Shown here: positions 1-46,057 of the stretch, one piece after another | Position numbering within the stretch: the first letter of the stretch is position 1 | Layout: the number at the start of each line of letters is the position of its first letter | Virus record (IMG/VR): IMGVR_UViG_3300046804_002923 | Location: 1-46,057 of that record | Direction: 5' to 3' (one strand) | Source of the DNA: a virus | Length of the DNA stretch: 46,057 nt | Notes under the pieces: model-generated | The model's database searches: none | The model's input: only the letters and a program-made list of their open reading frames with translations | Told to the model about the DNA's origin: nothing | Program-made: the position numbers and the translations under genes

Positions 1-1017
1 AACGATAGGATATTGGTATAAAATACCATTAATTTTAATTGTAATTTTATCTTTTAAATTATATTTCTTGATTGTTTGCCATACTACAGTATTTTCTATA
101 ATATTTTTATATGGTACTAAGATAGTATCAAAAATAGGTTGTGTATTTACTATAGTAACAATTTTATCTGTAGTATTGCTATTAGCATTAATAGATACTG
201 ATATAGGATTAAGATTTGGTATAGATATTTGTGTGGTGATATAACAGTCATATTGATTTTTTATAGTAAGTTCATATGTTCCAGGATATAGTATATTAGA
301 TAACTTATACGAATAAATATTATTAGTTGTATCTATATTATAAATATGATCTGTATTATAAAGATCTATAATAGTATTTTTAGATTGATCTTGTGTATGT
401 TTAAAAAATAAACCAAAGGGACCATTACCTGTAATATCAAAAGTTATACTCCCGGCACCATCATATATCTCTGGAGGTAATACCACTATATTATTTAGTA
501 CTATGTTGGATCTATTAATAATAATATTTTCAGCCCATATATCAGAACAACCATTATTATCTGTTACTCTAATTGTATATTGATCTGGTTGTAATTCATC
601 AAAAGTAACAATATTTGTGGATGATGATATAACATTTCCATTAGCAAAAAATACATAAGGACTTTGACCTCCGGTAATTTCTACTATAATTTTACCATCT
701 GATGCACAACTATACCTACTATGAGATACATTTGTAATCTCTAGTTGATTTGGCGATACTATATTAATCGTATATAAATTACTAGTAGCGTTTGATGATA
801 AACTTACTATTCTAAAGGTATATGTGCCATTAGATAAAAATGATACCAATGTACCATCTGCTGAAATATTAGATGTCGGTATATTATCTGACCAATCTAT
901 AGTATATGATATATAATCATCTTCTTCAGCTAGAGTAAATAATACTTGACTGATTCTAATACTACCATTAGAATCTCCAAAACATAAATTATTATTTTGT
1001 GAATATATAACTTGCAT
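1..1017 (-). CDS. Partial Ig-like/SprB-repeat-like tail or adhesin protein (3' end beyond window)
   Basis: An open minus-strand frame runs without a stop from an ATG at 1017 to the window edge, giving 339 codons, so the C-terminus is missing. The start lies 4 bases after the stop of the next gene upstream, which fits continuation of the tail operon. The visible protein is beta-rich, with repeated segments of about 90 residues ending in motifs such as YTIRVTDNNGCSD and YELTIKNQYDCY. These resemble SprB-type and other Ig-like adhesin repeats, each with a conserved NGC or YDC cysteine. No signal peptide or membrane segment is visible. By position it is a distal tail, fibre or host-binding component; the fold is inferred from repeat character only. 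Confidence 0.75.
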   Translation of the reverse strand, partial: MQVIYSQNNNLCFGDSNGSIRISQVLFTLAEEDDYISYTIDWSDNIPTSNISADGTLVSFLSNGTYTFRIVSLSSNATSNLYTINIVSPNQLEITNVSHSRYSCASDGKIIVEITGGQSPYVFFANGNVISSSTNIVTFDELQPDQYTIRVTDNNGCSDIWAENIIINRSNIVLNNIVVLPPEIYDGAGSITFDITGNGPFGLFFKHTQDQSKNTIIDLYNTDHIYNIDTTNNIYSYKLSNILYPGTYELTIKNQYDCYITTQISIPNLNPISVSINANSNTTDKIVTIVNTQPIFDTILVPYKNIIENTVVWQTIKKYNLKDKITIKINGILYQYPIV

Positions 1018-1021
1018 AATT

Positions 1022-2488
1022 TTATCTGCAACTAACTCTAACTTCTGTTATTTCGTATGATAGAGTTCCTTCTCTAGTTGATTTACTTTTTTGTAACCAT
1101 CCATTATATGGTCTTGTTTGGGTATTATGGTTTGTAATCACACACGCTTTTAAAGTAGGCAAATATTTTGTCTCGCATGATGTTATTGTTCCTCTAGTAT
1201 TAATAGTAACTTCTCTTGGTTCATCTCCTAATAATTGAATTACAGAGTTCTTCCTATTAGGAATAATAAATTCCTGATGTCTCATACCATACATTTTTTC
1301 ATCTACAGTACTTTCTAGAGTATAAATTCTTCCGTCTTTTTTTGAATCTGGACAATTTTCTATATCTTCTACTTCAAAACTAAAAGTAATTTCTCCAGAA
1401 ACAACCGATGTTGTTACGGTACTAGATATAATTTGTCTACATAAAGGTTTTGGAACATTACTAAGATCACACGGATCGTTCTTACAAATGCCAATAACTC
1501 CTATTATGGTTATTTCTGCTCCGTATGGAGTATTAATTATATCGTTTTTTAATTTATTAAATACAGTTATTGCATTAGTTAATCTCTCATTAGCCATGGT
1601 TTTATCACTTACTAATCCCATAGTTTGGGTTGATAATCCTCTTATTGTACCACTAACTGTTCCTCTCTTAATTTGAGTTATTAAATCTGTAGATCCCTCA
1701 TAAGTTACTTCTGTCCATGCCATAGGATTACAAGTACCACGACTCATATATAAATCAAATGTACATGACACGCCATTACTACCAATTTCTATATTTTTAG
1801 TATCTATCCACTTACTCCATCCACTATATTTAGATAACGGATTAACTCCCGTGGTGCATGGCGTCATGCTAGTTAATGCTGAGTATCTGTCGTTAAGAAT
1901 ACTTATTGCTTGAGCATTACCATTATAGCTTGGAACCCCACATATGTCTCTAGCAAAAGGCGTTATAGATATTCTACCACGAGCTTTTACGTATGATTTG
2001 GTAATGCTGGTACTTACAAAAGTTCCTGTGTCACCAATTTGATCTCCTCCTTCTAGAGTAATTTCTTCATTATAACTCAGTATATAATCTGCTGTAGTAA
2101 GACAATTTGATCTTAAAAATTCTGGATCTGCTTTTACAGCTTGCTGTCCATCAACAGTTTCCAGAGCTACAGTTATAGTATACTGAGATACAAATGGCTG
2201 ATCTGATCTACTAATATCTACTGAGCGTACTCTACCGTTACCATTTAAAAAATCACTTCCACCTTGACATCCTACTACTAGACTTATACAATTTTTTCCT
2301 ACTAATCCATTTAGGGCAGTAATTTGATTCACAATATCTTTACCAATAATGGATCCTGATAATGTAACTATTAAAAAACCACTTATAACATAATCTCCGC
2401 TTTTATTATACTCATATGAAGTACTAACATAAGGCGCTGGCCTTAATGGTTGTCCACCAATAGTAACAGAACTAGATAAGGTTGGCAT
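1022..2488 (-). CDS. Distal tail structural protein, paralogue of the adjacent upstream gene
   Basis: This 488-residue protein starts at an ATG 5 bases after the preceding stop codon, with no strong Shine-Dalgarno sequence, so translational coupling is likely. It is beta-rich, with scattered cysteines and no signal peptide or membrane segment. Its opening (PAPYVSTSYEYNKSGDYVISG, then a VTLSG strand) aligns with the neighbour at 2494-3996 (YAPYVNIGYEYYKTDTGEIIGG, then VTGVV). Both also share a central SYVK segment and a late segment of the type ISFxFE. The two therefore look like tandem duplicates. Position after tape measure and fibre suggests a distal tail or tail-tip role. I recognise no enzyme motif, and the exact role is unknown. 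Confidence 0.8.
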   Translation of the reverse strand: MPTLSSSVTIGGQPLRPAPYVSTSYEYNKSGDYVISGFLIVTLSGSIIGKDIVNQITALNGLVGKNCISLVVGCQGGSDFLNGNGRVRSVDISRSDQPFVSQYTITVALETVDGQQAVKADPEFLRSNCLTTADYILSYNEEITLEGGDQIGDTGTFVSTSITKSYVKARGRISITPFARDICGVPSYNGNAQAISILNDRYSALTSMTPCTTGVNPLSKYSGWSKWIDTKNIEIGSNGVSCTFDLYMSRGTCNPMAWTEVTYEGSTDLITQIKRGTVSGTIRGLSTQTMGLVSDKTMANERLTNAITVFNKLKNDIINTPYGAEITIIGVIGICKNDPCDLSNVPKPLCRQIISSTVTTSVVSGEITFSFEVEDIENCPDSKKDGRIYTLESTVDEKMYGMRHQEFIIPNRKNSVIQLLGDEPREVTINTRGTITSCETKYLPTLKACVITNHNTQTRPYNGWLQKSKSTREGTLSYEITEVRVSCR

Positions 2489-2493
2489 AATAT

Positions 2494-3996
2494 TTATGGA
2501 TTACATTTAATATAGTGTCGTTTTTCAGTATACGATGTTGAACTAGTATTTTTTGTATGTTCAATAAGTCGCCAATTATCAGGTTCACCTGGTAGTACTG
2601 GCGGAGAAGTGGGTTGTTTACATGTTGCTGGTAGTGTCACACATGATATAGACCCATTAGGATTGGTTCTAGAGGTTGTGATAATCATTTGCTCGGCAGA
2701 AAGACACATTAGATTTTGTATAAGAGTGCCTCTTCCTGGTAATACATGATATACTAATGATGGTGAAGCTTCTATCTTTTCTATAACAGTGTCTACTGAT
2801 CCTCCAGAACCATCGCAACCATCAGAACCATCAGAATTTTTTGGTCCCCACTCAAAAATAAAACTTATGATACCATCGGTATATTGTTTTGTGGTTGTGC
2901 TATTTTTAGGTATTAAACAATCTTTAGGATTGTTATTAGTATTATTGTCTGAATTTATATTATCAAGAAACGAGCATCCGCTAGAGGATGGCATACCTCC
3001 TGGCGGAGGTGTTGTTGTGGGACATGTAGTATTCTTGGCATCAAATGGTGTTCCAGTCCAGTAGATTAAATCTTTATACTGCTTTGCTATAATATTATAT
3101 GCACTATCAGCATTAGCGTATTTGCTTGCTGCGCAAACATCTGGTAATGTCACAATATCACTCCAAGGAACACTAACTAATCCTGTAACTGTGCCAGATG
3201 TTTTTCTTATTCTTTGTGGAGTAGTTTTAATATAAGTTACATTTTCTTCAAACTGTAAATCTACTAATGCTTTCGCCGTTGATGCAGGAGGTAAAAGTAT
3301 CATAGTGCATGTAAAAGTTACTGTTCCATTACCTAACTGTAATGATCTTGATTGTAAAAAAGGACGATAGCTATCATAGCTTCTTAATAGGGGATCGCTA
3401 TGTGCGCATGAATATATTCTTTTCATAACGGCCAGAGCCTTATCATTACCATTAGCTGTTATGCTCTTACAGAAATTTTCACATGTTACAGTTGTTGTGC
3501 TAGAAAATTTAACATAAGATTTGATTGCATTTGGAGAAAAAAATCCGCCATGACTCTCCTCGCCCATTTCTATTGATTGAGAACGAGAAACTTCTCTTAC
3601 ACAATCATCAGCAACAATATTTAAACTATTGTGTGGTATAGTATTTAGTGGACATTTGACTTCTATAGAAAATGCTCCTTGATTTACCCAGGATGGGTCT
3701 GATCCTTGATCGATAGTAACGTTCGTAACTTTACCTAGTTTACTCTCTGCGCCCGGAATCTGAATATTCACACATTCAATTTTTTGACCCAAATTGCTAA
3801 TAATTTTTAAACGACGCATTACTATAGAACCTGTTTGTGCTGAATCAGTATCTGGTATTGTAACAACTCCTGTAACAGTTAATATTTGTACTCCACCAAT
3901 AATTTCTCCCGTATCAGTTTTATAATATTCATATCCTATATTTACATACGGCGCATATGAATCATCCAGAACCGTTGATCCTATAATTATTAACAT
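2494..3996 (-). CDS. Distal tail structural protein, paralogue of the adjacent downstream gene
   Basis: The best start is the ATG at 3996, because AGGAG sits 6 bases upstream. A TTG two codons earlier is in frame but abuts the AGGAG, so it is unlikely. The product has about 500 residues, is beta-rich and soluble, and contains a cysteine- and proline-rich linker in its second half (near 2940-3040) with a run of Asn and Pro residues. It shares its N-terminal block and general plan with the 488-residue product of 1022-2488. It lies directly after the fibre gene with a 15-base gap. I infer a tail-tip or baseplate-like component; there is no recognisable catalytic motif. Confidence 0.8.
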   Translation of the reverse strand: MLIIIGSTVLDDSYAPYVNIGYEYYKTDTGEIIGGVQILTVTGVVTIPDTDSAQTGSIVMRRLKIISNLGQKIECVNIQIPGAESKLGKVTNVTIDQGSDPSWVNQGAFSIEVKCPLNTIPHNSLNIVADDCVREVSRSQSIEMGEESHGGFFSPNAIKSYVKFSSTTTVTCENFCKSITANGNDKALAVMKRIYSCAHSDPLLRSYDSYRPFLQSRSLQLGNGTVTFTCTMILLPPASTAKALVDLQFEENVTYIKTTPQRIRKTSGTVTGLVSVPWSDIVTLPDVCAASKYANADSAYNIIAKQYKDLIYWTGTPFDAKNTTCPTTTPPPGGMPSSSGCSFLDNINSDNNTNNNPKDCLIPKNSTTTKQYTDGIISFIFEWGPKNSDGSDGCDGSGGSVDTVIEKIEASPSLVYHVLPGRGTLIQNLMCLSAEQMIITTSRTNPNGSISCVTLPATCKQPTSPPVLPGEPDNWRLIEHTKNTSSTSYTEKRHYIKCNP

Positions 3997-4011
3997 CCTC
4001 AACTCCTATAT

Positions 4012-7000
4012 TTATTTACTAATCATTACAACATGCCATTGCGTAGAGTCAAAAACAACATGACAAGATAAGTCTCCTGATCCTTGTATGCCAGTACCTC
4101 CCAATGTACATATTGTAGATGCAGAGTATTCATCTATAATATCTATCTTTTCACCTGTTGGCATTGGAGATGTGTTGCGGATAAAAAATTCTCTACCGCC
4201 AACAAAATTACCGGTAGTTAGTGTTAGTGAATATGTTGATGTATTCGGATCAATGAGTTGTATTCTTTCACTATCGCTAGTCAAAATACCGCTTGTTAAA
4301 GCTGCTCCTGTCACTAATACACAACATCCGGTATAACATTTGGATGTCTTGATTGTATTGTCTTCTATTACCAACGGAACTCCACAACCTGTAGATTGTG
4401 AGTATGTAGAATACTCTATACCACTGCCTGCTAATTTAATAATATTATCTTCGATTACAAGTACAGATGCTATTCCTGTTGAAGTTGGATAGTTTTCATA
4501 TGTAATACCATTGCCTGTTGCATTAATCCTGAGATCTCCACTAATATCAACAGTAGCTGATGGCGTACCAAGATTTCCAAATTGCGTTGGACCATTAACT
4601 CTTACATAACCACTTTCTAAAGATAATAATAAACTATTAGTAAATGATGTTGGTAAAGCATTAGGATTATTAAAAAATCTAATTTTATTTAGTTCAAAAG
4701 ATGAGATTGGATAAGTTGTACCTAAAATATCTATATCATTAATATATAAACCACTATTATTAATAACGCATGTTGGCACATTATATCCATATGTAGAATA
4801 GTAAATGTCATCAGGACCATAAAAAGTAAAATTAGTTCCTGATGTAGTCATCAAATAATCCACATCACCAGATGCTACCATACCTATTCCAGTATAGTAT
4901 ATATTAATATTATTATTAACATTATTTAATGATATTTTATCATCTACTATAATTTTAGTATCAGTATTAGATCGTATTGTGGTGCCGCTACTTTCTATCA
5001 AAATAGATGGAGATCCTGCACCAGTAGCTTTAATATTTACAATACTTGGCGAAAAGATATCAACTCCAGTACTGTCTACTTCTACATAATGATTTCCATT
5101 GATTAGATATGCACCAGTAGAAGAAACCATTACGGTATTATTATTATTAATTAATTTAGCAGGAGATCCGGATATGGATATTCCGCTAGATGTGAATGTA
5201 GCATTATTTAGAGAGCCATACGATATATTAAGATTCCCATTAGAGCCAGAACCAGTTATATATGTGCCTGTGCTTGTTACAGATATTTGATTATTAGGTG
5301 CTGTTAAAATTCCATTATGAATAATACTTCCTGTAGATCCACTAATCTGAACAGTACCACTATTAGCAAAAAATACAGTATTGGTTCCTGTAAAAGAAAT
5401 ATTATTACCAATTACTAGATTATTATGACCACTTGTATATGAATTATTACCTATTAATAATCCTCCACTACCATACATTTCATTGCTATGTCCTAATAAA
5501 TATCCTGTAGATGATATAATAGCAGTATTACCTATACCCATAGCAAATATAGTCGCATCAAGTGATGTGCCAGATACACTATTAGTATTTCCAATAACTA
5601 TTGAACCATCAGATAGTACAAGATTTCCTTCTCCAACTGCTACTGAATAGTCTCCATGAACACCATTGAGATATCCACACGCAACAGCATATAGTCCACT
5701 AGAGCTATTATTTGTACCAATAATAGTTGAGTAATCTTCATTAACTATATTGGTATTACCAAAAATAGTAATTCCAAGATTACCGGAATTTTCGCATATA
5801 TTACTATTGCCAAAGATAGAGATATTATTACCAGAATATGATATTGAATTACCAAAAATATTATTATTAATACCTGTTCCAATAATATTCGAACCTAATA
5901 TTCTATTACCAGAATTCACTATTGTATTACCAATACCATAAATAATATTATTTCCACTATATGAATTATATCCTGTTATTAAACTATCTTTATCTAGTGA
6001 TAACACCCTCAATCCTGATGAGGTATTCAATACATTTACAAAAAATTGAGTTTTTTCTGAACCGTTGGTGGGTGTTATAATATCCATTCCAACCACAACA
6101 CCACTTCTACTTGTACCACTTGAATTCACAAAATTAAAAGATATTTGTTCTTTTAATCCACTAGAAAGTATTGCGGAATTTGTTAAATTAAAAGTTGTGT
6201 CTTGGTTGGTGAGAGTTGTATAAGCTAATGTACCAGAGTTGAGTATAGATAGATGATTATTATTATTGAGAGCAATATAAACTCTATTTGTACCTGTTGC
6301 ACTAACTCCTGATCCACCAATTACCCAAATATTAGATCCTGAAACAGAATGATCATAGCCTATAGCTCCTCCGAAAGTTCCCGATGCTATAGATGAACTG
6401 TTGCCTATAAGAACAGAATTTGTAGCACAAGCACTATTATAGTAGCCTAAGCATACATTATTACCCTCATTATCGGAAGCATTACCTATAATAATACCAT
6501 CTATATTTTGATTATTAAAGCCTAATGAAATACCACTAGAACTAAATATGGCAACATCTTCATTAGATCCATTATTAACAATTTCAAAATTTAAACTAGA
6601 TAATTCTGATCCATTTGTTGCGTCTTCTACTAAAGAATAAATTTTACCATACGATACTGGAGCATTGTTATCATTCAACCCAGAAAATAGTATTGCTCCT
6701 ATAATATCGTTGGTTGCTGCTCCACTAACAGAAGTATTTGATAGTGTAAGCTGAGGACCTATACCACTCTTGTAAATGGTTAATCCTTGATTATTATTAC
6801 TATTAATATCAATCTTATCTAGTGGATTGGAATTATCTATACCTATTCTATTAGTACTGCCATCAATAAAAAATAAATGGGTGGTACCACTACCTTCTAC
6901 TCTGAAGTCTTTATCTAGCGATTGCTCATTAAAAACTATTGTTTGTCCAGATGCTGGGATGATAACATCAGCGCTAACTAAATTACCGGTTCCTCCAATC

Positions 7001-7752
7001 AATAGTGATTTATTAGTATTTTCCCAAGATAAATCATTTACTCCACTAAAAGCGCTGTTATATTTAAATTGTATATTACCATCATTACCGTACGGATTTG
7101 TTGCGTCTTGTATAGGATCTAGCAATAACCAGCCAGTTTGAGAAGGAATAGACACTATCTGTAGGTAGTCTTTAAGAATAGAGATAGTTTTACTAGACTG
7201 TCCATCAATAGTTTCGGAGCCGCTAGGTATCAATGTAATTGCATTGGCTTGTTCATAGACATTACCAATAGTTTTATCTAATAAAAATCCCATAATAATA
7301 GGATCAACTTGTGATGTTATTCCTGGAAGAGTAACTTGCACACCAGTAACAGAAGCATCAATTATATATGTAGCCGGATTATAGGGTGCGCTAAAATTTG
7401 AAGATTTTTCTTCCACATTTATGAAGGATGTATTGACGCTGGTTTCGCCAACAATACTCTCGATATATTTAGTTCCAGAAGTAAATCCAACAGCATTATC
7501 ATTATTGGTAGATGATACTATACGTTCCCTTATTAACTGTGTAACACCACCCGATATGGTAATATATCCTATTCCAACTTCCCATTCAAAATTAGTGTCT
7601 TGTCTATATATATAGTAAGTAAATCTATTATTAGCCCCTATTGTGCTAGCAAATGTTTTAAATCCAGTAGTAGCACCACTAAGAACAAAATTTCCTGTTC
7701 CTGTTGTGGTGGATACTTCCTGAACTTTATTAGCATGATAAATAATTGTCAT
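4012..7752 (-). CDS. Tail fibre with YadA-like beta-roll repeats
   Basis: This 1246-residue protein starts at an ATG preceded by GAGGG and follows the tape measure by 10 bases. Residues 1-105 form a tail-fibre N-terminal domain of the type common in marine phages (VQEVSTTTGTGNFVLSGATT, then WEVGIGYIT and GTKYIESIV). The middle, roughly residues 440-850, is a long series of short repeats of the type IIGNxNSVSG and YSVAVGEGN. These resemble the left-handed beta-roll of YadA-type trimeric adhesin heads. Later repeats are rich in SSTG and ISGSG. The C-terminal 90 residues look like a globular tip ending FDSTQWHVVMISK. The likely role is trimeric host recognition at the virion surface. Confidence 0.88.
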   Translation of the reverse strand: MTIIYHANKVQEVSTTTGTGNFVLSGATTGFKTFASTIGANNRFTYYIYRQDTNFEWEVGIGYITISGGVTQLIRERIVSSTNNDNAVGFTSGTKYIESIVGETSVNTSFINVEEKSSNFSAPYNPATYIIDASVTGVQVTLPGITSQVDPIIMGFLLDKTIGNVYEQANAITLIPSGSETIDGQSSKTISILKDYLQIVSIPSQTGWLLLDPIQDATNPYGNDGNIQFKYNSAFSGVNDLSWENTNKSLLIGGTGNLVSADVIIPASGQTIVFNEQSLDKDFRVEGSGTTHLFFIDGSTNRIGIDNSNPLDKIDINSNNNQGLTIYKSGIGPQLTLSNTSVSGAATNDIIGAILFSGLNDNNAPVSYGKIYSLVEDATNGSELSSLNFEIVNNGSNEDVAIFSSSGISLGFNNQNIDGIIIGNASDNEGNNVCLGYYNSACATNSVLIGNSSSIASGTFGGAIGYDHSVSGSNIWVIGGSGVSATGTNRVYIALNNNNHLSILNSGTLAYTTLTNQDTTFNLTNSAILSSGLKEQISFNFVNSSGTSRSGVVVGMDIITPTNGSEKTQFFVNVLNTSSGLRVLSLDKDSLITGYNSYSGNNIIYGIGNTIVNSGNRILGSNIIGTGINNNIFGNSISYSGNNISIFGNSNICENSGNLGITIFGNTNIVNEDYSTIIGTNNSSSGLYAVACGYLNGVHGDYSVAVGEGNLVLSDGSIVIGNTNSVSGTSLDATIFAMGIGNTAIISSTGYLLGHSNEMYGSGGLLIGNNSYTSGHNNLVIGNNISFTGTNTVFFANSGTVQISGSTGSIIHNGILTAPNNQISVTSTGTYITGSGSNGNLNISYGSLNNATFTSSGISISGSPAKLINNNNTVMVSSTGAYLINGNHYVEVDSTGVDIFSPSIVNIKATGAGSPSILIESSGTTIRSNTDTKIIVDDKISLNNVNNNINIYYTGIGMVASGDVDYLMTTSGTNFTFYGPDDIYYSTYGYNVPTCVINNSGLYINDIDILGTTYPISSFELNKIRFFNNPNALPTSFTNSLLLSLESGYVRVNGPTQFGNLGTPSATVDISGDLRINATGNGITYENYPTSTGIASVLVIEDNIIKLAGSGIEYSTYSQSTGCGVPLVIEDNTIKTSKCYTGCCVLVTGAALTSGILTSDSERIQLIDPNTSTYSLTLTTGNFVGGREFFIRNTSPMPTGEKIDIIDEYSASTICTLGGTGIQGSGDLSCHVVFDSTQWHVVMISK
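5300..6560 (-). repeat. Coding repeats of the fibre beta-roll
   Basis: Within the fibre gene, degenerate 12- to 16-residue units encode IxGNxN or VxIGN-type steps such as IFGNSNICENSGNLGI and VIGNTNSVSG. The repetition is visible in protein but weak in DNA, where AT-rich synonymous codons vary. This pattern is expected for a solenoid of stacked beta-turns. Confidence 0.6.
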
Positions 7753-7762
7753 AAATCCCTCG

Positions 7763-10700
7763 TTATGTCGCTGTTAGATTAACTCTTAACCTACCATTTG
7801 TTGCATCATTTATAGCTCTAGTGATATCTGAATAAATTTGTGTTTTAAATTGCTGTAGTTCTTCGGCTATGCCTTCTCCACCATTAACTGTGACCGATAC
7901 TGTTACTGGTATACTTCCTGTAACTTGTAATCCAATAGACTGTGGAATATTACTAATAGACTTTTCAAAATTTTGTATAGCGGTATTAAATGTACTAATA
8001 CTGGATGTTAATCCTTCTGTTGATCCTCTCAATATTGATGCGGCAGCCGAGAGTCCTTGAGAAGCTGTTGAAATTCCATTTAGGTTATTTATTGCTCCTG
8101 ATAGGGACTGACCACCACTGATAAAGCTGTCAACAACAGATCTTAAACTTTCAACATATTGTGAGAACTTATTAAAAGCACTATCCAATCCGCTAGTATC
8201 CAAACTAATATTAGATACACCACCGGCACCACCCCCACTCATTTCGGCCATTCCACCGCCTTGAAACCTTTGTACCATACCACCAGATGCCATATAAGGC
8301 ATTTTATTGTCATTAATTGCTTGTAGTAATGATAAATTATTTTTGGTTGCTTTTCTATTGACAACAAATTCGCCAGGAGTTAACATAGCAGGAACAGTAT
8401 CGGTACCTCTTGGCTGGAAATTAATAAGTGAACCATTTTGTGCATATACTACACCACCACTTGCGAATCCGGCAGCTTGTCTACGTTGTTGTTGTTCGGA
8501 TAATGCTGCGTCTCGTCTTCCTTGTTTTGCACTTAATGATGCCTCTTTATTTCTATACAATTTATATTCATAATTAAATTTACCTCTCATTACTTTATAA
8601 TGAGCAATCGAATCCATATATTGAGAATAAATTCCTTTTCTACCATTGATACTTTTTTTCTCTTCCTCAGACATACTATCTCTTATAACTTTACCTTGTA
8701 CTGGTTTACTTTTGAATGCTTTTGGTGATGGTGGTGTTTGTTTTACAATAGGTGCCTGTGAAGGTCTTGGCATATCGTCTCTGGCGCCACCAGGATTTGC
8801 AACTTCTGGTTTTACTTTAAATTCATCTAAAATACTATCTGAGAATCCATCTTTAACTATACCAGCTGATAAAATATCTGACTTATATGAATCTCTAAGC
8901 ATTTTTAGTCTAGATACTGCTGTATTTATGTTAAATGTTTGCGCTCCTGCTCCTTCTGCTGTAGTAAATGTTGTACCACCAGTAGAGCGTATTGTTTGTT
9001 CTTTAGCTAGTTCTTTTAAGAAATCAACAGCATCTGTATATGATTCGCCAAAAATTTCTTTTGACCTTTTGATCAGTGCGGGATCTGTTCCTTGTTTACT
9101 TTCTTCAGTTTTATATTCCGCTCTTAATCTTTCAGCGTTTGCAATTTCCGTTAATAGTGCTGTTGATGCTGCTTTAACTCTTTCTTGATTTACATCTTTT
9201 GGATCAATTTTTTGTCCACCGCCAACAATACCACTAGTATTTCTAACATCAAATGCTGTTGCTCTTGCTCTAAAATTAGATGATGTAGATATTTTTGCAT
9301 CAGCAAATACTTTTTTAATTTCCTCCTCTGTTAGTCCGTCAGCACCACGATACTGAGCTACCCATAATGGTATATTGTCTAACCATGTATTTTCTCTTTC
9401 ATCATCTGGAACGTATTTACGTCCTGCTTTTTCTATTTCAGCTTTACGTTTTTCTGTTTCCTGTCTCCATTGCTCATACTCTTTTTTCCATTCTTCTGCC
9501 ATACCTTTGGCTTTTTCGATTTTTTCTTTTTGTTCCGGAGTAACTTGGTTTTCGCCTGTCTTTTTATAATAGAATGCTGGAGTTATAAATCTTGATTTGT
9601 CTGGTGGAACAGGACCGCTAAACCCTTGACCGGACTTAATTTTATCCCAACTATCCTTAATTGTTTTCCATAAATATTCTTTATATGTTAGTTCATCATA
9701 GTACTCTGGAGTAATCGGGGCTACTGGTTGAGACTTTGTTTCTGTAGTAGGAGATGGTGCTGTTGATTGAGTAGTATCTATGGATCCCACCAATTTTGGT
9801 TTGACCGCTTCTATACGAGCAGCTTCTCTTTTGGCAGCGTGATATTTTCTAGCATAGCCTATTGTAGAACCCACACTCTGTATAATAGTTTTAAATCTAT
9901 CAAAACTAAAAGCAGCTATTTGTTCCCCCTTAAGATTATTTAATTCATTGATTGATGATACCAACCCTGCCGGAGCATCAGTACCCACAGGAACAGTTTT
10001 TAGTGCTTTTCCTATTTTTTGAATTAATGGATATGGTCCCTTTGTAGGGTCTTGTCTATGTTTTTTAGCGCCTTTATCAGGATTAGCAAATGCTAGTAAT
10101 TGACTATTCAAAGATTCTATAGCTATCCAATCAATATCGGGTACAGAATCCGGCACCACAATACCGCCAGCAGCATATATAATACCTCCCTTCTGATATG
10201 ATTTGCTACCAACACTACTTCCGCTGTTGATAGCTTTTAATAAACCAAGATTCTGTTTAGTTGCTTTGGCATTTACAACAAACTCTCCCGGAGTAAGCAT
10301 TGCTGGTACGGTGTCTGTGCCACGAGATTCAAATGGAATCATTCTACCATTATTAGCATAAATTAATCCACCATATTGCCTTCTTTGTACCGGTAATGGT
10401 GGCGGACCTTTTCTTTGTGCTGTAAGCGGAGGAGGGCCGCTACGAGGTAGAGGTGGAGGAGTATTGATCGCACGTCTACTATCTTGTAGATCTTTAACTC
10501 TTTTATAGAAAGCATTAACATCAAAAATTCGACTATTACTACTATTTAGTGTTTGATTAAGAATATCACCAAGTAATTGTACTCCTATAGAGTCCAACAT
10601 ATCAACACTTTGCATCATTTGTGTTAAAAATTCTTCTCTAGCCATCCCCAATAATTGATCATATGAACTCTTAACGATACCAGCAGTCTTTAATGCATCA

Positions 10701-13700
10701 TATTGTGCTTTTACCGCGGGTAGAGTCGGTCCCTTGTCTGGATAAAGAGCTAATCTAGCTATATCAAATATACCTTTTGCTCTTTGACCTGTCCATGATG
10801 ATGGAATTATTCTACCAACTCTATCCAAATCGCCACCAAAAATATCTGGAAGATCTTCAAAATCAAATACAGGTGGATATGGAGGTGGCGGATTTTCCCC
10901 TTGACGACTAGCTCTAGTTTCGTATTGATCTCGTTGTTTATAATATTCTTGTAATTGTTTTATCTGATTAGCGTCTAGTGGTAGCGGAGTACCAGACGAG
11001 AGATATTTATTTAATGATCCCCATTTATATAAATCTCGCATTCCCATCGTACTGCCATAACCAGCAATTTCTCTTAAAATATATTGTAATCCATTATCAA
11101 TTGTACTAGCAGGATAACCTGTGAATAGTTCTGAATTTTTAATCATATACTGTATGATATCATTTCTTCTTTTGCTGATCATATCTTGATATCTTGCATA
11201 AGTATCATTTCCAAATCTGTGTAGCATGGCATGAGCGCCTTCATGAAATACAATTCTACCTGTTGCTCCTATGTCGCTGAGATTGTCTCCTGGAACAGCT
11301 AATCTCATGCTTTTTATGGACTCTGACCATGATCCGCCTTCTTTTATTTTTGATTGTTGTTCTAGAACTGTTACTACATCTTTAGGTATAATTCTTTCTA
11401 AGGGTACTCCTATTAATTTAGCCATTTCTGCTAATGTAATAGCTATACCATCAGTAGTAATTTGTTTATCTAATTGCTGATTTAATTTTACCGGATCAAA
11501 TTCAGTATCCAAATTCATTAATTTTATTGTTCTACCAAACATATCTTTTATAGTTTGTGGTGGGGTAGCTTTGGCTTGAGGCGCTATATATTTAGATAAT
11601 CTTTGTCTTAAATCTTCTATAGAAAAACTAGGTAGAGCTATATTTGCTGGATTATCAGTTTCTATATTTTGTCCTTGTAAATTTTGCTCTATAAGTCTAG
11701 TATTAGGATTATTTTTGAGTTGTGGTGGTTGATCAGAATTTTGTTTAGCTATCTTTTGTCCTTCTGCCATTCTATCTTCAATTATTTTCTTTATTTTACT
11801 GTATTGTTCCATAGCAACTTGACCAAGCATCTCAGGACTATTTGCTCTGGGATCATTTTCATAATCGAAGAACTTGAATCCTTCCAGTCTTTCCAAAAAC
11901 ATTCTCGGATTTTTTCTTAATAATTCCATTAAACCAAATTGCTCTAAACCATGTGTACCAAACATACTATTTTTCATTATAGATAACCATTTATCTGATA
12001 ATATTAAATCTTTATATCCAGATGCTGGTGTTTCTACAAATGCTTTACCTGTGGGAAAAGTAGGCTGGGTTTGAAAATCTGGACCGCCTATATCAACGGG
12101 AACTATTCTGTTGGTACCAAATACAAAATTAGTTAATTTTGAATCAGATAATCCAGTAATATATCCTTTTTCTGCCAAGGCCAACTGATCTCTAAATAAT
12201 TGAGCAAAAACATCACTACTATATCCCTGTAATGTGGATAATAAATCTAATGCTTGAGTATCTTCGAGCGCTGTAGAACTCTCTGATCTTCCAAATTTTT
12301 TCTTATTAGATGCTGATAAACCTTTAACTCTACCAACAATCGCACCCACCCATGCTCCATTTTCTGATACCCGCGCTATTCTGCCACCAAACTGAGATTC
12401 GAAACTAGCCCTATCTCCAGTTATAGGATCTATTGACAGGTCTAGATTTGATAAACTAGATGGGATTGTAGATTTATCAAGATATAGGGCCAGATTATCT
12501 GTCAATGACCATGCTGCGGAATTCGCTCCCTGACCTAATAATTCAGATCTCTCAATCAAAGCCTTTAAACGCTCAGCGGATAGTGTTTTGACTTCTGTTA
12601 GTAGTTCATCGTAGGCACCAACCGCATCTATCGGTAATTTTATATCTGGTGAAGTTAATGTAAAATTATCTTTACTTCTTTGTCTGGAGGCGAAATAATT
12701 TTGTTGTTGATCATAAAGTAAATCTGCATTTTCAAGCTTACGATCACGCGCATCTTCTATTTGTTTCTTAGTAAGTGGATCATCTTTTTTTAATCGTTCT
12801 GATCCTGAATATGCAGGACTATTTAATTCTTTTTCTGCGTCGTCGAATATTTTTTTTCTTAATTGAAAAATTGCATCGTCTCGTTGTTCTTTGAGACCAC
12901 CAAAACGTGGTCCAATTTTTGGATTTAATGTATATGGTCCCGGTATTCCTACTCCTGGCATAGTTCCTTGGACATACGGCCTAGTTCTGGCTAGTGCTGC
13001 CGCTTGAGCTTTTCTTTGTGATCGAGTTAGTCGCATATTAACAGGTACAGGTGTTTTTGGTAATGATAATCCTTTTGCAACAAATGCCTCACCAATATCA
13101 TTTAATATTTGCTGTGCTACTAAAAGGCGTTCATAAAATGGAGCATCAAGTAGTCCAGCGTCTGGGGGCGCTCCATATTGACTAATAGTGCCCGCTTTGT
13201 TATAATATGGATTTTGTCGTTCTTGATCTAATGAGTCTAATTCTTGTTCTGTTGGTATCTTTAAATGTGTGCTTCCATCAGTTTTTAAATTTATAGAATA
13301 TCCACTACGTAAACCAATTATAGTATCATTATTAACGGGCTCGGTTTTATTTCTAGCTTCACTTTCTTTTTTAAATTCTAGTATTTTTACTAATTCTTCT
13401 CTATCTAATCCTGGATAATTAGGATTAAATGTTTTTTGTTTCCATGGTACAAAACCACCTTTACTAAAATATGATGTTCCAGATTTATTACTATTATTTA
13501 TTGCATGTAATAACCCAAGATTTTGTTTCGTAGCTTTGGCATTAACTACAAATTCTCCAGGTGTTAACATAGCGGGAACAGTATCGGTTCCTCTGGGTTG
13601 AAAATTAATTAATGAACCATCGCTAGCGTATACCATTCCTCCAGTTTGATATCTACCAACTTTATTATTAAGAGCAGCGTCTCTATTAGCTTTTAAACGC

Positions 13701-16700
13701 CTACTATAGTTATATTTTCCACGCTCTCTAATATAGTATGCTAATGAGTCTTTATACTGTGAAGCAGCACTTTTACGGCCATAAATATTGTTCTTCTGTG
13801 TCTCTGTCATGCCGGCAACAGTAGTTTTACCAGGAACTTTATCAGCTCCTTCAACTGGCGGATTTTGAGTAAATAATTGAGCATATTTAGCATCGAATGC
13901 CATTAGGGTAGCATCAGAAAAATCATCGGCTTTAAATTTATTCTCTGGTTTATCATACGTTAACTTAATAGATTTTAATTTATTAACAATATTTTGAACA
14001 TCAATATTATTATCATTATTATCAGGAATATGAATCTTATTATTTTTTCTAAAAATTGTTAAATTGCTTAATTGATCCAAAGCATCTATAGCTTGTTCAT
14101 AATTGCTAGATACTTTTGATAGTGATATATTTACAGCATCTTTATTACCATTAGAGGTTATTAATGCGGCGTACTCGTTAACATTTTTAAGGGCTTCATT
14201 AGTTTTTTCTTGAAGTGTAGTAGCAGTTTGCTTAATTTGATTAATATCTACATCACCAATTGGTCCACCATTAATTGGGCCAACTAGTCGAGTATCAAAC
14301 TGTGTAACTCTGGCTCCTGTGACGGTTGCTTCTTCACGAGCTTTATTTTCCTTTACTATATCAGCTATATCTAAACCATGAAGTTTTAATGATTCTTCAG
14401 ATTTAAGAAAATCTCCGAAGCTTGCTGCTCCAGCTATCAGTTTATCTCTATATGGGAAATCTCTAATTGCTCTTTCTGGAAATGTTTTATTCTTTATATT
14501 TTTAACATGCTGTTCGTATGCGTCTCCATACTTAGTATATAGTCTAGCCATCACATCTTCTTCGTTCTCAACTTCGCCTGTACCTAATTTAGTTTTAGTA
14601 TAAAAAGCATCAGTAGTAAAGCGTCCTCTTTCGGGAGGAACAGGGGAAAATCCTTGACTTATAATTTTATCTAAATATTCCTTATATGTTAATTCATCAT
14701 AATATTTGGGGGCTGGAGGAATTTTTTCTGGAACCTCTGGTGGTTTGGGAAGAGTATCTGGCTCAAATTTAGCCGGATCAACATTCTGAATATTGTTATA
14801 TTTAAGATACTCTCTAAAGGATGATGCTGCTAATTTAACTTTGGCATCTCTGGCGCCGATATTGGCTTTCTTAAAGTCTAAATATTCGTTAAATATTTTT
14901 ACTTGTTCAGGATCAAGCTCTACTGTTGGTGCTACTGGTTGTTCTATGGGTAAATTAGGCGCTGAATATCCATTATTAACATCTATAAGGCTGAGCAATG
15001 CTGAATTATTAGTTTTATCAACAAAATTTCTATAGTATTCTTTAAGATTTAAAAACTCTCTTAATTTCATTTTAGAGACATTTCTGTTTGCCCAATACGG
15101 CAATTCACCTGGTTTAGCCCCTAATAAAGAATACCACATACTATCATCATGGAGACCTTTGGTATCTTTAATTTTATTACCAAGTTCTATCAATAAACTA
15201 TTAAAATCAAAAGTTTGTGCTATGGCATCTTTAACATCAAAACTAGCGGATGGTATGAAAATATTTTTTTGTAATCTGCTATTAGTATCCCTAATATCAG
15301 ACATAATAGACCCACCGGTTCTAGCATATACAACTCCACCATTACTATATACTGATGAACCACTATTGATTGATTTTAATAATCCAATATTATTCTTTGC
15401 TGCTTTCTTATTAACAACAAATTCTCCTGGTGTTAGCATCGCCGGTACAGTATCGCTGCCCTTTGGTTTAAAATTGATGAGCGCCCCATCGTTTGCATAA
15501 ATAACACCACCCCTACGATTACCGCCAGCGTTTGCGATACCTCTACCTCCGCCTCCGACATTTAGACCACCAGCGACATTAGCATCTCCACCAATATTAA
15601 GAGTGCCAGCTTTACCTACAGATGCTACCCAATCGTCAGCAGCTTGAATTACTTTATTATATAAATAATCCGCACCTTCTTTTGTTCGTGCAGCAATTTG
15701 TTCATTAGCTTTTGCCGCTGTTTCATTTGCATCTCTAAATTCTTTGATAGCCTGATTAAGGGCGCCGTCTTCTCCAAAACCACCAAGTTTTAGTAATTGA
15801 TTAACAATATTTTGTGCTTCTCCAGCGCCGGCTCCGGTTGCTCTGGCAACAACTTCAGCAGCTTGTCTAGCAAATGCTTCTCTTTCTCTATCTGCATCTG
15901 CTGGTTGTAATGTTTGTAGTCTTCTTTCCAAAGCATCTATAGCTGGACCGAGATCTGCTAAATTTCCTCTACCAGATAATACTCGTGTATAAGAACCAAC
16001 ACTATTAATAAAAGATTGAACCCATTGAGGATTATTGATATTTTTAAATACATCAAATAATTGTCCTCTAGCACCTTCTCTCGCTTGATTAATGCTTTGT
16101 ATTTTACTCATAGCATTAGACGCGCGAGTAGTATCAGACGCCAATTTTTCCTGTGCTTTTGCTAAATTTCTTGCCTCGTTGGTGGTCTTAACCAAACTAG
16201 CATTTAATTGATTCCATTGCGGACTATTAACAGCAAATTGATCTCGTCTTTTTTCTATTCTAGCTTTTTCTGCTTCTAGCATATCCTGTCTACGTGCTAT
16301 TTCTATAGGATCTCCTGTTGCGCCAAGTTTTTGTCCATTTGGCGCACTAACATCTGTTAGTTTAGCTATTGATTGATTAAAAGCGGCATTCATATCCATT
16401 AGAGAAACTTCTTGTTTTAATGCTTCTCTAAGTTGTACTTCACTATTTAATCTTATATCAGATGCTTTAATTTGATAATCTGTTGCCCTACCAAGAGCAT
16501 CTACATATTGATTCATTCGTGTATTAACTTCAGCAAGCATATCATTGTATGCTTTTTGAGCTTGTTCTGCTGTCTTTAATTGATCATTATACGCCTGTAG
16601 AATTTTTTGTAGTGTTTGCGATGAATTTGCTATCTCTGATAATGAAGTTTCTTGAGTAGAGATTCTTTTATCTTGTATAGCAGACATAGTATCATTGACA

Positions 16701-19700
16701 ATCTGTTCTACATCTACATCTCCTAAACCTTTCAATGAGTTTCTGATTTCGTCCTTAATTGCTTCTTGATCAGCTTCAAATGAACCTCCTTTCTGTAATG
16801 CTCCAGCTCTAGATAAAATTTGTGGCAAAGATGTCTCCAAGGTTCTCATACTTAAAGCTGTAGCTTCTAATCTTTTGCTGAATTCAGGATCAAATCCTAC
16901 TTTATCTCCAAGATTTTTAATAGCATCAGAAATTTCTTGATTAGAATAAGCACCCAAATTTGATAAAATATTTTCATTAAGTCTATCTGGTTTTTGTATA
17001 GATAAAGTATCTCCTAGTCTTGAACCCAAATTAATATCAAGTAGTCTAGAATTATTCGAAAATTCGGCAGATGCTCTGCTAACTGCCTCAGAGACATTCT
17101 TTAATGCCATATTAAAAATAGTTATTGCATTTGCTGCTTCCAATGCCGCTTGTTGAGAGGCTTTCTGTACTTCTATTCTTTTTTTCTCTGCCTGAACCTG
17201 TTCATTAGCGGCATTTGTAAATTCTTGCCAAGTTTTATCAATAAGATCTTGAAGTTCTGTTTCTTGCTGTTTTGTATCTTTACCCGCAGATTTCCTTGAT
17301 GTAATCTCTGCCATTTTTTGTGTAACTGCGGCACCGCCTTCTGCCACAGCAAAAGATCTTTTCACTTGTTCTAGAGTGCCAGCACCCAGACCTTCTATCT
17401 GTTGCTGTATTTGATCAAGGCTTAATCCTTGGGTCAATGCTTGGTTTATATATTTTTGTATACCAGCAGCACTAGTTTTGCCAATGCCAGCTAATTCGGA
17501 ACTCAATGCTTTTGTATCGACCTGATATCCTAATGCTGCACCAATATTAGTTACCATAGCATCATTTTGTTTTGTTCTTCTTATAGTTTCTTCAGCTTGA
17601 GCAGCAGATTTTACACCACTTAAAATTTCCCCCATGATTGGTTTAGTATCTTGTTTTCTATCTGTAGCATCTTGCAATCTTTCGAATGATTTATCCAAAC
17701 CAGAGGCTGATGTTTCCAATTGTTTCTGTTGTTTTTCTAATTGCTGTTGTTTAAGCGCATCGTTCCATCCTTTGACACCGGCTGTAACACCAGCTATTCC
17801 AGCAACTAAAAGTTTAAATGGTAGTGGTCCTGGAATTACAGAGAATGCTAATGTTGCTGCGCTACCAAAATTACTTAATGCACTACCTAATGGTCCTTCA
17901 ATATAACTTGTTAAACCCTGAAATGCGAATAATAAACCAGCTAATTCAAGAGTACCTCCTTGTCTTCCACCAGGGACTTGTGATCCTTGATTAGTGAAAT
18001 TTCTAGTTCCAGCTCTTACTCCACCTTGTCTGGCTGTTCCTGCTCCTGTTCTTGGAACACCAAATCTTGATAATCCACTACTTAGTCCTGTAAGAGACGA
18101 AGTTAATCTAGTTACTACAGGTAATAATCTATTAAATGCAGTTACTATTCCGCCAATAAAGAATCTCTGAACACCACCGCCACCAGCAAACTCTTGAATA
18201 TGACCAACAGCACCACCAGTATTAAAACCACTAATTTTATCTGCTTTATTTAATTGATGTAATTTTGCTTGTCCTATTCTTGATGCAGCCTTTTTATTAA
18301 TAACAAATTCACCAGGAGTTAATAAAGCCGGAACGGAATCTACATTACCACCTCTGGCGAATCTATTGAAAGTTACACCTTCAAATTTACCACTATTAAT
18401 ATCATTAATAATTTTTCTTTTAATAGAATCTATAGCGTCTGGAGTAGCTGTTCTTTTGGCGTCAGCTTTAATTAAACTATTAATTCCTTCACCGCTCTTA
18501 TCCGTAAACATTTTTGCCAATGATTCTCTTGAGGATGCAATATTTGGAAAATCGAAACTAGATTGATCACCAGCAAGTTTAGCTCCGGTTATTGCCTGTA
18601 CTACGCCTTCAAATACGAATCCTGATGTTGTTAATTGTGCATTTTTATCATCAGCTATTCTTTTAGCTCCTTTTTGTGCCTGAGATCTGTTAACGCTAAT
18701 GATAGGATTAGAAAGAGAATTTAGAATGGGATCAATAGATTTAAGAACAGTATTATATAATCCTTTTCTTGTATTTTCTGTTACTGTTGATGATACTCCG
18801 GATGCTTGTAAATCATTCTTACCAGGATAGTATGAAGAAATAGCTCCAGATATTGGTATTTCTTGTCCAGATACTAATAATTTATCTTTTTTAAGTCCAA
18901 CGCTAACTCTTTTTTGTGCTCTGTTTGGATCATATGTTTGAATTTCTTCTCTTGAATATCCAGCATCAAAAAGAGCATTTCTGGCCTCTCTAGTATCTAC
19001 AAATTTTCCATTTTTAATTAATTTACTTGTGTCAATTTTTTTTCTATTTTTACCAGTAGAAAATCCTAAAATTTTGGACTGTATATCACTTGTAGCTAAT
19101 GAGAATGCTTGTGATCTTGCGTCTGGAACTTTTGGGGCTTTTCCTAATTGTTTGAGTGCCGATAGATTCTTAATCAATGCTTCACCACCTATATTGACTG
19201 GTGATCTATCAGAACCTTCTGTTGGAGATAAAAAGAATGCCCCAATTTTAGATGGATCAACAACTATTCCACCTTTAGCATATCGATTCATATTTTTTAA
19301 ATTATTAACACCAATAGCTTGTACAGCTTTTTTACGAATAACAAACTCACCCGGCGTTAACATTGCGGATACAGTATCTCTACTACCGCTACCAGGAACT
19401 AAACCTCCTGTAGCAAATCGTCTTCCACCACCACGAGATATACCACCGGAAAACCCACTTATATATTGACCTAATGAACCTATACCACGCAAAGCTAATA
19501 TAGCTGTTATCGCTGGAAGCGCTTCTTTAGCCGCACTTGCAACAGCAATTAATCCACTAGCAAGTTTTAGCGAAATATCAGCAAATGTTTGAAAACTTTG
19601 GCTTTGACCAATATCTCTAATTAATGCAATAAATTCTTCGCGTACTCTAGTAATTTTAACAGAAAGTGCTTCTTGTGCTTTTGCCGCATCTGCCGCTAAT

Positions 19701-20950
19701 GATCCTGAACCTCTTTGAGCAACACCTAGCGCTTGTTGTGCCGTAGCAAACTGTTGAATAAGAGGAATAACTTTACCAATTTGTCTAAATCCACCGAGTT
19801 CTTCTACTATTTGTGAGAATCTCAAATCTCTTGGATCAAGAGTCTTTAAGCCTTCGCTCAGACGTCTAACAGCTTCGTATGGGCCAACGAATTTACCTTC
19901 AAGATCTGTTAATTCAATTCCAAATCCTTTAAGAGCTTCTATAGTAGCTCCTCGTTGGATACGAGTAAAAATAGTTCGTAAACCAGTAGCGATAGTTTCG
20001 GCGCTTTCACGAGTTGTAGCACGAACACTTGTAAATACTGCAATAAATTCATTCAATGCATCTTTACCCTGACTTACTCCTCTGCTTGCAGCAGCAAACA
20101 CACCACCAGTGCGCTGTACAGCAGTTATAATATCGCTAGCTTCCACAGCAAATCTAGCAGCAACAGCATTGATTGAACCTAGTGCCCCTTCTAGATCTTT
20201 AGCGCCTAGCCCAAACTGTCTCAATATAGCAATAGATCCTTCCACTGTTGATCCAAGATCATCAAAAGATGGCGCAAGTGCGGATTTTGCTAATGCTTCT
20301 AAAGCAACTCTAGTTTCACCGGCACTCAAACCAGCCTGGGCTAATGTAGTAGAAACATTTAATAAATCACTAGATGTAACACCAAGAGAAGTTGATAATC
20401 TGGTAATTTCATCTGCCAATGGTTTTAAACTTGATGCAGAAGATTCTGTTACTTGTTGTAGTCTAACAAATTCTTTATTAAAGTTGATAAACTCGCTTGA
20501 TGCGCTAGATATAGCGTTTATTAAAGCGTAAATTCCTCCTGTAGCCACACTAAAGGCAGCAAATCTTCTAATAGCTAAAGCAGACTGTCTGCCGAATTCC
20601 TCCATCTCTGATCTAGCTCCACCAATAGCATTCTGTGCATTTCTAGCTTGTGTATTTGCTTGATTAAAACCAGCATTGATAGTATTAGTAATATTACCTA
20701 TATTACTCCCTCTTGCACCAATATTATTTATCGCAGCAGCTAATGCTGCGGCATTATTCTGAGCATCTCTTAATGCAACACTAAGATTACGTACGTCACC
20801 AGTCAAAGACCGAATAGCCCCAGATGTAGCCTGATTAATATTTAAATTTAGACTAACAGTGGATAGTTGTCTTCTAATATTAGAAACAACTTGATTAAGG
20901 TTAGATGGACCTCTTAAATTAATTTCTGCGGTAAGATTAAATGCGGCCAT
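7763..20950 (-). CDS. Giant tape measure protein (4395 aa) with embedded kinase-like and metallopeptidase domains
   Basis: The start ATG at 20950 is preceded by GGAGG at good spacing. Residues about 130-470 form a TP901-type phage tail tape-measure core (helical, Ala- and Gln-rich, with GGVFAAASRGVSQGKDALNE-like helices). A hydrophobic stretch follows near residues 1000-1060. Six PGEFV repeats occur near residues 530, 880, 1830, 2455, 3545 and 4185. A kinase-like core spans about 2795-2960 and an HEGAH motif lies at 3236-3240. A proline-rich tract sits near 3500. Residues 2083-2480 and 3750-4210 are homologous copies. The protein sets tail length and may enter the host. By the usual proportion of about 1.5 angstrom per residue, the upper bound is a tail of roughly 650 nm, less if the folded domains do not act as ruler. 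Confidence 0.95.
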   Translation of the reverse strand: MAAFNLTAEINLRGPSNLNQVVSNIRRQLSTVSLNLNINQATSGAIRSLTGDVRNLSVALRDAQNNAAALAAAINNIGARGSNIGNITNTINAGFNQANTQARNAQNAIGGARSEMEEFGRQSALAIRRFAAFSVATGGIYALINAISSASSEFINFNKEFVRLQQVTESSASSLKPLADEITRLSTSLGVTSSDLLNVSTTLAQAGLSAGETRVALEALAKSALAPSFDDLGSTVEGSIAILRQFGLGAKDLEGALGSINAVAARFAVEASDIITAVQRTGGVFAAASRGVSQGKDALNEFIAVFTSVRATTRESAETIATGLRTIFTRIQRGATIEALKGFGIELTDLEGKFVGPYEAVRRLSEGLKTLDPRDLRFSQIVEELGGFRQIGKVIPLIQQFATAQQALGVAQRGSGSLAADAAKAQEALSVKITRVREEFIALIRDIGQSQSFQTFADISLKLASGLIAVASAAKEALPAITAILALRGIGSLGQYISGFSGGISRGGGRRFATGGLVPGSGSRDTVSAMLTPGEFVIRKKAVQAIGVNNLKNMNRYAKGGIVVDPSKIGAFFLSPTEGSDRSPVNIGGEALIKNLSALKQLGKAPKVPDARSQAFSLATSDIQSKILGFSTGKNRKKIDTSKLIKNGKFVDTREARNALFDAGYSREEIQTYDPNRAQKRVSVGLKKDKLLVSGQEIPISGAISSYYPGKNDLQASGVSSTVTENTRKGLYNTVLKSIDPILNSLSNPIISVNRSQAQKGAKRIADDKNAQLTTSGFVFEGVVQAITGAKLAGDQSSFDFPNIASSRESLAKMFTDKSGEGINSLIKADAKRTATPDAIDSIKRKIINDINSGKFEGVTFNRFARGGNVDSVPALLTPGEFVINKKAASRIGQAKLHQLNKADKISGFNTGGAVGHIQEFAGGGGVQRFFIGGIVTAFNRLLPVVTRLTSSLTGLSSGLSRFGVPRTGAGTARQGGVRAGTRNFTNQGSQVPGGRQGGTLELAGLLFAFQGLTSYIEGPLGSALSNFGSAATLAFSVIPGPLPFKLLVAGIAGVTAGVKGWNDALKQQQLEKQQKQLETSASGLDKSFERLQDATDRKQDTKPIMGEILSGVKSAAQAEETIRRTKQNDAMVTNIGAALGYQVDTKALSSELAGIGKTSAAGIQKYINQALTQGLSLDQIQQQIEGLGAGTLEQVKRSFAVAEGGAAVTQKMAEITSRKSAGKDTKQQETELQDLIDKTWQEFTNAANEQVQAEKKRIEVQKASQQAALEAANAITIFNMALKNVSEAVSRASAEFSNNSRLLDINLGSRLGDTLSIQKPDRLNENILSNLGAYSNQEISDAIKNLGDKVGFDPEFSKRLEATALSMRTLETSLPQILSRAGALQKGGSFEADQEAIKDEIRNSLKGLGDVDVEQIVNDTMSAIQDKRISTQETSLSEIANSSQTLQKILQAYNDQLKTAEQAQKAYNDMLAEVNTRMNQYVDALGRATDYQIKASDIRLNSEVQLREALKQEVSLMDMNAAFNQSIAKLTDVSAPNGQKLGATGDPIEIARRQDMLEAEKARIEKRRDQFAVNSPQWNQLNASLVKTTNEARNLAKAQEKLASDTTRASNAMSKIQSINQAREGARGQLFDVFKNINNPQWVQSFINSVGSYTRVLSGRGNLADLGPAIDALERRLQTLQPADADREREAFARQAAEVVARATGAGAGEAQNIVNQLLKLGGFGEDGALNQAIKEFRDANETAAKANEQIAARTKEGADYLYNKVIQAADDWVASVGKAGTLNIGGDANVAGGLNVGGGGRGIANAGGNRRGGVIYANDGALINFKPKGSDTVPAMLTPGEFVVNKKAAKNNIGLLKSINSGSSVYSNGGVVYARTGGSIMSDIRDTNSRLQKNIFIPSASFDVKDAIAQTFDFNSLLIELGNKIKDTKGLHDDSMWYSLLGAKPGELPYWANRNVSKMKLREFLNLKEYYRNFVDKTNNSALLSLIDVNNGYSAPNLPIEQPVAPTVELDPEQVKIFNEYLDFKKANIGARDAKVKLAASSFREYLKYNNIQNVDPAKFEPDTLPKPPEVPEKIPPAPKYYDELTYKEYLDKIISQGFSPVPPERGRFTTDAFYTKTKLGTGEVENEEDVMARLYTKYGDAYEQHVKNIKNKTFPERAIRDFPYRDKLIAGAASFGDFLKSEESLKLHGLDIADIVKENKAREEATVTGARVTQFDTRLVGPINGGPIGDVDINQIKQTATTLQEKTNEALKNVNEYAALITSNGNKDAVNISLSKVSSNYEQAIDALDQLSNLTIFRKNNKIHIPDNNDNNIDVQNIVNKLKSIKLTYDKPENKFKADDFSDATLMAFDAKYAQLFTQNPPVEGADKVPGKTTVAGMTETQKNNIYGRKSAASQYKDSLAYYIRERGKYNYSRRLKANRDAALNNKVGRYQTGGMVYASDGSLINFQPRGTDTVPAMLTPGEFVVNAKATKQNLGLLHAINNSNKSGTSYFSKGGFVPWKQKTFNPNYPGLDREELVKILEFKKESEARNKTEPVNNDTIIGLRSGYSINLKTDGSTHLKIPTEQELDSLDQERQNPYYNKAGTISQYGAPPDAGLLDAPFYERLLVAQQILNDIGEAFVAKGLSLPKTPVPVNMRLTRSQRKAQAAALARTRPYVQGTMPGVGIPGPYTLNPKIGPRFGGLKEQRDDAIFQLRKKIFDDAEKELNSPAYSGSERLKKDDPLTKKQIEDARDRKLENADLLYDQQQNYFASRQRSKDNFTLTSPDIKLPIDAVGAYDELLTEVKTLSAERLKALIERSELLGQGANSAAWSLTDNLALYLDKSTIPSSLSNLDLSIDPITGDRASFESQFGGRIARVSENGAWVGAIVGRVKGLSASNKKKFGRSESSTALEDTQALDLLSTLQGYSSDVFAQLFRDQLALAEKGYITGLSDSKLTNFVFGTNRIVPVDIGGPDFQTQPTFPTGKAFVETPASGYKDLILSDKWLSIMKNSMFGTHGLEQFGLMELLRKNPRMFLERLEGFKFFDYENDPRANSPEMLGQVAMEQYSKIKKIIEDRMAEGQKIAKQNSDQPPQLKNNPNTRLIEQNLQGQNIETDNPANIALPSFSIEDLRQRLSKYIAPQAKATPPQTIKDMFGRTIKLMNLDTEFDPVKLNQQLDKQITTDGIAITLAEMAKLIGVPLERIIPKDVVTVLEQQSKIKEGGSWSESIKSMRLAVPGDNLSDIGATGRIVFHEGAHAMLHRFGNDTYARYQDMISKRRNDIIQYMIKNSELFTGYPASTIDNGLQYILREIAGYGSTMGMRDLYKWGSLNKYLSSGTPLPLDANQIKQLQEYYKQRDQYETRASRQGENPPPPYPPVFDFEDLPDIFGGDLDRVGRIIPSSWTGQRAKGIFDIARLALYPDKGPTLPAVKAQYDALKTAGIVKSSYDQLLGMAREEFLTQMMQSVDMLDSIGVQLLGDILNQTLNSSNSRIFDVNAFYKRVKDLQDSRRAINTPPPLPRSGPPPLTAQRKGPPPLPVQRRQYGGLIYANNGRMIPFESRGTDTVPAMLTPGEFVVNAKATKQNLGLLKAINSGSSVGSKSYQKGGIIYAAGGIVVPDSVPDIDWIAIESLNSQLLAFANPDKGAKKHRQDPTKGPYPLIQKIGKALKTVPVGTDAPAGLVSSINELNNLKGEQIAAFSFDRFKTIIQSVGSTIGYARKYHAAKREAARIEAVKPKLVGSIDTTQSTAPSPTTETKSQPVAPITPEYYDELTYKEYLWKTIKDSWDKIKSGQGFSGPVPPDKSRFITPAFYYKKTGENQVTPEQKEKIEKAKGMAEEWKKEYEQWRQETEKRKAEIEKAGRKYVPDDERENTWLDNIPLWVAQYRGADGLTEEEIKKVFADAKISTSSNFRARATAFDVRNTSGIVGGGQKIDPKDVNQERVKAASTALLTEIANAERLRAEYKTEESKQGTDPALIKRSKEIFGESYTDAVDFLKELAKEQTIRSTGGTTFTTAEGAGAQTFNINTAVSRLKMLRDSYKSDILSAGIVKDGFSDSILDEFKVKPEVANPGGARDDMPRPSQAPIVKQTPPSPKAFKSKPVQGKVIRDSMSEEEKKSINGRKGIYSQYMDSIAHYKVMRGKFNYEYKLYRNKEASLSAKQGRRDAALSEQQQRRQAAGFASGGVVYAQNGSLINFQPRGTDTVPAMLTPGEFVVNRKATKNNLSLLQAINDNKMPYMASGGMVQRFQGGGMAEMSGGGAGGVSNISLDTSGLDSAFNKFSQYVESLRSVVDSFISGGQSLSGAINNLNGISTASQGLSAAASILRGSTEGLTSSISTFNTAIQNFEKSISNIPQSIGLQVTGSIPVTVSVTVNGGEGIAEELQQFKTQIYSDITRAINDATNGRLRVNLTAT
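8329..8453 (-). repeat. PGEFV repeat, copy 6 (tape measure)
   Basis: Encodes a GGVVYAQNGSLINF segment, then DTVPAMLTPGEFVVNRKAT and a helix NLSLLQAIND. It is the last of six copies and ends the second large duplicated block. Confidence 0.85.
8329..9703 (-). repeat. Tape-measure internal duplication, copy B (about residues 3750-4210)
   Basis: This block starts with YYDELTYKEYLWK and continues with VPPDKSRFITPAFY, RARATAFDVR, GFSDSILDEF, SINGRKGIYSQYMDSIAHY and finally a PGEFV repeat. Each marker has a counterpart in the same order in copy A at 13525-14704. It is recognisable at protein level only, so the duplication is old. Confidence 0.8.
10253..10375 (-). repeat. PGEFV repeat, copy 5 (tape measure)
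   Basis: Encodes GGLIYANNGRMIPFESRG, then DTVPAMLTPGEFVVNAKATK and NLGLLKAINSGSS. It follows the proline-rich tract. Confidence 0.85.
10376..10480 (-). other. Proline-rich tract in tape measure
   Basis: Three PPPL-type motifs (TPPPLPRSG, GPPPLTAQRK, GPPPLPVQRR) lie near residues 3490-3525, between the metallopeptidase-like domain and the fifth PGEFV repeat. Such a tract is usually an extended linker. The spaced PPPLPxxR motifs also resemble class II SH3 ligands, but no SH3 domain is seen in the window. Confidence 0.7.
10960..11590 (-). other. Metallopeptidase-like domain inside tape measure (HEGAH)
   Basis: Residues 3236-3240 read HEGAH within RIVFHEGAHAMLH, the zincin HExxH pattern preceded by hydrophobic residues. 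A candidate third zinc ligand is Glu3294 in YILREIAGYG, 58 residues after the first His, as in gluzincin-like families where a distant Glu completes the site. The domain is bounded by the kinase-like region and by the proline-rich tract. Peptidases in tape measures are usually thought to act on peptidoglycan or on the protein itself. HExxH with a distal Glu suggests a protein-cleaving enzyme, but substrate and activity are unproven. Confidence 0.6.
11950..12590 (-). other. Protein-kinase-like catalytic core inside tape measure
   Basis: Residues 2805-2814 (LGQGANSAAW) look like a glycine-rich nucleotide loop. Residues 2933-2955 contain GLSD-S-K-L-T-N-FVFG and then VPVDIGG. Asp2936, Lys2938, Asn2941 and Asp2953 have the spacing of the protein kinase catalytic loop and DFG motif (D-x-K-x-x-N, then about 12 residues, then D-x-G). 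The HRD histidine is replaced by Leu. The beta-3 lysine is not certain; Lys2826 in ALYLDK is one candidate. The fold could be a true kinase, an aminoglycoside-kinase-like enzyme, a pseudokinase or an AMPylator. Confidence 0.55.
13525..13645 (-). repeat. PGEFV repeat, copy 4 (tape measure)
   Basis: Encodes GGMVYASDGSLINFQPRG, then DTVPAMLTPGEFVVNAKATK and NLGLLHAINNSNK. It ends the first large duplicated block and is very close in sequence to copies 5 and 6. Confidence 0.85.
13525..14704 (-). repeat. Tape-measure internal duplication, copy A (about residues 2083-2480)
   Basis: The block starts YYDELTYKEYLDK and continues with VPPERGRFTTDAFY, GARVTQFDTR, DFSDATLMAFD, NIYGRKSAASQYKDSLAYY and a PGEFV repeat. 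The order and spacing parallel copy B at 8329-9703. Confidence 0.8.
15393..15515 (-). repeat. PGEFV repeat, copy 3 (tape measure)
   Basis: Encodes GGVIYANDGALINFKPKG, then DTVPAMLTPGEFVVNKKAAK and IGLLKSINSGSS. Confidence 0.85.
18263..18355 (-). repeat. PGEFV repeat, copy 2 (tape measure)
   Basis: A shorter copy encoding RFARGGNVDSVPALLTPGEF, then VINKKAASRIGQ. It lacks the YAxDGxLINF lead-in seen in copies 3-6. Confidence 0.85.
19310..19415 (-). repeat. PGEFV repeat, copy 1 (tape measure)
   Basis: Encodes GGLVPGSGSRDTVSAMLTPG, then EFVIRKKAVQAIG. It is the most divergent copy and closes the N-terminal tape-measure core. Confidence 0.85.
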
Positions 20951-20965
20951 TTAGTCCTCCATAAA

Positions 20966-20998
20966 CCAAAAAAGCACCATGATCGCTCATGATGCTAA
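20966..20998 (-). terminator. Intrinsic terminator just upstream of the tape measure gene
   Basis: On the minus strand AGCATCATGA and TCATGGTGCT pair around a GCGA loop (20973-20996) with one mismatch, followed by six T residues. It lies in the 77-base gap between the candidate chaperone stop (21028) and the tape-measure ribosome-binding site. It probably lowers read-through into the tape measure relative to the tube genes upstream. Confidence 0.7.
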
Positions 20999-21027
20999 AA
21001 TTTGGTATATTACAATATGCTACTAAT

Positions 21028-21918
21028 CTATTCTGCTGATTTAGATTCACTAGTAGTTTCTGTAGTTGTGGTTGTTGTGGTTGTGGTTTCATTTGATGCT
21101 GTTGTAGTAACTTCCTTAGTTTCATTATCTAATACTGGATTTCCATCATCATCTGTAAATGGAATAAAGTCCGTTACATAATCTCCATTAATATCCACCA
21201 AATTACCGTCTTTATCAACATATTCACCTTTCTCATTAATAAATCTACCAAACTCATCAATCAATCTACCTTCAGCATCTACTAATTTACCATCTTTATT
21301 TACTAAACGTAATTTATTATCAACAAATTTATATTTAATCAAAAATTTATTTTCTGGTAATTTCTTTTCATAATCACTATCCAATCCGTAGAGCATATTA
21401 GCTAAAACCTGAGCGGCCTTTACAGCAATAGGCTCAGAAGCTCTAGTTAGATACTCTTCATAACTCTTAAAATACTTATCTTTAGTACTAGAATACACCA
21501 ACGAGCATGATATTAAATAGTTAAATCTAGCATTATCTGCTTGACCTTCAGCCGTATGATTGTCCAAATTTGTTCTTACACTTATTAATTCTCGTAAATC
21601 TTCTCGTAATTTTTTCATCCTTACTGCAATATCTTTGGCCGTTTTTAAACTAATACCGCCTTTAGCAAGAGACTTCTCACTGTCTAGTAATTGTTGCTGT
21701 AATGTATTGAATCTTATTTGTTTATTATCATCCCACAATCCTTGTTCTTTTAATAAATCATCTAGTCTTGCTCTAACAATACAGCCAGATTTAACAGCAT
21801 CAGAGAAAGCTTGATTGTATACTTTTTGCGCCTCTCTTTGATCTGCTAAAGTTGGTGATTTAATAGTAAATTCCTGTTCTCTACCATCAACAAATGACAT
21901 GAATGTATCTATATTCAT
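21028..21918 (-). CDS. Candidate tail assembly chaperone with seven-residue C-terminal repeats
   Basis: The ATG at 21918 has GGAGAGG upstream and overlaps the preceding stop as ATGA. The product has 296 residues. The first 190 are helical, with a start (MNIDTFMSFVDGREQEFTIK) like a tail-chaperone or virion-assembly protein. Residues about 208-250 are six seven-residue units of the form xxGxxVD (KDGKLVD, AEGRLID, EFGRFIN, EKGEYVD, KDGNLVD, INGDYVT). The end is acidic and then a threonine run. Its position directly before the tape measure is that of the lambda G/GT chaperones. No slippery heptamer or convincing frameshift product is visible. Function is inferred mainly from position. Confidence 0.72.
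   Translation of the reverse strand: MNIDTFMSFVDGREQEFTIKSPTLADQREAQKVYNQAFSDAVKSGCIVRARLDDLLKEQGLWDDNKQIRFNTLQQQLLDSEKSLAKGGISLKTAKDIAVRMKKLREDLRELISVRTNLDNHTAEGQADNARFNYLISCSLVYSSTKDKYFKSYEEYLTRASEPIAVKAAQVLANMLYGLDSDYEKKLPENKFLIKYKFVDNKLRLVNKDGKLVDAEGRLIDEFGRFINEKGEYVDKDGNLVDINGDYVTDFIPFTDDDGNPVLDNETKEVTTTASNETTTTTTTTTETTSESKSAE
21170..21297 (-). repeat. Six seven-residue repeats in the candidate chaperone
   Basis: The coding DNA encodes six tandem units of seven residues with glycine at position 3 and V/I-D/N at positions 6-7. This resembles short beta-strand and turn repeats. The DNA itself is not an exact repeat. Confidence 0.75.
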
Positions 21919-22232
21919 AAATTCCTCTCCTGTTTATCTTTTTGATTTTGAATTACAAAGTTATACTTATAAAAATTATTTTGATCCTCTATATGTTCTA
22001 TAACATCATCAATAGCCTCTCTCATTTGATTATTACCATGATTAAGGATTGATGTTCTAACATATTCCCAATTATCTAGAAATGCTTTTTGTTTTTCAGT
22101 AAGGTCTTTATCGGAATTATGTCCCCATAAATATCCGAATGTATCTTCAAATCTTGCTAGCGAACCAATAATTGTTGTCTGAAATCTTCTACTCAGTTGA
22201 TTGATTATTCCTTTTTTATATTTCATTATCAT
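21915..22232 (-). CDS. Conserved small phage protein of unknown function (tail module)
   Basis: The ATG at 22232 overlaps the previous stop by 4 bases, and the gene overlaps the next by 4, so all three are probably translationally coupled. The product has 105 residues, is helical and charged, with FGYLWGH, LTEKQKAFLDNWEYVR and LNHGNNQMREAIDD. I recall similar LWGH and NxGNNQ proteins near the tail genes of uncultured marine phages, but no function is known to me. It lies between the tail-tube genes and the candidate chaperone, so a role in tail assembly is possible. Confidence 0.8.
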   Translation of the reverse strand: MIMKYKKGIINQLSRRFQTTIIGSLARFEDTFGYLWGHNSDKDLTEKQKAFLDNWEYVRTSILNHGNNQMREAIDDVIEHIEDQNNFYKYNFVIQNQKDKQERNL

Positions 22233-23275
22233 TTAACCTTTTCCTTAAATTGTTCATTAGCCTGTTGTCTAATCTGTCTCTGAACATATGGAAGATCCTG
22301 CCACTTGATACCGTCTTTGTTATTTTGCGCGGCTATTATCAGCTCTCTAATATTTTGTTTTTGTTCAGGATTGTTAAGATCGTATATATCTTTGACTTCC
22401 TCAAGATCCTGAGACATGACAAAAACCTCTCCTGCCTTCTCTTTTATATTACCCCCAAATTTATTTAAAATAGTATTTTTCTTTTTCTCTTTCTCGATTT
22501 TTCTGTTTTGATGTAAAAACCATCCATCAAGAGCATCATCATCCTCAATTATTTGATCAGATGGACACTCGGGGTGTTGTCTTACATTATCATACATTTT
22601 ATGTAAACTAATAAGGTGTCTATAGTCATCGCTAATTTTATCTAAATCCATAGTGAGATTAATAACCGCAGTATATGATTTCCAAAAGTCTGTCTTGACT
22701 AATTTTCTAATAATCTGAGGCGTTATATTATAATCTAGTATCTCAGCTATGAAAAGTTGTAATTTTTTATATTCTAATGATTCGGAATATGGATTCTTAA
22801 ATACTAAATTGTTATTCATATCGTATATAGTATTCATCAAAATAAATTCATTTTTTACACTCATTGCGTGAGTTTTTATGTCTAAATGAGACATGCAATT
22901 TTTATTTTTATATAATTCGTCTATATTTTTTCTGGTTTGTGATAGCTGCTTTCTAAAAAATGTTCGTTTTTTTTCATCTGTAAAATTGAGGAATAATTCT
23001 ATCTTAAAGTCTTCTATAAGTTTTTCTAATTGTTTAAGTTGTTTTTCGTTTTGTTTATTCCATATATTATTTAATTCTAAATATAAATTAATTTCATTTT
23101 CAGTCATCCATCTTTTATCATATTTATTATCCTCTATAATTTCATCATATAATATTTCTGCTTCATATTTTATATGAATTGATGGATTTATAATTTTATA
23201 TTTAATATTATCAATAAAAATAAAAAAATATCCACATATAATTCTATAAAATATTTTATCTAGATTATCATCCAC
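22229..23275 (-). CDS. Unrecognised tail-module protein
   Basis: The start is a GTG at 23275, preceded by GAGGA at 7-base spacing, and overlaps the upstream gene by 8 bases. The product has 348 residues. It opens with aromatic, hydrophobic residues (YRIICGYFFIFIDNIKYKII), then becomes strongly helical and charged. A coiled-coil-prone stretch covers about residues 70-130 and a DDDALDGWFLHQNRK segment lies near residue 245. The N-terminal part contains a possible amphipathic strand rather than a clear membrane anchor. I do not recognise a family. Location between tube and chaperone genes suggests a tail assembly or tail completion role. Confidence 0.75.
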   Translation of the reverse strand: MDDNLDKIFYRIICGYFFIFIDNIKYKIINPSIHIKYEAEILYDEIIEDNKYDKRWMTENEINLYLELNNIWNKQNEKQLKQLEKLIEDFKIELFLNFTDEKKRTFFRKQLSQTRKNIDELYKNKNCMSHLDIKTHAMSVKNEFILMNTIYDMNNNLVFKNPYSESLEYKKLQLFIAEILDYNITPQIIRKLVKTDFWKSYTAVINLTMDLDKISDDYRHLISLHKMYDNVRQHPECPSDQIIEDDDALDGWFLHQNRKIEKEKKKNTILNKFGGNIKEKAGEVFVMSQDLEEVKDIYDLNNPEQKQNIRELIIAAQNNKDGIKWQDLPYVQRQIRQQANEQFKEKVK

Positions 23276-24161
23276 AAGGATCCTCGTTTGATAAAATAAT
23301 AACAGGATTAATACCTACTGGAGATGTAAATCCAGTATATGTTACCGTTAATCTTTGATTTTCCTGGGTTCCAGCATCGGCGCCGGAATAATTTAATCCG
23401 GTAAGAAATGCTTTACTAATTGTTATACCTCCACCATTACCACATAATGAAATTGTAATATCTTGTGAATGTGTTTTTGGATTTCGACAGGCTGACTCCA
23501 TAGCGTCCATCGTGTAGGTGTCTAAATCTTGGGTCAGCAATTCAATAGAGCATGTCGTTTCTATTGGAAATCTTATATAACTAGCATATGGTTTTCTAGT
23601 AGCAAATTCACCTATATATTCTCTATTAATTTTACATGATACTGATATACTCTGTGGGGCCATATTTGATAAATAAGATGGTAATCCACCCGAAAAATTT
23701 TGTCTTCTTAATGTTGTGGCAGTCGATAAAGGAACTGATCCTCCAGGACCACCAGACGGTTTACTATATCCTATATATGTACGTTCTACGGTAAATGGCC
23801 CATCAACGCTTAGATTATACGTTACAGAGCTTAGTAGCATAAAACTACCACGAATAGTTCTATTGAGTACGGGATTAGATGTAGACGCATCACTTCCCAC
23901 CATCATATCAAATCCAGTACAACTATTCAATCCAGCTTCACTCAATATGCTAGTATATGAAGTTAAATAACTAGTATATGATATCTCTATATTAGGAAGA
24001 TTACCATATGTGGCAGCTGGTGTTGAACTTCCTGGACCAAATACGGTACTAATTTCTCTAGATAAAGAATATTTAGCAGAAATGACTCCGGACATAGGCC
24101 CGCTTCCGCAAGGACCTATGCCCAGACAGCCATAAAATACTCTTTTATTTCCTGATGGCAC
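23268..24161 (-). CDS. Tail tube-like protein, copy 2
   Basis: The GTG start at 24161 has AGGATAGG upstream. The 297-residue product is beta-rich. It is clearly related to the neighbour at 24188-25087: both open with (K/N)RVFY, and share a VDGxFTxExTxxG strand pair, an RRQN segment and an IxFPxExTxxIE segment. Proteins of this length just before the chaperone and tape measure are typically tail tube or tail-terminator subunits. Two tandem copies may form different parts of the tube or an outer decoration. The gap of 26 bases to the upstream gene contains only the ribosome-binding site. Confidence 0.75.
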   Translation of the reverse strand: MPSGNKRVFYGCLGIGPCGSGPMSGVISAKYSLSREISTVFGPGSSTPAATYGNLPNIEISYTSYLTSYTSILSEAGLNSCTGFDMMVGSDASTSNPVLNRTIRGSFMLLSSVTYNLSVDGPFTVERTYIGYSKPSGGPGGSVPLSTATTLRRQNFSGGLPSYLSNMAPQSISVSCKINREYIGEFATRKPYASYIRFPIETTCSIELLTQDLDTYTMDAMESACRNPKTHSQDITISLCGNGGGITISKAFLTGLNYSGADAGTQENQRLTVTYTGFTSPVGINPVIILSNEDPCG

Positions 24162-24187
24162 AACCTATCCTTTTAAATCATCTACTA

Positions 24188-25087
24188 TCAGCCAGTAATA
24201 TCAAGATCATTATATGTGGTATACGAGTAGGTGATTGTAGCATTACCACCACCAGTATCTCCACCAGTATAATTTACTGATTGTAGCGTATTTTTATTAC
24301 CCATATTGAATGTATAGGCGGTACCTGTACTAAGCGTATCGCAAACTACAACAGTAATTTGCTGACCGGTTGGTAAACTTCCGCCTGTGCATCCGACACT
24401 TGGTAGATCCATAGCTACTCCGTCGTGACTTGTAGCCGATACTTCAATTTCTGTTGTTACTTCAAGTGGGAAATTTACAAAGCGATGGAACGGAGCATAT
24501 TGACCTAGTTTATACATACTTTCTCTTCCAAGATCAGCACTAATTGTGATACTTGTAATATTTTTGCCACTAACTTCTGTTGGTAGACTTGAGTTACCGA
24601 CATCAAGATTTTGTCTACGCATAACCTTGGTATCCGTATCTGATGGAGCGCTGACGGAGCCGGTACCAACCTGTTTATTGTTACCAACAAACGTTACTTC
24701 TTCAGTAAAATTACCATCTACCGGGAAAGTATATGTTAATGAACTAATAAACATACCACTAAATGTAATACATGCTGCTCCGCTAAGTGAAGCTGCTGTA
24801 TCATCACCAACACCTAATATAACCGTTGTTTCATCATTAGCGTTGGATACAAGAGTACCGCCACCAGTAGCTAGTTTCCAGATAGTATCTTCACTATCTA
24901 GAACCTTGCTCACTGTAACCTCAACCTCTGGATCAACAACAATATTATCGTATAATGATAATTGACCTAATTGAAAAGCTTGTTCGAGATTAAAATTTGA
25001 TGTGACGCCAACACTTTGGGCGCCTTGTACTGTGCTAGCTCCTACTTTTACGCCTTGGCTAGCATAAAAAACACGATTATTTGGCAT
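24188..25087 (-). CDS. Tail tube-like protein, copy 1 (candidate major tail protein)
   Basis: The ATG at 25087 is preceded by GGGAGA. The 299-residue product is beta-rich, with balanced rather than AT-extreme codons, as expected for a highly expressed virion protein. It shares several segments with the product of 23268-24161 (FxVDGNFTEEVTFVGNNK, VMRRQNL, FPLEVTTEIEV). A promoter-like sequence lies in the 65-base gap upstream. I infer the major tail tube protein from the order neck, tube, chaperone, tape measure. Sequence alone does not prove which of the two paralogues forms the tube. Confidence 0.78.
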   Translation of the reverse strand: MPNNRVFYASQGVKVGASTVQGAQSVGVTSNFNLEQAFQLGQLSLYDNIVVDPEVEVTVSKVLDSEDTIWKLATGGGTLVSNANDETTVILGVGDDTAASLSGAACITFSGMFISSLTYTFPVDGNFTEEVTFVGNNKQVGTGSVSAPSDTDTKVMRRQNLDVGNSSLPTEVSGKNITSITISADLGRESMYKLGQYAPFHRFVNFPLEVTTEIEVSATSHDGVAMDLPSVGCTGGSLPTGQQITVVVCDTLSTGTAYTFNMGNKNTLQSVNYTGGDTGGGNATITYSYTTYNDLDITG

Positions 25088-25118
25088 TGGTAATCTCCCG
25101 ATTTATGGCATAAGAATG

Positions 25119-25172
25119 TAAGAAAACAATCAATACATTATACCCCGACTATTCAGAAATCAGTAAAAATAA
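25119..25172 (-). promoter_or_regulatory. Possible sigma70-like promoter for tail tube genes
   Basis: On the minus strand TTACTG is followed 18 bases later by a perfect TATAAT (25142-25137) in the gap before the tube gene. The -35 box is weak, so this is a tentative call. Confidence 0.35.
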
Positions 25173-26118
25173 TCTGATTTGAGATTCTTACTACAGAACC
25201 ATATATTCGAATATTATTAAATACTATATCCGAAATATTAATTTTACTCATTCGTGATCGCAACCATTTATAATTATCGTTATTAACAATAATATCATAA
25301 TTTTGGCCATTTATATTTTTTGAGCCGTCATATTTCAGAGGATAAACGCCACTCTTTACAATAGTATTGGTATTATATAGCCAAATTTCTCTATCTTCTT
25401 GTAGTCTTAATATATCTACAATATTATTTCTATCACTATTATGATCAGATAAAATATGAAATAATATGTCTTGTTCAATAATAAGAGATTTATCCCCAAG
25501 TCTAAATGGTTGATTATTACTTCGTGGTACAGTTTCTATAAGAACACACGGTAATTGTACACGATATTCAGAACCAATAGAAAAATCGCCTTTATCGGAT
25601 AATGACAGACCAGTTTTATTTTCTAATGATCTATACTGTAATTCTTTCCATAGCGGAAATTCATCTATTTTATAAACTTGTATATTTCGATAAGAGTATT
25701 CTATTTGTACAGAAGATGTTCCTGATACTGCACTATTAAATATGACCTTGCCTTCTGGATAATTAATTTTATATCCTATAGTAGCATTACCTGTTGGCCC
25801 AGGATAAAATACAGAATTCACATATATACCACTAATATTAATTGGTGATGATCCACTATAATTAATACCAGATTCATAAATCCAATCTTTTCTTGCAGCC
25901 TGCCATACCGTATTATTGATTCTATTATTATCTTTGGTGGGTTTTAGAACATGAAGATCAAAATTACTAATATTAGTTGTAGGAATAGTAACATTAGTAA
26001 AACCACCTATATTTATAAATCCCCAATCTAAAAAAGATTTATAATTATTTTGTAATTCATTTAATAATTGTGTTGAGCCTATATTATTAACACCCATAAA
26101 TCTTGGATCATAAGTCAT
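25153..26118 (-). CDS. Neck or head-tail joining protein
   Basis: The ATG at 26118 overlaps the preceding stop (ATGA). The product has 321 residues, beginning MTYDPRFMGVNN. A helical N-terminus contains SFLDWGFINIGGFTNV. A beta-rich middle includes IPxTNISNFDLHVLKPTKD and YKINYPEGKVIFNSAVSGTS, and ends in mixed alpha/beta. There is no signal peptide or catalytic motif. Its position between small neck proteins and the tube genes, in a run of four genes overlapping by 4 bases, suggests a head-tail connector, tail terminator or neck component. Confidence 0.75.
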   Translation of the reverse strand: MTYDPRFMGVNNIGSTQLLNELQNNYKSFLDWGFINIGGFTNVTIPTTNISNFDLHVLKPTKDNNRINNTVWQAARKDWIYESGINYSGSSPINISGIYVNSVFYPGPTGNATIGYKINYPEGKVIFNSAVSGTSSVQIEYSYRNIQVYKIDEFPLWKELQYRSLENKTGLSLSDKGDFSIGSEYRVQLPCVLIETVPRSNNQPFRLGDKSLIIEQDILFHILSDHNSDRNNIVDILRLQEDREIWLYNTNTIVKSGVYPLKYDGSKNINGQNYDIIVNNDNYKWLRSRMSKINISDIVFNNIRIYGSVVRISNQIIFTDF

Positions 26119-26756
26119 GTTTTACTCACTATATTTTCTAGTTCTTTTTGTATTTGTGAAGTTACACTTTCTATACCTCTGGTTATCCAATTATCTCTAG
26201 TAGTTCCAGCATATTCTGGAGGAACTCTCCAAAAAGAAGATTCAAATTCCATCATAATACCACCACCAGTACGTGATGTTGGAAATGATCCAGCAATGAA
26301 ACTATACCCAGCAATTATAGTGCTATCACCCTGAGTTAATAGCCAATCTAACCAATTTATTTGACTTCCTTTTTCAGATACGAATGATGCAGAGCCTAAG
26401 CTAAGTAAATCTGCAAAATTTGACTGAACCATTTGTAATTTTATAGTGCCGTTTATTCGAGATCCTCCGGTTTGTGGCTGACGTATAGTAACTTTAAGAC
26501 TAGATTCTATAGTATTTAAAATATCGTTAAGTTTATTTTGAGGATCTTGAATACCAAATTCATATTGTAATCTACCACTGACTATTGCAGAATACTCTGG
26601 TTGATTTTTTATTCCATTAATTACGATTTTTGGTATTTCTGACGAAATTTGTTTTTCTATTTTAGTAAGATAAGTCTGAATTTGTGGAGATAACGCATTA
26701 AGAATACGTTTCTGAATCTCGCTATTATTCTCTATCAGATTAATAGAAAGTTTCAT
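26115..26756 (-). CDS. Neck/tail-completion-like protein
   Basis: This 213-residue protein starts at an ATG overlapping the upstream stop by 4 bases. It opens with a long helix (MKLSINLIENNSEIQKRILN), then a predicted alpha/beta body containing the segments KVTIRQPQTGG and TIKLQMVQSNF. The length, N-terminal helix and location before the tube genes resemble the HK97 gp10-like tail-completion family, but I see no diagnostic motif. It is translationally coupled to its neighbours on both sides. Confidence 0.7.
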   Translation of the reverse strand: MKLSINLIENNSEIQKRILNALSPQIQTYLTKIEKQISSEIPKIVINGIKNQPEYSAIVSGRLQYEFGIQDPQNKLNDILNTIESSLKVTIRQPQTGGSRINGTIKLQMVQSNFADLLSLGSASFVSEKGSQINWLDWLLTQGDSTIIAGYSFIAGSFPTSRTGGGIMMEFESSFWRVPPEYAGTTRDNWITRGIESVTSQIQKELENIVSKT

Positions 26757-27262
26757 ATCTTCTTCCAGAAAGTAAAAAAGTAAGAACTTTCTCCAAAACC
26801 ACAGGGTTGTGGTTCACTATTCCTTTGAAAATAACTTTCTGTATAATCTTGTATATTAGTATCTACAATTAATTTATTACATGTTTTAATTTTAGCATAG
26901 TCTTCTAATTTACTAATTGTTTGTATCATACCATCTGGACTATGAACTTTACTATTAAAATTTATCCAATACTTATAATCAAATATCACAAGTAGATCTT
27001 TGGTATCATAAGCCTCGGAATACATACCTCCAAGCCCTCTACAATAGGGACAAATTTGTCCATCTATAAAAATTAATGGGCCACCAGATTTGTATGTGTT
27101 CGAGGACTTGTGAGATACTGGGTCTATATTACAGTTAGAGCACTCTGTGAATGATGATCCTTCATAAATTAATTTACACGGCAATGATAAGGAACCATTA
27201 CTCATTAGTTCATCTATAAAACTTTTATATAAATTTTTTAATTCTGTAGTAATAATATTCAT
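26753..27262 (-). CDS. Zinc-ribbon neck-module protein
   Basis: This 169-residue protein has four cysteines in two pairs, CSNC near residue 39 and CPYC near residue 72, separated by a loop containing GGPLIFIDGQI and followed by RGLGG. The paired CxxC arrangement indicates a zinc-ribbon. I recall proteins with this C-x2-C, GGP, CPxCxGxG pattern in the neck modules of uncultured phages, without a known function. Both ends overlap neighbouring genes by 4 bases. A structural zinc knuckle in a head-tail connector is the simplest idea. Confidence 0.78.
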   Translation of the reverse strand: MNIITTELKNLYKSFIDELMSNGSLSLPCKLIYEGSSFTECSNCNIDPVSHKSSNTYKSGGPLIFIDGQICPYCRGLGGMYSEAYDTKDLLVIFDYKYWINFNSKVHSPDGMIQTISKLEDYAKIKTCNKLIVDTNIQDYTESYFQRNSEPQPCGFGESSYFFTFWKKI

Positions 27263-27669
27263 TGTGTAACTTCTGGAATAAATGTTATTAGTCCCTGTAC
27301 AATTCTATAGGCTTCTCCAGAACCACTCAAAATTTCTATATCATAGGACGCTAATGATTGAGTCACTCTTCTGGTAAATGCCTCAGGAAATCTCATAGCT
27401 ATTGTACTATTACTATTATTTATTTCTAATAACATATTTGCTGTAGACATATCTAATAATATAATATTACTACTAGATGATGGTCGTATTTGTCCTCTTA
27501 ATGCGAAACCGGCAAGACTAATATCATTTCCTTCTTTTGTAACTTTATAAATAATTTTATATGAGCTTCCTTTATTTATTGTTAAATTTCTAGTTGCAGT
27601 ATTAAAGCATGCATTTCCTTCTCCTGGATTCTCTATAGTATCAAAAACTGTAACGCAGTATGAGCCCAT
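27259..27669 (-). CDS. Small beta-sandwich virion protein, relative of the gene at 32288-32692
   Basis: The ATG at 27669 has GAGGAG upstream. The 136-residue product shares a plan with the protein at 32288-32692. Both have INKGSS or IEQGAS near the N-terminus, then LxGFxxRxQ, an ASYDxE strand, and a C-terminal QGxxTxxPEvT. The family is common in marine phage structural modules, where it resembles the N-terminal fibre-attachment or decoration domains. The two relatives bracket the collagen fibre, propeller and methyltransferase genes. I infer a virion surface or fibre-attachment role. Confidence 0.75.
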   Translation of the reverse strand: MGSYCVTVFDTIENPGEGNACFNTATRNLTINKGSSYKIIYKVTKEGNDISLAGFALRGQIRPSSSSNIILLDMSTANMLLEINNSNSTIAMRFPEAFTRRVTQSLASYDIEILSGSGEAYRIVQGLITFIPEVTQ

Positions 27670-27762
27670 GTTATGCTCCTCAGTAAGATTTTAAATTAGC
27701 CACTTTATCTATAATTTCCTAAAAATATAGTTTTATTATACTTACACCGTAGTATAATTGGT
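27670..27762 (-). other. 93-base gap with possible promoter
   Basis: The gap between the FkbM gene stop and the next start is AT-rich. On the minus strand it contains several TATAAT- or TATACT-like hexamers (for example TATAAT after GTGTAAG), but no good -35 box and no hairpin with a T-run. It may hold a late promoter; I cannot fix a site. Confidence 0.3.
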
Positions 27763-28998
27763 CTAATTATTTAAGAAATATTTTTCAACTTGATTTATTG
27801 ATTCTGTGTCTAAAGTTGGCAAATAACTAATAGAATCTTTTATATCAGGATGAATCCACCAGTCTTCAAAAGGACTAAATTCATCTGGGGATACATTCGG
27901 AACAATTAGTATATATCCTTTGAAAAATAAATATTCTCTAGATTTATTTCTATAGCATCTATTAACATCAACATAATGATCATGTTCATATGTTATAATA
28001 TTAAATTTGTATTTATCAAATGGAATACTAGTTAAAGCTTCATATGTACTATTTGAAGGTTCTATATCTAGTTGTAGATAATCTATAGTATAGATATTAT
28101 GTAGATATTTATTTAATATTTTATTATAATCTAATAATAATGCATCAGAATGAATCACCGGATTGGTTCGTTGTTGCTTATGTTGTTTTACATAGTCTTC
28201 ATTATATTCTATTCCAACTCCTTTCCATCCTAGTTTTTCCAAAAGAACCGTATTACTATTCTTGAATGGTTCTGATGATCCTATCTCAAGATAGGTGCCA
28301 TTTATTTTACCATTTAATACTGTTAATATGAACATATCCTGATATACTTGAGAAAAATTACGATCTATATTTTGTATTCCAGGAAATTTATATTTTAGTT
28401 TTGGTAGTAAATTTTTTGTATATGTTCGAATAGCATTTGATTCTGGTCCACAACCTAGTTGGCTAAGATTAGATTGTAATAAATTTTTATATTTATCATT
28501 CAATTGATCTAAGTATTCATTAAGTAATATTCTGTATATTTTTCTAGCTTCTGCGGGTTTGCCAACCCACCATGCGCTAGCAGCTTTTTGAAATAAAAAT
28601 GCGTATTTACCAACAAAATTTATACTTTTATAAAATACTGACGAATCATTACAAACATCTAAAGCTATGCTAGAATATGTATAAACATTAATCCAATCGG
28701 ATGTTGTTTCATATAATTCAGTTAATAATAGATATGCTTCAGGTTTACGAGGACATAATGATATAGCTTGTCTTAGCAAAACCTCGCAGGTTGTAAACCT
28801 ATTGCCCAGAGCATTAAAGCAGAAGAAGGTGCGTAGAAGTACTTCGTATCTTAAGTCTATACTATCTGTTTTTTCTGCCGCCCTTAAATAAAATGTTGAG
28901 GCTGGGGAATATTGTTGTAGATTCTCATAGTATAATCCAAGATTAAAATTAATAAGATCATTATCTGGATTATTTACATATTCATATAGTTCTTTCAT
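27763..28998 (-). CDS. TPR-FkbM-type methyltransferase fusion
   Basis: This 411-residue protein has an N-terminal helical repeat region (about residues 1-185) with TPR-like pairs such as LGLYYENLQQYSPASTFYLR and AYLLLTELYETTSDWINVYT. A class I SAM-dependent methyltransferase domain of FkbM type follows. The glycine motif is TYLEIGSSEPFKNSNT near residue 240, followed by GWKGVGIEYNEDY, then DYLQLDIEPSNSTYEAL and an FNIITYEHDHYVD segment. FkbM enzymes O-methylate sugars or similar groups. It overlaps the propeller gene by 4 bases, so both probably act on the same glycan, perhaps on the virion surface. It is unusual inside a structural module. Confidence 0.85.
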   Translation of the reverse strand: MKELYEYVNNPDNDLINFNLGLYYENLQQYSPASTFYLRAAEKTDSIDLRYEVLLRTFFCFNALGNRFTTCEVLLRQAISLCPRKPEAYLLLTELYETTSDWINVYTYSSIALDVCNDSSVFYKSINFVGKYAFLFQKAASAWWVGKPAEARKIYRILLNEYLDQLNDKYKNLLQSNLSQLGCGPESNAIRTYTKNLLPKLKYKFPGIQNIDRNFSQVYQDMFILTVLNGKINGTYLEIGSSEPFKNSNTVLLEKLGWKGVGIEYNEDYVKQHKQQRTNPVIHSDALLLDYNKILNKYLHNIYTIDYLQLDIEPSNSTYEALTSIPFDKYKFNIITYEHDHYVDVNRCYRNKSREYLFFKGYILIVPNVSPDEFSPFEDWWIHPDIKDSISYLPTLDTESINQVEKYFLNN

Positions 28999-29984
28999 AA
29001 TCCTATAATCCTATTTATCGAGTCTTTAGTACAAACTAATAAGAAAGCTATATTGTCTTGAAAACCAAAAGTAATAAGAATCTGATCATTATATTCGGTC
29101 ATGCCACAAGCAAACTCAATTTTGCCGCCCATAAAATCAAAAAGAGAACTGATCTTCAAGAGATTAAAAGTCTTGTCCCATAAGATGAATCTGTGCCTAT
29201 ATGTGGCATTTTTACGTCCTGCCTCGCTCTTAAAAAGATCCACCTCATGTGTGATTCCAAGATAGTAGTCACCGTAAGGTATAACCTGAGATCCTCCTCT
29301 AAGATCTCGGGTATTTAGTTGTTGATATTTTGTTAAAACTATAGTTTCTGTAGTTTTATTGGCTGGATTATATCTTGCTACTTCTGTGGGGTTGGTCCAT
29401 TTAACATATGTATATGGCTTGTCAATAATTGGCATCCAATTCTTTTCGCAGTATGAGGAATCGTTTCCTGGGGCTGGCATTCTTTGTCGAGAAATTTCTT
29501 TCCACTTATTATCTTCATAAACTATCTCTGATAGTTCCATTCGCCCCTGACCATTTGTAGTAGTATCACGACGAACTCCGCTAAGAAATAATTTATTATT
29601 CCAGTTTACTAATCTGGCATCCTCCAATCCTATAAATTCCCATAGCGGCTTAACATCAAGAACATTTGTATCTACTATACTATTATTTACTATATTAAAT
29701 TGATTATCTAACTCACATATTATATTATGTGTTGATAGTACCTGATGTTGTTCGGTATGAAGATAGCATAATGGGCCCCACACATGCTCGTTCACGCCAT
29801 GCTCAGCATGATAGAGCACATAATTTACATTACGTAAATTTACTAGTAATTTACCATTATAATTTAATACGGATGGATTAGTTAGTGATGGACCAATAAT
29901 ATCTTTTTTATTAATAATCAATGGTATAATTTTACCACCATCATTAATAATTTTTTTAGCAAAATTAGTAATTTCACTATACAT
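28995..29984 (-). CDS. Five-bladed beta-propeller glycan enzyme (glycosidase, phosphorylase or glycosyltransferase-like)
   Basis: This 329-residue protein has blade motifs typical of GH32/43/130-like and related propeller folds. These are GLEDARLVNWNNKLFLSG at residues 119-136, EKNWMPI at 180-186, RGGSQVI at 229-235, YLGITHE at 241-247 and YRHRF at 262-266. Glu120, Asp122 and Glu180 are candidate active-site acids. There is no signal peptide, so it acts in the infected cell or in the particle. It is coupled by a 4-base overlap to the FkbM methyltransferase. The start lacks a clear Shine-Dalgarno sequence. Hydrolysis, phosphorolysis or transfer cannot be told apart from sequence here. Confidence 0.75.
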   Translation of the reverse strand: MYSEITNFAKKIINDGGKIIPLIINKKDIIGPSLTNPSVLNYNGKLLVNLRNVNYVLYHAEHGVNEHVWGPLCYLHTEQHQVLSTHNIICELDNQFNIVNNSIVDTNVLDVKPLWEFIGLEDARLVNWNNKLFLSGVRRDTTTNGQGRMELSEIVYEDNKWKEISRQRMPAPGNDSSYCEKNWMPIIDKPYTYVKWTNPTEVARYNPANKTTETIVLTKYQQLNTRDLRGGSQVIPYGDYYLGITHEVDLFKSEAGRKNATYRHRFILWDKTFNLLKISSLFDFMGGKIEFACGMTEYNDQILITFGFQDNIAFLLVCTKDSINRIIGL

Positions 29985-30014
29985 ATATTTTATATAATAC
30001 AGTTTATATTACTA

Positions 30015-32288
30015 TTAAGTAATAACATATAATGTATTAGTATCGTAACTTCCTAGATTATCATAATCTATTTGACTAATCTTTACTATATTTTTAACTA
30101 TGCTAGCACCAGATATATTATCTATATCAGTAAATATAACTTTATTATTATTTTCCCAAACTGCTGTTCCACTATTATAAATTAATGCATCATTATGGGT
30201 TACACTAGTGATAGTCACATCATCCAAATTGTCAAGATATTGAATAGTTATCCCTTGAGACCCTTCTAATCCTTGAATTCCTTGAATCCCATCAGCTCCT
30301 TGTATCCCTTGAATACCTTGAAGTCCATATCCATCTGTACCCTGAGCGCCCTGTTGACCAAGATCTCCTTGTATTCCTTGGATACCCTGCAATCCTAATC
30401 CATCATAACCCTGGATACCTTGAATTCCATCGTATCCTTGGATTCCCTGAGCTGCAAATGAGCCATCTAATCCTTGAGTACCCTGAATACCTTGGGCCGC
30501 ATATTCTCCATTTAATCCTTGGATACCTTGTATACCTTGTATGCCTTGTATACCTTGAACACCTTGAATACCCTGTATACCCTCACCAACATCGCCAGTT
30601 CTAGAAAATATAACTATTAGAATATTATTATTTAATGGTATTGTAGTTCCAGATATATGTGATACCGGTATGATATAATAACCAGAAGAACTACTTACAT
30701 TACCTACAATAGAAAAAATATTAATTGCATTAGTATCAATATCTATTATAGATAAAGTACCCATATTAGATAGTGTTGAGCTATCATCCCATATTTCATA
30801 CCATGTTGTCTGATTATTATTAAAATAATCATTTTCATCTATATAAATATTCGTCACGCTGGCTGCTACGGAATTATCGTATGCTAAATATCCAGTACCC
30901 GGATCAGTATTACTAGTATTATTATTAAATTGATACATAATACCAGCTTGTCCTACTGGTCCCTGAATCCCCTGAGCTGCATATGCTCCATTTAATCCTT
31001 GAATCCCTTGAGTACCCTGTATACCCTGTATCCCTTGAGTACCCATATCTCCGGTTCTAGAAAAAACAATAATAACTTTTTCTTCATCTAGCGGAATAGA
31101 TGAACCAGAAATATTTATAACAGGTATTTTAAAATAATTAGTAGAATATATAATAGTCAATGGATCTGTAAGATCAATATTAAAAATATTTGTTAAACCA
31201 TTTTCTGTTACAATAGTAATAGTACCTACATATGGTATACTAGTACTATCATCCCAAGATAAATACCAGTTAGATAAATTATTACTATAAAAATCTAAAT
31301 CACTAATATATATGTATCCTATATTACCTAGTGTGCTATCATCATATCTAAAATATCCTGAGCCAGGGTCGCTATCCGTAGTCGAATCGTCAAAAGTATA
31401 TTTAACTCCTCCTGTTAATGCATTAATTCCGTCTGTACCCTGAGCGCCATCGTAGCCTTGTATGCCATCATAACCCTGTATTCCTTGGATACCTTGAGAG
31501 CCTTGAATACCAGCATCTCCTTGTATTCCTTGGATACCTTGCATACCTTGCATAGCCATACCTTGAGCACCATCGTAGCCTTGTATCCCCTGAGTACCCT
31601 GCATATATGCATCTGTACCAGCTTGGCCTTGAATACCTTGCAAGCCTTCTTGACCTTGGATACCTTGGATACCTTGAGTGCCAGTTTCTCCTTGTATTCC
31701 TTGGATACCTTGCATGCCTTGAATACCTTGCAAGCCTTCTTGACCTTGAATTCCAATTTCTCCTTGTATTCCTTGAGTACCTTGCATATATGCGTCTGTA
31801 CCAGCTTGGCCTTGAGTACCTTGAATACCTTGGATACCTTGAGTTCCTTGATTTCCATCGTAGCCTTGTATTCCTTGAACACCCTGCATATATGCGTCTG
31901 TGCCAGATTCACCCTGAACACCTTGAACACCTTGGATGCCCTGCAATCCTTGTAAGCCTTGTATACCTTGAATACCTTGAATTCCTTGTATACCCTGATT
32001 ACCTATTAAACCCTGTATACCTTGTAAACCATTAATACCTTGGGTACCTTGAGAGCCAATTATGCCCTGATTGCCTTGTGGTCCTTGTACGCCCTGCATA
32101 GTTGCGTTGGAACCTTGTATACCCTGTATGCCTTGAGCCCCTGCTCCTGGCGGTCCTTGTTGACCTTCATTAATAGTGATAATAGAATTTGTATTAGATA
32201 CGCCACTAACACTAACTATACCTCCCTCTGTCGATTGTATAGAAATAATAGGATTAATTGATTCTTGATTGATGGTAACAGTACTCAT
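30015..32288 (-). CDS. Collagen-like fibre protein
   Basis: The best start is the ATG at 32288, giving MSTVTINQESIN. It shares one base with the upstream TAA (TAATG), so it is probably coupled. A longer frame starting at 32303 would overlap the neighbour. The product has 757 residues. After a short N-terminal domain, long Gly-x-y arrays of G-I-Q or G-T-Q type alternate with two related globular inserts (YTFDDSTTDSDPGSGYFRYD and YQFNNNTSNTDPGTGYLAYD, each ending VFSRTGD). The C-terminus has LDDVTITSVTHNDALIYNSG and a YDTNTLYVIT end typical of phage fibres. It is probably a trimeric neck, head or tail fibre. Confidence 0.92.
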   Translation of the reverse strand: MSTVTINQESINPIISIQSTEGGIVSVSGVSNTNSIITINEGQQGPPGAGAQGIQGIQGSNATMQGVQGPQGNQGIIGSQGTQGINGLQGIQGLIGNQGIQGIQGIQGIQGLQGLQGIQGVQGVQGESGTDAYMQGVQGIQGYDGNQGTQGIQGIQGTQGQAGTDAYMQGTQGIQGEIGIQGQEGLQGIQGMQGIQGIQGETGTQGIQGIQGQEGLQGIQGQAGTDAYMQGTQGIQGYDGAQGMAMQGMQGIQGIQGDAGIQGSQGIQGIQGYDGIQGYDGAQGTDGINALTGGVKYTFDDSTTDSDPGSGYFRYDDSTLGNIGYIYISDLDFYSNNLSNWYLSWDDSTSIPYVGTITIVTENGLTNIFNIDLTDPLTIIYSTNYFKIPVINISGSSIPLDEEKVIIVFSRTGDMGTQGIQGIQGTQGIQGLNGAYAAQGIQGPVGQAGIMYQFNNNTSNTDPGTGYLAYDNSVAASVTNIYIDENDYFNNNQTTWYEIWDDSSTLSNMGTLSIIDIDTNAINIFSIVGNVSSSSGYYIIPVSHISGTTIPLNNNILIVIFSRTGDVGEGIQGIQGVQGIQGIQGIQGIQGLNGEYAAQGIQGTQGLDGSFAAQGIQGYDGIQGIQGYDGLGLQGIQGIQGDLGQQGAQGTDGYGLQGIQGIQGADGIQGIQGLEGSQGITIQYLDNLDDVTITSVTHNDALIYNSGTAVWENNNKVIFTDIDNISGASIVKNIVKISQIDYDNLGSYDTNTLYVIT
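30250..30597 (-). repeat. C-terminal collagen-like (GIQ) repeats
   Basis: Tandem Gly-Ile-Gln and Gly-x-y triplets, interrupted by GEYAAQ, GSFAAQ and GYDG units. At DNA level, 9-base units such as CAAGGTATA recur. Confidence 0.9.
31430..32165 (-). repeat. N-terminal collagen-like (GIQ) repeats
   Basis: About 240 residues of nearly uninterrupted Gly-x-Gln triplets, with AGTDAYMQG modules recurring at several points. Near-identical 9-base DNA units make the tract prone to slippage, and long open frames on the other strand here are by-products of the repeats. Confidence 0.92.
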
Positions 32289-32692
32289 TAGACACCAGAG
32301 CAACTAAATTTTGTAATCTCGGGTTGTATAGTAACAGTTCCCTGTAAAAGTCGTGTAATTTGTGGGCCTCCGCCAGAATAAAAAACTGCATAAGATTCTA
32401 ATTCCATATCATAACTTGCTGATGTAAAATTATATCCGGCTGTGATACTGGCTGGTATTTTAAAGTTAATAATTCCGCTGCTCAATGGTGAACTAAACTC
32501 AAATAAATATAATCCACTATTAGTATTACTAGTACTAAACTGATAGACACTATTATTATCTGCATTCCATTGCATTCTAGCACAATTAAAGCCAGAAAGA
32601 TCTATAGGAATACCGCTACCATCTGCATATGTTAGACTAAAACCAAATGAGGCGCCTTGCTCGATTGTAAAATTATATGTGCCTGCTGGCAT
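32288..32692 (-). CDS. Small beta-sandwich virion protein, relative of the gene at 27259-27669
   Basis: The ATG at 32692 has AAAGGA upstream. The 134-residue product begins MPAGTYNFTIEQGASFGFSL, continues with DLSGFNCARMQW and SASYDMELES, and ends RLLQGTVTIQPEIT. This pattern is very common in structural modules of marine and cyanophage-like genomes. It resembles small fibre-anchoring or decoration domains. Its stop overlaps the start of the collagen fibre by one base, which suggests that it anchors or co-assembles with that fibre. Confidence 0.82.
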   Translation of the reverse strand: MPAGTYNFTIEQGASFGFSLTYADGSGIPIDLSGFNCARMQWNADNNSVYQFSTSNTNSGLYLFEFSSPLSSGIINFKIPASITAGYNFTSASYDMELESYAVFYSGGGPQITRLLQGTVTIQPEITKFSCSGV

Positions 32693-32703
32693 ATTTATAT
32701 CCT

Positions 32704-33228
32704 TTACGAGTAAAAACCTGTACGATCAGATGTTCTAACCCTCATATTATACCTGAGTTCAGGATCAAACTTATTACCACTAAATGGACCAAGTATCGCA
32801 GCAACAGCACTAGCATTGGCAACGTCCCAATGTTCAACAAGATCATCATATAGTTTGCACGGACCATGTTCAAGAATAAGAGCCCATCCAGCGGCAGCGC
32901 CACCAACACTAAGACTAGCAGGACCAAGAGCGGCGCGTATACCTTCATTGGCTGCTTTATTTCGGAGAGTTCCTTGATCTACAATGCAAGCAGCTTTAAG
33001 AGATGCTAACATCATAAAAATTTCATCATCATCATCTGTTGGATCTGGTGTTATTGTTTTATTAATTACATCGATTGCATATGTATGATCTAAAACAATA
33101 TCAAATTGAAGATATTTACCAGCTACTAAAATAGTATCAATAATTCGAGTATCGGTAAATTGATACGGTTCGACAGCATCGTTGATTAACGTGCGCACCA
33201 TAGTGGTCAATTCTGTTTGCCACGCCAT
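32704..33228 (-). CDS. Head-tail connector/adaptor-like protein
   Basis: The ATG at 33228 has TGAGGA upstream. The 174-residue product is mainly helical, with MVRTLINDAVEPYQFTDTRI, then a DDEIFMMLASLKAACIVDQG helix, then PCKLYDDLVEHW. Helical proteins of this length, right after the major capsid gene and starting with a short helix plus a bend, are usually gp6 or gp15-like head-tail adaptors. It follows a strong terminator, so it probably has its own promoter. Confidence 0.78.
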   Translation of the reverse strand: MAWQTELTTMVRTLINDAVEPYQFTDTRIIDTILVAGKYLQFDIVLDHTYAIDVINKTITPDPTDDDDEIFMMLASLKAACIVDQGTLRNKAANEGIRAALGPASLSVGGAAAGWALILEHGPCKLYDDLVEHWDVANASAVAAILGPFSGNKFDPELRYNMRVRTSDRTGFYS

Positions 33229-33249
33229 AGATTTTCCTCATAGAGTAAT

Positions 33250-33276
33250 AGTTATACTAATAAATACACCTAATAA
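33250..33276 (-). promoter_or_regulatory. Possible sigma70-like promoter after the capsid terminator
   Basis: On the minus strand TTGTTT is followed 18 bases later by TATAAC, directly after the terminator and before the connector gene. The match is moderate, but a promoter is needed if the terminator is efficient. Confidence 0.35.
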
Positions 33277-33313
33277 ACAAAAAAAGCCGCCCCATTTGGA
33301 GCGGCTTCTTTTT
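33276..33313 (-). terminator. Strong intrinsic terminator after the major capsid gene
   Basis: On the minus strand AGCCGC pairs with GCGGCT (33285-33306). Two further CC/GG pairs close an ATTT-type loop, and a run of seven T residues follows. A-rich flanking bases could also let it work on the plus strand. It lies 24 bases after the capsid stop codon. Confidence 0.9.
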
Positions 33314-33329
33314 ATAACATTACCTATGA

Positions 33330-34334
33330 TCAGAGCGAACCAAGTAGAACTCTACGATTGTCTAGAACAGCAAAACCCTGCTCTGCCCAACCATAGAAAC
33401 CAGCTCTCTTCTGACGATGTAGTGTATCGTCCTCGAAGATCTGAACTTGTTCACGAACTGGCATTATAAAGCTATCTCTCTTGCGTAGATCAAGACCAAC
33501 AACTAATTCAACGTCACTAGCGGCTAATGAACCACTAAGAACACTGGTATAGAATAGTTGATATTCTTGACCTTCGCCTAGTTCGTCACGATCATGAAGA
33601 TTAACGCCGAAGATACGATTTAGTGTGCCATCAGCAGCAACATAAATCTCACGACGAGTAACTTCATCGACCTGATCAACACCCCAGTTACGAATATCTT
33701 CCATAGCTTCTGGAGATACATAGAGATCAGTTAGCATACCACGGTTATTACTAGCGGAGTTACCGCCGCCGTTTCTACGCATAACTGTTTTCATTAGTGA
33801 TACTAGTCTCTTGGTAAATTGACCAGCAGCAGCATCGCTATCAAACACGACGATATTGCGATCAACACCAGCAGCTAGAAGTGTATGCCAGCCGTCATCA
33901 TTCATCTTCTTGACGAATTGGGCTTCCATAACTTCCATAGCACGACCAACAACGTCCCAGCGAGCATCACGAGCATACTTTAAGAGATAGTCGATACTAG
34001 CGCCGATGTCATAGGTTGGAACCATGACGTAATCGCCTTCGACGTGTCTCTCTGGAATATATCCATGATTAGGAATTGTGTAAGCCACAAAGTCCTTCTC
34101 GGTTCCAGGAGCAATAAAATCTAATGGAAATTCTGGAGTGGCACTTTGAGCAAGCTGAATTGGTTCAAAAATACCATCTAGAATATCACCATTTAAAATA
34201 CCCTGACGAAGTGGGAGTTCTAGAGCTTTTGCAAATTCTGCATTAGCGGCTAGTGCCTCTTCTTTATTTAACGAACCAGAACGAATAAGAAGATCTGTAA
34301 GTTCTGGTGTTGGTTCAAAAGCTTTATTGGACAT
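33330..34334 (-). CDS. Major capsid protein (HK97-fold likely)
   Basis: The preferred start is the ATG at 34334 (MSNKAFEPTPELTD), because AAGGGAGA lies just upstream. An in-frame extension to 34403 would run into the decoration gene. The 334-residue product has a helical N-arm, then FAIPG-like segments (LDFIAPGTEKDFVAYTIPNH), a long spine-like helix (ASIDYLLKYARDARWDVVGR), an RGMLTDLYVSPEAMEDIRNW segment and a final REQVQIFEDDTLHRQKRAGF. Codons are richer in G and C than in the neighbours, as expected of the most abundant virion protein. The strong terminator directly after it, and its place after protease and decoration genes, support the call. Confidence 0.9.
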   Translation of the reverse strand: MSNKAFEPTPELTDLLIRSGSLNKEEALAANAEFAKALELPLRQGILNGDILDGIFEPIQLAQSATPEFPLDFIAPGTEKDFVAYTIPNHGYIPERHVEGDYVMVPTYDIGASIDYLLKYARDARWDVVGRAMEVMEAQFVKKMNDDGWHTLLAAGVDRNIVVFDSDAAAGQFTKRLVSLMKTVMRRNGGGNSASNNRGMLTDLYVSPEAMEDIRNWGVDQVDEVTRREIYVAADGTLNRIFGVNLHDRDELGEGQEYQLFYTSVLSGSLAASDVELVVGLDLRKRDSFIMPVREQVQIFEDDTLHRQKRAGFYGWAEQGFAVLDNRRVLLGSL

Positions 34335-34353
34335 ATTTTTATTCTCCCTTAGA

Positions 34354-34809
34354 TTAGACGATGTTGACTGATACTTTTGCATAACCATCAGCATCCTTAC
34401 CACTTAGGAAGGAGCCGATCTGAACAGCATTGGTGCTGGATGTACCAATTAGACCATTGGCTCCTACATAAGCTGGAGTGCCAACAGCCGGAGTGATACC
34501 CGACACTAGCATGTCTGTTGTTACTTGACCTTGACGAAGTACTGTGACTTTACCACCCTTTTGTACTTCATCTTTATGCCAGTTAATGTGCTGTCTTGTT
34601 AGATCAAGATCAACAACATCATTTAGTAAGACGCCTACTGGCTTAGCACCAGAAGCTGCGGCAGCATACTTGACAACAGCATTAGCGTCATCCATAGATA
34701 CGCCAGAACCACTGGTATCAGCGCATACAACACCGCCTCTTTCGGCAGTTGTGGTCATGAAAAATGAAATATCAGTAAGGAGTTCGATACGATCTGATTT
34801 AAGAGCCAT
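34354..34809 (-). CDS. Head decoration/stabilisation protein
   Basis: The ATG at 34809 has AAGGGAGAATAATAAC upstream, nearly the same leader as the capsid gene. The 151-residue product is beta-rich, with ERGGVVCADTSGSGVSMDDA, KPVGVLLNDVVDLDLTRQ, RQGQVTTDMLVSGITPAVGT and a final AKVSVNI strand. This looks like capsid decoration proteins that bind at threefold axes. Protease/scaffold, decoration and capsid genes lie in a row with gaps under 20 bases and presumably share one transcript. Confidence 0.85.
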   Translation of the reverse strand: MALKSDRIELLTDISFFMTTTAERGGVVCADTSGSGVSMDDANAVVKYAAAASGAKPVGVLLNDVVDLDLTRQHINWHKDEVQKGGKVTVLRQGQVTTDMLVSGITPAVGTPAYVGANGLIGTSSTNAVQIGSFLSGKDADGYAKVSVNIV

Positions 34810-34813
34810 GTTA

Positions 34814-35485
34814 TTATTCTCCCTTGTTAAGTTTTTTACCTAGTCTAGTGCATACAAAATCAACTAAAGCAGCACGAGTTGTACTGACAGCCTCTGTAGA
34901 ATCAGAACCAGCACTTAGATCAAGTTCAGTTTCTGTTTCAACTGTATCAAGAACATCTTCGGCTGGGCTTTCTTCTGAAGCCATCATCTTCTTTTTTGGT
35001 TCAGCTACTTTTTTAGCAGCATTAGTTACTAACTCGATCATAGCTTCGAAAGCAGAGTCTTCTAGAGATTCAAATCGATCAACAGCGGATGTTGCTACTT
35101 CTTGATCTACGCCTTTCTCTAGTAGAGAAGCCATTCTTTTCATCTTCTTCTCTTTCTTCATCATTTCTTCTTCTTTATTTTTATAAGCAGCTATTGTTTC
35201 GAGAGCAGAATCAAGTTCGGACTTGGCTTTCTTCATGTCCTCTTCTTTTTTCATCATCTCTTCTTGACTCATTTTCTTAGCAGCTTCTGTATTTGAAGTT
35301 AGTTCTTCGTAGGCAGCTTTGATTGTTGCTACTTCGGTATCTTTTTCAACAATTGTACTTTCTAGTGCAATAATTTTATCTTTTAGTTCAGAGATCTGAG
35401 CATATGCTTCTTTAGTAGCGCTTGCGCAATCTTGCATAGCTTCAACCTTCTCTGTAAGTTCTGCAACCTGATTCTCTATACTCAT
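34814..35485 (-). CDS. Probable nested scaffold protein (in-frame internal start)
   Basis: Inside the protease gene an in-frame ATG at 35485 is preceded by TGGAGAATAATACT. This is almost identical to the leaders of the decoration gene (GGGAGAATAATAAC) and capsid gene (GGGAGAATAAAAAT). Starting there gives a 223-residue, acidic, coiled-coil protein (MSIENQVAELTEKVEAMQDC, then repeated EEMMKKEE-type helices). That is what a scaffolding protein should be, as in lambda C/Nu3. The nested start is inferred from sequence and should be read as an additional product of the same frame. Confidence 0.6.
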   Translation of the reverse strand: MSIENQVAELTEKVEAMQDCASATKEAYAQISELKDKIIALESTIVEKDTEVATIKAAYEELTSNTEAAKKMSQEEMMKKEEDMKKAKSELDSALETIAAYKNKEEEMMKKEKKMKRMASLLEKGVDQEVATSAVDRFESLEDSAFEAMIELVTNAAKKVAEPKKKMMASEESPAEDVLDTVETETELDLSAGSDSTEAVSTTRAALVDFVCTRLGKKLNKGE

Positions 35486-36307
35486 AGTATTATTCTCCAT
35501 AGGAATTGTGCTTATTTCTGATACACCCGAAAAAGTCTTTTCTGTATTTTTTATTTGTTCAAAATTGAAAAAATTATCTTTACTAAATATTATACTATCT
35601 GGATTGGCTGGTTTGTCAACATAACCTTTCCCAGAAAAAGTAATATTTCTAAGAACTCTACCAATTTTATGATTTTCGTATTTTCCCATACCGCCATATG
35701 CTCTTAAATATTTAGTTAGAAATGCAGTATTATCTGATCTTGCAAGAATTTTATATTCTCCATTTTCTTCATTAATTAATCCATAATCAAATCCCTTAAA
35801 CATGCATTCCATACTAACATATTTAGTACCATTTTCAATTTCTGCTATTAATTTAGTTGTTCTATCCTTAAGTTCTGGATTAATATATGCTTTATAAATA
35901 ACTGATCCCGTAACAATATGGAATTTTTCTGGTAGATTTTCTAATGGTGTTTCATCGTCAATAAGAATACCATCGTCTGTAATTGACCAGTTAGCTATAA
36001 TATGGCCAATAATTATTGACTCATCATGTTCTAAATTTGTTGGCTTATCTTCAGGAGTATTTTTAGCTGCCCATACTTCTGTTTTATCGAATATATCATC
36101 ATTTTTATTCCATGATGATGTTACTAAAATTGACTGAACATAGTATAGATCAGTATCATCGAAGGAAGCCAAACTTTTAAGTGACTTTGATATCGCCTTA
36201 GTCTTTGTTTTGTCTGTTGGTATAGCAAGTGATGCAGATGATATTGATGAATTGGCTTTTATAATTTCAGATAACCCATCAAGTTTTTCTTGTCTATATA
36301 TTTTCAT
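34814..36307 (-). CDS. Prohead protease with C-terminal scaffold
   Basis: This 497-residue protein has an N-terminal protease-like domain (about residues 50-250). It contains KNDDIFDKTEVWAAKNTPED, NLEHD with His94, GHI with His102 and KYVSMECMF with Ser165, which fits the His/Ser pattern of herpes- and phage-type prohead proteases. After a GKGYVDKPANPDS segment and a linker, residues about 275-420 form a highly charged coiled coil (Lys, Glu and Met rich), ending in an acidic region and RAALVDFVCTRLGKKLNKGE. The C-terminal half serves as scaffold. The gene lies between portal and decoration genes, as expected. Confidence 0.82.
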   Translation of the reverse strand: MKIYRQEKLDGLSEIIKANSSISSASLAIPTDKTKTKAISKSLKSLASFDDTDLYYVQSILVTSSWNKNDDIFDKTEVWAAKNTPEDKPTNLEHDESIIIGHIIANWSITDDGILIDDETPLENLPEKFHIVTGSVIYKAYINPELKDRTTKLIAEIENGTKYVSMECMFKGFDYGLINEENGEYKILARSDNTAFLTKYLRAYGGMGKYENHKIGRVLRNITFSGKGYVDKPANPDSIIFSKDNFFNFEQIKNTEKTFSGVSEISTIPMENNTMSIENQVAELTEKVEAMQDCASATKEAYAQISELKDKIIALESTIVEKDTEVATIKAAYEELTSNTEAAKKMSQEEMMKKEEDMKKAKSELDSALETIAAYKNKEEEMMKKEKKMKRMASLLEKGVDQEVATSAVDRFESLEDSAFEAMIELVTNAAKKVAEPKKKMMASEESPAEDVLDTVETETELDLSAGSDSTEAVSTTRAALVDFVCTRLGKKLNKGE

Positions 36308-36316
36308 AAATTTTCT

Positions 36317-38512
36317 CTAAAAGGTTAAATTCTCATACACCATAGAATAAAAATAAGATTTTACCTCTTTAAGTTCATTTACGGTTAACTCTCTAGCGAA
36401 AGCGGCCTTTATTTCATTGAGAAATTTTGTATAATTATTATATACTATATTTAATTCTATATTATTAATACTTGTTAATATATTAGATATATATTCTTCA
36501 TCTATAGGTTTTTCTGGTTTAGCAGATAATAGAGCTTTGGTTTTAACGCTTTCCATTTCTTCATATTCTGTACTTGATAAACTTCTTATATTTTTTTTAT
36601 TATAAAATTCTAGCATAATTGGATTTACAATATTTGAAATATTATCCTGCGCAACACTAGCCCATACATGTATTTTGGCTCCTGTTTGTGGACTAAATTT
36701 TCTCTGTTTTCTTATTTGGGAATCTTTTGAATTTTTAGGTCTACCCTGCTGTGGTTCTCCTTTTAAAGATTCTGGCGAATCTTTAACATTGACAGGATTT
36801 CCTCCTGGAAATTGCGGTGTTTTCATTTCTAATGCCGTTTTTTCTCCAGCTTTTTTCTTTTCCAGCGATAGACCTACTTGACTAGGAGTTACTATACCAA
36901 GTTGTAAGGCAACTTTTTTAAGTGTATCCTCAAACATTGGATCGTGCCATGGACTTGTTTTGGGAACCATTCTGTTCCCATCTCTTTCTCTTTGTTCTCT
37001 ATTAACACGAATTTTTTCCATTTCAGGATCAAAACCAAATCTGGTTTGTAATAATTCATCACTAATAATATTTCTATCAGCTAGTTGTATCAGTAATGCT
37101 TTTTCAGCATCTTCATTACTAAGATCCATTCTATCAAATTCAATTTTTGCTGAGTATTTAAATCCCATAGCTTTTTGTATGATTTCAAATTCTTTTTCCC
37201 AAAATGTTGTTAACATATCACGACCATATTGTAATCTCTGTGTTAATGTTTTTAGAGAGATAAAATTATTAGTTGTTCCGGCAGCACCGAATGTTCCTGT
37301 TAGTGTTGGTGGAATTCCAAGACCAGCATAGACACTATTATAATGTGGCGTATATTTAGCTTCTCCTAAAAATTGATGAACACTTGTATTGCTTTCTATA
37401 AGTTCAATATCTGGACCCCAGACAAGATCCATAGTACCTCCACCAGTATTATTTTGTAATATAGAAGATAGTTTGGATGCTGCTGCTTTTGTGGGTGCAA
37501 TTTTGTGTTCAAGATTACCTAATTTAAAAATTCTTATATTGGAGATAGCACCATCAAGAGCTGCCATATCTGCAAGTTTTAATTTTTCTATTACGGTAAT
37601 ATCATCCATAATAGAATAGATCATTGGATAGGCCCATGCCTGCCAATCGTCTTTTTTATAATGATAAACCGAAATCTTTTCTGGATCTAACGGATATGGT
37701 TTCTTATTTTTTGCTGCTTCTATAATTTGCTGTGGCAATCCAGAAACAATAATTCTTTCATTTTCACTTTTTGGACTGTTAATAATTTTTCTTAGAGATG
37801 GAGGAATCATTAATTCATATCTTTTTTGTCCAACAAATGATGATAAAGCTCCTGCTGAAACATTAACATATACAGGATCAATAAAAGTATATCTCCATGG
37901 AATCTCTCTTTTTTCTACATTAACAGTATCATCATCTCTTTCTGTGGTATCAGCTGCTGTTGTTCTAAAAAATTCATCAGCTACTTTTAAACTAATCTTT
38001 GCGGTTTGTCTATTTATTACAACATTACCAACACGATATAAGTTATTAAGAAATCTTTCACTACGATCTTTACCTTTTATTTTTTTAAACCATTTACGAT
38101 AGAATCTTTCTGTTTTTTTATTCTTACATACTGGTTTAACACCCTGAACAGCAAAGTCTGCCATGAGATCTATAACATTTTTTACTAATCCTACTTTTTG
38201 ATAAACATCATCTGCTTTTGCAATAATTTCTTTTATGTGTGTTGGTACTGCTTCTGCTGGTCTAAAATAGTCGTAACCAGCACGAGTTAATCCTGGTTTA
38301 CCAGAAATATTTGTTAAAAGATTAGAGTAGTCATTAGTGCGACCTCTATACATAGCTGTTGCATTATATAATCCATACTCCTCTAAACATTCAGAAGATG
38401 CTTTGAAAGCCTTTTGTTTACTTTCTAGATCTTCTCCCCATACAACATAAGCTTCTGTATCAGCCAGTTTTGCATTCTCTATAGCTTCACTTTTTGGATA
38501 TTTTTTAGTCAT
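36317..38512 (-). CDS. Portal protein
   Basis: This 731-residue protein starts at an ATG without a good Shine-Dalgarno sequence. It has a portal-like plan. An N-terminal alpha/beta region (PTHIKEIIAKADDVYQKVGL) is followed by wing-like strands (WRYTFIDPVYVNVSAGALSS), then MIPPSLRKI, then VYAGLGIPPTLTGTFGAAGT and a long helix FISLKTLTQRLQYGRDMLTT. ISDELLQTRFGFDPEMEKIR then closes the core. The C-terminal 180 residues are low-complexity and then helical. Its position between the large terminase and the prohead protease is the standard one. A short palindrome lies just upstream. Confidence 0.88.
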   Translation of the reverse strand: MTKKYPKSEAIENAKLADTEAYVVWGEDLESKQKAFKASSECLEEYGLYNATAMYRGRTNDYSNLLTNISGKPGLTRAGYDYFRPAEAVPTHIKEIIAKADDVYQKVGLVKNVIDLMADFAVQGVKPVCKNKKTERFYRKWFKKIKGKDRSERFLNNLYRVGNVVINRQTAKISLKVADEFFRTTAADTTERDDDTVNVEKREIPWRYTFIDPVYVNVSAGALSSFVGQKRYELMIPPSLRKIINSPKSENERIIVSGLPQQIIEAAKNKKPYPLDPEKISVYHYKKDDWQAWAYPMIYSIMDDITVIEKLKLADMAALDGAISNIRIFKLGNLEHKIAPTKAAASKLSSILQNNTGGGTMDLVWGPDIELIESNTSVHQFLGEAKYTPHYNSVYAGLGIPPTLTGTFGAAGTTNNFISLKTLTQRLQYGRDMLTTFWEKEFEIIQKAMGFKYSAKIEFDRMDLSNEDAEKALLIQLADRNIISDELLQTRFGFDPEMEKIRVNREQRERDGNRMVPKTSPWHDPMFEDTLKKVALQLGIVTPSQVGLSLEKKKAGEKTALEMKTPQFPGGNPVNVKDSPESLKGEPQQGRPKNSKDSQIRKQRKFSPQTGAKIHVWASVAQDNISNIVNPIMLEFYNKKNIRSLSSTEYEEMESVKTKALLSAKPEKPIDEEYISNILTSINNIELNIVYNNYTKFLNEIKAAFARELTVNELKEVKSYFYSMVYENLTF

Positions 38513-38525
38513 AATATGTATTTCT

Positions 38526-38544
38526 ATTACAATAGGATTGTAAT
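38526..38544. repeat. Short perfect inverted repeat between terminase and portal genes
   Basis: ATTACAA and TTGTAAT are separated by TAGGA in the 45-base gap. No T-run follows on the minus strand, so it is more likely an operator or RNA hairpin near the portal ribosome-binding region than a terminator. Confidence 0.5.
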
Positions 38545-38557
38545 GATAATATACACT

Positions 38558-40561
38558 CTATTTATAGATTCCATTATAAATGTCTTCATTAGCTGCTTCT
38601 GTAAACCATGCTGGTCCTTTATACATTTGACCAATATTTTTTACTGATTGAGAAGCATTTGTTCCAATTATATCATAGTTGATTGGGGCCATTGATCTAT
38701 TCATTTGTCTTGCTAACATATTAGCTATTAATAAAGCGCTATATCGGTCTTTTCTTAACTTGCCTTTTTTGCCATTTGGCATTTTTAGATCAGGAGTATC
38801 CCATCTATCTCTAGCTCCTGCTGCTGAACTTGTTTGTGTCATAATTATTGTAGTTAATTCATTTTTTAATTCTTCTATCTCTAAAATACATTCACTAAGA
38901 CTATCATATAATGGATTTAATTCATCTGTAATAATATTTTTATTTTCTTGGTCCATAGCGAAAACTAGACTTAACTCATCAAATCTTGGAAATAATATCA
39001 CTTTGTCTTCTAAATCTTTGCGTAAACCATGATTAGCTTGTGCTGTCCAGTCTGCTCTGGCAAACTGAACTAATTCAAGAATATGAAGTCCTTGTTGATC
39101 ATCAGTATCCTTTGGTTTATTTTCTATGACTGGCCATATTAGTATTTCACCATCTTGTAACTTATCAGGATCATGTAATGCTTCTTCTACGGCGATGCCG
39201 CCTCCCTGAGCATCCATACCAATACGCTCACACGGAAATACTTTCATTAAATTTCGTATTTTTCTAGCACAAAATCCATAAAAATCATGTTCTTGAACCA
39301 ATCCGGCCTTTTGTCTTTCTTTAAAATTACTTCTATTAGTAGACCAACAATATACTATTCTACTATGAGTAGGATGTGTCTCTAATACAACAATACTAAA
39401 ATTATCTTTTTCCGATGCTGGATCTATACCATAAACATATTTTAATTTTTCGTCTCCTTTGGTCTTTGCATCAAATAGTATTGGCTGTCCTCCTATGGTG
39501 ATAGGAGAGCTTTCTTTAGTAACACAACTTTCTATTAATGATCTTCTAAAAAAACCATCACTGTCTTCTGTGAAACAAGCAGCATACTCCATATTATATA
39601 TACCAGTATGAATAGTAGCTTTAGCTCGCGCTACTTGTTTGTCATCCATAAATCCTTTAGGAATCAATTCATATGGAATACGAATAATACTATAATCTTT
39701 CCAGTTAAAATTTTCTGGCACTTCACCGCCGAAAATTTCTTCTAATTTATGTTTCTCTCCTTTACTCTCTATAATTGATTTGTATCTTTTCCAATACGAG
39801 GCAAAATGTTTGAATGCATAGTCCGCTGTACCAGCAATTAGTGCCTGATTACCCATACTATGGCTTAGAATTTCTAGATCCTCATTCCATATACCAGCTT
39901 CTTTCATTGCTTGTTTTTTAGCTTCTTTTTTAACATTTTGTATTGGTGTTGCGCTTACCGCAGCGAAACCTGATACTACAGTTTCGTAGATATCCGGACT
40001 AATAGAGGCAAATTCGTCAGCTATAATTATATGAGCGCGAAGACCTCTAATCTTTTCACCAGTACCTAATGGGATAGCTATGGCCCAACTAGTACCAAGC
40101 CTCATGGTGCATCTATCAACATCTCGACGAGGACCATCATCATTGCCCGTAAATATACTTCGTATAATTGGACTATTTCTCCATAAGGTTTCCATGTATT
40201 CAAATATTACCTTACTCTGACGAAATGCTGCTCCAACAATAACAATTTTTGTACCAGGAACAAACAAACACTTCAGAAAAGCATACAATGCCAAGAGAAA
40301 ACTTTTACCAAAACCACGACTAGCAACGAACATGGGAAATGCTCGTACCCAAAATTCCTGTAATATAACTATTTGCATGGGATGAAGCTCAAGATCAAAA
40401 AGAAGTTTACAAGTTGCTCCAAAATATTCTGGATTTCTTAAAAGCTTAATTAAATGACGATCAGGATTTTCTATATCACTCTCAGAACGCCTAATCATAG
40501 GATTAGTCGGTATTATTAATTCGTCTATATTACCAAGTTTTAGCCATGCATCATCATACAT
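38558..40561 (-). CDS. Terminase large subunit
   Basis: This 667-residue DNA-packaging motor has an N-terminal ATPase. Walker A is SRGFGKS at residues 81-87, and Walker B with the catalytic Glu is IIIADE at 178-183. The motif SATP (about 202-206) probably begins the coupling region. The nuclease domain follows: GIDPA with Asp380, RIGMDAQGGG with Asp450, and a possible third acid in RKDRYSALLIAN near residue 632. The GMDAQGGG form is one I associate with terminases of uncultured marine phages. The gene overlaps the ERCC4-nuclease gene by 8 bases. Confidence 0.96.
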   Translation of the reverse strand: MYDDAWLKLGNIDELIIPTNPMIRRSESDIENPDRHLIKLLRNPEYFGATCKLLFDLELHPMQIVILQEFWVRAFPMFVASRGFGKSFLLALYAFLKCLFVPGTKIVIVGAAFRQSKVIFEYMETLWRNSPIIRSIFTGNDDGPRRDVDRCTMRLGTSWAIAIPLGTGEKIRGLRAHIIIADEFASISPDIYETVVSGFAAVSATPIQNVKKEAKKQAMKEAGIWNEDLEILSHSMGNQALIAGTADYAFKHFASYWKRYKSIIESKGEKHKLEEIFGGEVPENFNWKDYSIIRIPYELIPKGFMDDKQVARAKATIHTGIYNMEYAACFTEDSDGFFRRSLIESCVTKESSPITIGGQPILFDAKTKGDEKLKYVYGIDPASEKDNFSIVVLETHPTHSRIVYCWSTNRSNFKERQKAGLVQEHDFYGFCARKIRNLMKVFPCERIGMDAQGGGIAVEEALHDPDKLQDGEILIWPVIENKPKDTDDQQGLHILELVQFARADWTAQANHGLRKDLEDKVILFPRFDELSLVFAMDQENKNIITDELNPLYDSLSECILEIEELKNELTTIIMTQTSSAAGARDRWDTPDLKMPNGKKGKLRKDRYSALLIANMLARQMNRSMAPINYDIIGTNASQSVKNIGQMYKGPAWFTEAANEDIYNGIYK

Positions 40562-41048
40562 GAGGATCTTCCGAATCTTTGGGTATTAGATCTTTATTTT
40601 CATTATATATTTTTCTCATAAGAGAAAATGCTATTTTTTCCGCATTACTAGCTGACCCACATAATAAAATTTTAATATTATGATCTACTTGTAAATCAAC
40701 TAAATGTTTTAATATATATGCTGGAGATATTCGTATTTTGCTCCAGAGTCTACGAGGAATATCGCTACCTATAGGATATGTCATAATATCTTGCATATCA
40801 AATTCTAATAATAAATATGAGTATTTTATTTTACTTAAACGATCTATCACATCCTTAAATCTTTTTTCAGTAATATTATTAGCTATTTCTGCTACATTTC
40901 TTTTACGTTCAATTGCTAATATATTTTCTAATCCTTGTATACTATAGTCTCCGGTATCTAATTTAGAGTGTGCGGTAGCATGACCAGCGAAAGACCATGG
41001 TTTTTGCTCTCTAGTATCAACTATAATAGTAAAAGGATCACTAAACAT
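40554..41048 (-). CDS. ERCC4-type (XPF/Mus81-like) nuclease
   Basis: This 164-residue single-domain protein has the ERCC4 nuclease motifs. They are TIIVDTREQ (Asp11, Arg13), LDTGDYSI (Gly33-Asp34), AIERKR (Glu47-Arg48-Lys49), RF at about 63-64 and YLLLEF. The usual pattern is GD then ERK-x3-D, but here the residue at the D position is Ala53 followed by Glu54. Glu54 or another acid may compensate. It overlaps HNH and terminase genes by 8 bases on each side, so it probably works in packaging, in junction resolution before packaging, or in host DNA attack. Confidence 0.85.
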   Translation of the reverse strand: MFSDPFTIIVDTREQKPWSFAGHATAHSKLDTGDYSIQGLENILAIERKRNVAEIANNITEKRFKDVIDRLSKIKYSYLLLEFDMQDIMTYPIGSDIPRRLWSKIRISPAYILKHLVDLQVDHNIKILLCGSASNAEKIAFSLMRKIYNENKDLIPKDSEDPHV

Positions 41049-41310
41049 TTTTACGACTTTCTAAAATCTTAAGAAAAGCAGCTGCGTATATCTCTTCTTG
41101 ATTCGTTATCATTTGATGGTGGGTTTTGCAGAGAGTTATTCCATTATCTGGATGATATCTTAGTCCGGGAAAATCGGCCCATTTATTTATATGATGAGCA
41201 TGAAGTAATTTTTTACTTTTGCAATTTGGCCACTGACACATAAATTTGTCTCGTTTATAAATTTTAAGGCGCCACTCTTTGTATAAAGGATCCGAATAGT
41301 CTCGTTTCAT
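41041..41310 (-). CDS. HNH endonuclease
   Basis: This 89-residue protein contains a complete HNH motif: Cys25 and Cys30, LHAHHI (His39, His40), DNGITLC (Asn56, Cys61) and KTHH (His64, His65). It is preceded by MKRDYSDPLYKEWRLKIYKR, typical of phage HNH proteins. It overlaps the candidate small terminase by 4 bases and the ERCC4 gene by 8. Small HNH proteins beside terminase genes can stimulate DNA packaging in phages such as HK97. The tight overlap argues against a recent homing insertion. Confidence 0.92.
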   Translation of the reverse strand: MKRDYSDPLYKEWRLKIYKRDKFMCQWPNCKSKKLLHAHHINKWADFPGLRYHPDNGITLCKTHHQMITNQEEIYAAAFLKILESRKNV

Positions 41311-42128
41311 TGTTGTTTAAGAACCGACTCCGGAGTTAATAGAGGCATATCTAATCTATTATCTTGGTATGAATGGTATTCTTGTAGTTGTTCTTTAGCT
41401 TTGACGGATGCCATTTTAATAATCTCCATTTCCCGCCCCTCTTTTTCTCTTACATTTTCATCCTCTAGCATTCGTATTAATCCCACCCAACTACTTTTAC
41501 CATCTTCTATTCTTTTAATACGCTGTTCACGAGTAGCTTTTAAATCCTTGCTTATTTTCTGTTGCTCTGTTAAAAGCTTAGTATACTCATTAGTATAATT
41601 AGCAATACTATTGCGAGAAAATGTTAGTTGAGTTTCTAGATTAGCTAACTTAGGAATATCTCTTTGTTCGAGAGGTTTTGCGTATTCTTCGTCTACTAAT
41701 CGTTGTAACTTTTCGGTTTCGCTTATGTGACGTTTACGTTCTTTCATGCTACGATTAATCAAAATATCTATTGTGATAAATTGTTTAATCTGAAGTTCTT
41801 CGGCAGGAAGAACATCCTCACGAAATTGTTTCATTAAATTTATCCAAATGTTTTCAAAGTATTCTAGCTCGCCCGTTTCCTCGTCAAATTGTTTTTTGAT
41901 CTCTTGCCAGAATGTTTTGCTGTATAATTTTTGTTTTAGAATATCATCTTCCGCTACCTGATCAGCCGATTGTAAATTTTTAGTTTCACTTATGTATCGT
42001 TTGATAGGAGCCACATTACGATTAAGACTAGAAGCTATTTGCTCCGTTGTCATTTGACTGATATTATCACGAATAAATTTTTCTTCTTCGAGGCTTAATT
42101 GGCCTCTTTTTTTAGAGTTGGATGTCAT
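41307..42128 (-). CDS. Candidate small terminase subunit
   Basis: This 273-residue protein starts with a helix-turn-helix-like region (residues 10-50: LSLEEEKFIRDNISQMTTEQ, IASSLNRNVAPIKRYIS), which suits DNA binding. A long charged coiled-coil region spans about residues 140-240 and could oligomerise. It overlaps the sigma-like gene by 17 bases and the HNH gene by 4. Location two genes before the large terminase and the HTH plus coiled-coil plan fit a small terminase. A regulator of transcription cannot be ruled out. Confidence 0.68.
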   Translation of the reverse strand: MTSNSKKRGQLSLEEEKFIRDNISQMTTEQIASSLNRNVAPIKRYISETKNLQSADQVAEDDILKQKLYSKTFWQEIKKQFDEETGELEYFENIWINLMKQFREDVLPAEELQIKQFITIDILINRSMKERKRHISETEKLQRLVDEEYAKPLEQRDIPKLANLETQLTFSRNSIANYTNEYTKLLTEQQKISKDLKATREQRIKRIEDGKSSWVGLIRMLEDENVREKEGREMEIIKMASVKAKEQLQEYHSYQDNRLDMPLLTPESVLKQQ

Positions 42129-42732
42129 GATCTTTTAGTATGTTTTGAATTTCACTTATGAGTTTTTTAAGTTCGCTCTTGGGTACTTTGTTGCCGCCTT
42201 GTAGTTTGAGAAATATGTGGCGATTTTTAACACTAATATTTTTATTGATAATATTTAGTATTTCATTATTGCCTATACTATCTAGTAATGATGAAGATAC
42301 TAGTTCTTTAGTTGTTTCGGATAAACTATCCATTCCTATCGGTTTCATTATATTCTTTTTAGCATCGTTACGTTTGCTCCAACTCGCATATAATTCACAA
42401 TCATTCTGATTAGAGAATTCTGAACACGAAGAATTAGCTTTGTTGAAAAAAGGACAAGTTAAACAAGGTTTGTCGGGCCTTTGATAGTTATCTCGTTTGT
42501 AATTAAATAATCGATTTCTAACATGGGTCCAAAGAAAGTTTTCAAGAGGTCTTTCGTGATCGTAATTTTTAAGACCTTCTAGTGCGAATATAGCGGCCTG
42601 CTGTTTCATATCCTCGTGGGTATGATATCCAAATTTAAATTTATAACCTAATTTTTTACTAATTTTTTCCCATACTTCTAAGAATTGTTGATCACTTACT
42701 TTTTGGTTCTTCCTCGGTTTTTTCTTTTTCAT
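42112..42732 (-). CDS. Sigma-factor-like protein with inserted cysteine cluster
   Basis: The start is the ATG at 42732 (MKKKKPRKNQ), with AAAGGA about 9 bases upstream. A TTG one codon earlier is less likely. The 206-residue product has a sigma70 region-2-like segment (DMKQQAAIFALEGLKNYDHE, then RPLENFLWTHVRNRLFNYKR). A cysteine cluster follows (CLTCPFF, then CSEF and CELY), probably zinc-binding. The C-terminal part contains NRHIFLKLQGGNKVPKSELK, which could be a reduced region 4 helix-turn-helix. It is at the head of the late operon and may direct late transcription. Confidence 0.75.
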   Translation of the reverse strand: MKKKKPRKNQKVSDQQFLEVWEKISKKLGYKFKFGYHTHEDMKQQAAIFALEGLKNYDHERPLENFLWTHVRNRLFNYKRDNYQRPDKPCLTCPFFNKANSSCSEFSNQNDCELYASWSKRNDAKKNIMKPIGMDSLSETTKELVSSSLLDSIGNNEILNIINKNISVKNRHIFLKLQGGNKVPKSELKKLISEIQNILKDHDIQL

Positions 42733-42856
42733 CAAATAGATCCTTTAGTGGCTTGTCATTAGTATCATTTATTTCGTCGGCTGTTACAAGATTTTCACTA
42801 GCAATAACTTTTAATATAGAAGGAATAAAATTATCAATTTCTGTTTTTTTCATCAT
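42692..42856 (-). CDS. Small acidic protein, first gene of the late operon
   Basis: A 54-codon frame with paired ATG codons at 42856 and 42853 is preceded by AAGGGA. The product (MMKKTEIDNFIPSILKVIAS, then DEINDTNDKPLKDLFDEKEK) is helical and acidic. It overlaps the start of the sigma-like gene by about 40 bases, in another frame. No family is recognised. The ribosome-binding site, the promoter directly upstream and the AT-rich codon use like its neighbours support a real gene. The partner is possibly the sigma-like protein, by coupling. Confidence 0.6.
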   Translation of the reverse strand: MMKKTEIDNFIPSILKVIASENLVTADEINDTNDKPLKDLFDEKEKTEEEPKSK

Positions 42857-42863
42857 TTTTCCC

Positions 42864-42891
42864 TTGACCAGAATTTTGTTCTATTTATACT
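42864..42891 (+). promoter_or_regulatory. Rightward sigma70-like promoter
   Basis: TTGACC (42864-42869) and TATACT (42886-42891) are 16 bases apart, upstream of the gene at 42939. Its -10 box adjoins the leftward -10 box, so the two promoters should compete. Confidence 0.55.
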
Positions 42892-42920
42892 ATTATAGAT
42901 GTTTGATACACAAAAGGCAA
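42886..42920 (-). promoter_or_regulatory. Late-operon promoter (leftward)
   Basis: On the minus strand TTGCCT (42920-42915) and a perfect TATAAT (42897-42892) are 17 bases apart, about 35 bases before the first late gene. It overlaps the rightward promoter. Confidence 0.6.
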
Positions 42921-42938
42921 ATTTAGCAGGAGATTAAA

Positions 42939-43163
42939 ATGTCAAAAACATATAAAAAGTGGACAAAAGAAGAGCTTGATTTTATCCTAAATAATTCTAA
43001 ATCTATGAAGGATGATGAGATTGCGGCCTATTTGAATAAGATTGATGGAACACGAGCTATTACGGTAGGAATGGTGCGACGTCAGAGGCGAAAACTGGCT
43101 ATTGTTAAACCAAGAGGTCGAAGACCATCAAATAACAATACAGCAGAAAGTACTCAGTCATGA
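42939..43163 (+). CDS. Small homeodomain-like (HTH) DNA-binding protein
   Basis: The ATG at 42939 is preceded by AGGAGA. The 74-residue basic product has three helices: WTKEELDFILNNSKSMKDDE, IAAYLNKI and a recognition-like TVGMVRRQRRKLAIVK, with a C-terminal RGRRPSN tail that may contact the minor groove. This is a SANT/homeodomain-like phage regulator plan similar to the N-terminus of the candidate small terminase. It faces the late operon across the divergent promoter pair and could be the switch protein. It overlaps the next gene by 4 bases (ATGA). Confidence 0.78.
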   Translation: MSKTYKKWTKEELDFILNNSKSMKDDEIAAYLNKIDGTRAITVGMVRRQRRKLAIVKPRGRRPSNNNTAESTQS

Positions 43164-43456
43164 GAAGTTTAGTTGCAATACTAGTATTATTTTTAATATC
43201 AGTATGTTCTAATCGAGGTATCGCAAATGAGTGGGTATATTTTGTTCAGCCGGTTCAGCCATTAGTGGTGGCGCCGGTAACGAACTATACTGTAACGTAT
43301 GCTCCTGTAGTTAAACAAGAAATTGTTTGGGTTCCTGTTTTGCAGCCTAAAACAGTAGTTTATCAGTGGGTTCCAACGTATAGGTGGGTTCCCGTTTATC
43401 CTGTGGATAATGATCCTTATCGACAATGGTTAGGATCCCGACACTATAGGTACTAA
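43160..43456 (+). CDS. Small exported protein rich in VPV/WVP motifs
   Basis: This 98-residue protein has a classical signal peptide (MRSLVAILVLFLISVCSNRG, then IANEW), possibly cleaved near residue 22. Cys16 does not sit in a good lipobox. The mature part repeats hydrophobic and aromatic Pro-Val motifs (VQPVQPLVVAPV, VWVPVLQPK, YQWVPTYRWVPVYPV) and ends DPYRQWLGSRHYRY. Such short VPV-rich exported proteins are ones I associate with planctomycetes, but the match is by style only. It is coupled to the regulator gene. In a phage it could alter the host envelope, for example in superinfection exclusion. Confidence 0.72.
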   Translation: MRSLVAILVLFLISVCSNRGIANEWVYFVQPVQPLVVAPVTNYTVTYAPVVKQEIVWVPVLQPKTVVYQWVPTYRWVPVYPVDNDPYRQWLGSRHYRY

Positions 43457-43487
43457 AAAATGGGCAGGCTTGTGTCTGCCCTTTTTA
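43455..43487 (+). terminator. Intrinsic terminator of the rightward two-gene operon
   Basis: GGGCAG (43462-43467) pairs with CTGCCC (43476-43481), with flanking A and T runs that extend the stem, followed by TTTTT. It starts at the stop codon of the exported-protein gene. Confidence 0.9.
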
Positions 43488-43650
43488 GTTTCTTATGTCT
43501 CGTAGTGTCTTGATTTGTAAAGATATGCTTAAGGTGGGGAAAGTCTACAATAAACTGGCCAATTATATGTAGAGTGCTTACTAAGTTTAGACCACCGCCG
43601 GGTTTTCACCTTTTTTCATAGTAATATGAAGAAAAACGAAAAAACCCCCC
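43488..43650 (+). other. Non-coding stretch before regulatory module 1
   Basis: No credible gene or ribosome-binding site is seen. It contains a purine-rich stretch and a C-run (AACCCCCC) just before the first inverted 27-bp element. Confidence 0.5.
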
Positions 43651-43930
43651 TAAGTTATTTGGTGGCAAGGGTTTACGATACGACTGCCCCGCAAAATTTG
43701 ACGTAAACCCTTATGCTGTAACGACTTACATCAAGTTTTTTCTACTGTAGCAAAATGCAATGCAAAATGCTACACTTTTTGCAAAATGCTACAGCCAATA
43801 TGGCAATGCCAATATGGCAGAATGATGTAACTCTAATAGCGACAACAACTTACAACAATTCGAGAAATTTTTTTTCTTTGGCACGGAGATTGCATTATAT
43901 AGAAGCATAAGAAAGAAAGAGAGAAAGAAA
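43651..43930 (+). promoter_or_regulatory. Regulatory module 1 (repeat elements plus sigma54-like promoter)
   Basis: In order: an inverted 27-bp element (43651-43677), a direct 30-bp copy (43700-43729), and GCAAAATGCTAC repeats with a TGTAGCA/TGCTACA dyad (43746-43793). Two GCCAATATGGCA copies follow (43794-43805, 43808-43819), then a further 30-bp element copy (43824-43853) and the promoter. The order is the same in modules 2 and 3. The upstream spacing suits enhancer sites of a sigma54 activator. Confidence 0.7.
43878..43894 (+). promoter_or_regulatory. Sigma54-like promoter 1
   Basis: TTGGCACGGAGATTGCA has GG at 43880-43881 and GC at 43892-43893, exactly 10 bases apart, matching the -24/-12 consensus. 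The alternative sigma70 reading (TTGGCA-N16-TAGAAG) is weaker, because it would make the conserved TGCAT part of a spacer. Confidence 0.6.
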
Positions 43931-44161
43931 ATGAGAAACCTGATCGTTCTGAATACTAAGGCTGAGTTGATTGAATTCCTGAACAATAACGATTTGAATA
44001 CGCTTGTGGATAACGTAGCGTTTGCTCTGGATTTGTTGGATATGGTAAGGGCTAACGATAACGTGTTGGAAATAAATGAAGATTTGGGTTTCTGCGATGA
44101 TGGTGGTTGGATTCAGATTGATGATATGGGATATGTTGTAGAGGAGTTCGCGGTTCCCTAA
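43931..44161 (+). CDS. Small acidic protein of unknown function
   Basis: This 76-residue protein starts at an ATG after a leader of A and G only (AAGAAAGAGAGAAAGAAA), with no standard GGAGG. The sequence has helical LNTKAELIEFLNNNDLNTLV, a hydrophobic VAFALDLLDMVRAN helix and an acidic end (GFCDDGGWIQIDDMGYVVEE). The single Cys and GGWIQIDD look like a small beta-hairpin. It is the first gene after module 1, and its stop is followed by a G-run hairpin. No family is recognised. Early-arm accessory protein by position. Confidence 0.78.
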   Translation: MRNLIVLNTKAELIEFLNNNDLNTLVDNVAFALDLLDMVRANDNVLEINEDLGFCDDGGWIQIDDMGYVVEEFAVP

Positions 44162-44170
44162 TAAGGGGGG

Positions 44171-44199
44171 TTGCGGCGGCGAGAAAAGTTTTCTAGAAT
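44171..44199 (+). promoter_or_regulatory. Sigma70-like promoter (TTGCGG-N17-TAGAAT)
   Basis: TTGCGG at 44171 and TAGAAT at 44194 have a 17-base spacer. The -10 box is followed by C, as in the two other promoters of this class at 44366 and 45194. Confidence 0.6.
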
Positions 44200-44225
44200 C
44201 AAAACACAAGAAAGAGAGAAAGAAA

Positions 44226-44369
44226 ATGAGAAACTTCTACAAGAATTCGGATGATGGATACGATTATCAGAAAGAAAATCGGAATGGCGAAGTTGACGAT
44301 TATGTTGCGTGGGTTCTGGAATTGAAGCGTAAGGAAAACGAAGAAAAGAAAATCCAGAATAACGCTTGA
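44226..44369 (+). CDS. Small charged protein, paralogue of the gene at 45017
   Basis: This 47-residue product shares DDGYDYxKENRNGEVDDYVA and then WVLELKRKE with the 57-residue protein at 45017-45190. The N-termini differ. It begins after a purine-only leader (CAAGAAAGAGAGAAAGAAAA). The sequence has an acidic DDG-EVDD patch and a basic-acidic helix, and no known domain. Conservation of most of the length between copies, with third-base changes between them, shows the frame is translated. The stop TGA overlaps the next promoter's TTGACA. Confidence 0.75.
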   Translation: MRNFYKNSDDGYDYQKENRNGEVDDYVAWVLELKRKENEEKKIQNNA

Positions 44370-44394
44370 CAAGCCGATCCATACTATATAGAAT
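44366..44394 (+). promoter_or_regulatory. Sigma70-like promoter (TTGACA-N17-TAGAAT)
   Basis: Perfect TTGACA at 44366-44371, 17 bases, then TAGAAT at 44389-44394, 24 bases upstream of the gene at 44419. Confidence 0.8.
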
Positions 44395-44418
44395 AGAATC
44401 AACACAAGGAAAAAGAAA

Positions 44419-44646
44419 ATGACCATCAAAGATATTCAAAACGCTAAGGCTCAGATTTGGGCGAACGAATCCCACGATTGCACGATCATATTCGACGGAA
44501 CGAACGAAGCGATTCGCTCGGAAGGTAAGTATTATGCGGAATGCGATTTGACCGGAGAACGTAAGCGATTGACCGCATCTAATTTTGAACGTGTTCTGAA
44601 CGATATGTTTTACGATTACTGCGTTGAGAAGGCGATCTGGATCTGA
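44419..44646 (+). CDS. Small protein of unknown function
   Basis: This 75-residue product (MTIKDIQNAKAQIWANESHD, then CTIIFDGTNEAIRSEGKYYA) is mixed alpha/beta, with a final helix NFERVLNDMFYDYCVEKAIW. Codons are less AT-rich than in the late genes. A perfect -35 box and -10 box lie upstream, and a purine leader (AAGGAAAAAGAAA) precedes the ATG. No family is recognised. It is probably an early accessory protein. Confidence 0.75.
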   Translation: MTIKDIQNAKAQIWANESHDCTIIFDGTNEAIRSEGKYYAECDLTGERKRLTASNFERVLNDMFYDYCVEKAIWI

Positions 44647-44738
44647 CCCCCACAAATAGGGATATACATATGTTCACTCTGTTTCTCGCATATGCCGCTC
44701 TTGCTCTTGTGACGATATAGTGTATGCATGTACACCTT
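44647..44738 (+). other. Non-coding gap with a C5/G3 hairpin
   Basis: Immediately after the stop codon, CCCCC (44647-44651) and GGG (44659-44661) could pair around an A-rich loop. No gene is seen. The gap of about 370 bases to the next gene is completed by module 2. Confidence 0.4.
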
Positions 44739-45016
44739 GACGTAAACCCTTGCGGCGTAACGACTTAGAGCAAATCGGCGCCGCCCGATTTGACGCAAAC
44801 CCTTATGCACCAACGACTTACGATGAGTTTTCTTAGCAAAGATTGTGCCAAAACATACTGTAGCAAAACGCCGAGCAAAATGCTACACTTTTTGCAAAAT
44901 GCTACACTTGCCATTTTGGCATATAGCGTATTTCCCGAGGAAAACACACAAAAAATATTTTTCCCTTTGGCACGGGAAGTGCATTTATATATGGCATAAG
45001 AAAGAGAGAGTTGAAA
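44739..45016 (+). promoter_or_regulatory. Regulatory module 2 (repeat elements plus sigma54-like promoter)
   Basis: Two direct 29-30-bp elements (44739-44767, 44792-44821) are separated by an AAATCGGCGCCGCCCGATTT palindrome. Next come GCAAAATGCTAC repeats (44859-44907), then TTGCCATTTTGGCA (44908-44921), then the promoter and a purine leader. It lacks the third element copy found in modules 1 and 3. Confidence 0.7.
44967..44983 (+). promoter_or_regulatory. Sigma54-like promoter 2
   Basis: TTGGCACGGGAAGTGCA has GG at 44969-44970 and GC at 44981-44982, 10 bases apart, followed by TTTATATA as in the other copies. Confidence 0.6.
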
Positions 45017-45190
45017 ATGAAAAAGTTCCGTTCCTACCGTTCCTACAGTTCTTCCTACCGTCCCTACGGTTCTGATGATGGTTATGATTATCATAAGGAA
45101 AACCGAAACGGAGAAGTTGACGATTATGTCGCTTGGGTTTTGGAATTGAAGCGTAAAGAGAAGGAAGAAAAGAAGAACCCCCAAGAGTAG
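45017..45190 (+). CDS. Small charged protein with Ser/Tyr/Arg-rich N-terminus, paralogue of the gene at 44226
   Basis: This 57-residue product begins MKKFRSYRSYSSSYRPYGS, a repetitive Ser-Tyr-Arg segment absent from its paralogue, and continues with the shared DDGYDY and GEVDDYVAWVLELKRKE block. It is the first gene after module 2. Its stop codon lies inside a perfect AACCCC/GGGGTT hairpin (45176-45195) that runs into the -35 box of the next promoter. No function is known. Confidence 0.75.
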   Translation: MKKFRSYRSYSSSYRPYGSDDGYDYHKENRNGEVDDYVAWVLELKRKEKEEKKNPQE

Positions 45191-45195
45191 GGGTT
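45176..45195 (+). repeat. Hairpin overlapping stop codon and next promoter
   Basis: AACCCC and GGGGTT pair with 6 bases around an 8-base loop containing the TAG stop. The right arm supplies the first bases of TTGACG. There is no T-run, so it is not a standard terminator. Confidence 0.6.
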
Positions 45196-45222
45196 GACGG
45201 GGCGGAAAAAGTTTCCTAGAAT
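45194..45222 (+). promoter_or_regulatory. Sigma70-like promoter (TTGACG-N17-TAGAAT)
   Basis: TTGACG at 45194-45199 and TAGAAT at 45217-45222 with a 17-base spacer, upstream of the gene at 45247. Confidence 0.75.
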
Positions 45223-45246
45223 CGTCAAATAAGAAAAAGGAAAATC

Positions 45247-45417
45247 ATGAACGAATTTGAGCGTATTATCGGGGATAGCATGATCGACGAGGATGGCCGG
45301 GAATGGATCGTGGACGATGCTACGGGTTGGGATCCTATCATGGGTGACGATGAGGAATGGATCGACACGGACGATGAGTGGCTCGACGATTTTCAAGGTG
45401 AGGAGGAATTCGCATGA
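45247..45417 (+). CDS. Very acidic small protein
   Basis: This 56-residue product is extremely rich in Asp and Glu, with repeated DEW and DDE motifs (MNEFERIIGDSMIDEDGREW, then WDPIMGDDEEWIDTDDEWLD). The negative charge and tryptophans are reminiscent of DNA-mimic inhibitors, but no homology is claimed. Its ATG follows AAGGAAAATC, and its stop overlaps the next ATG by 4 bases (ATGA), so the two products are probably made in fixed ratio. Confidence 0.72.
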   Translation: MNEFERIIGDSMIDEDGREWIVDDATGWDPIMGDDEEWIDTDDEWLDDFQGEEEFA

Positions 45418-45554
45418 TGATTCTGGAAAGCGATTGCTGCTATGCTCCCGTGATCGCAGGAGACATTTGTACACGTTGCAAGGAACACTGCGAACCCGTT
45501 TGGGTGGAAACTGAGGAAGATAACGGGCAACCCGGATTCATTCCGGGAACCTAA
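45414..45554 (+). CDS. Small zinc-binding (Cys-rich) protein
   Basis: This 46-residue product (start ATG at 45414, or the adjacent ATG at 45417) has CC at residues 8-9 and CTRCKEHC at 19-26. It therefore fits a C-C, then C-x2-C-x2-H-C zinc knuckle like the very common small phage proteins with CxxCxEHxxxE. Acidic residues follow (WVETEEDNG). It is coupled to the acidic protein by a 4-base overlap. The role of this family is unknown to me. Confidence 0.78.
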   Translation: MMILESDCCYAPVIAGDICTRCKEHCEPVWVETEEDNGQPGFIPGT

Positions 45555-45555
45555 C

Positions 45556-45598
45556 CCCACCAAGGTAGGGATAACCATACTCTCCCCCACTAGGGGGG
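45556..45598 (+). repeat. Two short C/G hairpins after the zinc-protein gene
   Basis: CCC and GGG (45556-45570), then CCCCC-ACTA-GGGGG (45584-45597). Each is short but strong and neither has a T-run. Confidence 0.5.
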
Positions 45599-45629
45599 TA
45601 TACATCCGTACACTACTGTACAACGATTA

Positions 45630-45951
45630 GACGTAAACCCTTACGATATAAGCACTTAGAATAAATTGGCGGGGCAAAATTTGACGTAACTACTTATGCA
45701 CCAACAACTTACAGCAAGTTTTGACGCAAATGGTGTGCCGTTCGCCAAAAATCCCCCATAATGAGGGGGTGTAGCAAAATGCATTGCAAAATGCTACACT
45801 GTGACGCAAAATGATACGGCCATATTGGCAGTGCCAAAATGACAGAAAGTTGTAAAGTGTTGCGGCACAACGACTTAGGAAAAAAGAAAAATATTTTTGG
45901 GTTTGGCACAGTAGATGCATTATATAGAGATATAAGAAAGAGAGAAAGAAA
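45630..45951 (+). promoter_or_regulatory. Regulatory module 3 (repeat elements plus sigma54-like promoter)
   Basis: Elements at 45630-45658 and 45683-45712, then a CCCCC/GGGGG hairpin (45753-45769), GCAAAATGCTAC repeats (45770-45819), GGCCATATTGGCA (45818-45830), a further element (45852-45877) and the promoter. It is about 40 bases longer than the others because of the added hairpin. The spacer GGCGGGGCAAAATTTGACG matches module 1 (TGCCCCGCAAAATTTGACG). Confidence 0.7.
45903..45919 (+). promoter_or_regulatory. Sigma54-like promoter 3
   Basis: TTGGCACAGTAGATGCA has GG at 45905-45906 and GC at 45917-45918, again 10 bases apart, then TTATATAGA. Confidence 0.6.
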
Positions 45952-46057
45952 ATGAAAAAGAAAATTGCAAAACAACTCGAAAAAATTGGTGCATCGCTCG
46001 TTTCGACTCGGTTCGGAATCCTTGGTGATTGGATGGTGGTAACGGCTACAGGAAAAG
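45952..46057 (+). CDS. Partial small protein (3' end beyond window)
   Basis: An ATG at 45952 after the purine leader AAGAAAGAGAGAAAGAAA opens a frame of 35 codons that runs to the window edge (MKKKIAKQLEKIGASLVSTR, then FGILGDWMVVTATGK). The promoter, leader and start resemble those of the genes at 43931 and 45017. The product cannot be identified from this fragment. Confidence 0.65.
   Translation, partial: MKKKIAKQLEKIGASLVSTRFGILGDWMVVTATGK

Follow-up and report, generated by a model that had tools for sequence, protein, structure and literature searches.

Tape measure proteins are commonly regarded as rulers and DNA channels. Siphophage tape measures are believed to exit the tail and to build a channel in the envelope, and that of phage P23-45 carries an RNA polymerase whose supposed place of action is there (PMC10770324). 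Polyvalent proteins are also very large; they are predicted to be injected together with the DNA, and it was proposed that they are processed by zincin domains of their own (Iyer et al., 2017, PMC5512222). In this work, we analysed a window that comprises the whole IMG/VR record IMGVR_UViG_3300046804_002923 (46,057 bases), in which a giant tape measure gene contains a kinase-like motif. We found no literature on a kinase inside a tape measure. We consider it fairly likely that its product is a tape measure of the polyvalent type, in which enzyme modules are swapped and the module at residues 2503-3520 would combine a candidate divergent kinase with a probable zincin.

The tape measure and its module layout

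The ORF list and translation gave an open reading frame of 4,395 aa (7763..20950) on the minus strand, on which all other features described here are also located. The protein matched PF10145 (PhageMin_Tail) with an E-value of 3.5e-24, which passed the cut-off, and the PHROG tape measure families matched it as well. The protein is a phage tape measure, and the initial annotation was correct on this point. A single-sequence search with the conserved tape measure core (residues 1-520; 19391..20950) found 37 relatives with identities of 51-76%, and a profile search of IMG/VR found 411, where the relatives were deduplicated only roughly and near-identical records may be missing from the searches. 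Six contigs from bacterial metagenome-assembled genomes of mixed groups were also matched by profile. The middle region (residues 950-1880; 15311..18103) is conserved too, with BLASTP E-values to the relatives down to 1e-156. Judged from the character of its sequence, it has a hydrophobic stretch near residues 1020-1080, after which a long rod-like sequence follows. In BLASTP comparisons with the relatives, the core, residues from about 850 to 1880, the repeats described below and the C terminus all matched.

A further conserved domain was observed at residues 722-850 (18401..18787) and occurs in 129 of the 141 tape measures longer than 900 aa. It contains E781, D800 and the DAK at residues 828-830, and the conservation of the E, D and K is 97, 98 and 82%, respectively. 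The conserved E, D and (D/E)xK expected of the PD-(D/E)XK group are all present in this domain, which is PD-(D/E)XK-like in its motif only. The AlphaFold (AF2) model of this E-D-K domain, calculated from 61 sequences, reached a pLDDT of 76.9 and a pTM of 0.61. A PD-(D/E)XK nuclease fold was considered but not confirmed, as Foldseek gave no match in PDB or BFVD at an E-value of 0.001.

The DTVPAMLTPGEF motif is present in six copies in the tape measure of the window (19283..19369, 18245..18331, 15359..15445, 13490..13576, 10220..10306 and 8306..8392), and a looser form of it was found in 130 of the 141 longer tape measures. The fourth and fifth copies form the upstream and downstream borders of the putative cargo module at residues 2503-3520 (10391..13444). 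The core, the middle region and the repeats are common to the relatives, but neither BLASTP nor phmmer nor tblastn revealed a counterpart of the module between the two copies in the relatives examined. Residues from about 2590 to 3400 gave no BLASTP match in the relatives, and in single-sequence searches with unfiltered phmmer, neither the kinase-like segment nor the zincin region had a homologue in the six-frame ORFs of the relatives' loci or in the C-terminal parts of 40 records. The same kind of search matched residues 561-865 to the loci L044 and L045 at 1e-112, which means that these methods do detect shared modules. The kinase-like core had been described as buried in the tape measure. 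It does lie inside the tape measure ORF, but its module is missing from the relatives and does not belong to the conserved rod. Two spacer modules flank the module, namely A (residues 1890-2430; 13661..15283) and the partly similar A' (residues 3600-4150; 8501..10153), which have the stretches YYDELTYKEYL and YxDSLAxYxxxRGKxNY in common and gave weak matches to a few relatives, including L004 and L354. We propose that a conserved scaffold of core, hydrophobic stretch and long rod would be broken up by modules inserted between DTVPAMLTPGEF copies. If the tape measures of the group do carry exchangeable enzymes, the gain and loss of modules of 500-1,000 residues would call for a new look at the relationship between tape measure length and tail length.

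Among the other genes of the window, the one at 30015-32303 encodes a collagen-like tail fibre protein with many PHROG tail fibre matches, and the one at 27763-28998 has a weak glycosyltransferase match (phrog_13126, E 4e-4). The large subunit of the terminase (38558-40561) has its nearest isolates among Bacillus and Microcystis phages. Their identity of only about 25% places the virus in a group without a close isolate in the collection searched.

The kinase-like segment

The candidate kinase-like segment spans residues 2795-2965 (12056..12568) and was delimited by the order of its motifs only. It contains a glycine-rich loop-like stretch, GQGANSAAW (residues 2806-2814; 12509..12535), a catalytic-loop-like D2936-x-K2938-x-x-N2941 (12128..12145) and a DFG-like D2953-I-G-G (12083..12094). 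The G-x-G loop (G2806-Q-G2808), which the initial annotation had placed about 130 residues before the catalytic-loop-like residues, is indeed found at that distance, and Leu2934 occupies the position of the HRD His, as had also been reported. Furthermore, K2826 (12473..12475), which had been missed, is 20 residues past G2806. A VAIK-type lysine would be expected at this position, and K2826 is a candidate ATP-binding residue by its place relative to G2806.

The four residues D2936, K2938, N2941 and D2953 had been taken to reproduce the spacing of the kinase catalytic loop and DFG motif. They are present in GYITGLSDSKLTNFVFGTNRIVPVDIGG and in frame, but the spacing alone is at the level of chance. 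We compared 438,723 aa of the tape measures of the window and its relatives with 20 shuffles, which ignore the relatedness among the sequences. The pattern D.K..N.{8,14}D was observed 25 times and expected 26 times, that is, about 0.26 times per protein of 4,395 aa. With a G two residues past the last D, there was one occurrence (that of the window) against 1.95 expected, and when a G-rich loop was required at 95-165 residues upstream, there were two against 1.15. The glycine-loop pattern itself was found 13 times in the tape measure family, with 11.6 expected. Since the four-residue spacing does not exceed chance, it is not evidence by itself. When hydrophobic residues around the N and before the D were included, one occurrence was observed against 0.15 expected (about 0.0015 per protein), for a pattern that is post hoc because it was drawn from the window sequence after viewing. 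The wider context of the motif is unusual and suggestive. In the same 438,723 aa, the full kinase-like motif was seen in the tape measure of the window alone, and regular-expression searches for further kinase-like tape measures gave only chance-level matches. A DNA-pattern scan of 2.9 million viral contigs with D.K..N.{9}VDIG found 17 stretches, all of them in unrelated proteins.

Curated kinase HMMs from Pfam, NCBIfam and PHROG did not match the segment at E-values up to 10. Kinase-PolyVal (PF18762) did not match anything in the window at E-values up to 1 and was not found in the relatives tested, and Pkinase was absent from the 50 related records searched. By comparing residues 2788-2985 with member-built profiles in hhalign, scores of 19.0 for HipA_C, 12.4 for APH, 10.0 for PolyVal (a profile built from four members) and 9.5 for Pkinase were obtained. 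The scores for PolyVal, Pkinase and APH were not above background and lend no support to these families. The HipA_C score was reached by 7.5% of tape measure windows and by 5% of shuffles; it lies within the top 5-8% of the null and is therefore not significant. The best local alignment to HipA_C extends over 42 columns, includes the preceding helix and pairs D2936 with the catalytic Asp and N2941 with the catalytic Asn. For HipA_C, 3 of 300 null windows had an equal catalytic register, and for APH 8 of 300 did, in a test that is not independent because the segment was chosen beforehand for having the D and the N.

It is an even question for us whether the kinase-like motif is a coincidence in a fast-evolving module of some other fold, in which case the module could nonetheless serve as cargo, its sole recognisable enzyme being the zincin. 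The chance-level spacing and the same pattern in unrelated viral proteins are in line with a coincidence, as are the restriction of the full motif to the window and the Pkinase, APH and Kinase-PolyVal profiles, which give the segment no support. On the other hand, a coincidence would have to bring the G-loop, the lysine, the catalytic loop and the DIG together in the right order and at plausible spacings, and to keep the HipA_C profile in register through the preceding helix.

The single-sequence AlphaFold (AF2) prediction of residues 2728-3070 had a pLDDT of 39.7 and a pTM of 0.28. The structure prediction proposed for the segment gave no confident model, whether of a kinase fold or of another one. 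The proposed comparison of homologues found none in the collections searched, which covered the related tape measures and the whole records of the relatives, viral contigs (by peptide patterns), phages, plasmids and 395 bacterial genomes from the phylum of a Chitinophagia MAG. L281, the single match among the 395 genomes, did not hold, and a match at an E-value of 3 in Erwinia phage Kaldavass was rejected because it was to a short protein without kinase motifs. Neither of the two outcomes that the initial annotation had named as refuting was obtained. With no HMM match and with profile scores not significantly above the null, the kinase fold of the initial annotation is so far not supported. 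The present results neither show nor refute such a fold, and we regard a kinase identity of residues 2795-2965, as read from the motifs, as possible with a confidence somewhat short of even. A degenerate kinase-derived domain, without catalysis and retained for binding or structure, seems very improbable to us. The Leu in place of the HRD His and the distance of the sequence from all kinase families tested would agree with such a domain, but the candidate Lys, the catalytic Asp, the Asn and the metal-binding Asp are all there.

The probable zincin region and the enzyme domains of related tape measures

Directly after the kinase-like segment, a probable zincin metallopeptidase-like region is located at residues from about 3150 to 3475 (10526..11503). 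It has both elements expected of a zincin, namely an HExxH in the form of HEGAH (residues 3236-3240; 11231..11245) and a downstream Glu ligand. The latter is represented by E3439-E3440 of an EEFLT (10631..10636), a candidate third metal ligand which was aligned to the EEFLT of the relatives' zincins. The zincin profile of the relatives (hmmsearch) matched residues 3418-3469 with an i-E-value of 0.00078 when only the protein of the window was searched, and this match was not significant against all tape measures. In a two-sequence comparison, L073 gave a local BLASTP match to the region with an E-value of 0.001. The region has no Pfam match.

Of the 29 records of relatives searched for the PF03496 ADP-ribosyltransferase (ADPrib_exo_Tox), five had a match above the curated cut-off. 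Each of these matches is inside an open frame of 3,437-5,855 aa, which corresponds to the tape measure in size and location (loci L007, L065, L096, L092 and L041 in records G007, G585, G599, G595 and G587). The HExxH motif after the core was observed 41 times, with 0.45 expected from shuffles of 388,178 residues; the count includes related copies within groups and does not represent 41 independent events. The contexts of HExxH in the relatives fall into several unlike groups. Pfam matches to HIGH_NTase1_ass in three members (best 5e-4) were weaker than those to the ADP-ribosyltransferase. P-loop, HAD-like and nucleotidyltransferase-like motifs also recur within the tape measures; L012, L017 and L037 have P-loop and HIGH-nucleotidyltransferase-like motifs, and L037 has a HAD-like motif as well.

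The idea that an enzyme may be carried inside the tape measure holds for the family, in which PF03496 and HExxH domains do occur within tape measures. Because the relatives hold other enzymes in like modules, the module of the window is probably a segment of delivered cargo, and in this cargo reading we place good confidence. We hypothesize that the tape measure exits the tail tube ahead of or together with the DNA, so that its modules would reach the periplasm or the cytoplasm. The zincin could cut either the polypeptide that contains it or some protein of the host. The kinase-like domain, once freed, might modify a host target or protein. We infer the delivery and the proteolytic release by analogy with polyvalent proteins and P23-45, and the kinase fold and the kinase activity are likewise inferred. 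We regard it as unlikely that the segment is an active and highly divergent kinase without detectable sequence relatives, which would travel with the DNA, be set free by the zincin and come from a pool exchanged among the tape measures of a large group of uncultured phages.

The HExxH domains could also be proteases of a maturation step in which the tape measure is trimmed during assembly, with modules that never get to the host. We judge this to be rather unlikely. Such a role would be consistent with the processing of polyvalent proteins proposed for zincins (PMC5512222) and with the frequent metallopeptidase domains of tape measures (PMC10770324), but the ADP-ribosyltransferase modules of the relatives have no evident function in assembly. 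If the cargo reading is true for the group, which has more than 400 relatives in IMG/VR, the tape measure gene would be a place to seek host-takeover and anti-defence activities. A structural or biochemical test would be needed before the kinase claim itself gains importance.

Comparison with kinase families, polyvalent proteins and P23-45 gp96

Of the kinase-like families compared, HipA_C (PF07804) was the best of the four profile comparisons, with its catalytic loop in register with the segment, but the segment has no Pfam match and the score does not stand out from the null. Kinase-PolyVal (PF18762), which comprises short kinase-like domains of phage polyvalent proteins, has the same order of G-loop, Lys, Asp, Asn and following Asp, whereas the Gln that the family conserves in its last N-lobe strand is not recognisable in the segment. 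In phages and conjugative elements, polyvalent proteins combine zincin, ADP-ribosyltransferase, kinase and other domains (PMC5512222), and in this respect the tape measures of the window and its family may resemble them. At least two unrelated enzyme domains, as expected of a polyvalent protein, are found at the level of the family (ADP-ribosyltransferase and HExxH); in the window, only the zincin is reasonably supported. The text of the polyvalent-protein paper never mentions tape measures (PMC5512222), whereas here the domains are inside a tape measure scaffold. The protein of the window is also like P23-45 gp96 (5,002 aa; PMC10770324), a giant tape measure with enzyme and metallopeptidase domains. 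However, gp96 has one N-terminal RNA polymerase, while in the family of the window the modules follow the core and vary from one relative to another.

Follow-up and report, generated by a model that had tools for sequence, protein, structure and literature searches.

Three spacers in a virus record each contain a copy of a regulatory block that is, judged from its sequence, likely an enhancer-dependent sigma-54 promoter cassette served by host sigma-54 and a host activator. Sequence comparison with related phages indicates that these cassettes are exchanged between genes. Some of the gene expression of the phage family is probably tied to a host regulatory switch.

The window, meaning the whole stretch of DNA analyzed (46,057 bases, GC 0.345), is a virus record and a fragment of an uncultured tailed phage. 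Its minus strand encodes the terminase large subunit, a sigma-like protein, an ERCC4-type nuclease, an HNH protein, and structural-type genes. Small genes on the plus strand begin at 42.9 kb, and the modules sit where this run starts, on the strand opposite the one with the terminase and structural genes. It is this position that suggests that the cassette genes are early or accessory. None of 10 small cassette proteins tested had a PHROG match, and the modules matched no known RNA in Rfam. The genes discussed here are as follows.

38558-40561, minus strand: terminase large subunit
42112-42735, minus strand: sigma-like protein, with weak matches to sigma-70 region 2 and to PHROG sigma factors
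43931-44161, plus strand: cassette 1, gene 1 (76 aa, MRNLIVLNT family)
44226-44369, plus strand: cassette 1, gene 2 (47 aa, family D2, paralogue of cassette 2 gene 1, 85% over 110 nt)
44419-44646, plus strand: cassette 1, gene 3 (75 aa)
45017-45190, plus strand: cassette 2, gene 1 (57 aa, SDDGYDY family)
45247-45417, plus strand: cassette 2, gene 2 (56 aa)
45414-45554, plus strand: cassette 2, gene 3 (46 aa, cysteine-rich, zinc-ribbon-like protein)
45952-46057, plus strand: cassette 3, gene 1 (runs off the contig end)

The modules occupy the spacers at 43650-43930, 44742-45016, and 45633-45951 and are 275-319 bases long. An earlier note on this DNA had described the same ordered parts in all three spacers, and every part was found, in the stated order, in 3/3. 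Each block begins with two 27-bp imperfect palindromes (27-mers), followed by an array of enhancer sites (UAS, also designated the TGTWGCAAAATGCWACA array), TGGCA palindromes, a sigma-54 promoter, TATATA, and a purine leader. The individual parts are listed below by module.

43650-43676: module 1, 27-mer a (flipped orientation)
43703-43729: module 1, 27-mer b, 53 bp past a
43746-43774, plus strand: module 1, enhancer sites TGTAGCAAAATGC-AAT-GCAAAATGCTACA
43781-43793, plus strand: module 1, third enhancer site GCAAAATGCTACA
43794-43819: module 1, TGGCA palindromes (GCCAATATGGCA, TGCCAATATGGCA)
43827-43853: module 1, 27-mer at -52 from the promoter (degenerate)
43879-43894, plus strand: module 1, sigma-54 promoter TGGCACGGAGATTGCA, then TATATAG and purine leader
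44742-44768: module 2, 27-mer a
44795-44821: module 2, 27-mer b, 53 bp past a
44836-44850, minus strand: module 2, divergent sigma-54 promoter TGGCACAATCTTTGC
44859-44906, plus strand: module 2, enhancer array (TGTAGCAAAACGC-CGA-GCAAAATGCTACA and GCAAAATGCTACA)
44909-44921: module 2, palindrome TGCCATTTTGGCA
44968-44983, plus strand: module 2, sigma-54 promoter TGGCACGGGAAGTGCA, then TATATA and purine leader
45633-45659: module 3, 27-mer a
45686-45712: module 3, 27-mer b, 53 bp past a
45726-45740, minus strand: module 3, divergent sigma-54-like promoter CGGCACACCATTTGC
45770-45816, plus strand: module 3, enhancer array (TGTAGCAAAATGC-ATT-GCAAAATGCTACA and GCAAAATGATAC)
45832-45844: module 3, palindrome TGCCAAAATGACA
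45852-45878: module 3, 27-mer at -52 from the promoter
45904-45919, plus strand: module 3, sigma-54 promoter TGGCACAGTAGATGCA, then TATATA and purine leader

Alignment of the three modules gave a mean column identity of 74% over 355 columns. Identity is concentrated in the 27-mers, the GCAAAATGC array, the -24/-12 promoter, and the leader, so the similarity extends over several parts and is not limited to one short motif. The part list given earlier stands for presence and order but needs correction in detail. Module 1 has its first 27-mer flipped, and module 2 lacks the 27-mer at -52. The TGGCA palindromes number two, one, and two in modules 1, 2, and 3, with one of those in module 3 imperfect. 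Modules 2 and 3 also have a divergent sigma-54-like promoter that was absent from the earlier list.

The promoter, previously described as "-24/-12-like", can be named from its sigma-54 consensus and the activator-type sites upstream. The sense promoter reads TGGCAC-N6-TGC (GG-N10-GC), and its boxes and spacing fit sigma-54 in 3/3 window modules. The pattern TTGGCAY-N6-TGCW followed by TATATA occurs at three sites in the window, all in the module spacers, and at none in 100 dinucleotide shuffles. All three sites fit the published sigma-54 consensus TGGCACN5-7TTGCT, in which the TGGCAC and TGC boxes are 5-7 nt apart (PMC12316311). Selection of a set of 54 dereplicated sense modules required TGGYAY-N6-YGC, preceded by a GCAAAATGC-type core and followed by a TATA stretch; the promoter boxes were thus a search condition, and the set is no independent test of the promoter. 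Beyond the bases used for selection, the fourth base is C in 54/54 modules, a T precedes GC in 52/54, an A or T follows it in 54/54, and a T-rich tract lies upstream of the promoter. An A/T tract precedes TGGCAC-N6-TGC, and the ATG is usually at about +49, after the purine leader. One observation counts against a sigma-54 assignment: in many of the sense promoters, the first T of TTGC is replaced by a non-consensus base. On the other strand, 20 of the 54 modules have an additional, divergent sigma-54 promoter, compared to 0.41 expected from shuffles. Like the bases just named, this divergent promoter, the 27-mers, the spacing and number of UAS cores, and the positions of the leader and ATG were outside the selection conditions.

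The unit of the UAS array is a 17-bp palindrome, TGTWGCA-AAA-TGCWACA. Exact GCAAAATGC cores occur seven times in the 46-kb window, all inside the three modules (0.53 expected). These cores begin 74-130 bp upstream of the -24 box, as palindromic activator-type sites at looping distance, and in relatives the spacing between cores is mostly 12, 19-21, 33, or 42-44 bp. The 27-mers have the form GTAANNNNTT-N7-AANNNNTTAC, an inverted repeat with a 10-7-10 layout. They number 99 in the 54 dereplicated modules versus 3.3 in shuffles, with 33 pairs at a spacing of exactly 53 bp, and many modules have a third copy at -52. TGGCA palindromes are present in the window and in some relatives. We also considered the 27-mers as an RNA hairpin on the divergent transcript, since their sense-strand mismatches are more frequently A-C, which corresponds to G-U on the opposite strand. 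This was set aside as the main reading because 27-mers are found in either orientation and keep a constant 53-bp phase.

A search of related phages for further copies, proposed in the earlier note, found the same block there. Used alone as the query, the enhancer motif identified 13 further stretches. Among 12 places with enough sequence (about five distinct sequences), TGGCAY-N6-TGC lies about 100 bp downstream of the enhancer in 11, and the twelfth has a variant, TGGTAC-N6-CGC. One stretch found via the promoter pattern alone, G014, has no UAS. The combined enhancer-plus-promoter pattern was found in 68 stretches of the viral collection versus five in 257 Gb of genomes (84,980 genomes), and one of these five is a phage contig. 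A match in a Flavobacteriales MAG was rejected as a host locus, being a phage contig within the bin, and matches in Spirochaetales, Saccharibacter, and Halobacteriovoraceae, each with a single UAS match, were taken as chance. Searches of known phages returned one weak 35-base match, and known plasmids returned none.

The window's terminase occurs in 32 of 35 records at 54%-77% identity, placing them in one phage family. In the relatives compared, a few kb separate the array from the terminase gene, and the two are on opposite strands. A 180-kb relative, in which the array heads a run of small plus-strand genes, encodes its own DNA polymerase, helicase, recombinase, and ribonucleotide reductase. 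The same UAS array, together with TGGCACGGGGGTTGCA, is present in an unrelated phage (G055/L095) that has a GC content of 0.56 and encodes an HK97-type capsid, a portal, and a terminase of its own. There, the array and promoter lie between the terminase, on the minus strand, and a set of plus-strand genes, among them one for a DNA clamp. This phage is the strongest support that the UAS and promoter site is host-determined. Contig L177 (65% GC) may be a further unrelated case.

We searched the virus records, which are possibly fragments, for genes that could serve these promoters, with positive controls throughout. No match was found to Sigma54_activat (PF00158) in 64 distinct records, to the sigma-54 core-binding domain (PF04963) in 20, or to the sigma-54 DNA-binding domain (PF04552) and HTH_8 (PF02954) in 25; these Pfam-based results would miss an activator that is too divergent or encoded in an unassembled part. 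With no RpoN or activator gene detected in the phage records, host sigma-54 with a host activator is the most likely arrangement. The promoters could instead form a viral regulon under sigma-54, with an activator made by the phage from a gene that lies outside the fragments or is unrecognized. The concentration of the combined pattern in viral contigs and its near-absence from 84,980 genomes fit such a regulon, as would be expected if no common host operon used the pattern. We consider a phage-made activator unlikely since neither Sigma54_activat nor HTH_8 was matched across many members of one family, including records of 120-223 kb, and since the unrelated phage G055/L095 has the same site.

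The sigma-like protein at 42112-42735 provides another candidate reader of the -24/-12 motif, which would make the resemblance to sigma-54 coincidental. In addition to its weak sigma-factor matches, its gene is kept near the modules in relatives. Phased upstream sites are not required by sigma-70-type factors, however, and here the motif equals the sigma-54 consensus in both sequence and spacing and is accompanied by such sites. In G055, which shares the promoter, the stretches tested contain no homologue of the protein, and we regard this explanation as highly improbable.

Blocks and genes recur in different combinations among the related phages. Relatives of cassette 1 gene 1 lie behind modules of G001, G012, G016, and G019. 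Between G012 and G001, identity is 92%-100% (40-bp bins) in the first cassette gene but only 35%-60% in the preceding block. The reverse holds for G008 and G019, with blocks 75%-100% identical and unrelated genes behind them, and G001 and G008 likewise have similar blocks and unrelated genes. The closest relative of window module 2 is a G016 module (79%), which precedes a gene for a cysteine-rich protein, whereas module 2 precedes the SDDGYDY gene. Near-identical genes with different blocks, and the reverse, indicate that blocks and genes are separable units, and the change-over occurs near +40, in the leader. These mosaics bear out the earlier proposal that the regulatory block was copied before different genes as shared-control cassettes. 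That the 27-mers and arrays are instead replication, packaging, or site-specific recombination sites, such as iterons or recombinase cores, by which the cassettes spread is very doubtful: each cassette does have many phased inverted repeats in a 10-7-10 layout and cassettes are exchanged, but the breakpoints fall at the leader near the start codon, away from the 27-mers, and the -52 copy and UAS hold recurrent positions relative to the promoter.

For a sigma-54 promoter cassette under host control, we propose the following mechanism. Host RNA polymerase with host sigma-54 would bind the TGGCAC-N6-TGC box as a closed complex, and a host enhancer-binding protein (an AAA+ activator) would occupy the array of 17-bp palindromes roughly 75-150 bp upstream. 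A DNA loop would let the activator open the promoter, so the small-gene operon would be turned on whenever this activator is active. The same array could also serve a divergent sigma-54 promoter in about a third of modules. A second regulator, which would tune looping or repress, most likely uses the 27-bp palindromes as operators; two of these are spaced by 53 bp, or about five helical turns, and a third copy is often present at -52. Recombination at the shared leader would swap blocks and genes as cassettes. The action of host sigma-54 and a host activator at the cassettes is inferred from sequence, and the same holds for which activator is involved, what the 27-mers do, when the genes are expressed, and which host is infected.

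Hints to the host suggest PVC bacteria. DUF1501 proteins are encoded in five of 25 large records (E below 1e-60) and absent from the window itself; they also occur in two of 14 control genomes. On the basis of DUF1501 (PMC4452313), a planctomycete-like host is reasonably likely. The UAS array was found in none of 394 other Bacteroidota genomes and in seven of 290 Bdellovibrionota genomes versus one for a control pattern, and no host genome with the array was identified in this search.

Sigma-54 promoters require an activator that is bound upstream, driven by ATP, and answers a signal. A virus that uses them therefore ties its genes to a host signal and not to constitutive transcription. With middling confidence, we extend this to a family of large phages infecting planctomycete-like hosts, which may place part of its expression under a host sigma-54 activator via interchangeable, partly bidirectional cassettes, reading the physiological or infection-stress state of the host, with unrelated phages having converged independently on the same switch. 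The system offers a testable handle on how phages sense host state and bears on the evolution of small phage genes through promoter swapping, and the shared site could reveal which host activator is exploited.

Repeated early phage promoters also lie before small, variable genes and are typically of sigma-70 type or read by a phage polymerase. The cassettes share this repetition but are of the enhancer-type sigma-54 class, with a control block of 275-319 bp. The Vibrio qrr genes have a similar architecture, in which the sigma-54 promoter is preceded by one LuxO palindrome or two at a distance of about 90-120 bp; the LuxO site is TTGCAW3TGCAA, and sites lie at about -119 and -89 relative to a qrr start (PMC11443567). 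The LuxO core, GCAW3TGC (PMC11443567), is identical to the phage UAS core, while the outer phage bases TGT/ACA differ. This LuxO-like core would show the kind of protein to be expected, not its identity. The qrr system is chromosomal and drives small RNAs, whereas the phage cassettes are viral and drive small protein genes. They additionally contain 27-mers and divergent promoters, and no gene for an activator was detected in the phage. The Escherichia coli psp operon (PspF, IHF, sigma-54) also combines a UAS, an intervening DNA-bending site, and a sigma-54 promoter, and it responds to filamentous phage infection (PMC11720261). It is a host response operon with a different UAS, in contrast to the viral promoters described here. 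A link between phages and sigma-54 has been proposed for Pectobacterium phage Q19, which encodes a putative sigma-54-like protein with a weak HHpred match (probability 94%, E 0.67); in the excerpted text of that report, the protein is described without sigma-54 promoters or UAS (PMC7693777). A full-text literature search that covered few subscription journals found no description of a phage family with enhancer-dependent sigma-54 promoters. The parts, sigma-54 with upstream activator sites, are known, and their viral, multiplied, and exchanged setting is new.

Within the cassettes, each a sigma-54 control module with the small plus-strand genes behind it, sigma-70-like promoters of the form TTGNNN-N17-TAGAAT lie directly 5' of internal genes at three positions in the window:

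44171-44199, read by eye
44366-44394, from a computed listing
45194-45222, from a computed listing

These putative sites form a sigma-70-like second promoter layer beneath the sigma-54 layer, belonging to the cassette-internal genes themselves. Other promoters of the phage may be read by a sigma-like protein of its own, whose gene is conserved beside the modules in relatives:

42112-42735, minus strand, 207-aa sigma-like protein with weak matches to sigma-70 region 2 and phage sigma-factor

The predicted switch, host sigma-54 and a host activator acting through the enhancer array, has a possible further, unrelated user in L177. In this 182-kb contig (65% GC), at 5344-5464, two sigma-54 boxes of consensus type are preceded by GCATTTTGCTACA at a distance of ~100 bp.

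In five relatives (G036, G039, G042, G048, and G049), the match to the window terminase contains one in-frame TAA, which may stem from recoding, from an inserted sequence or from an end effect. Three further frames were recorded in the window:

7763-20950, minus strand, single 4395-aa open frame in the structural region
44671-44721, plus strand, end of cassette 1, possible hydrophobic peptide frame of 16 residues, MFTLFLAYAALALVTI
43160-43456, plus strand, small protein with a signal-peptide-like start, Val/Pro/Tyr-rich in sequence

The last of these may resemble secreted planctomycete proteins.
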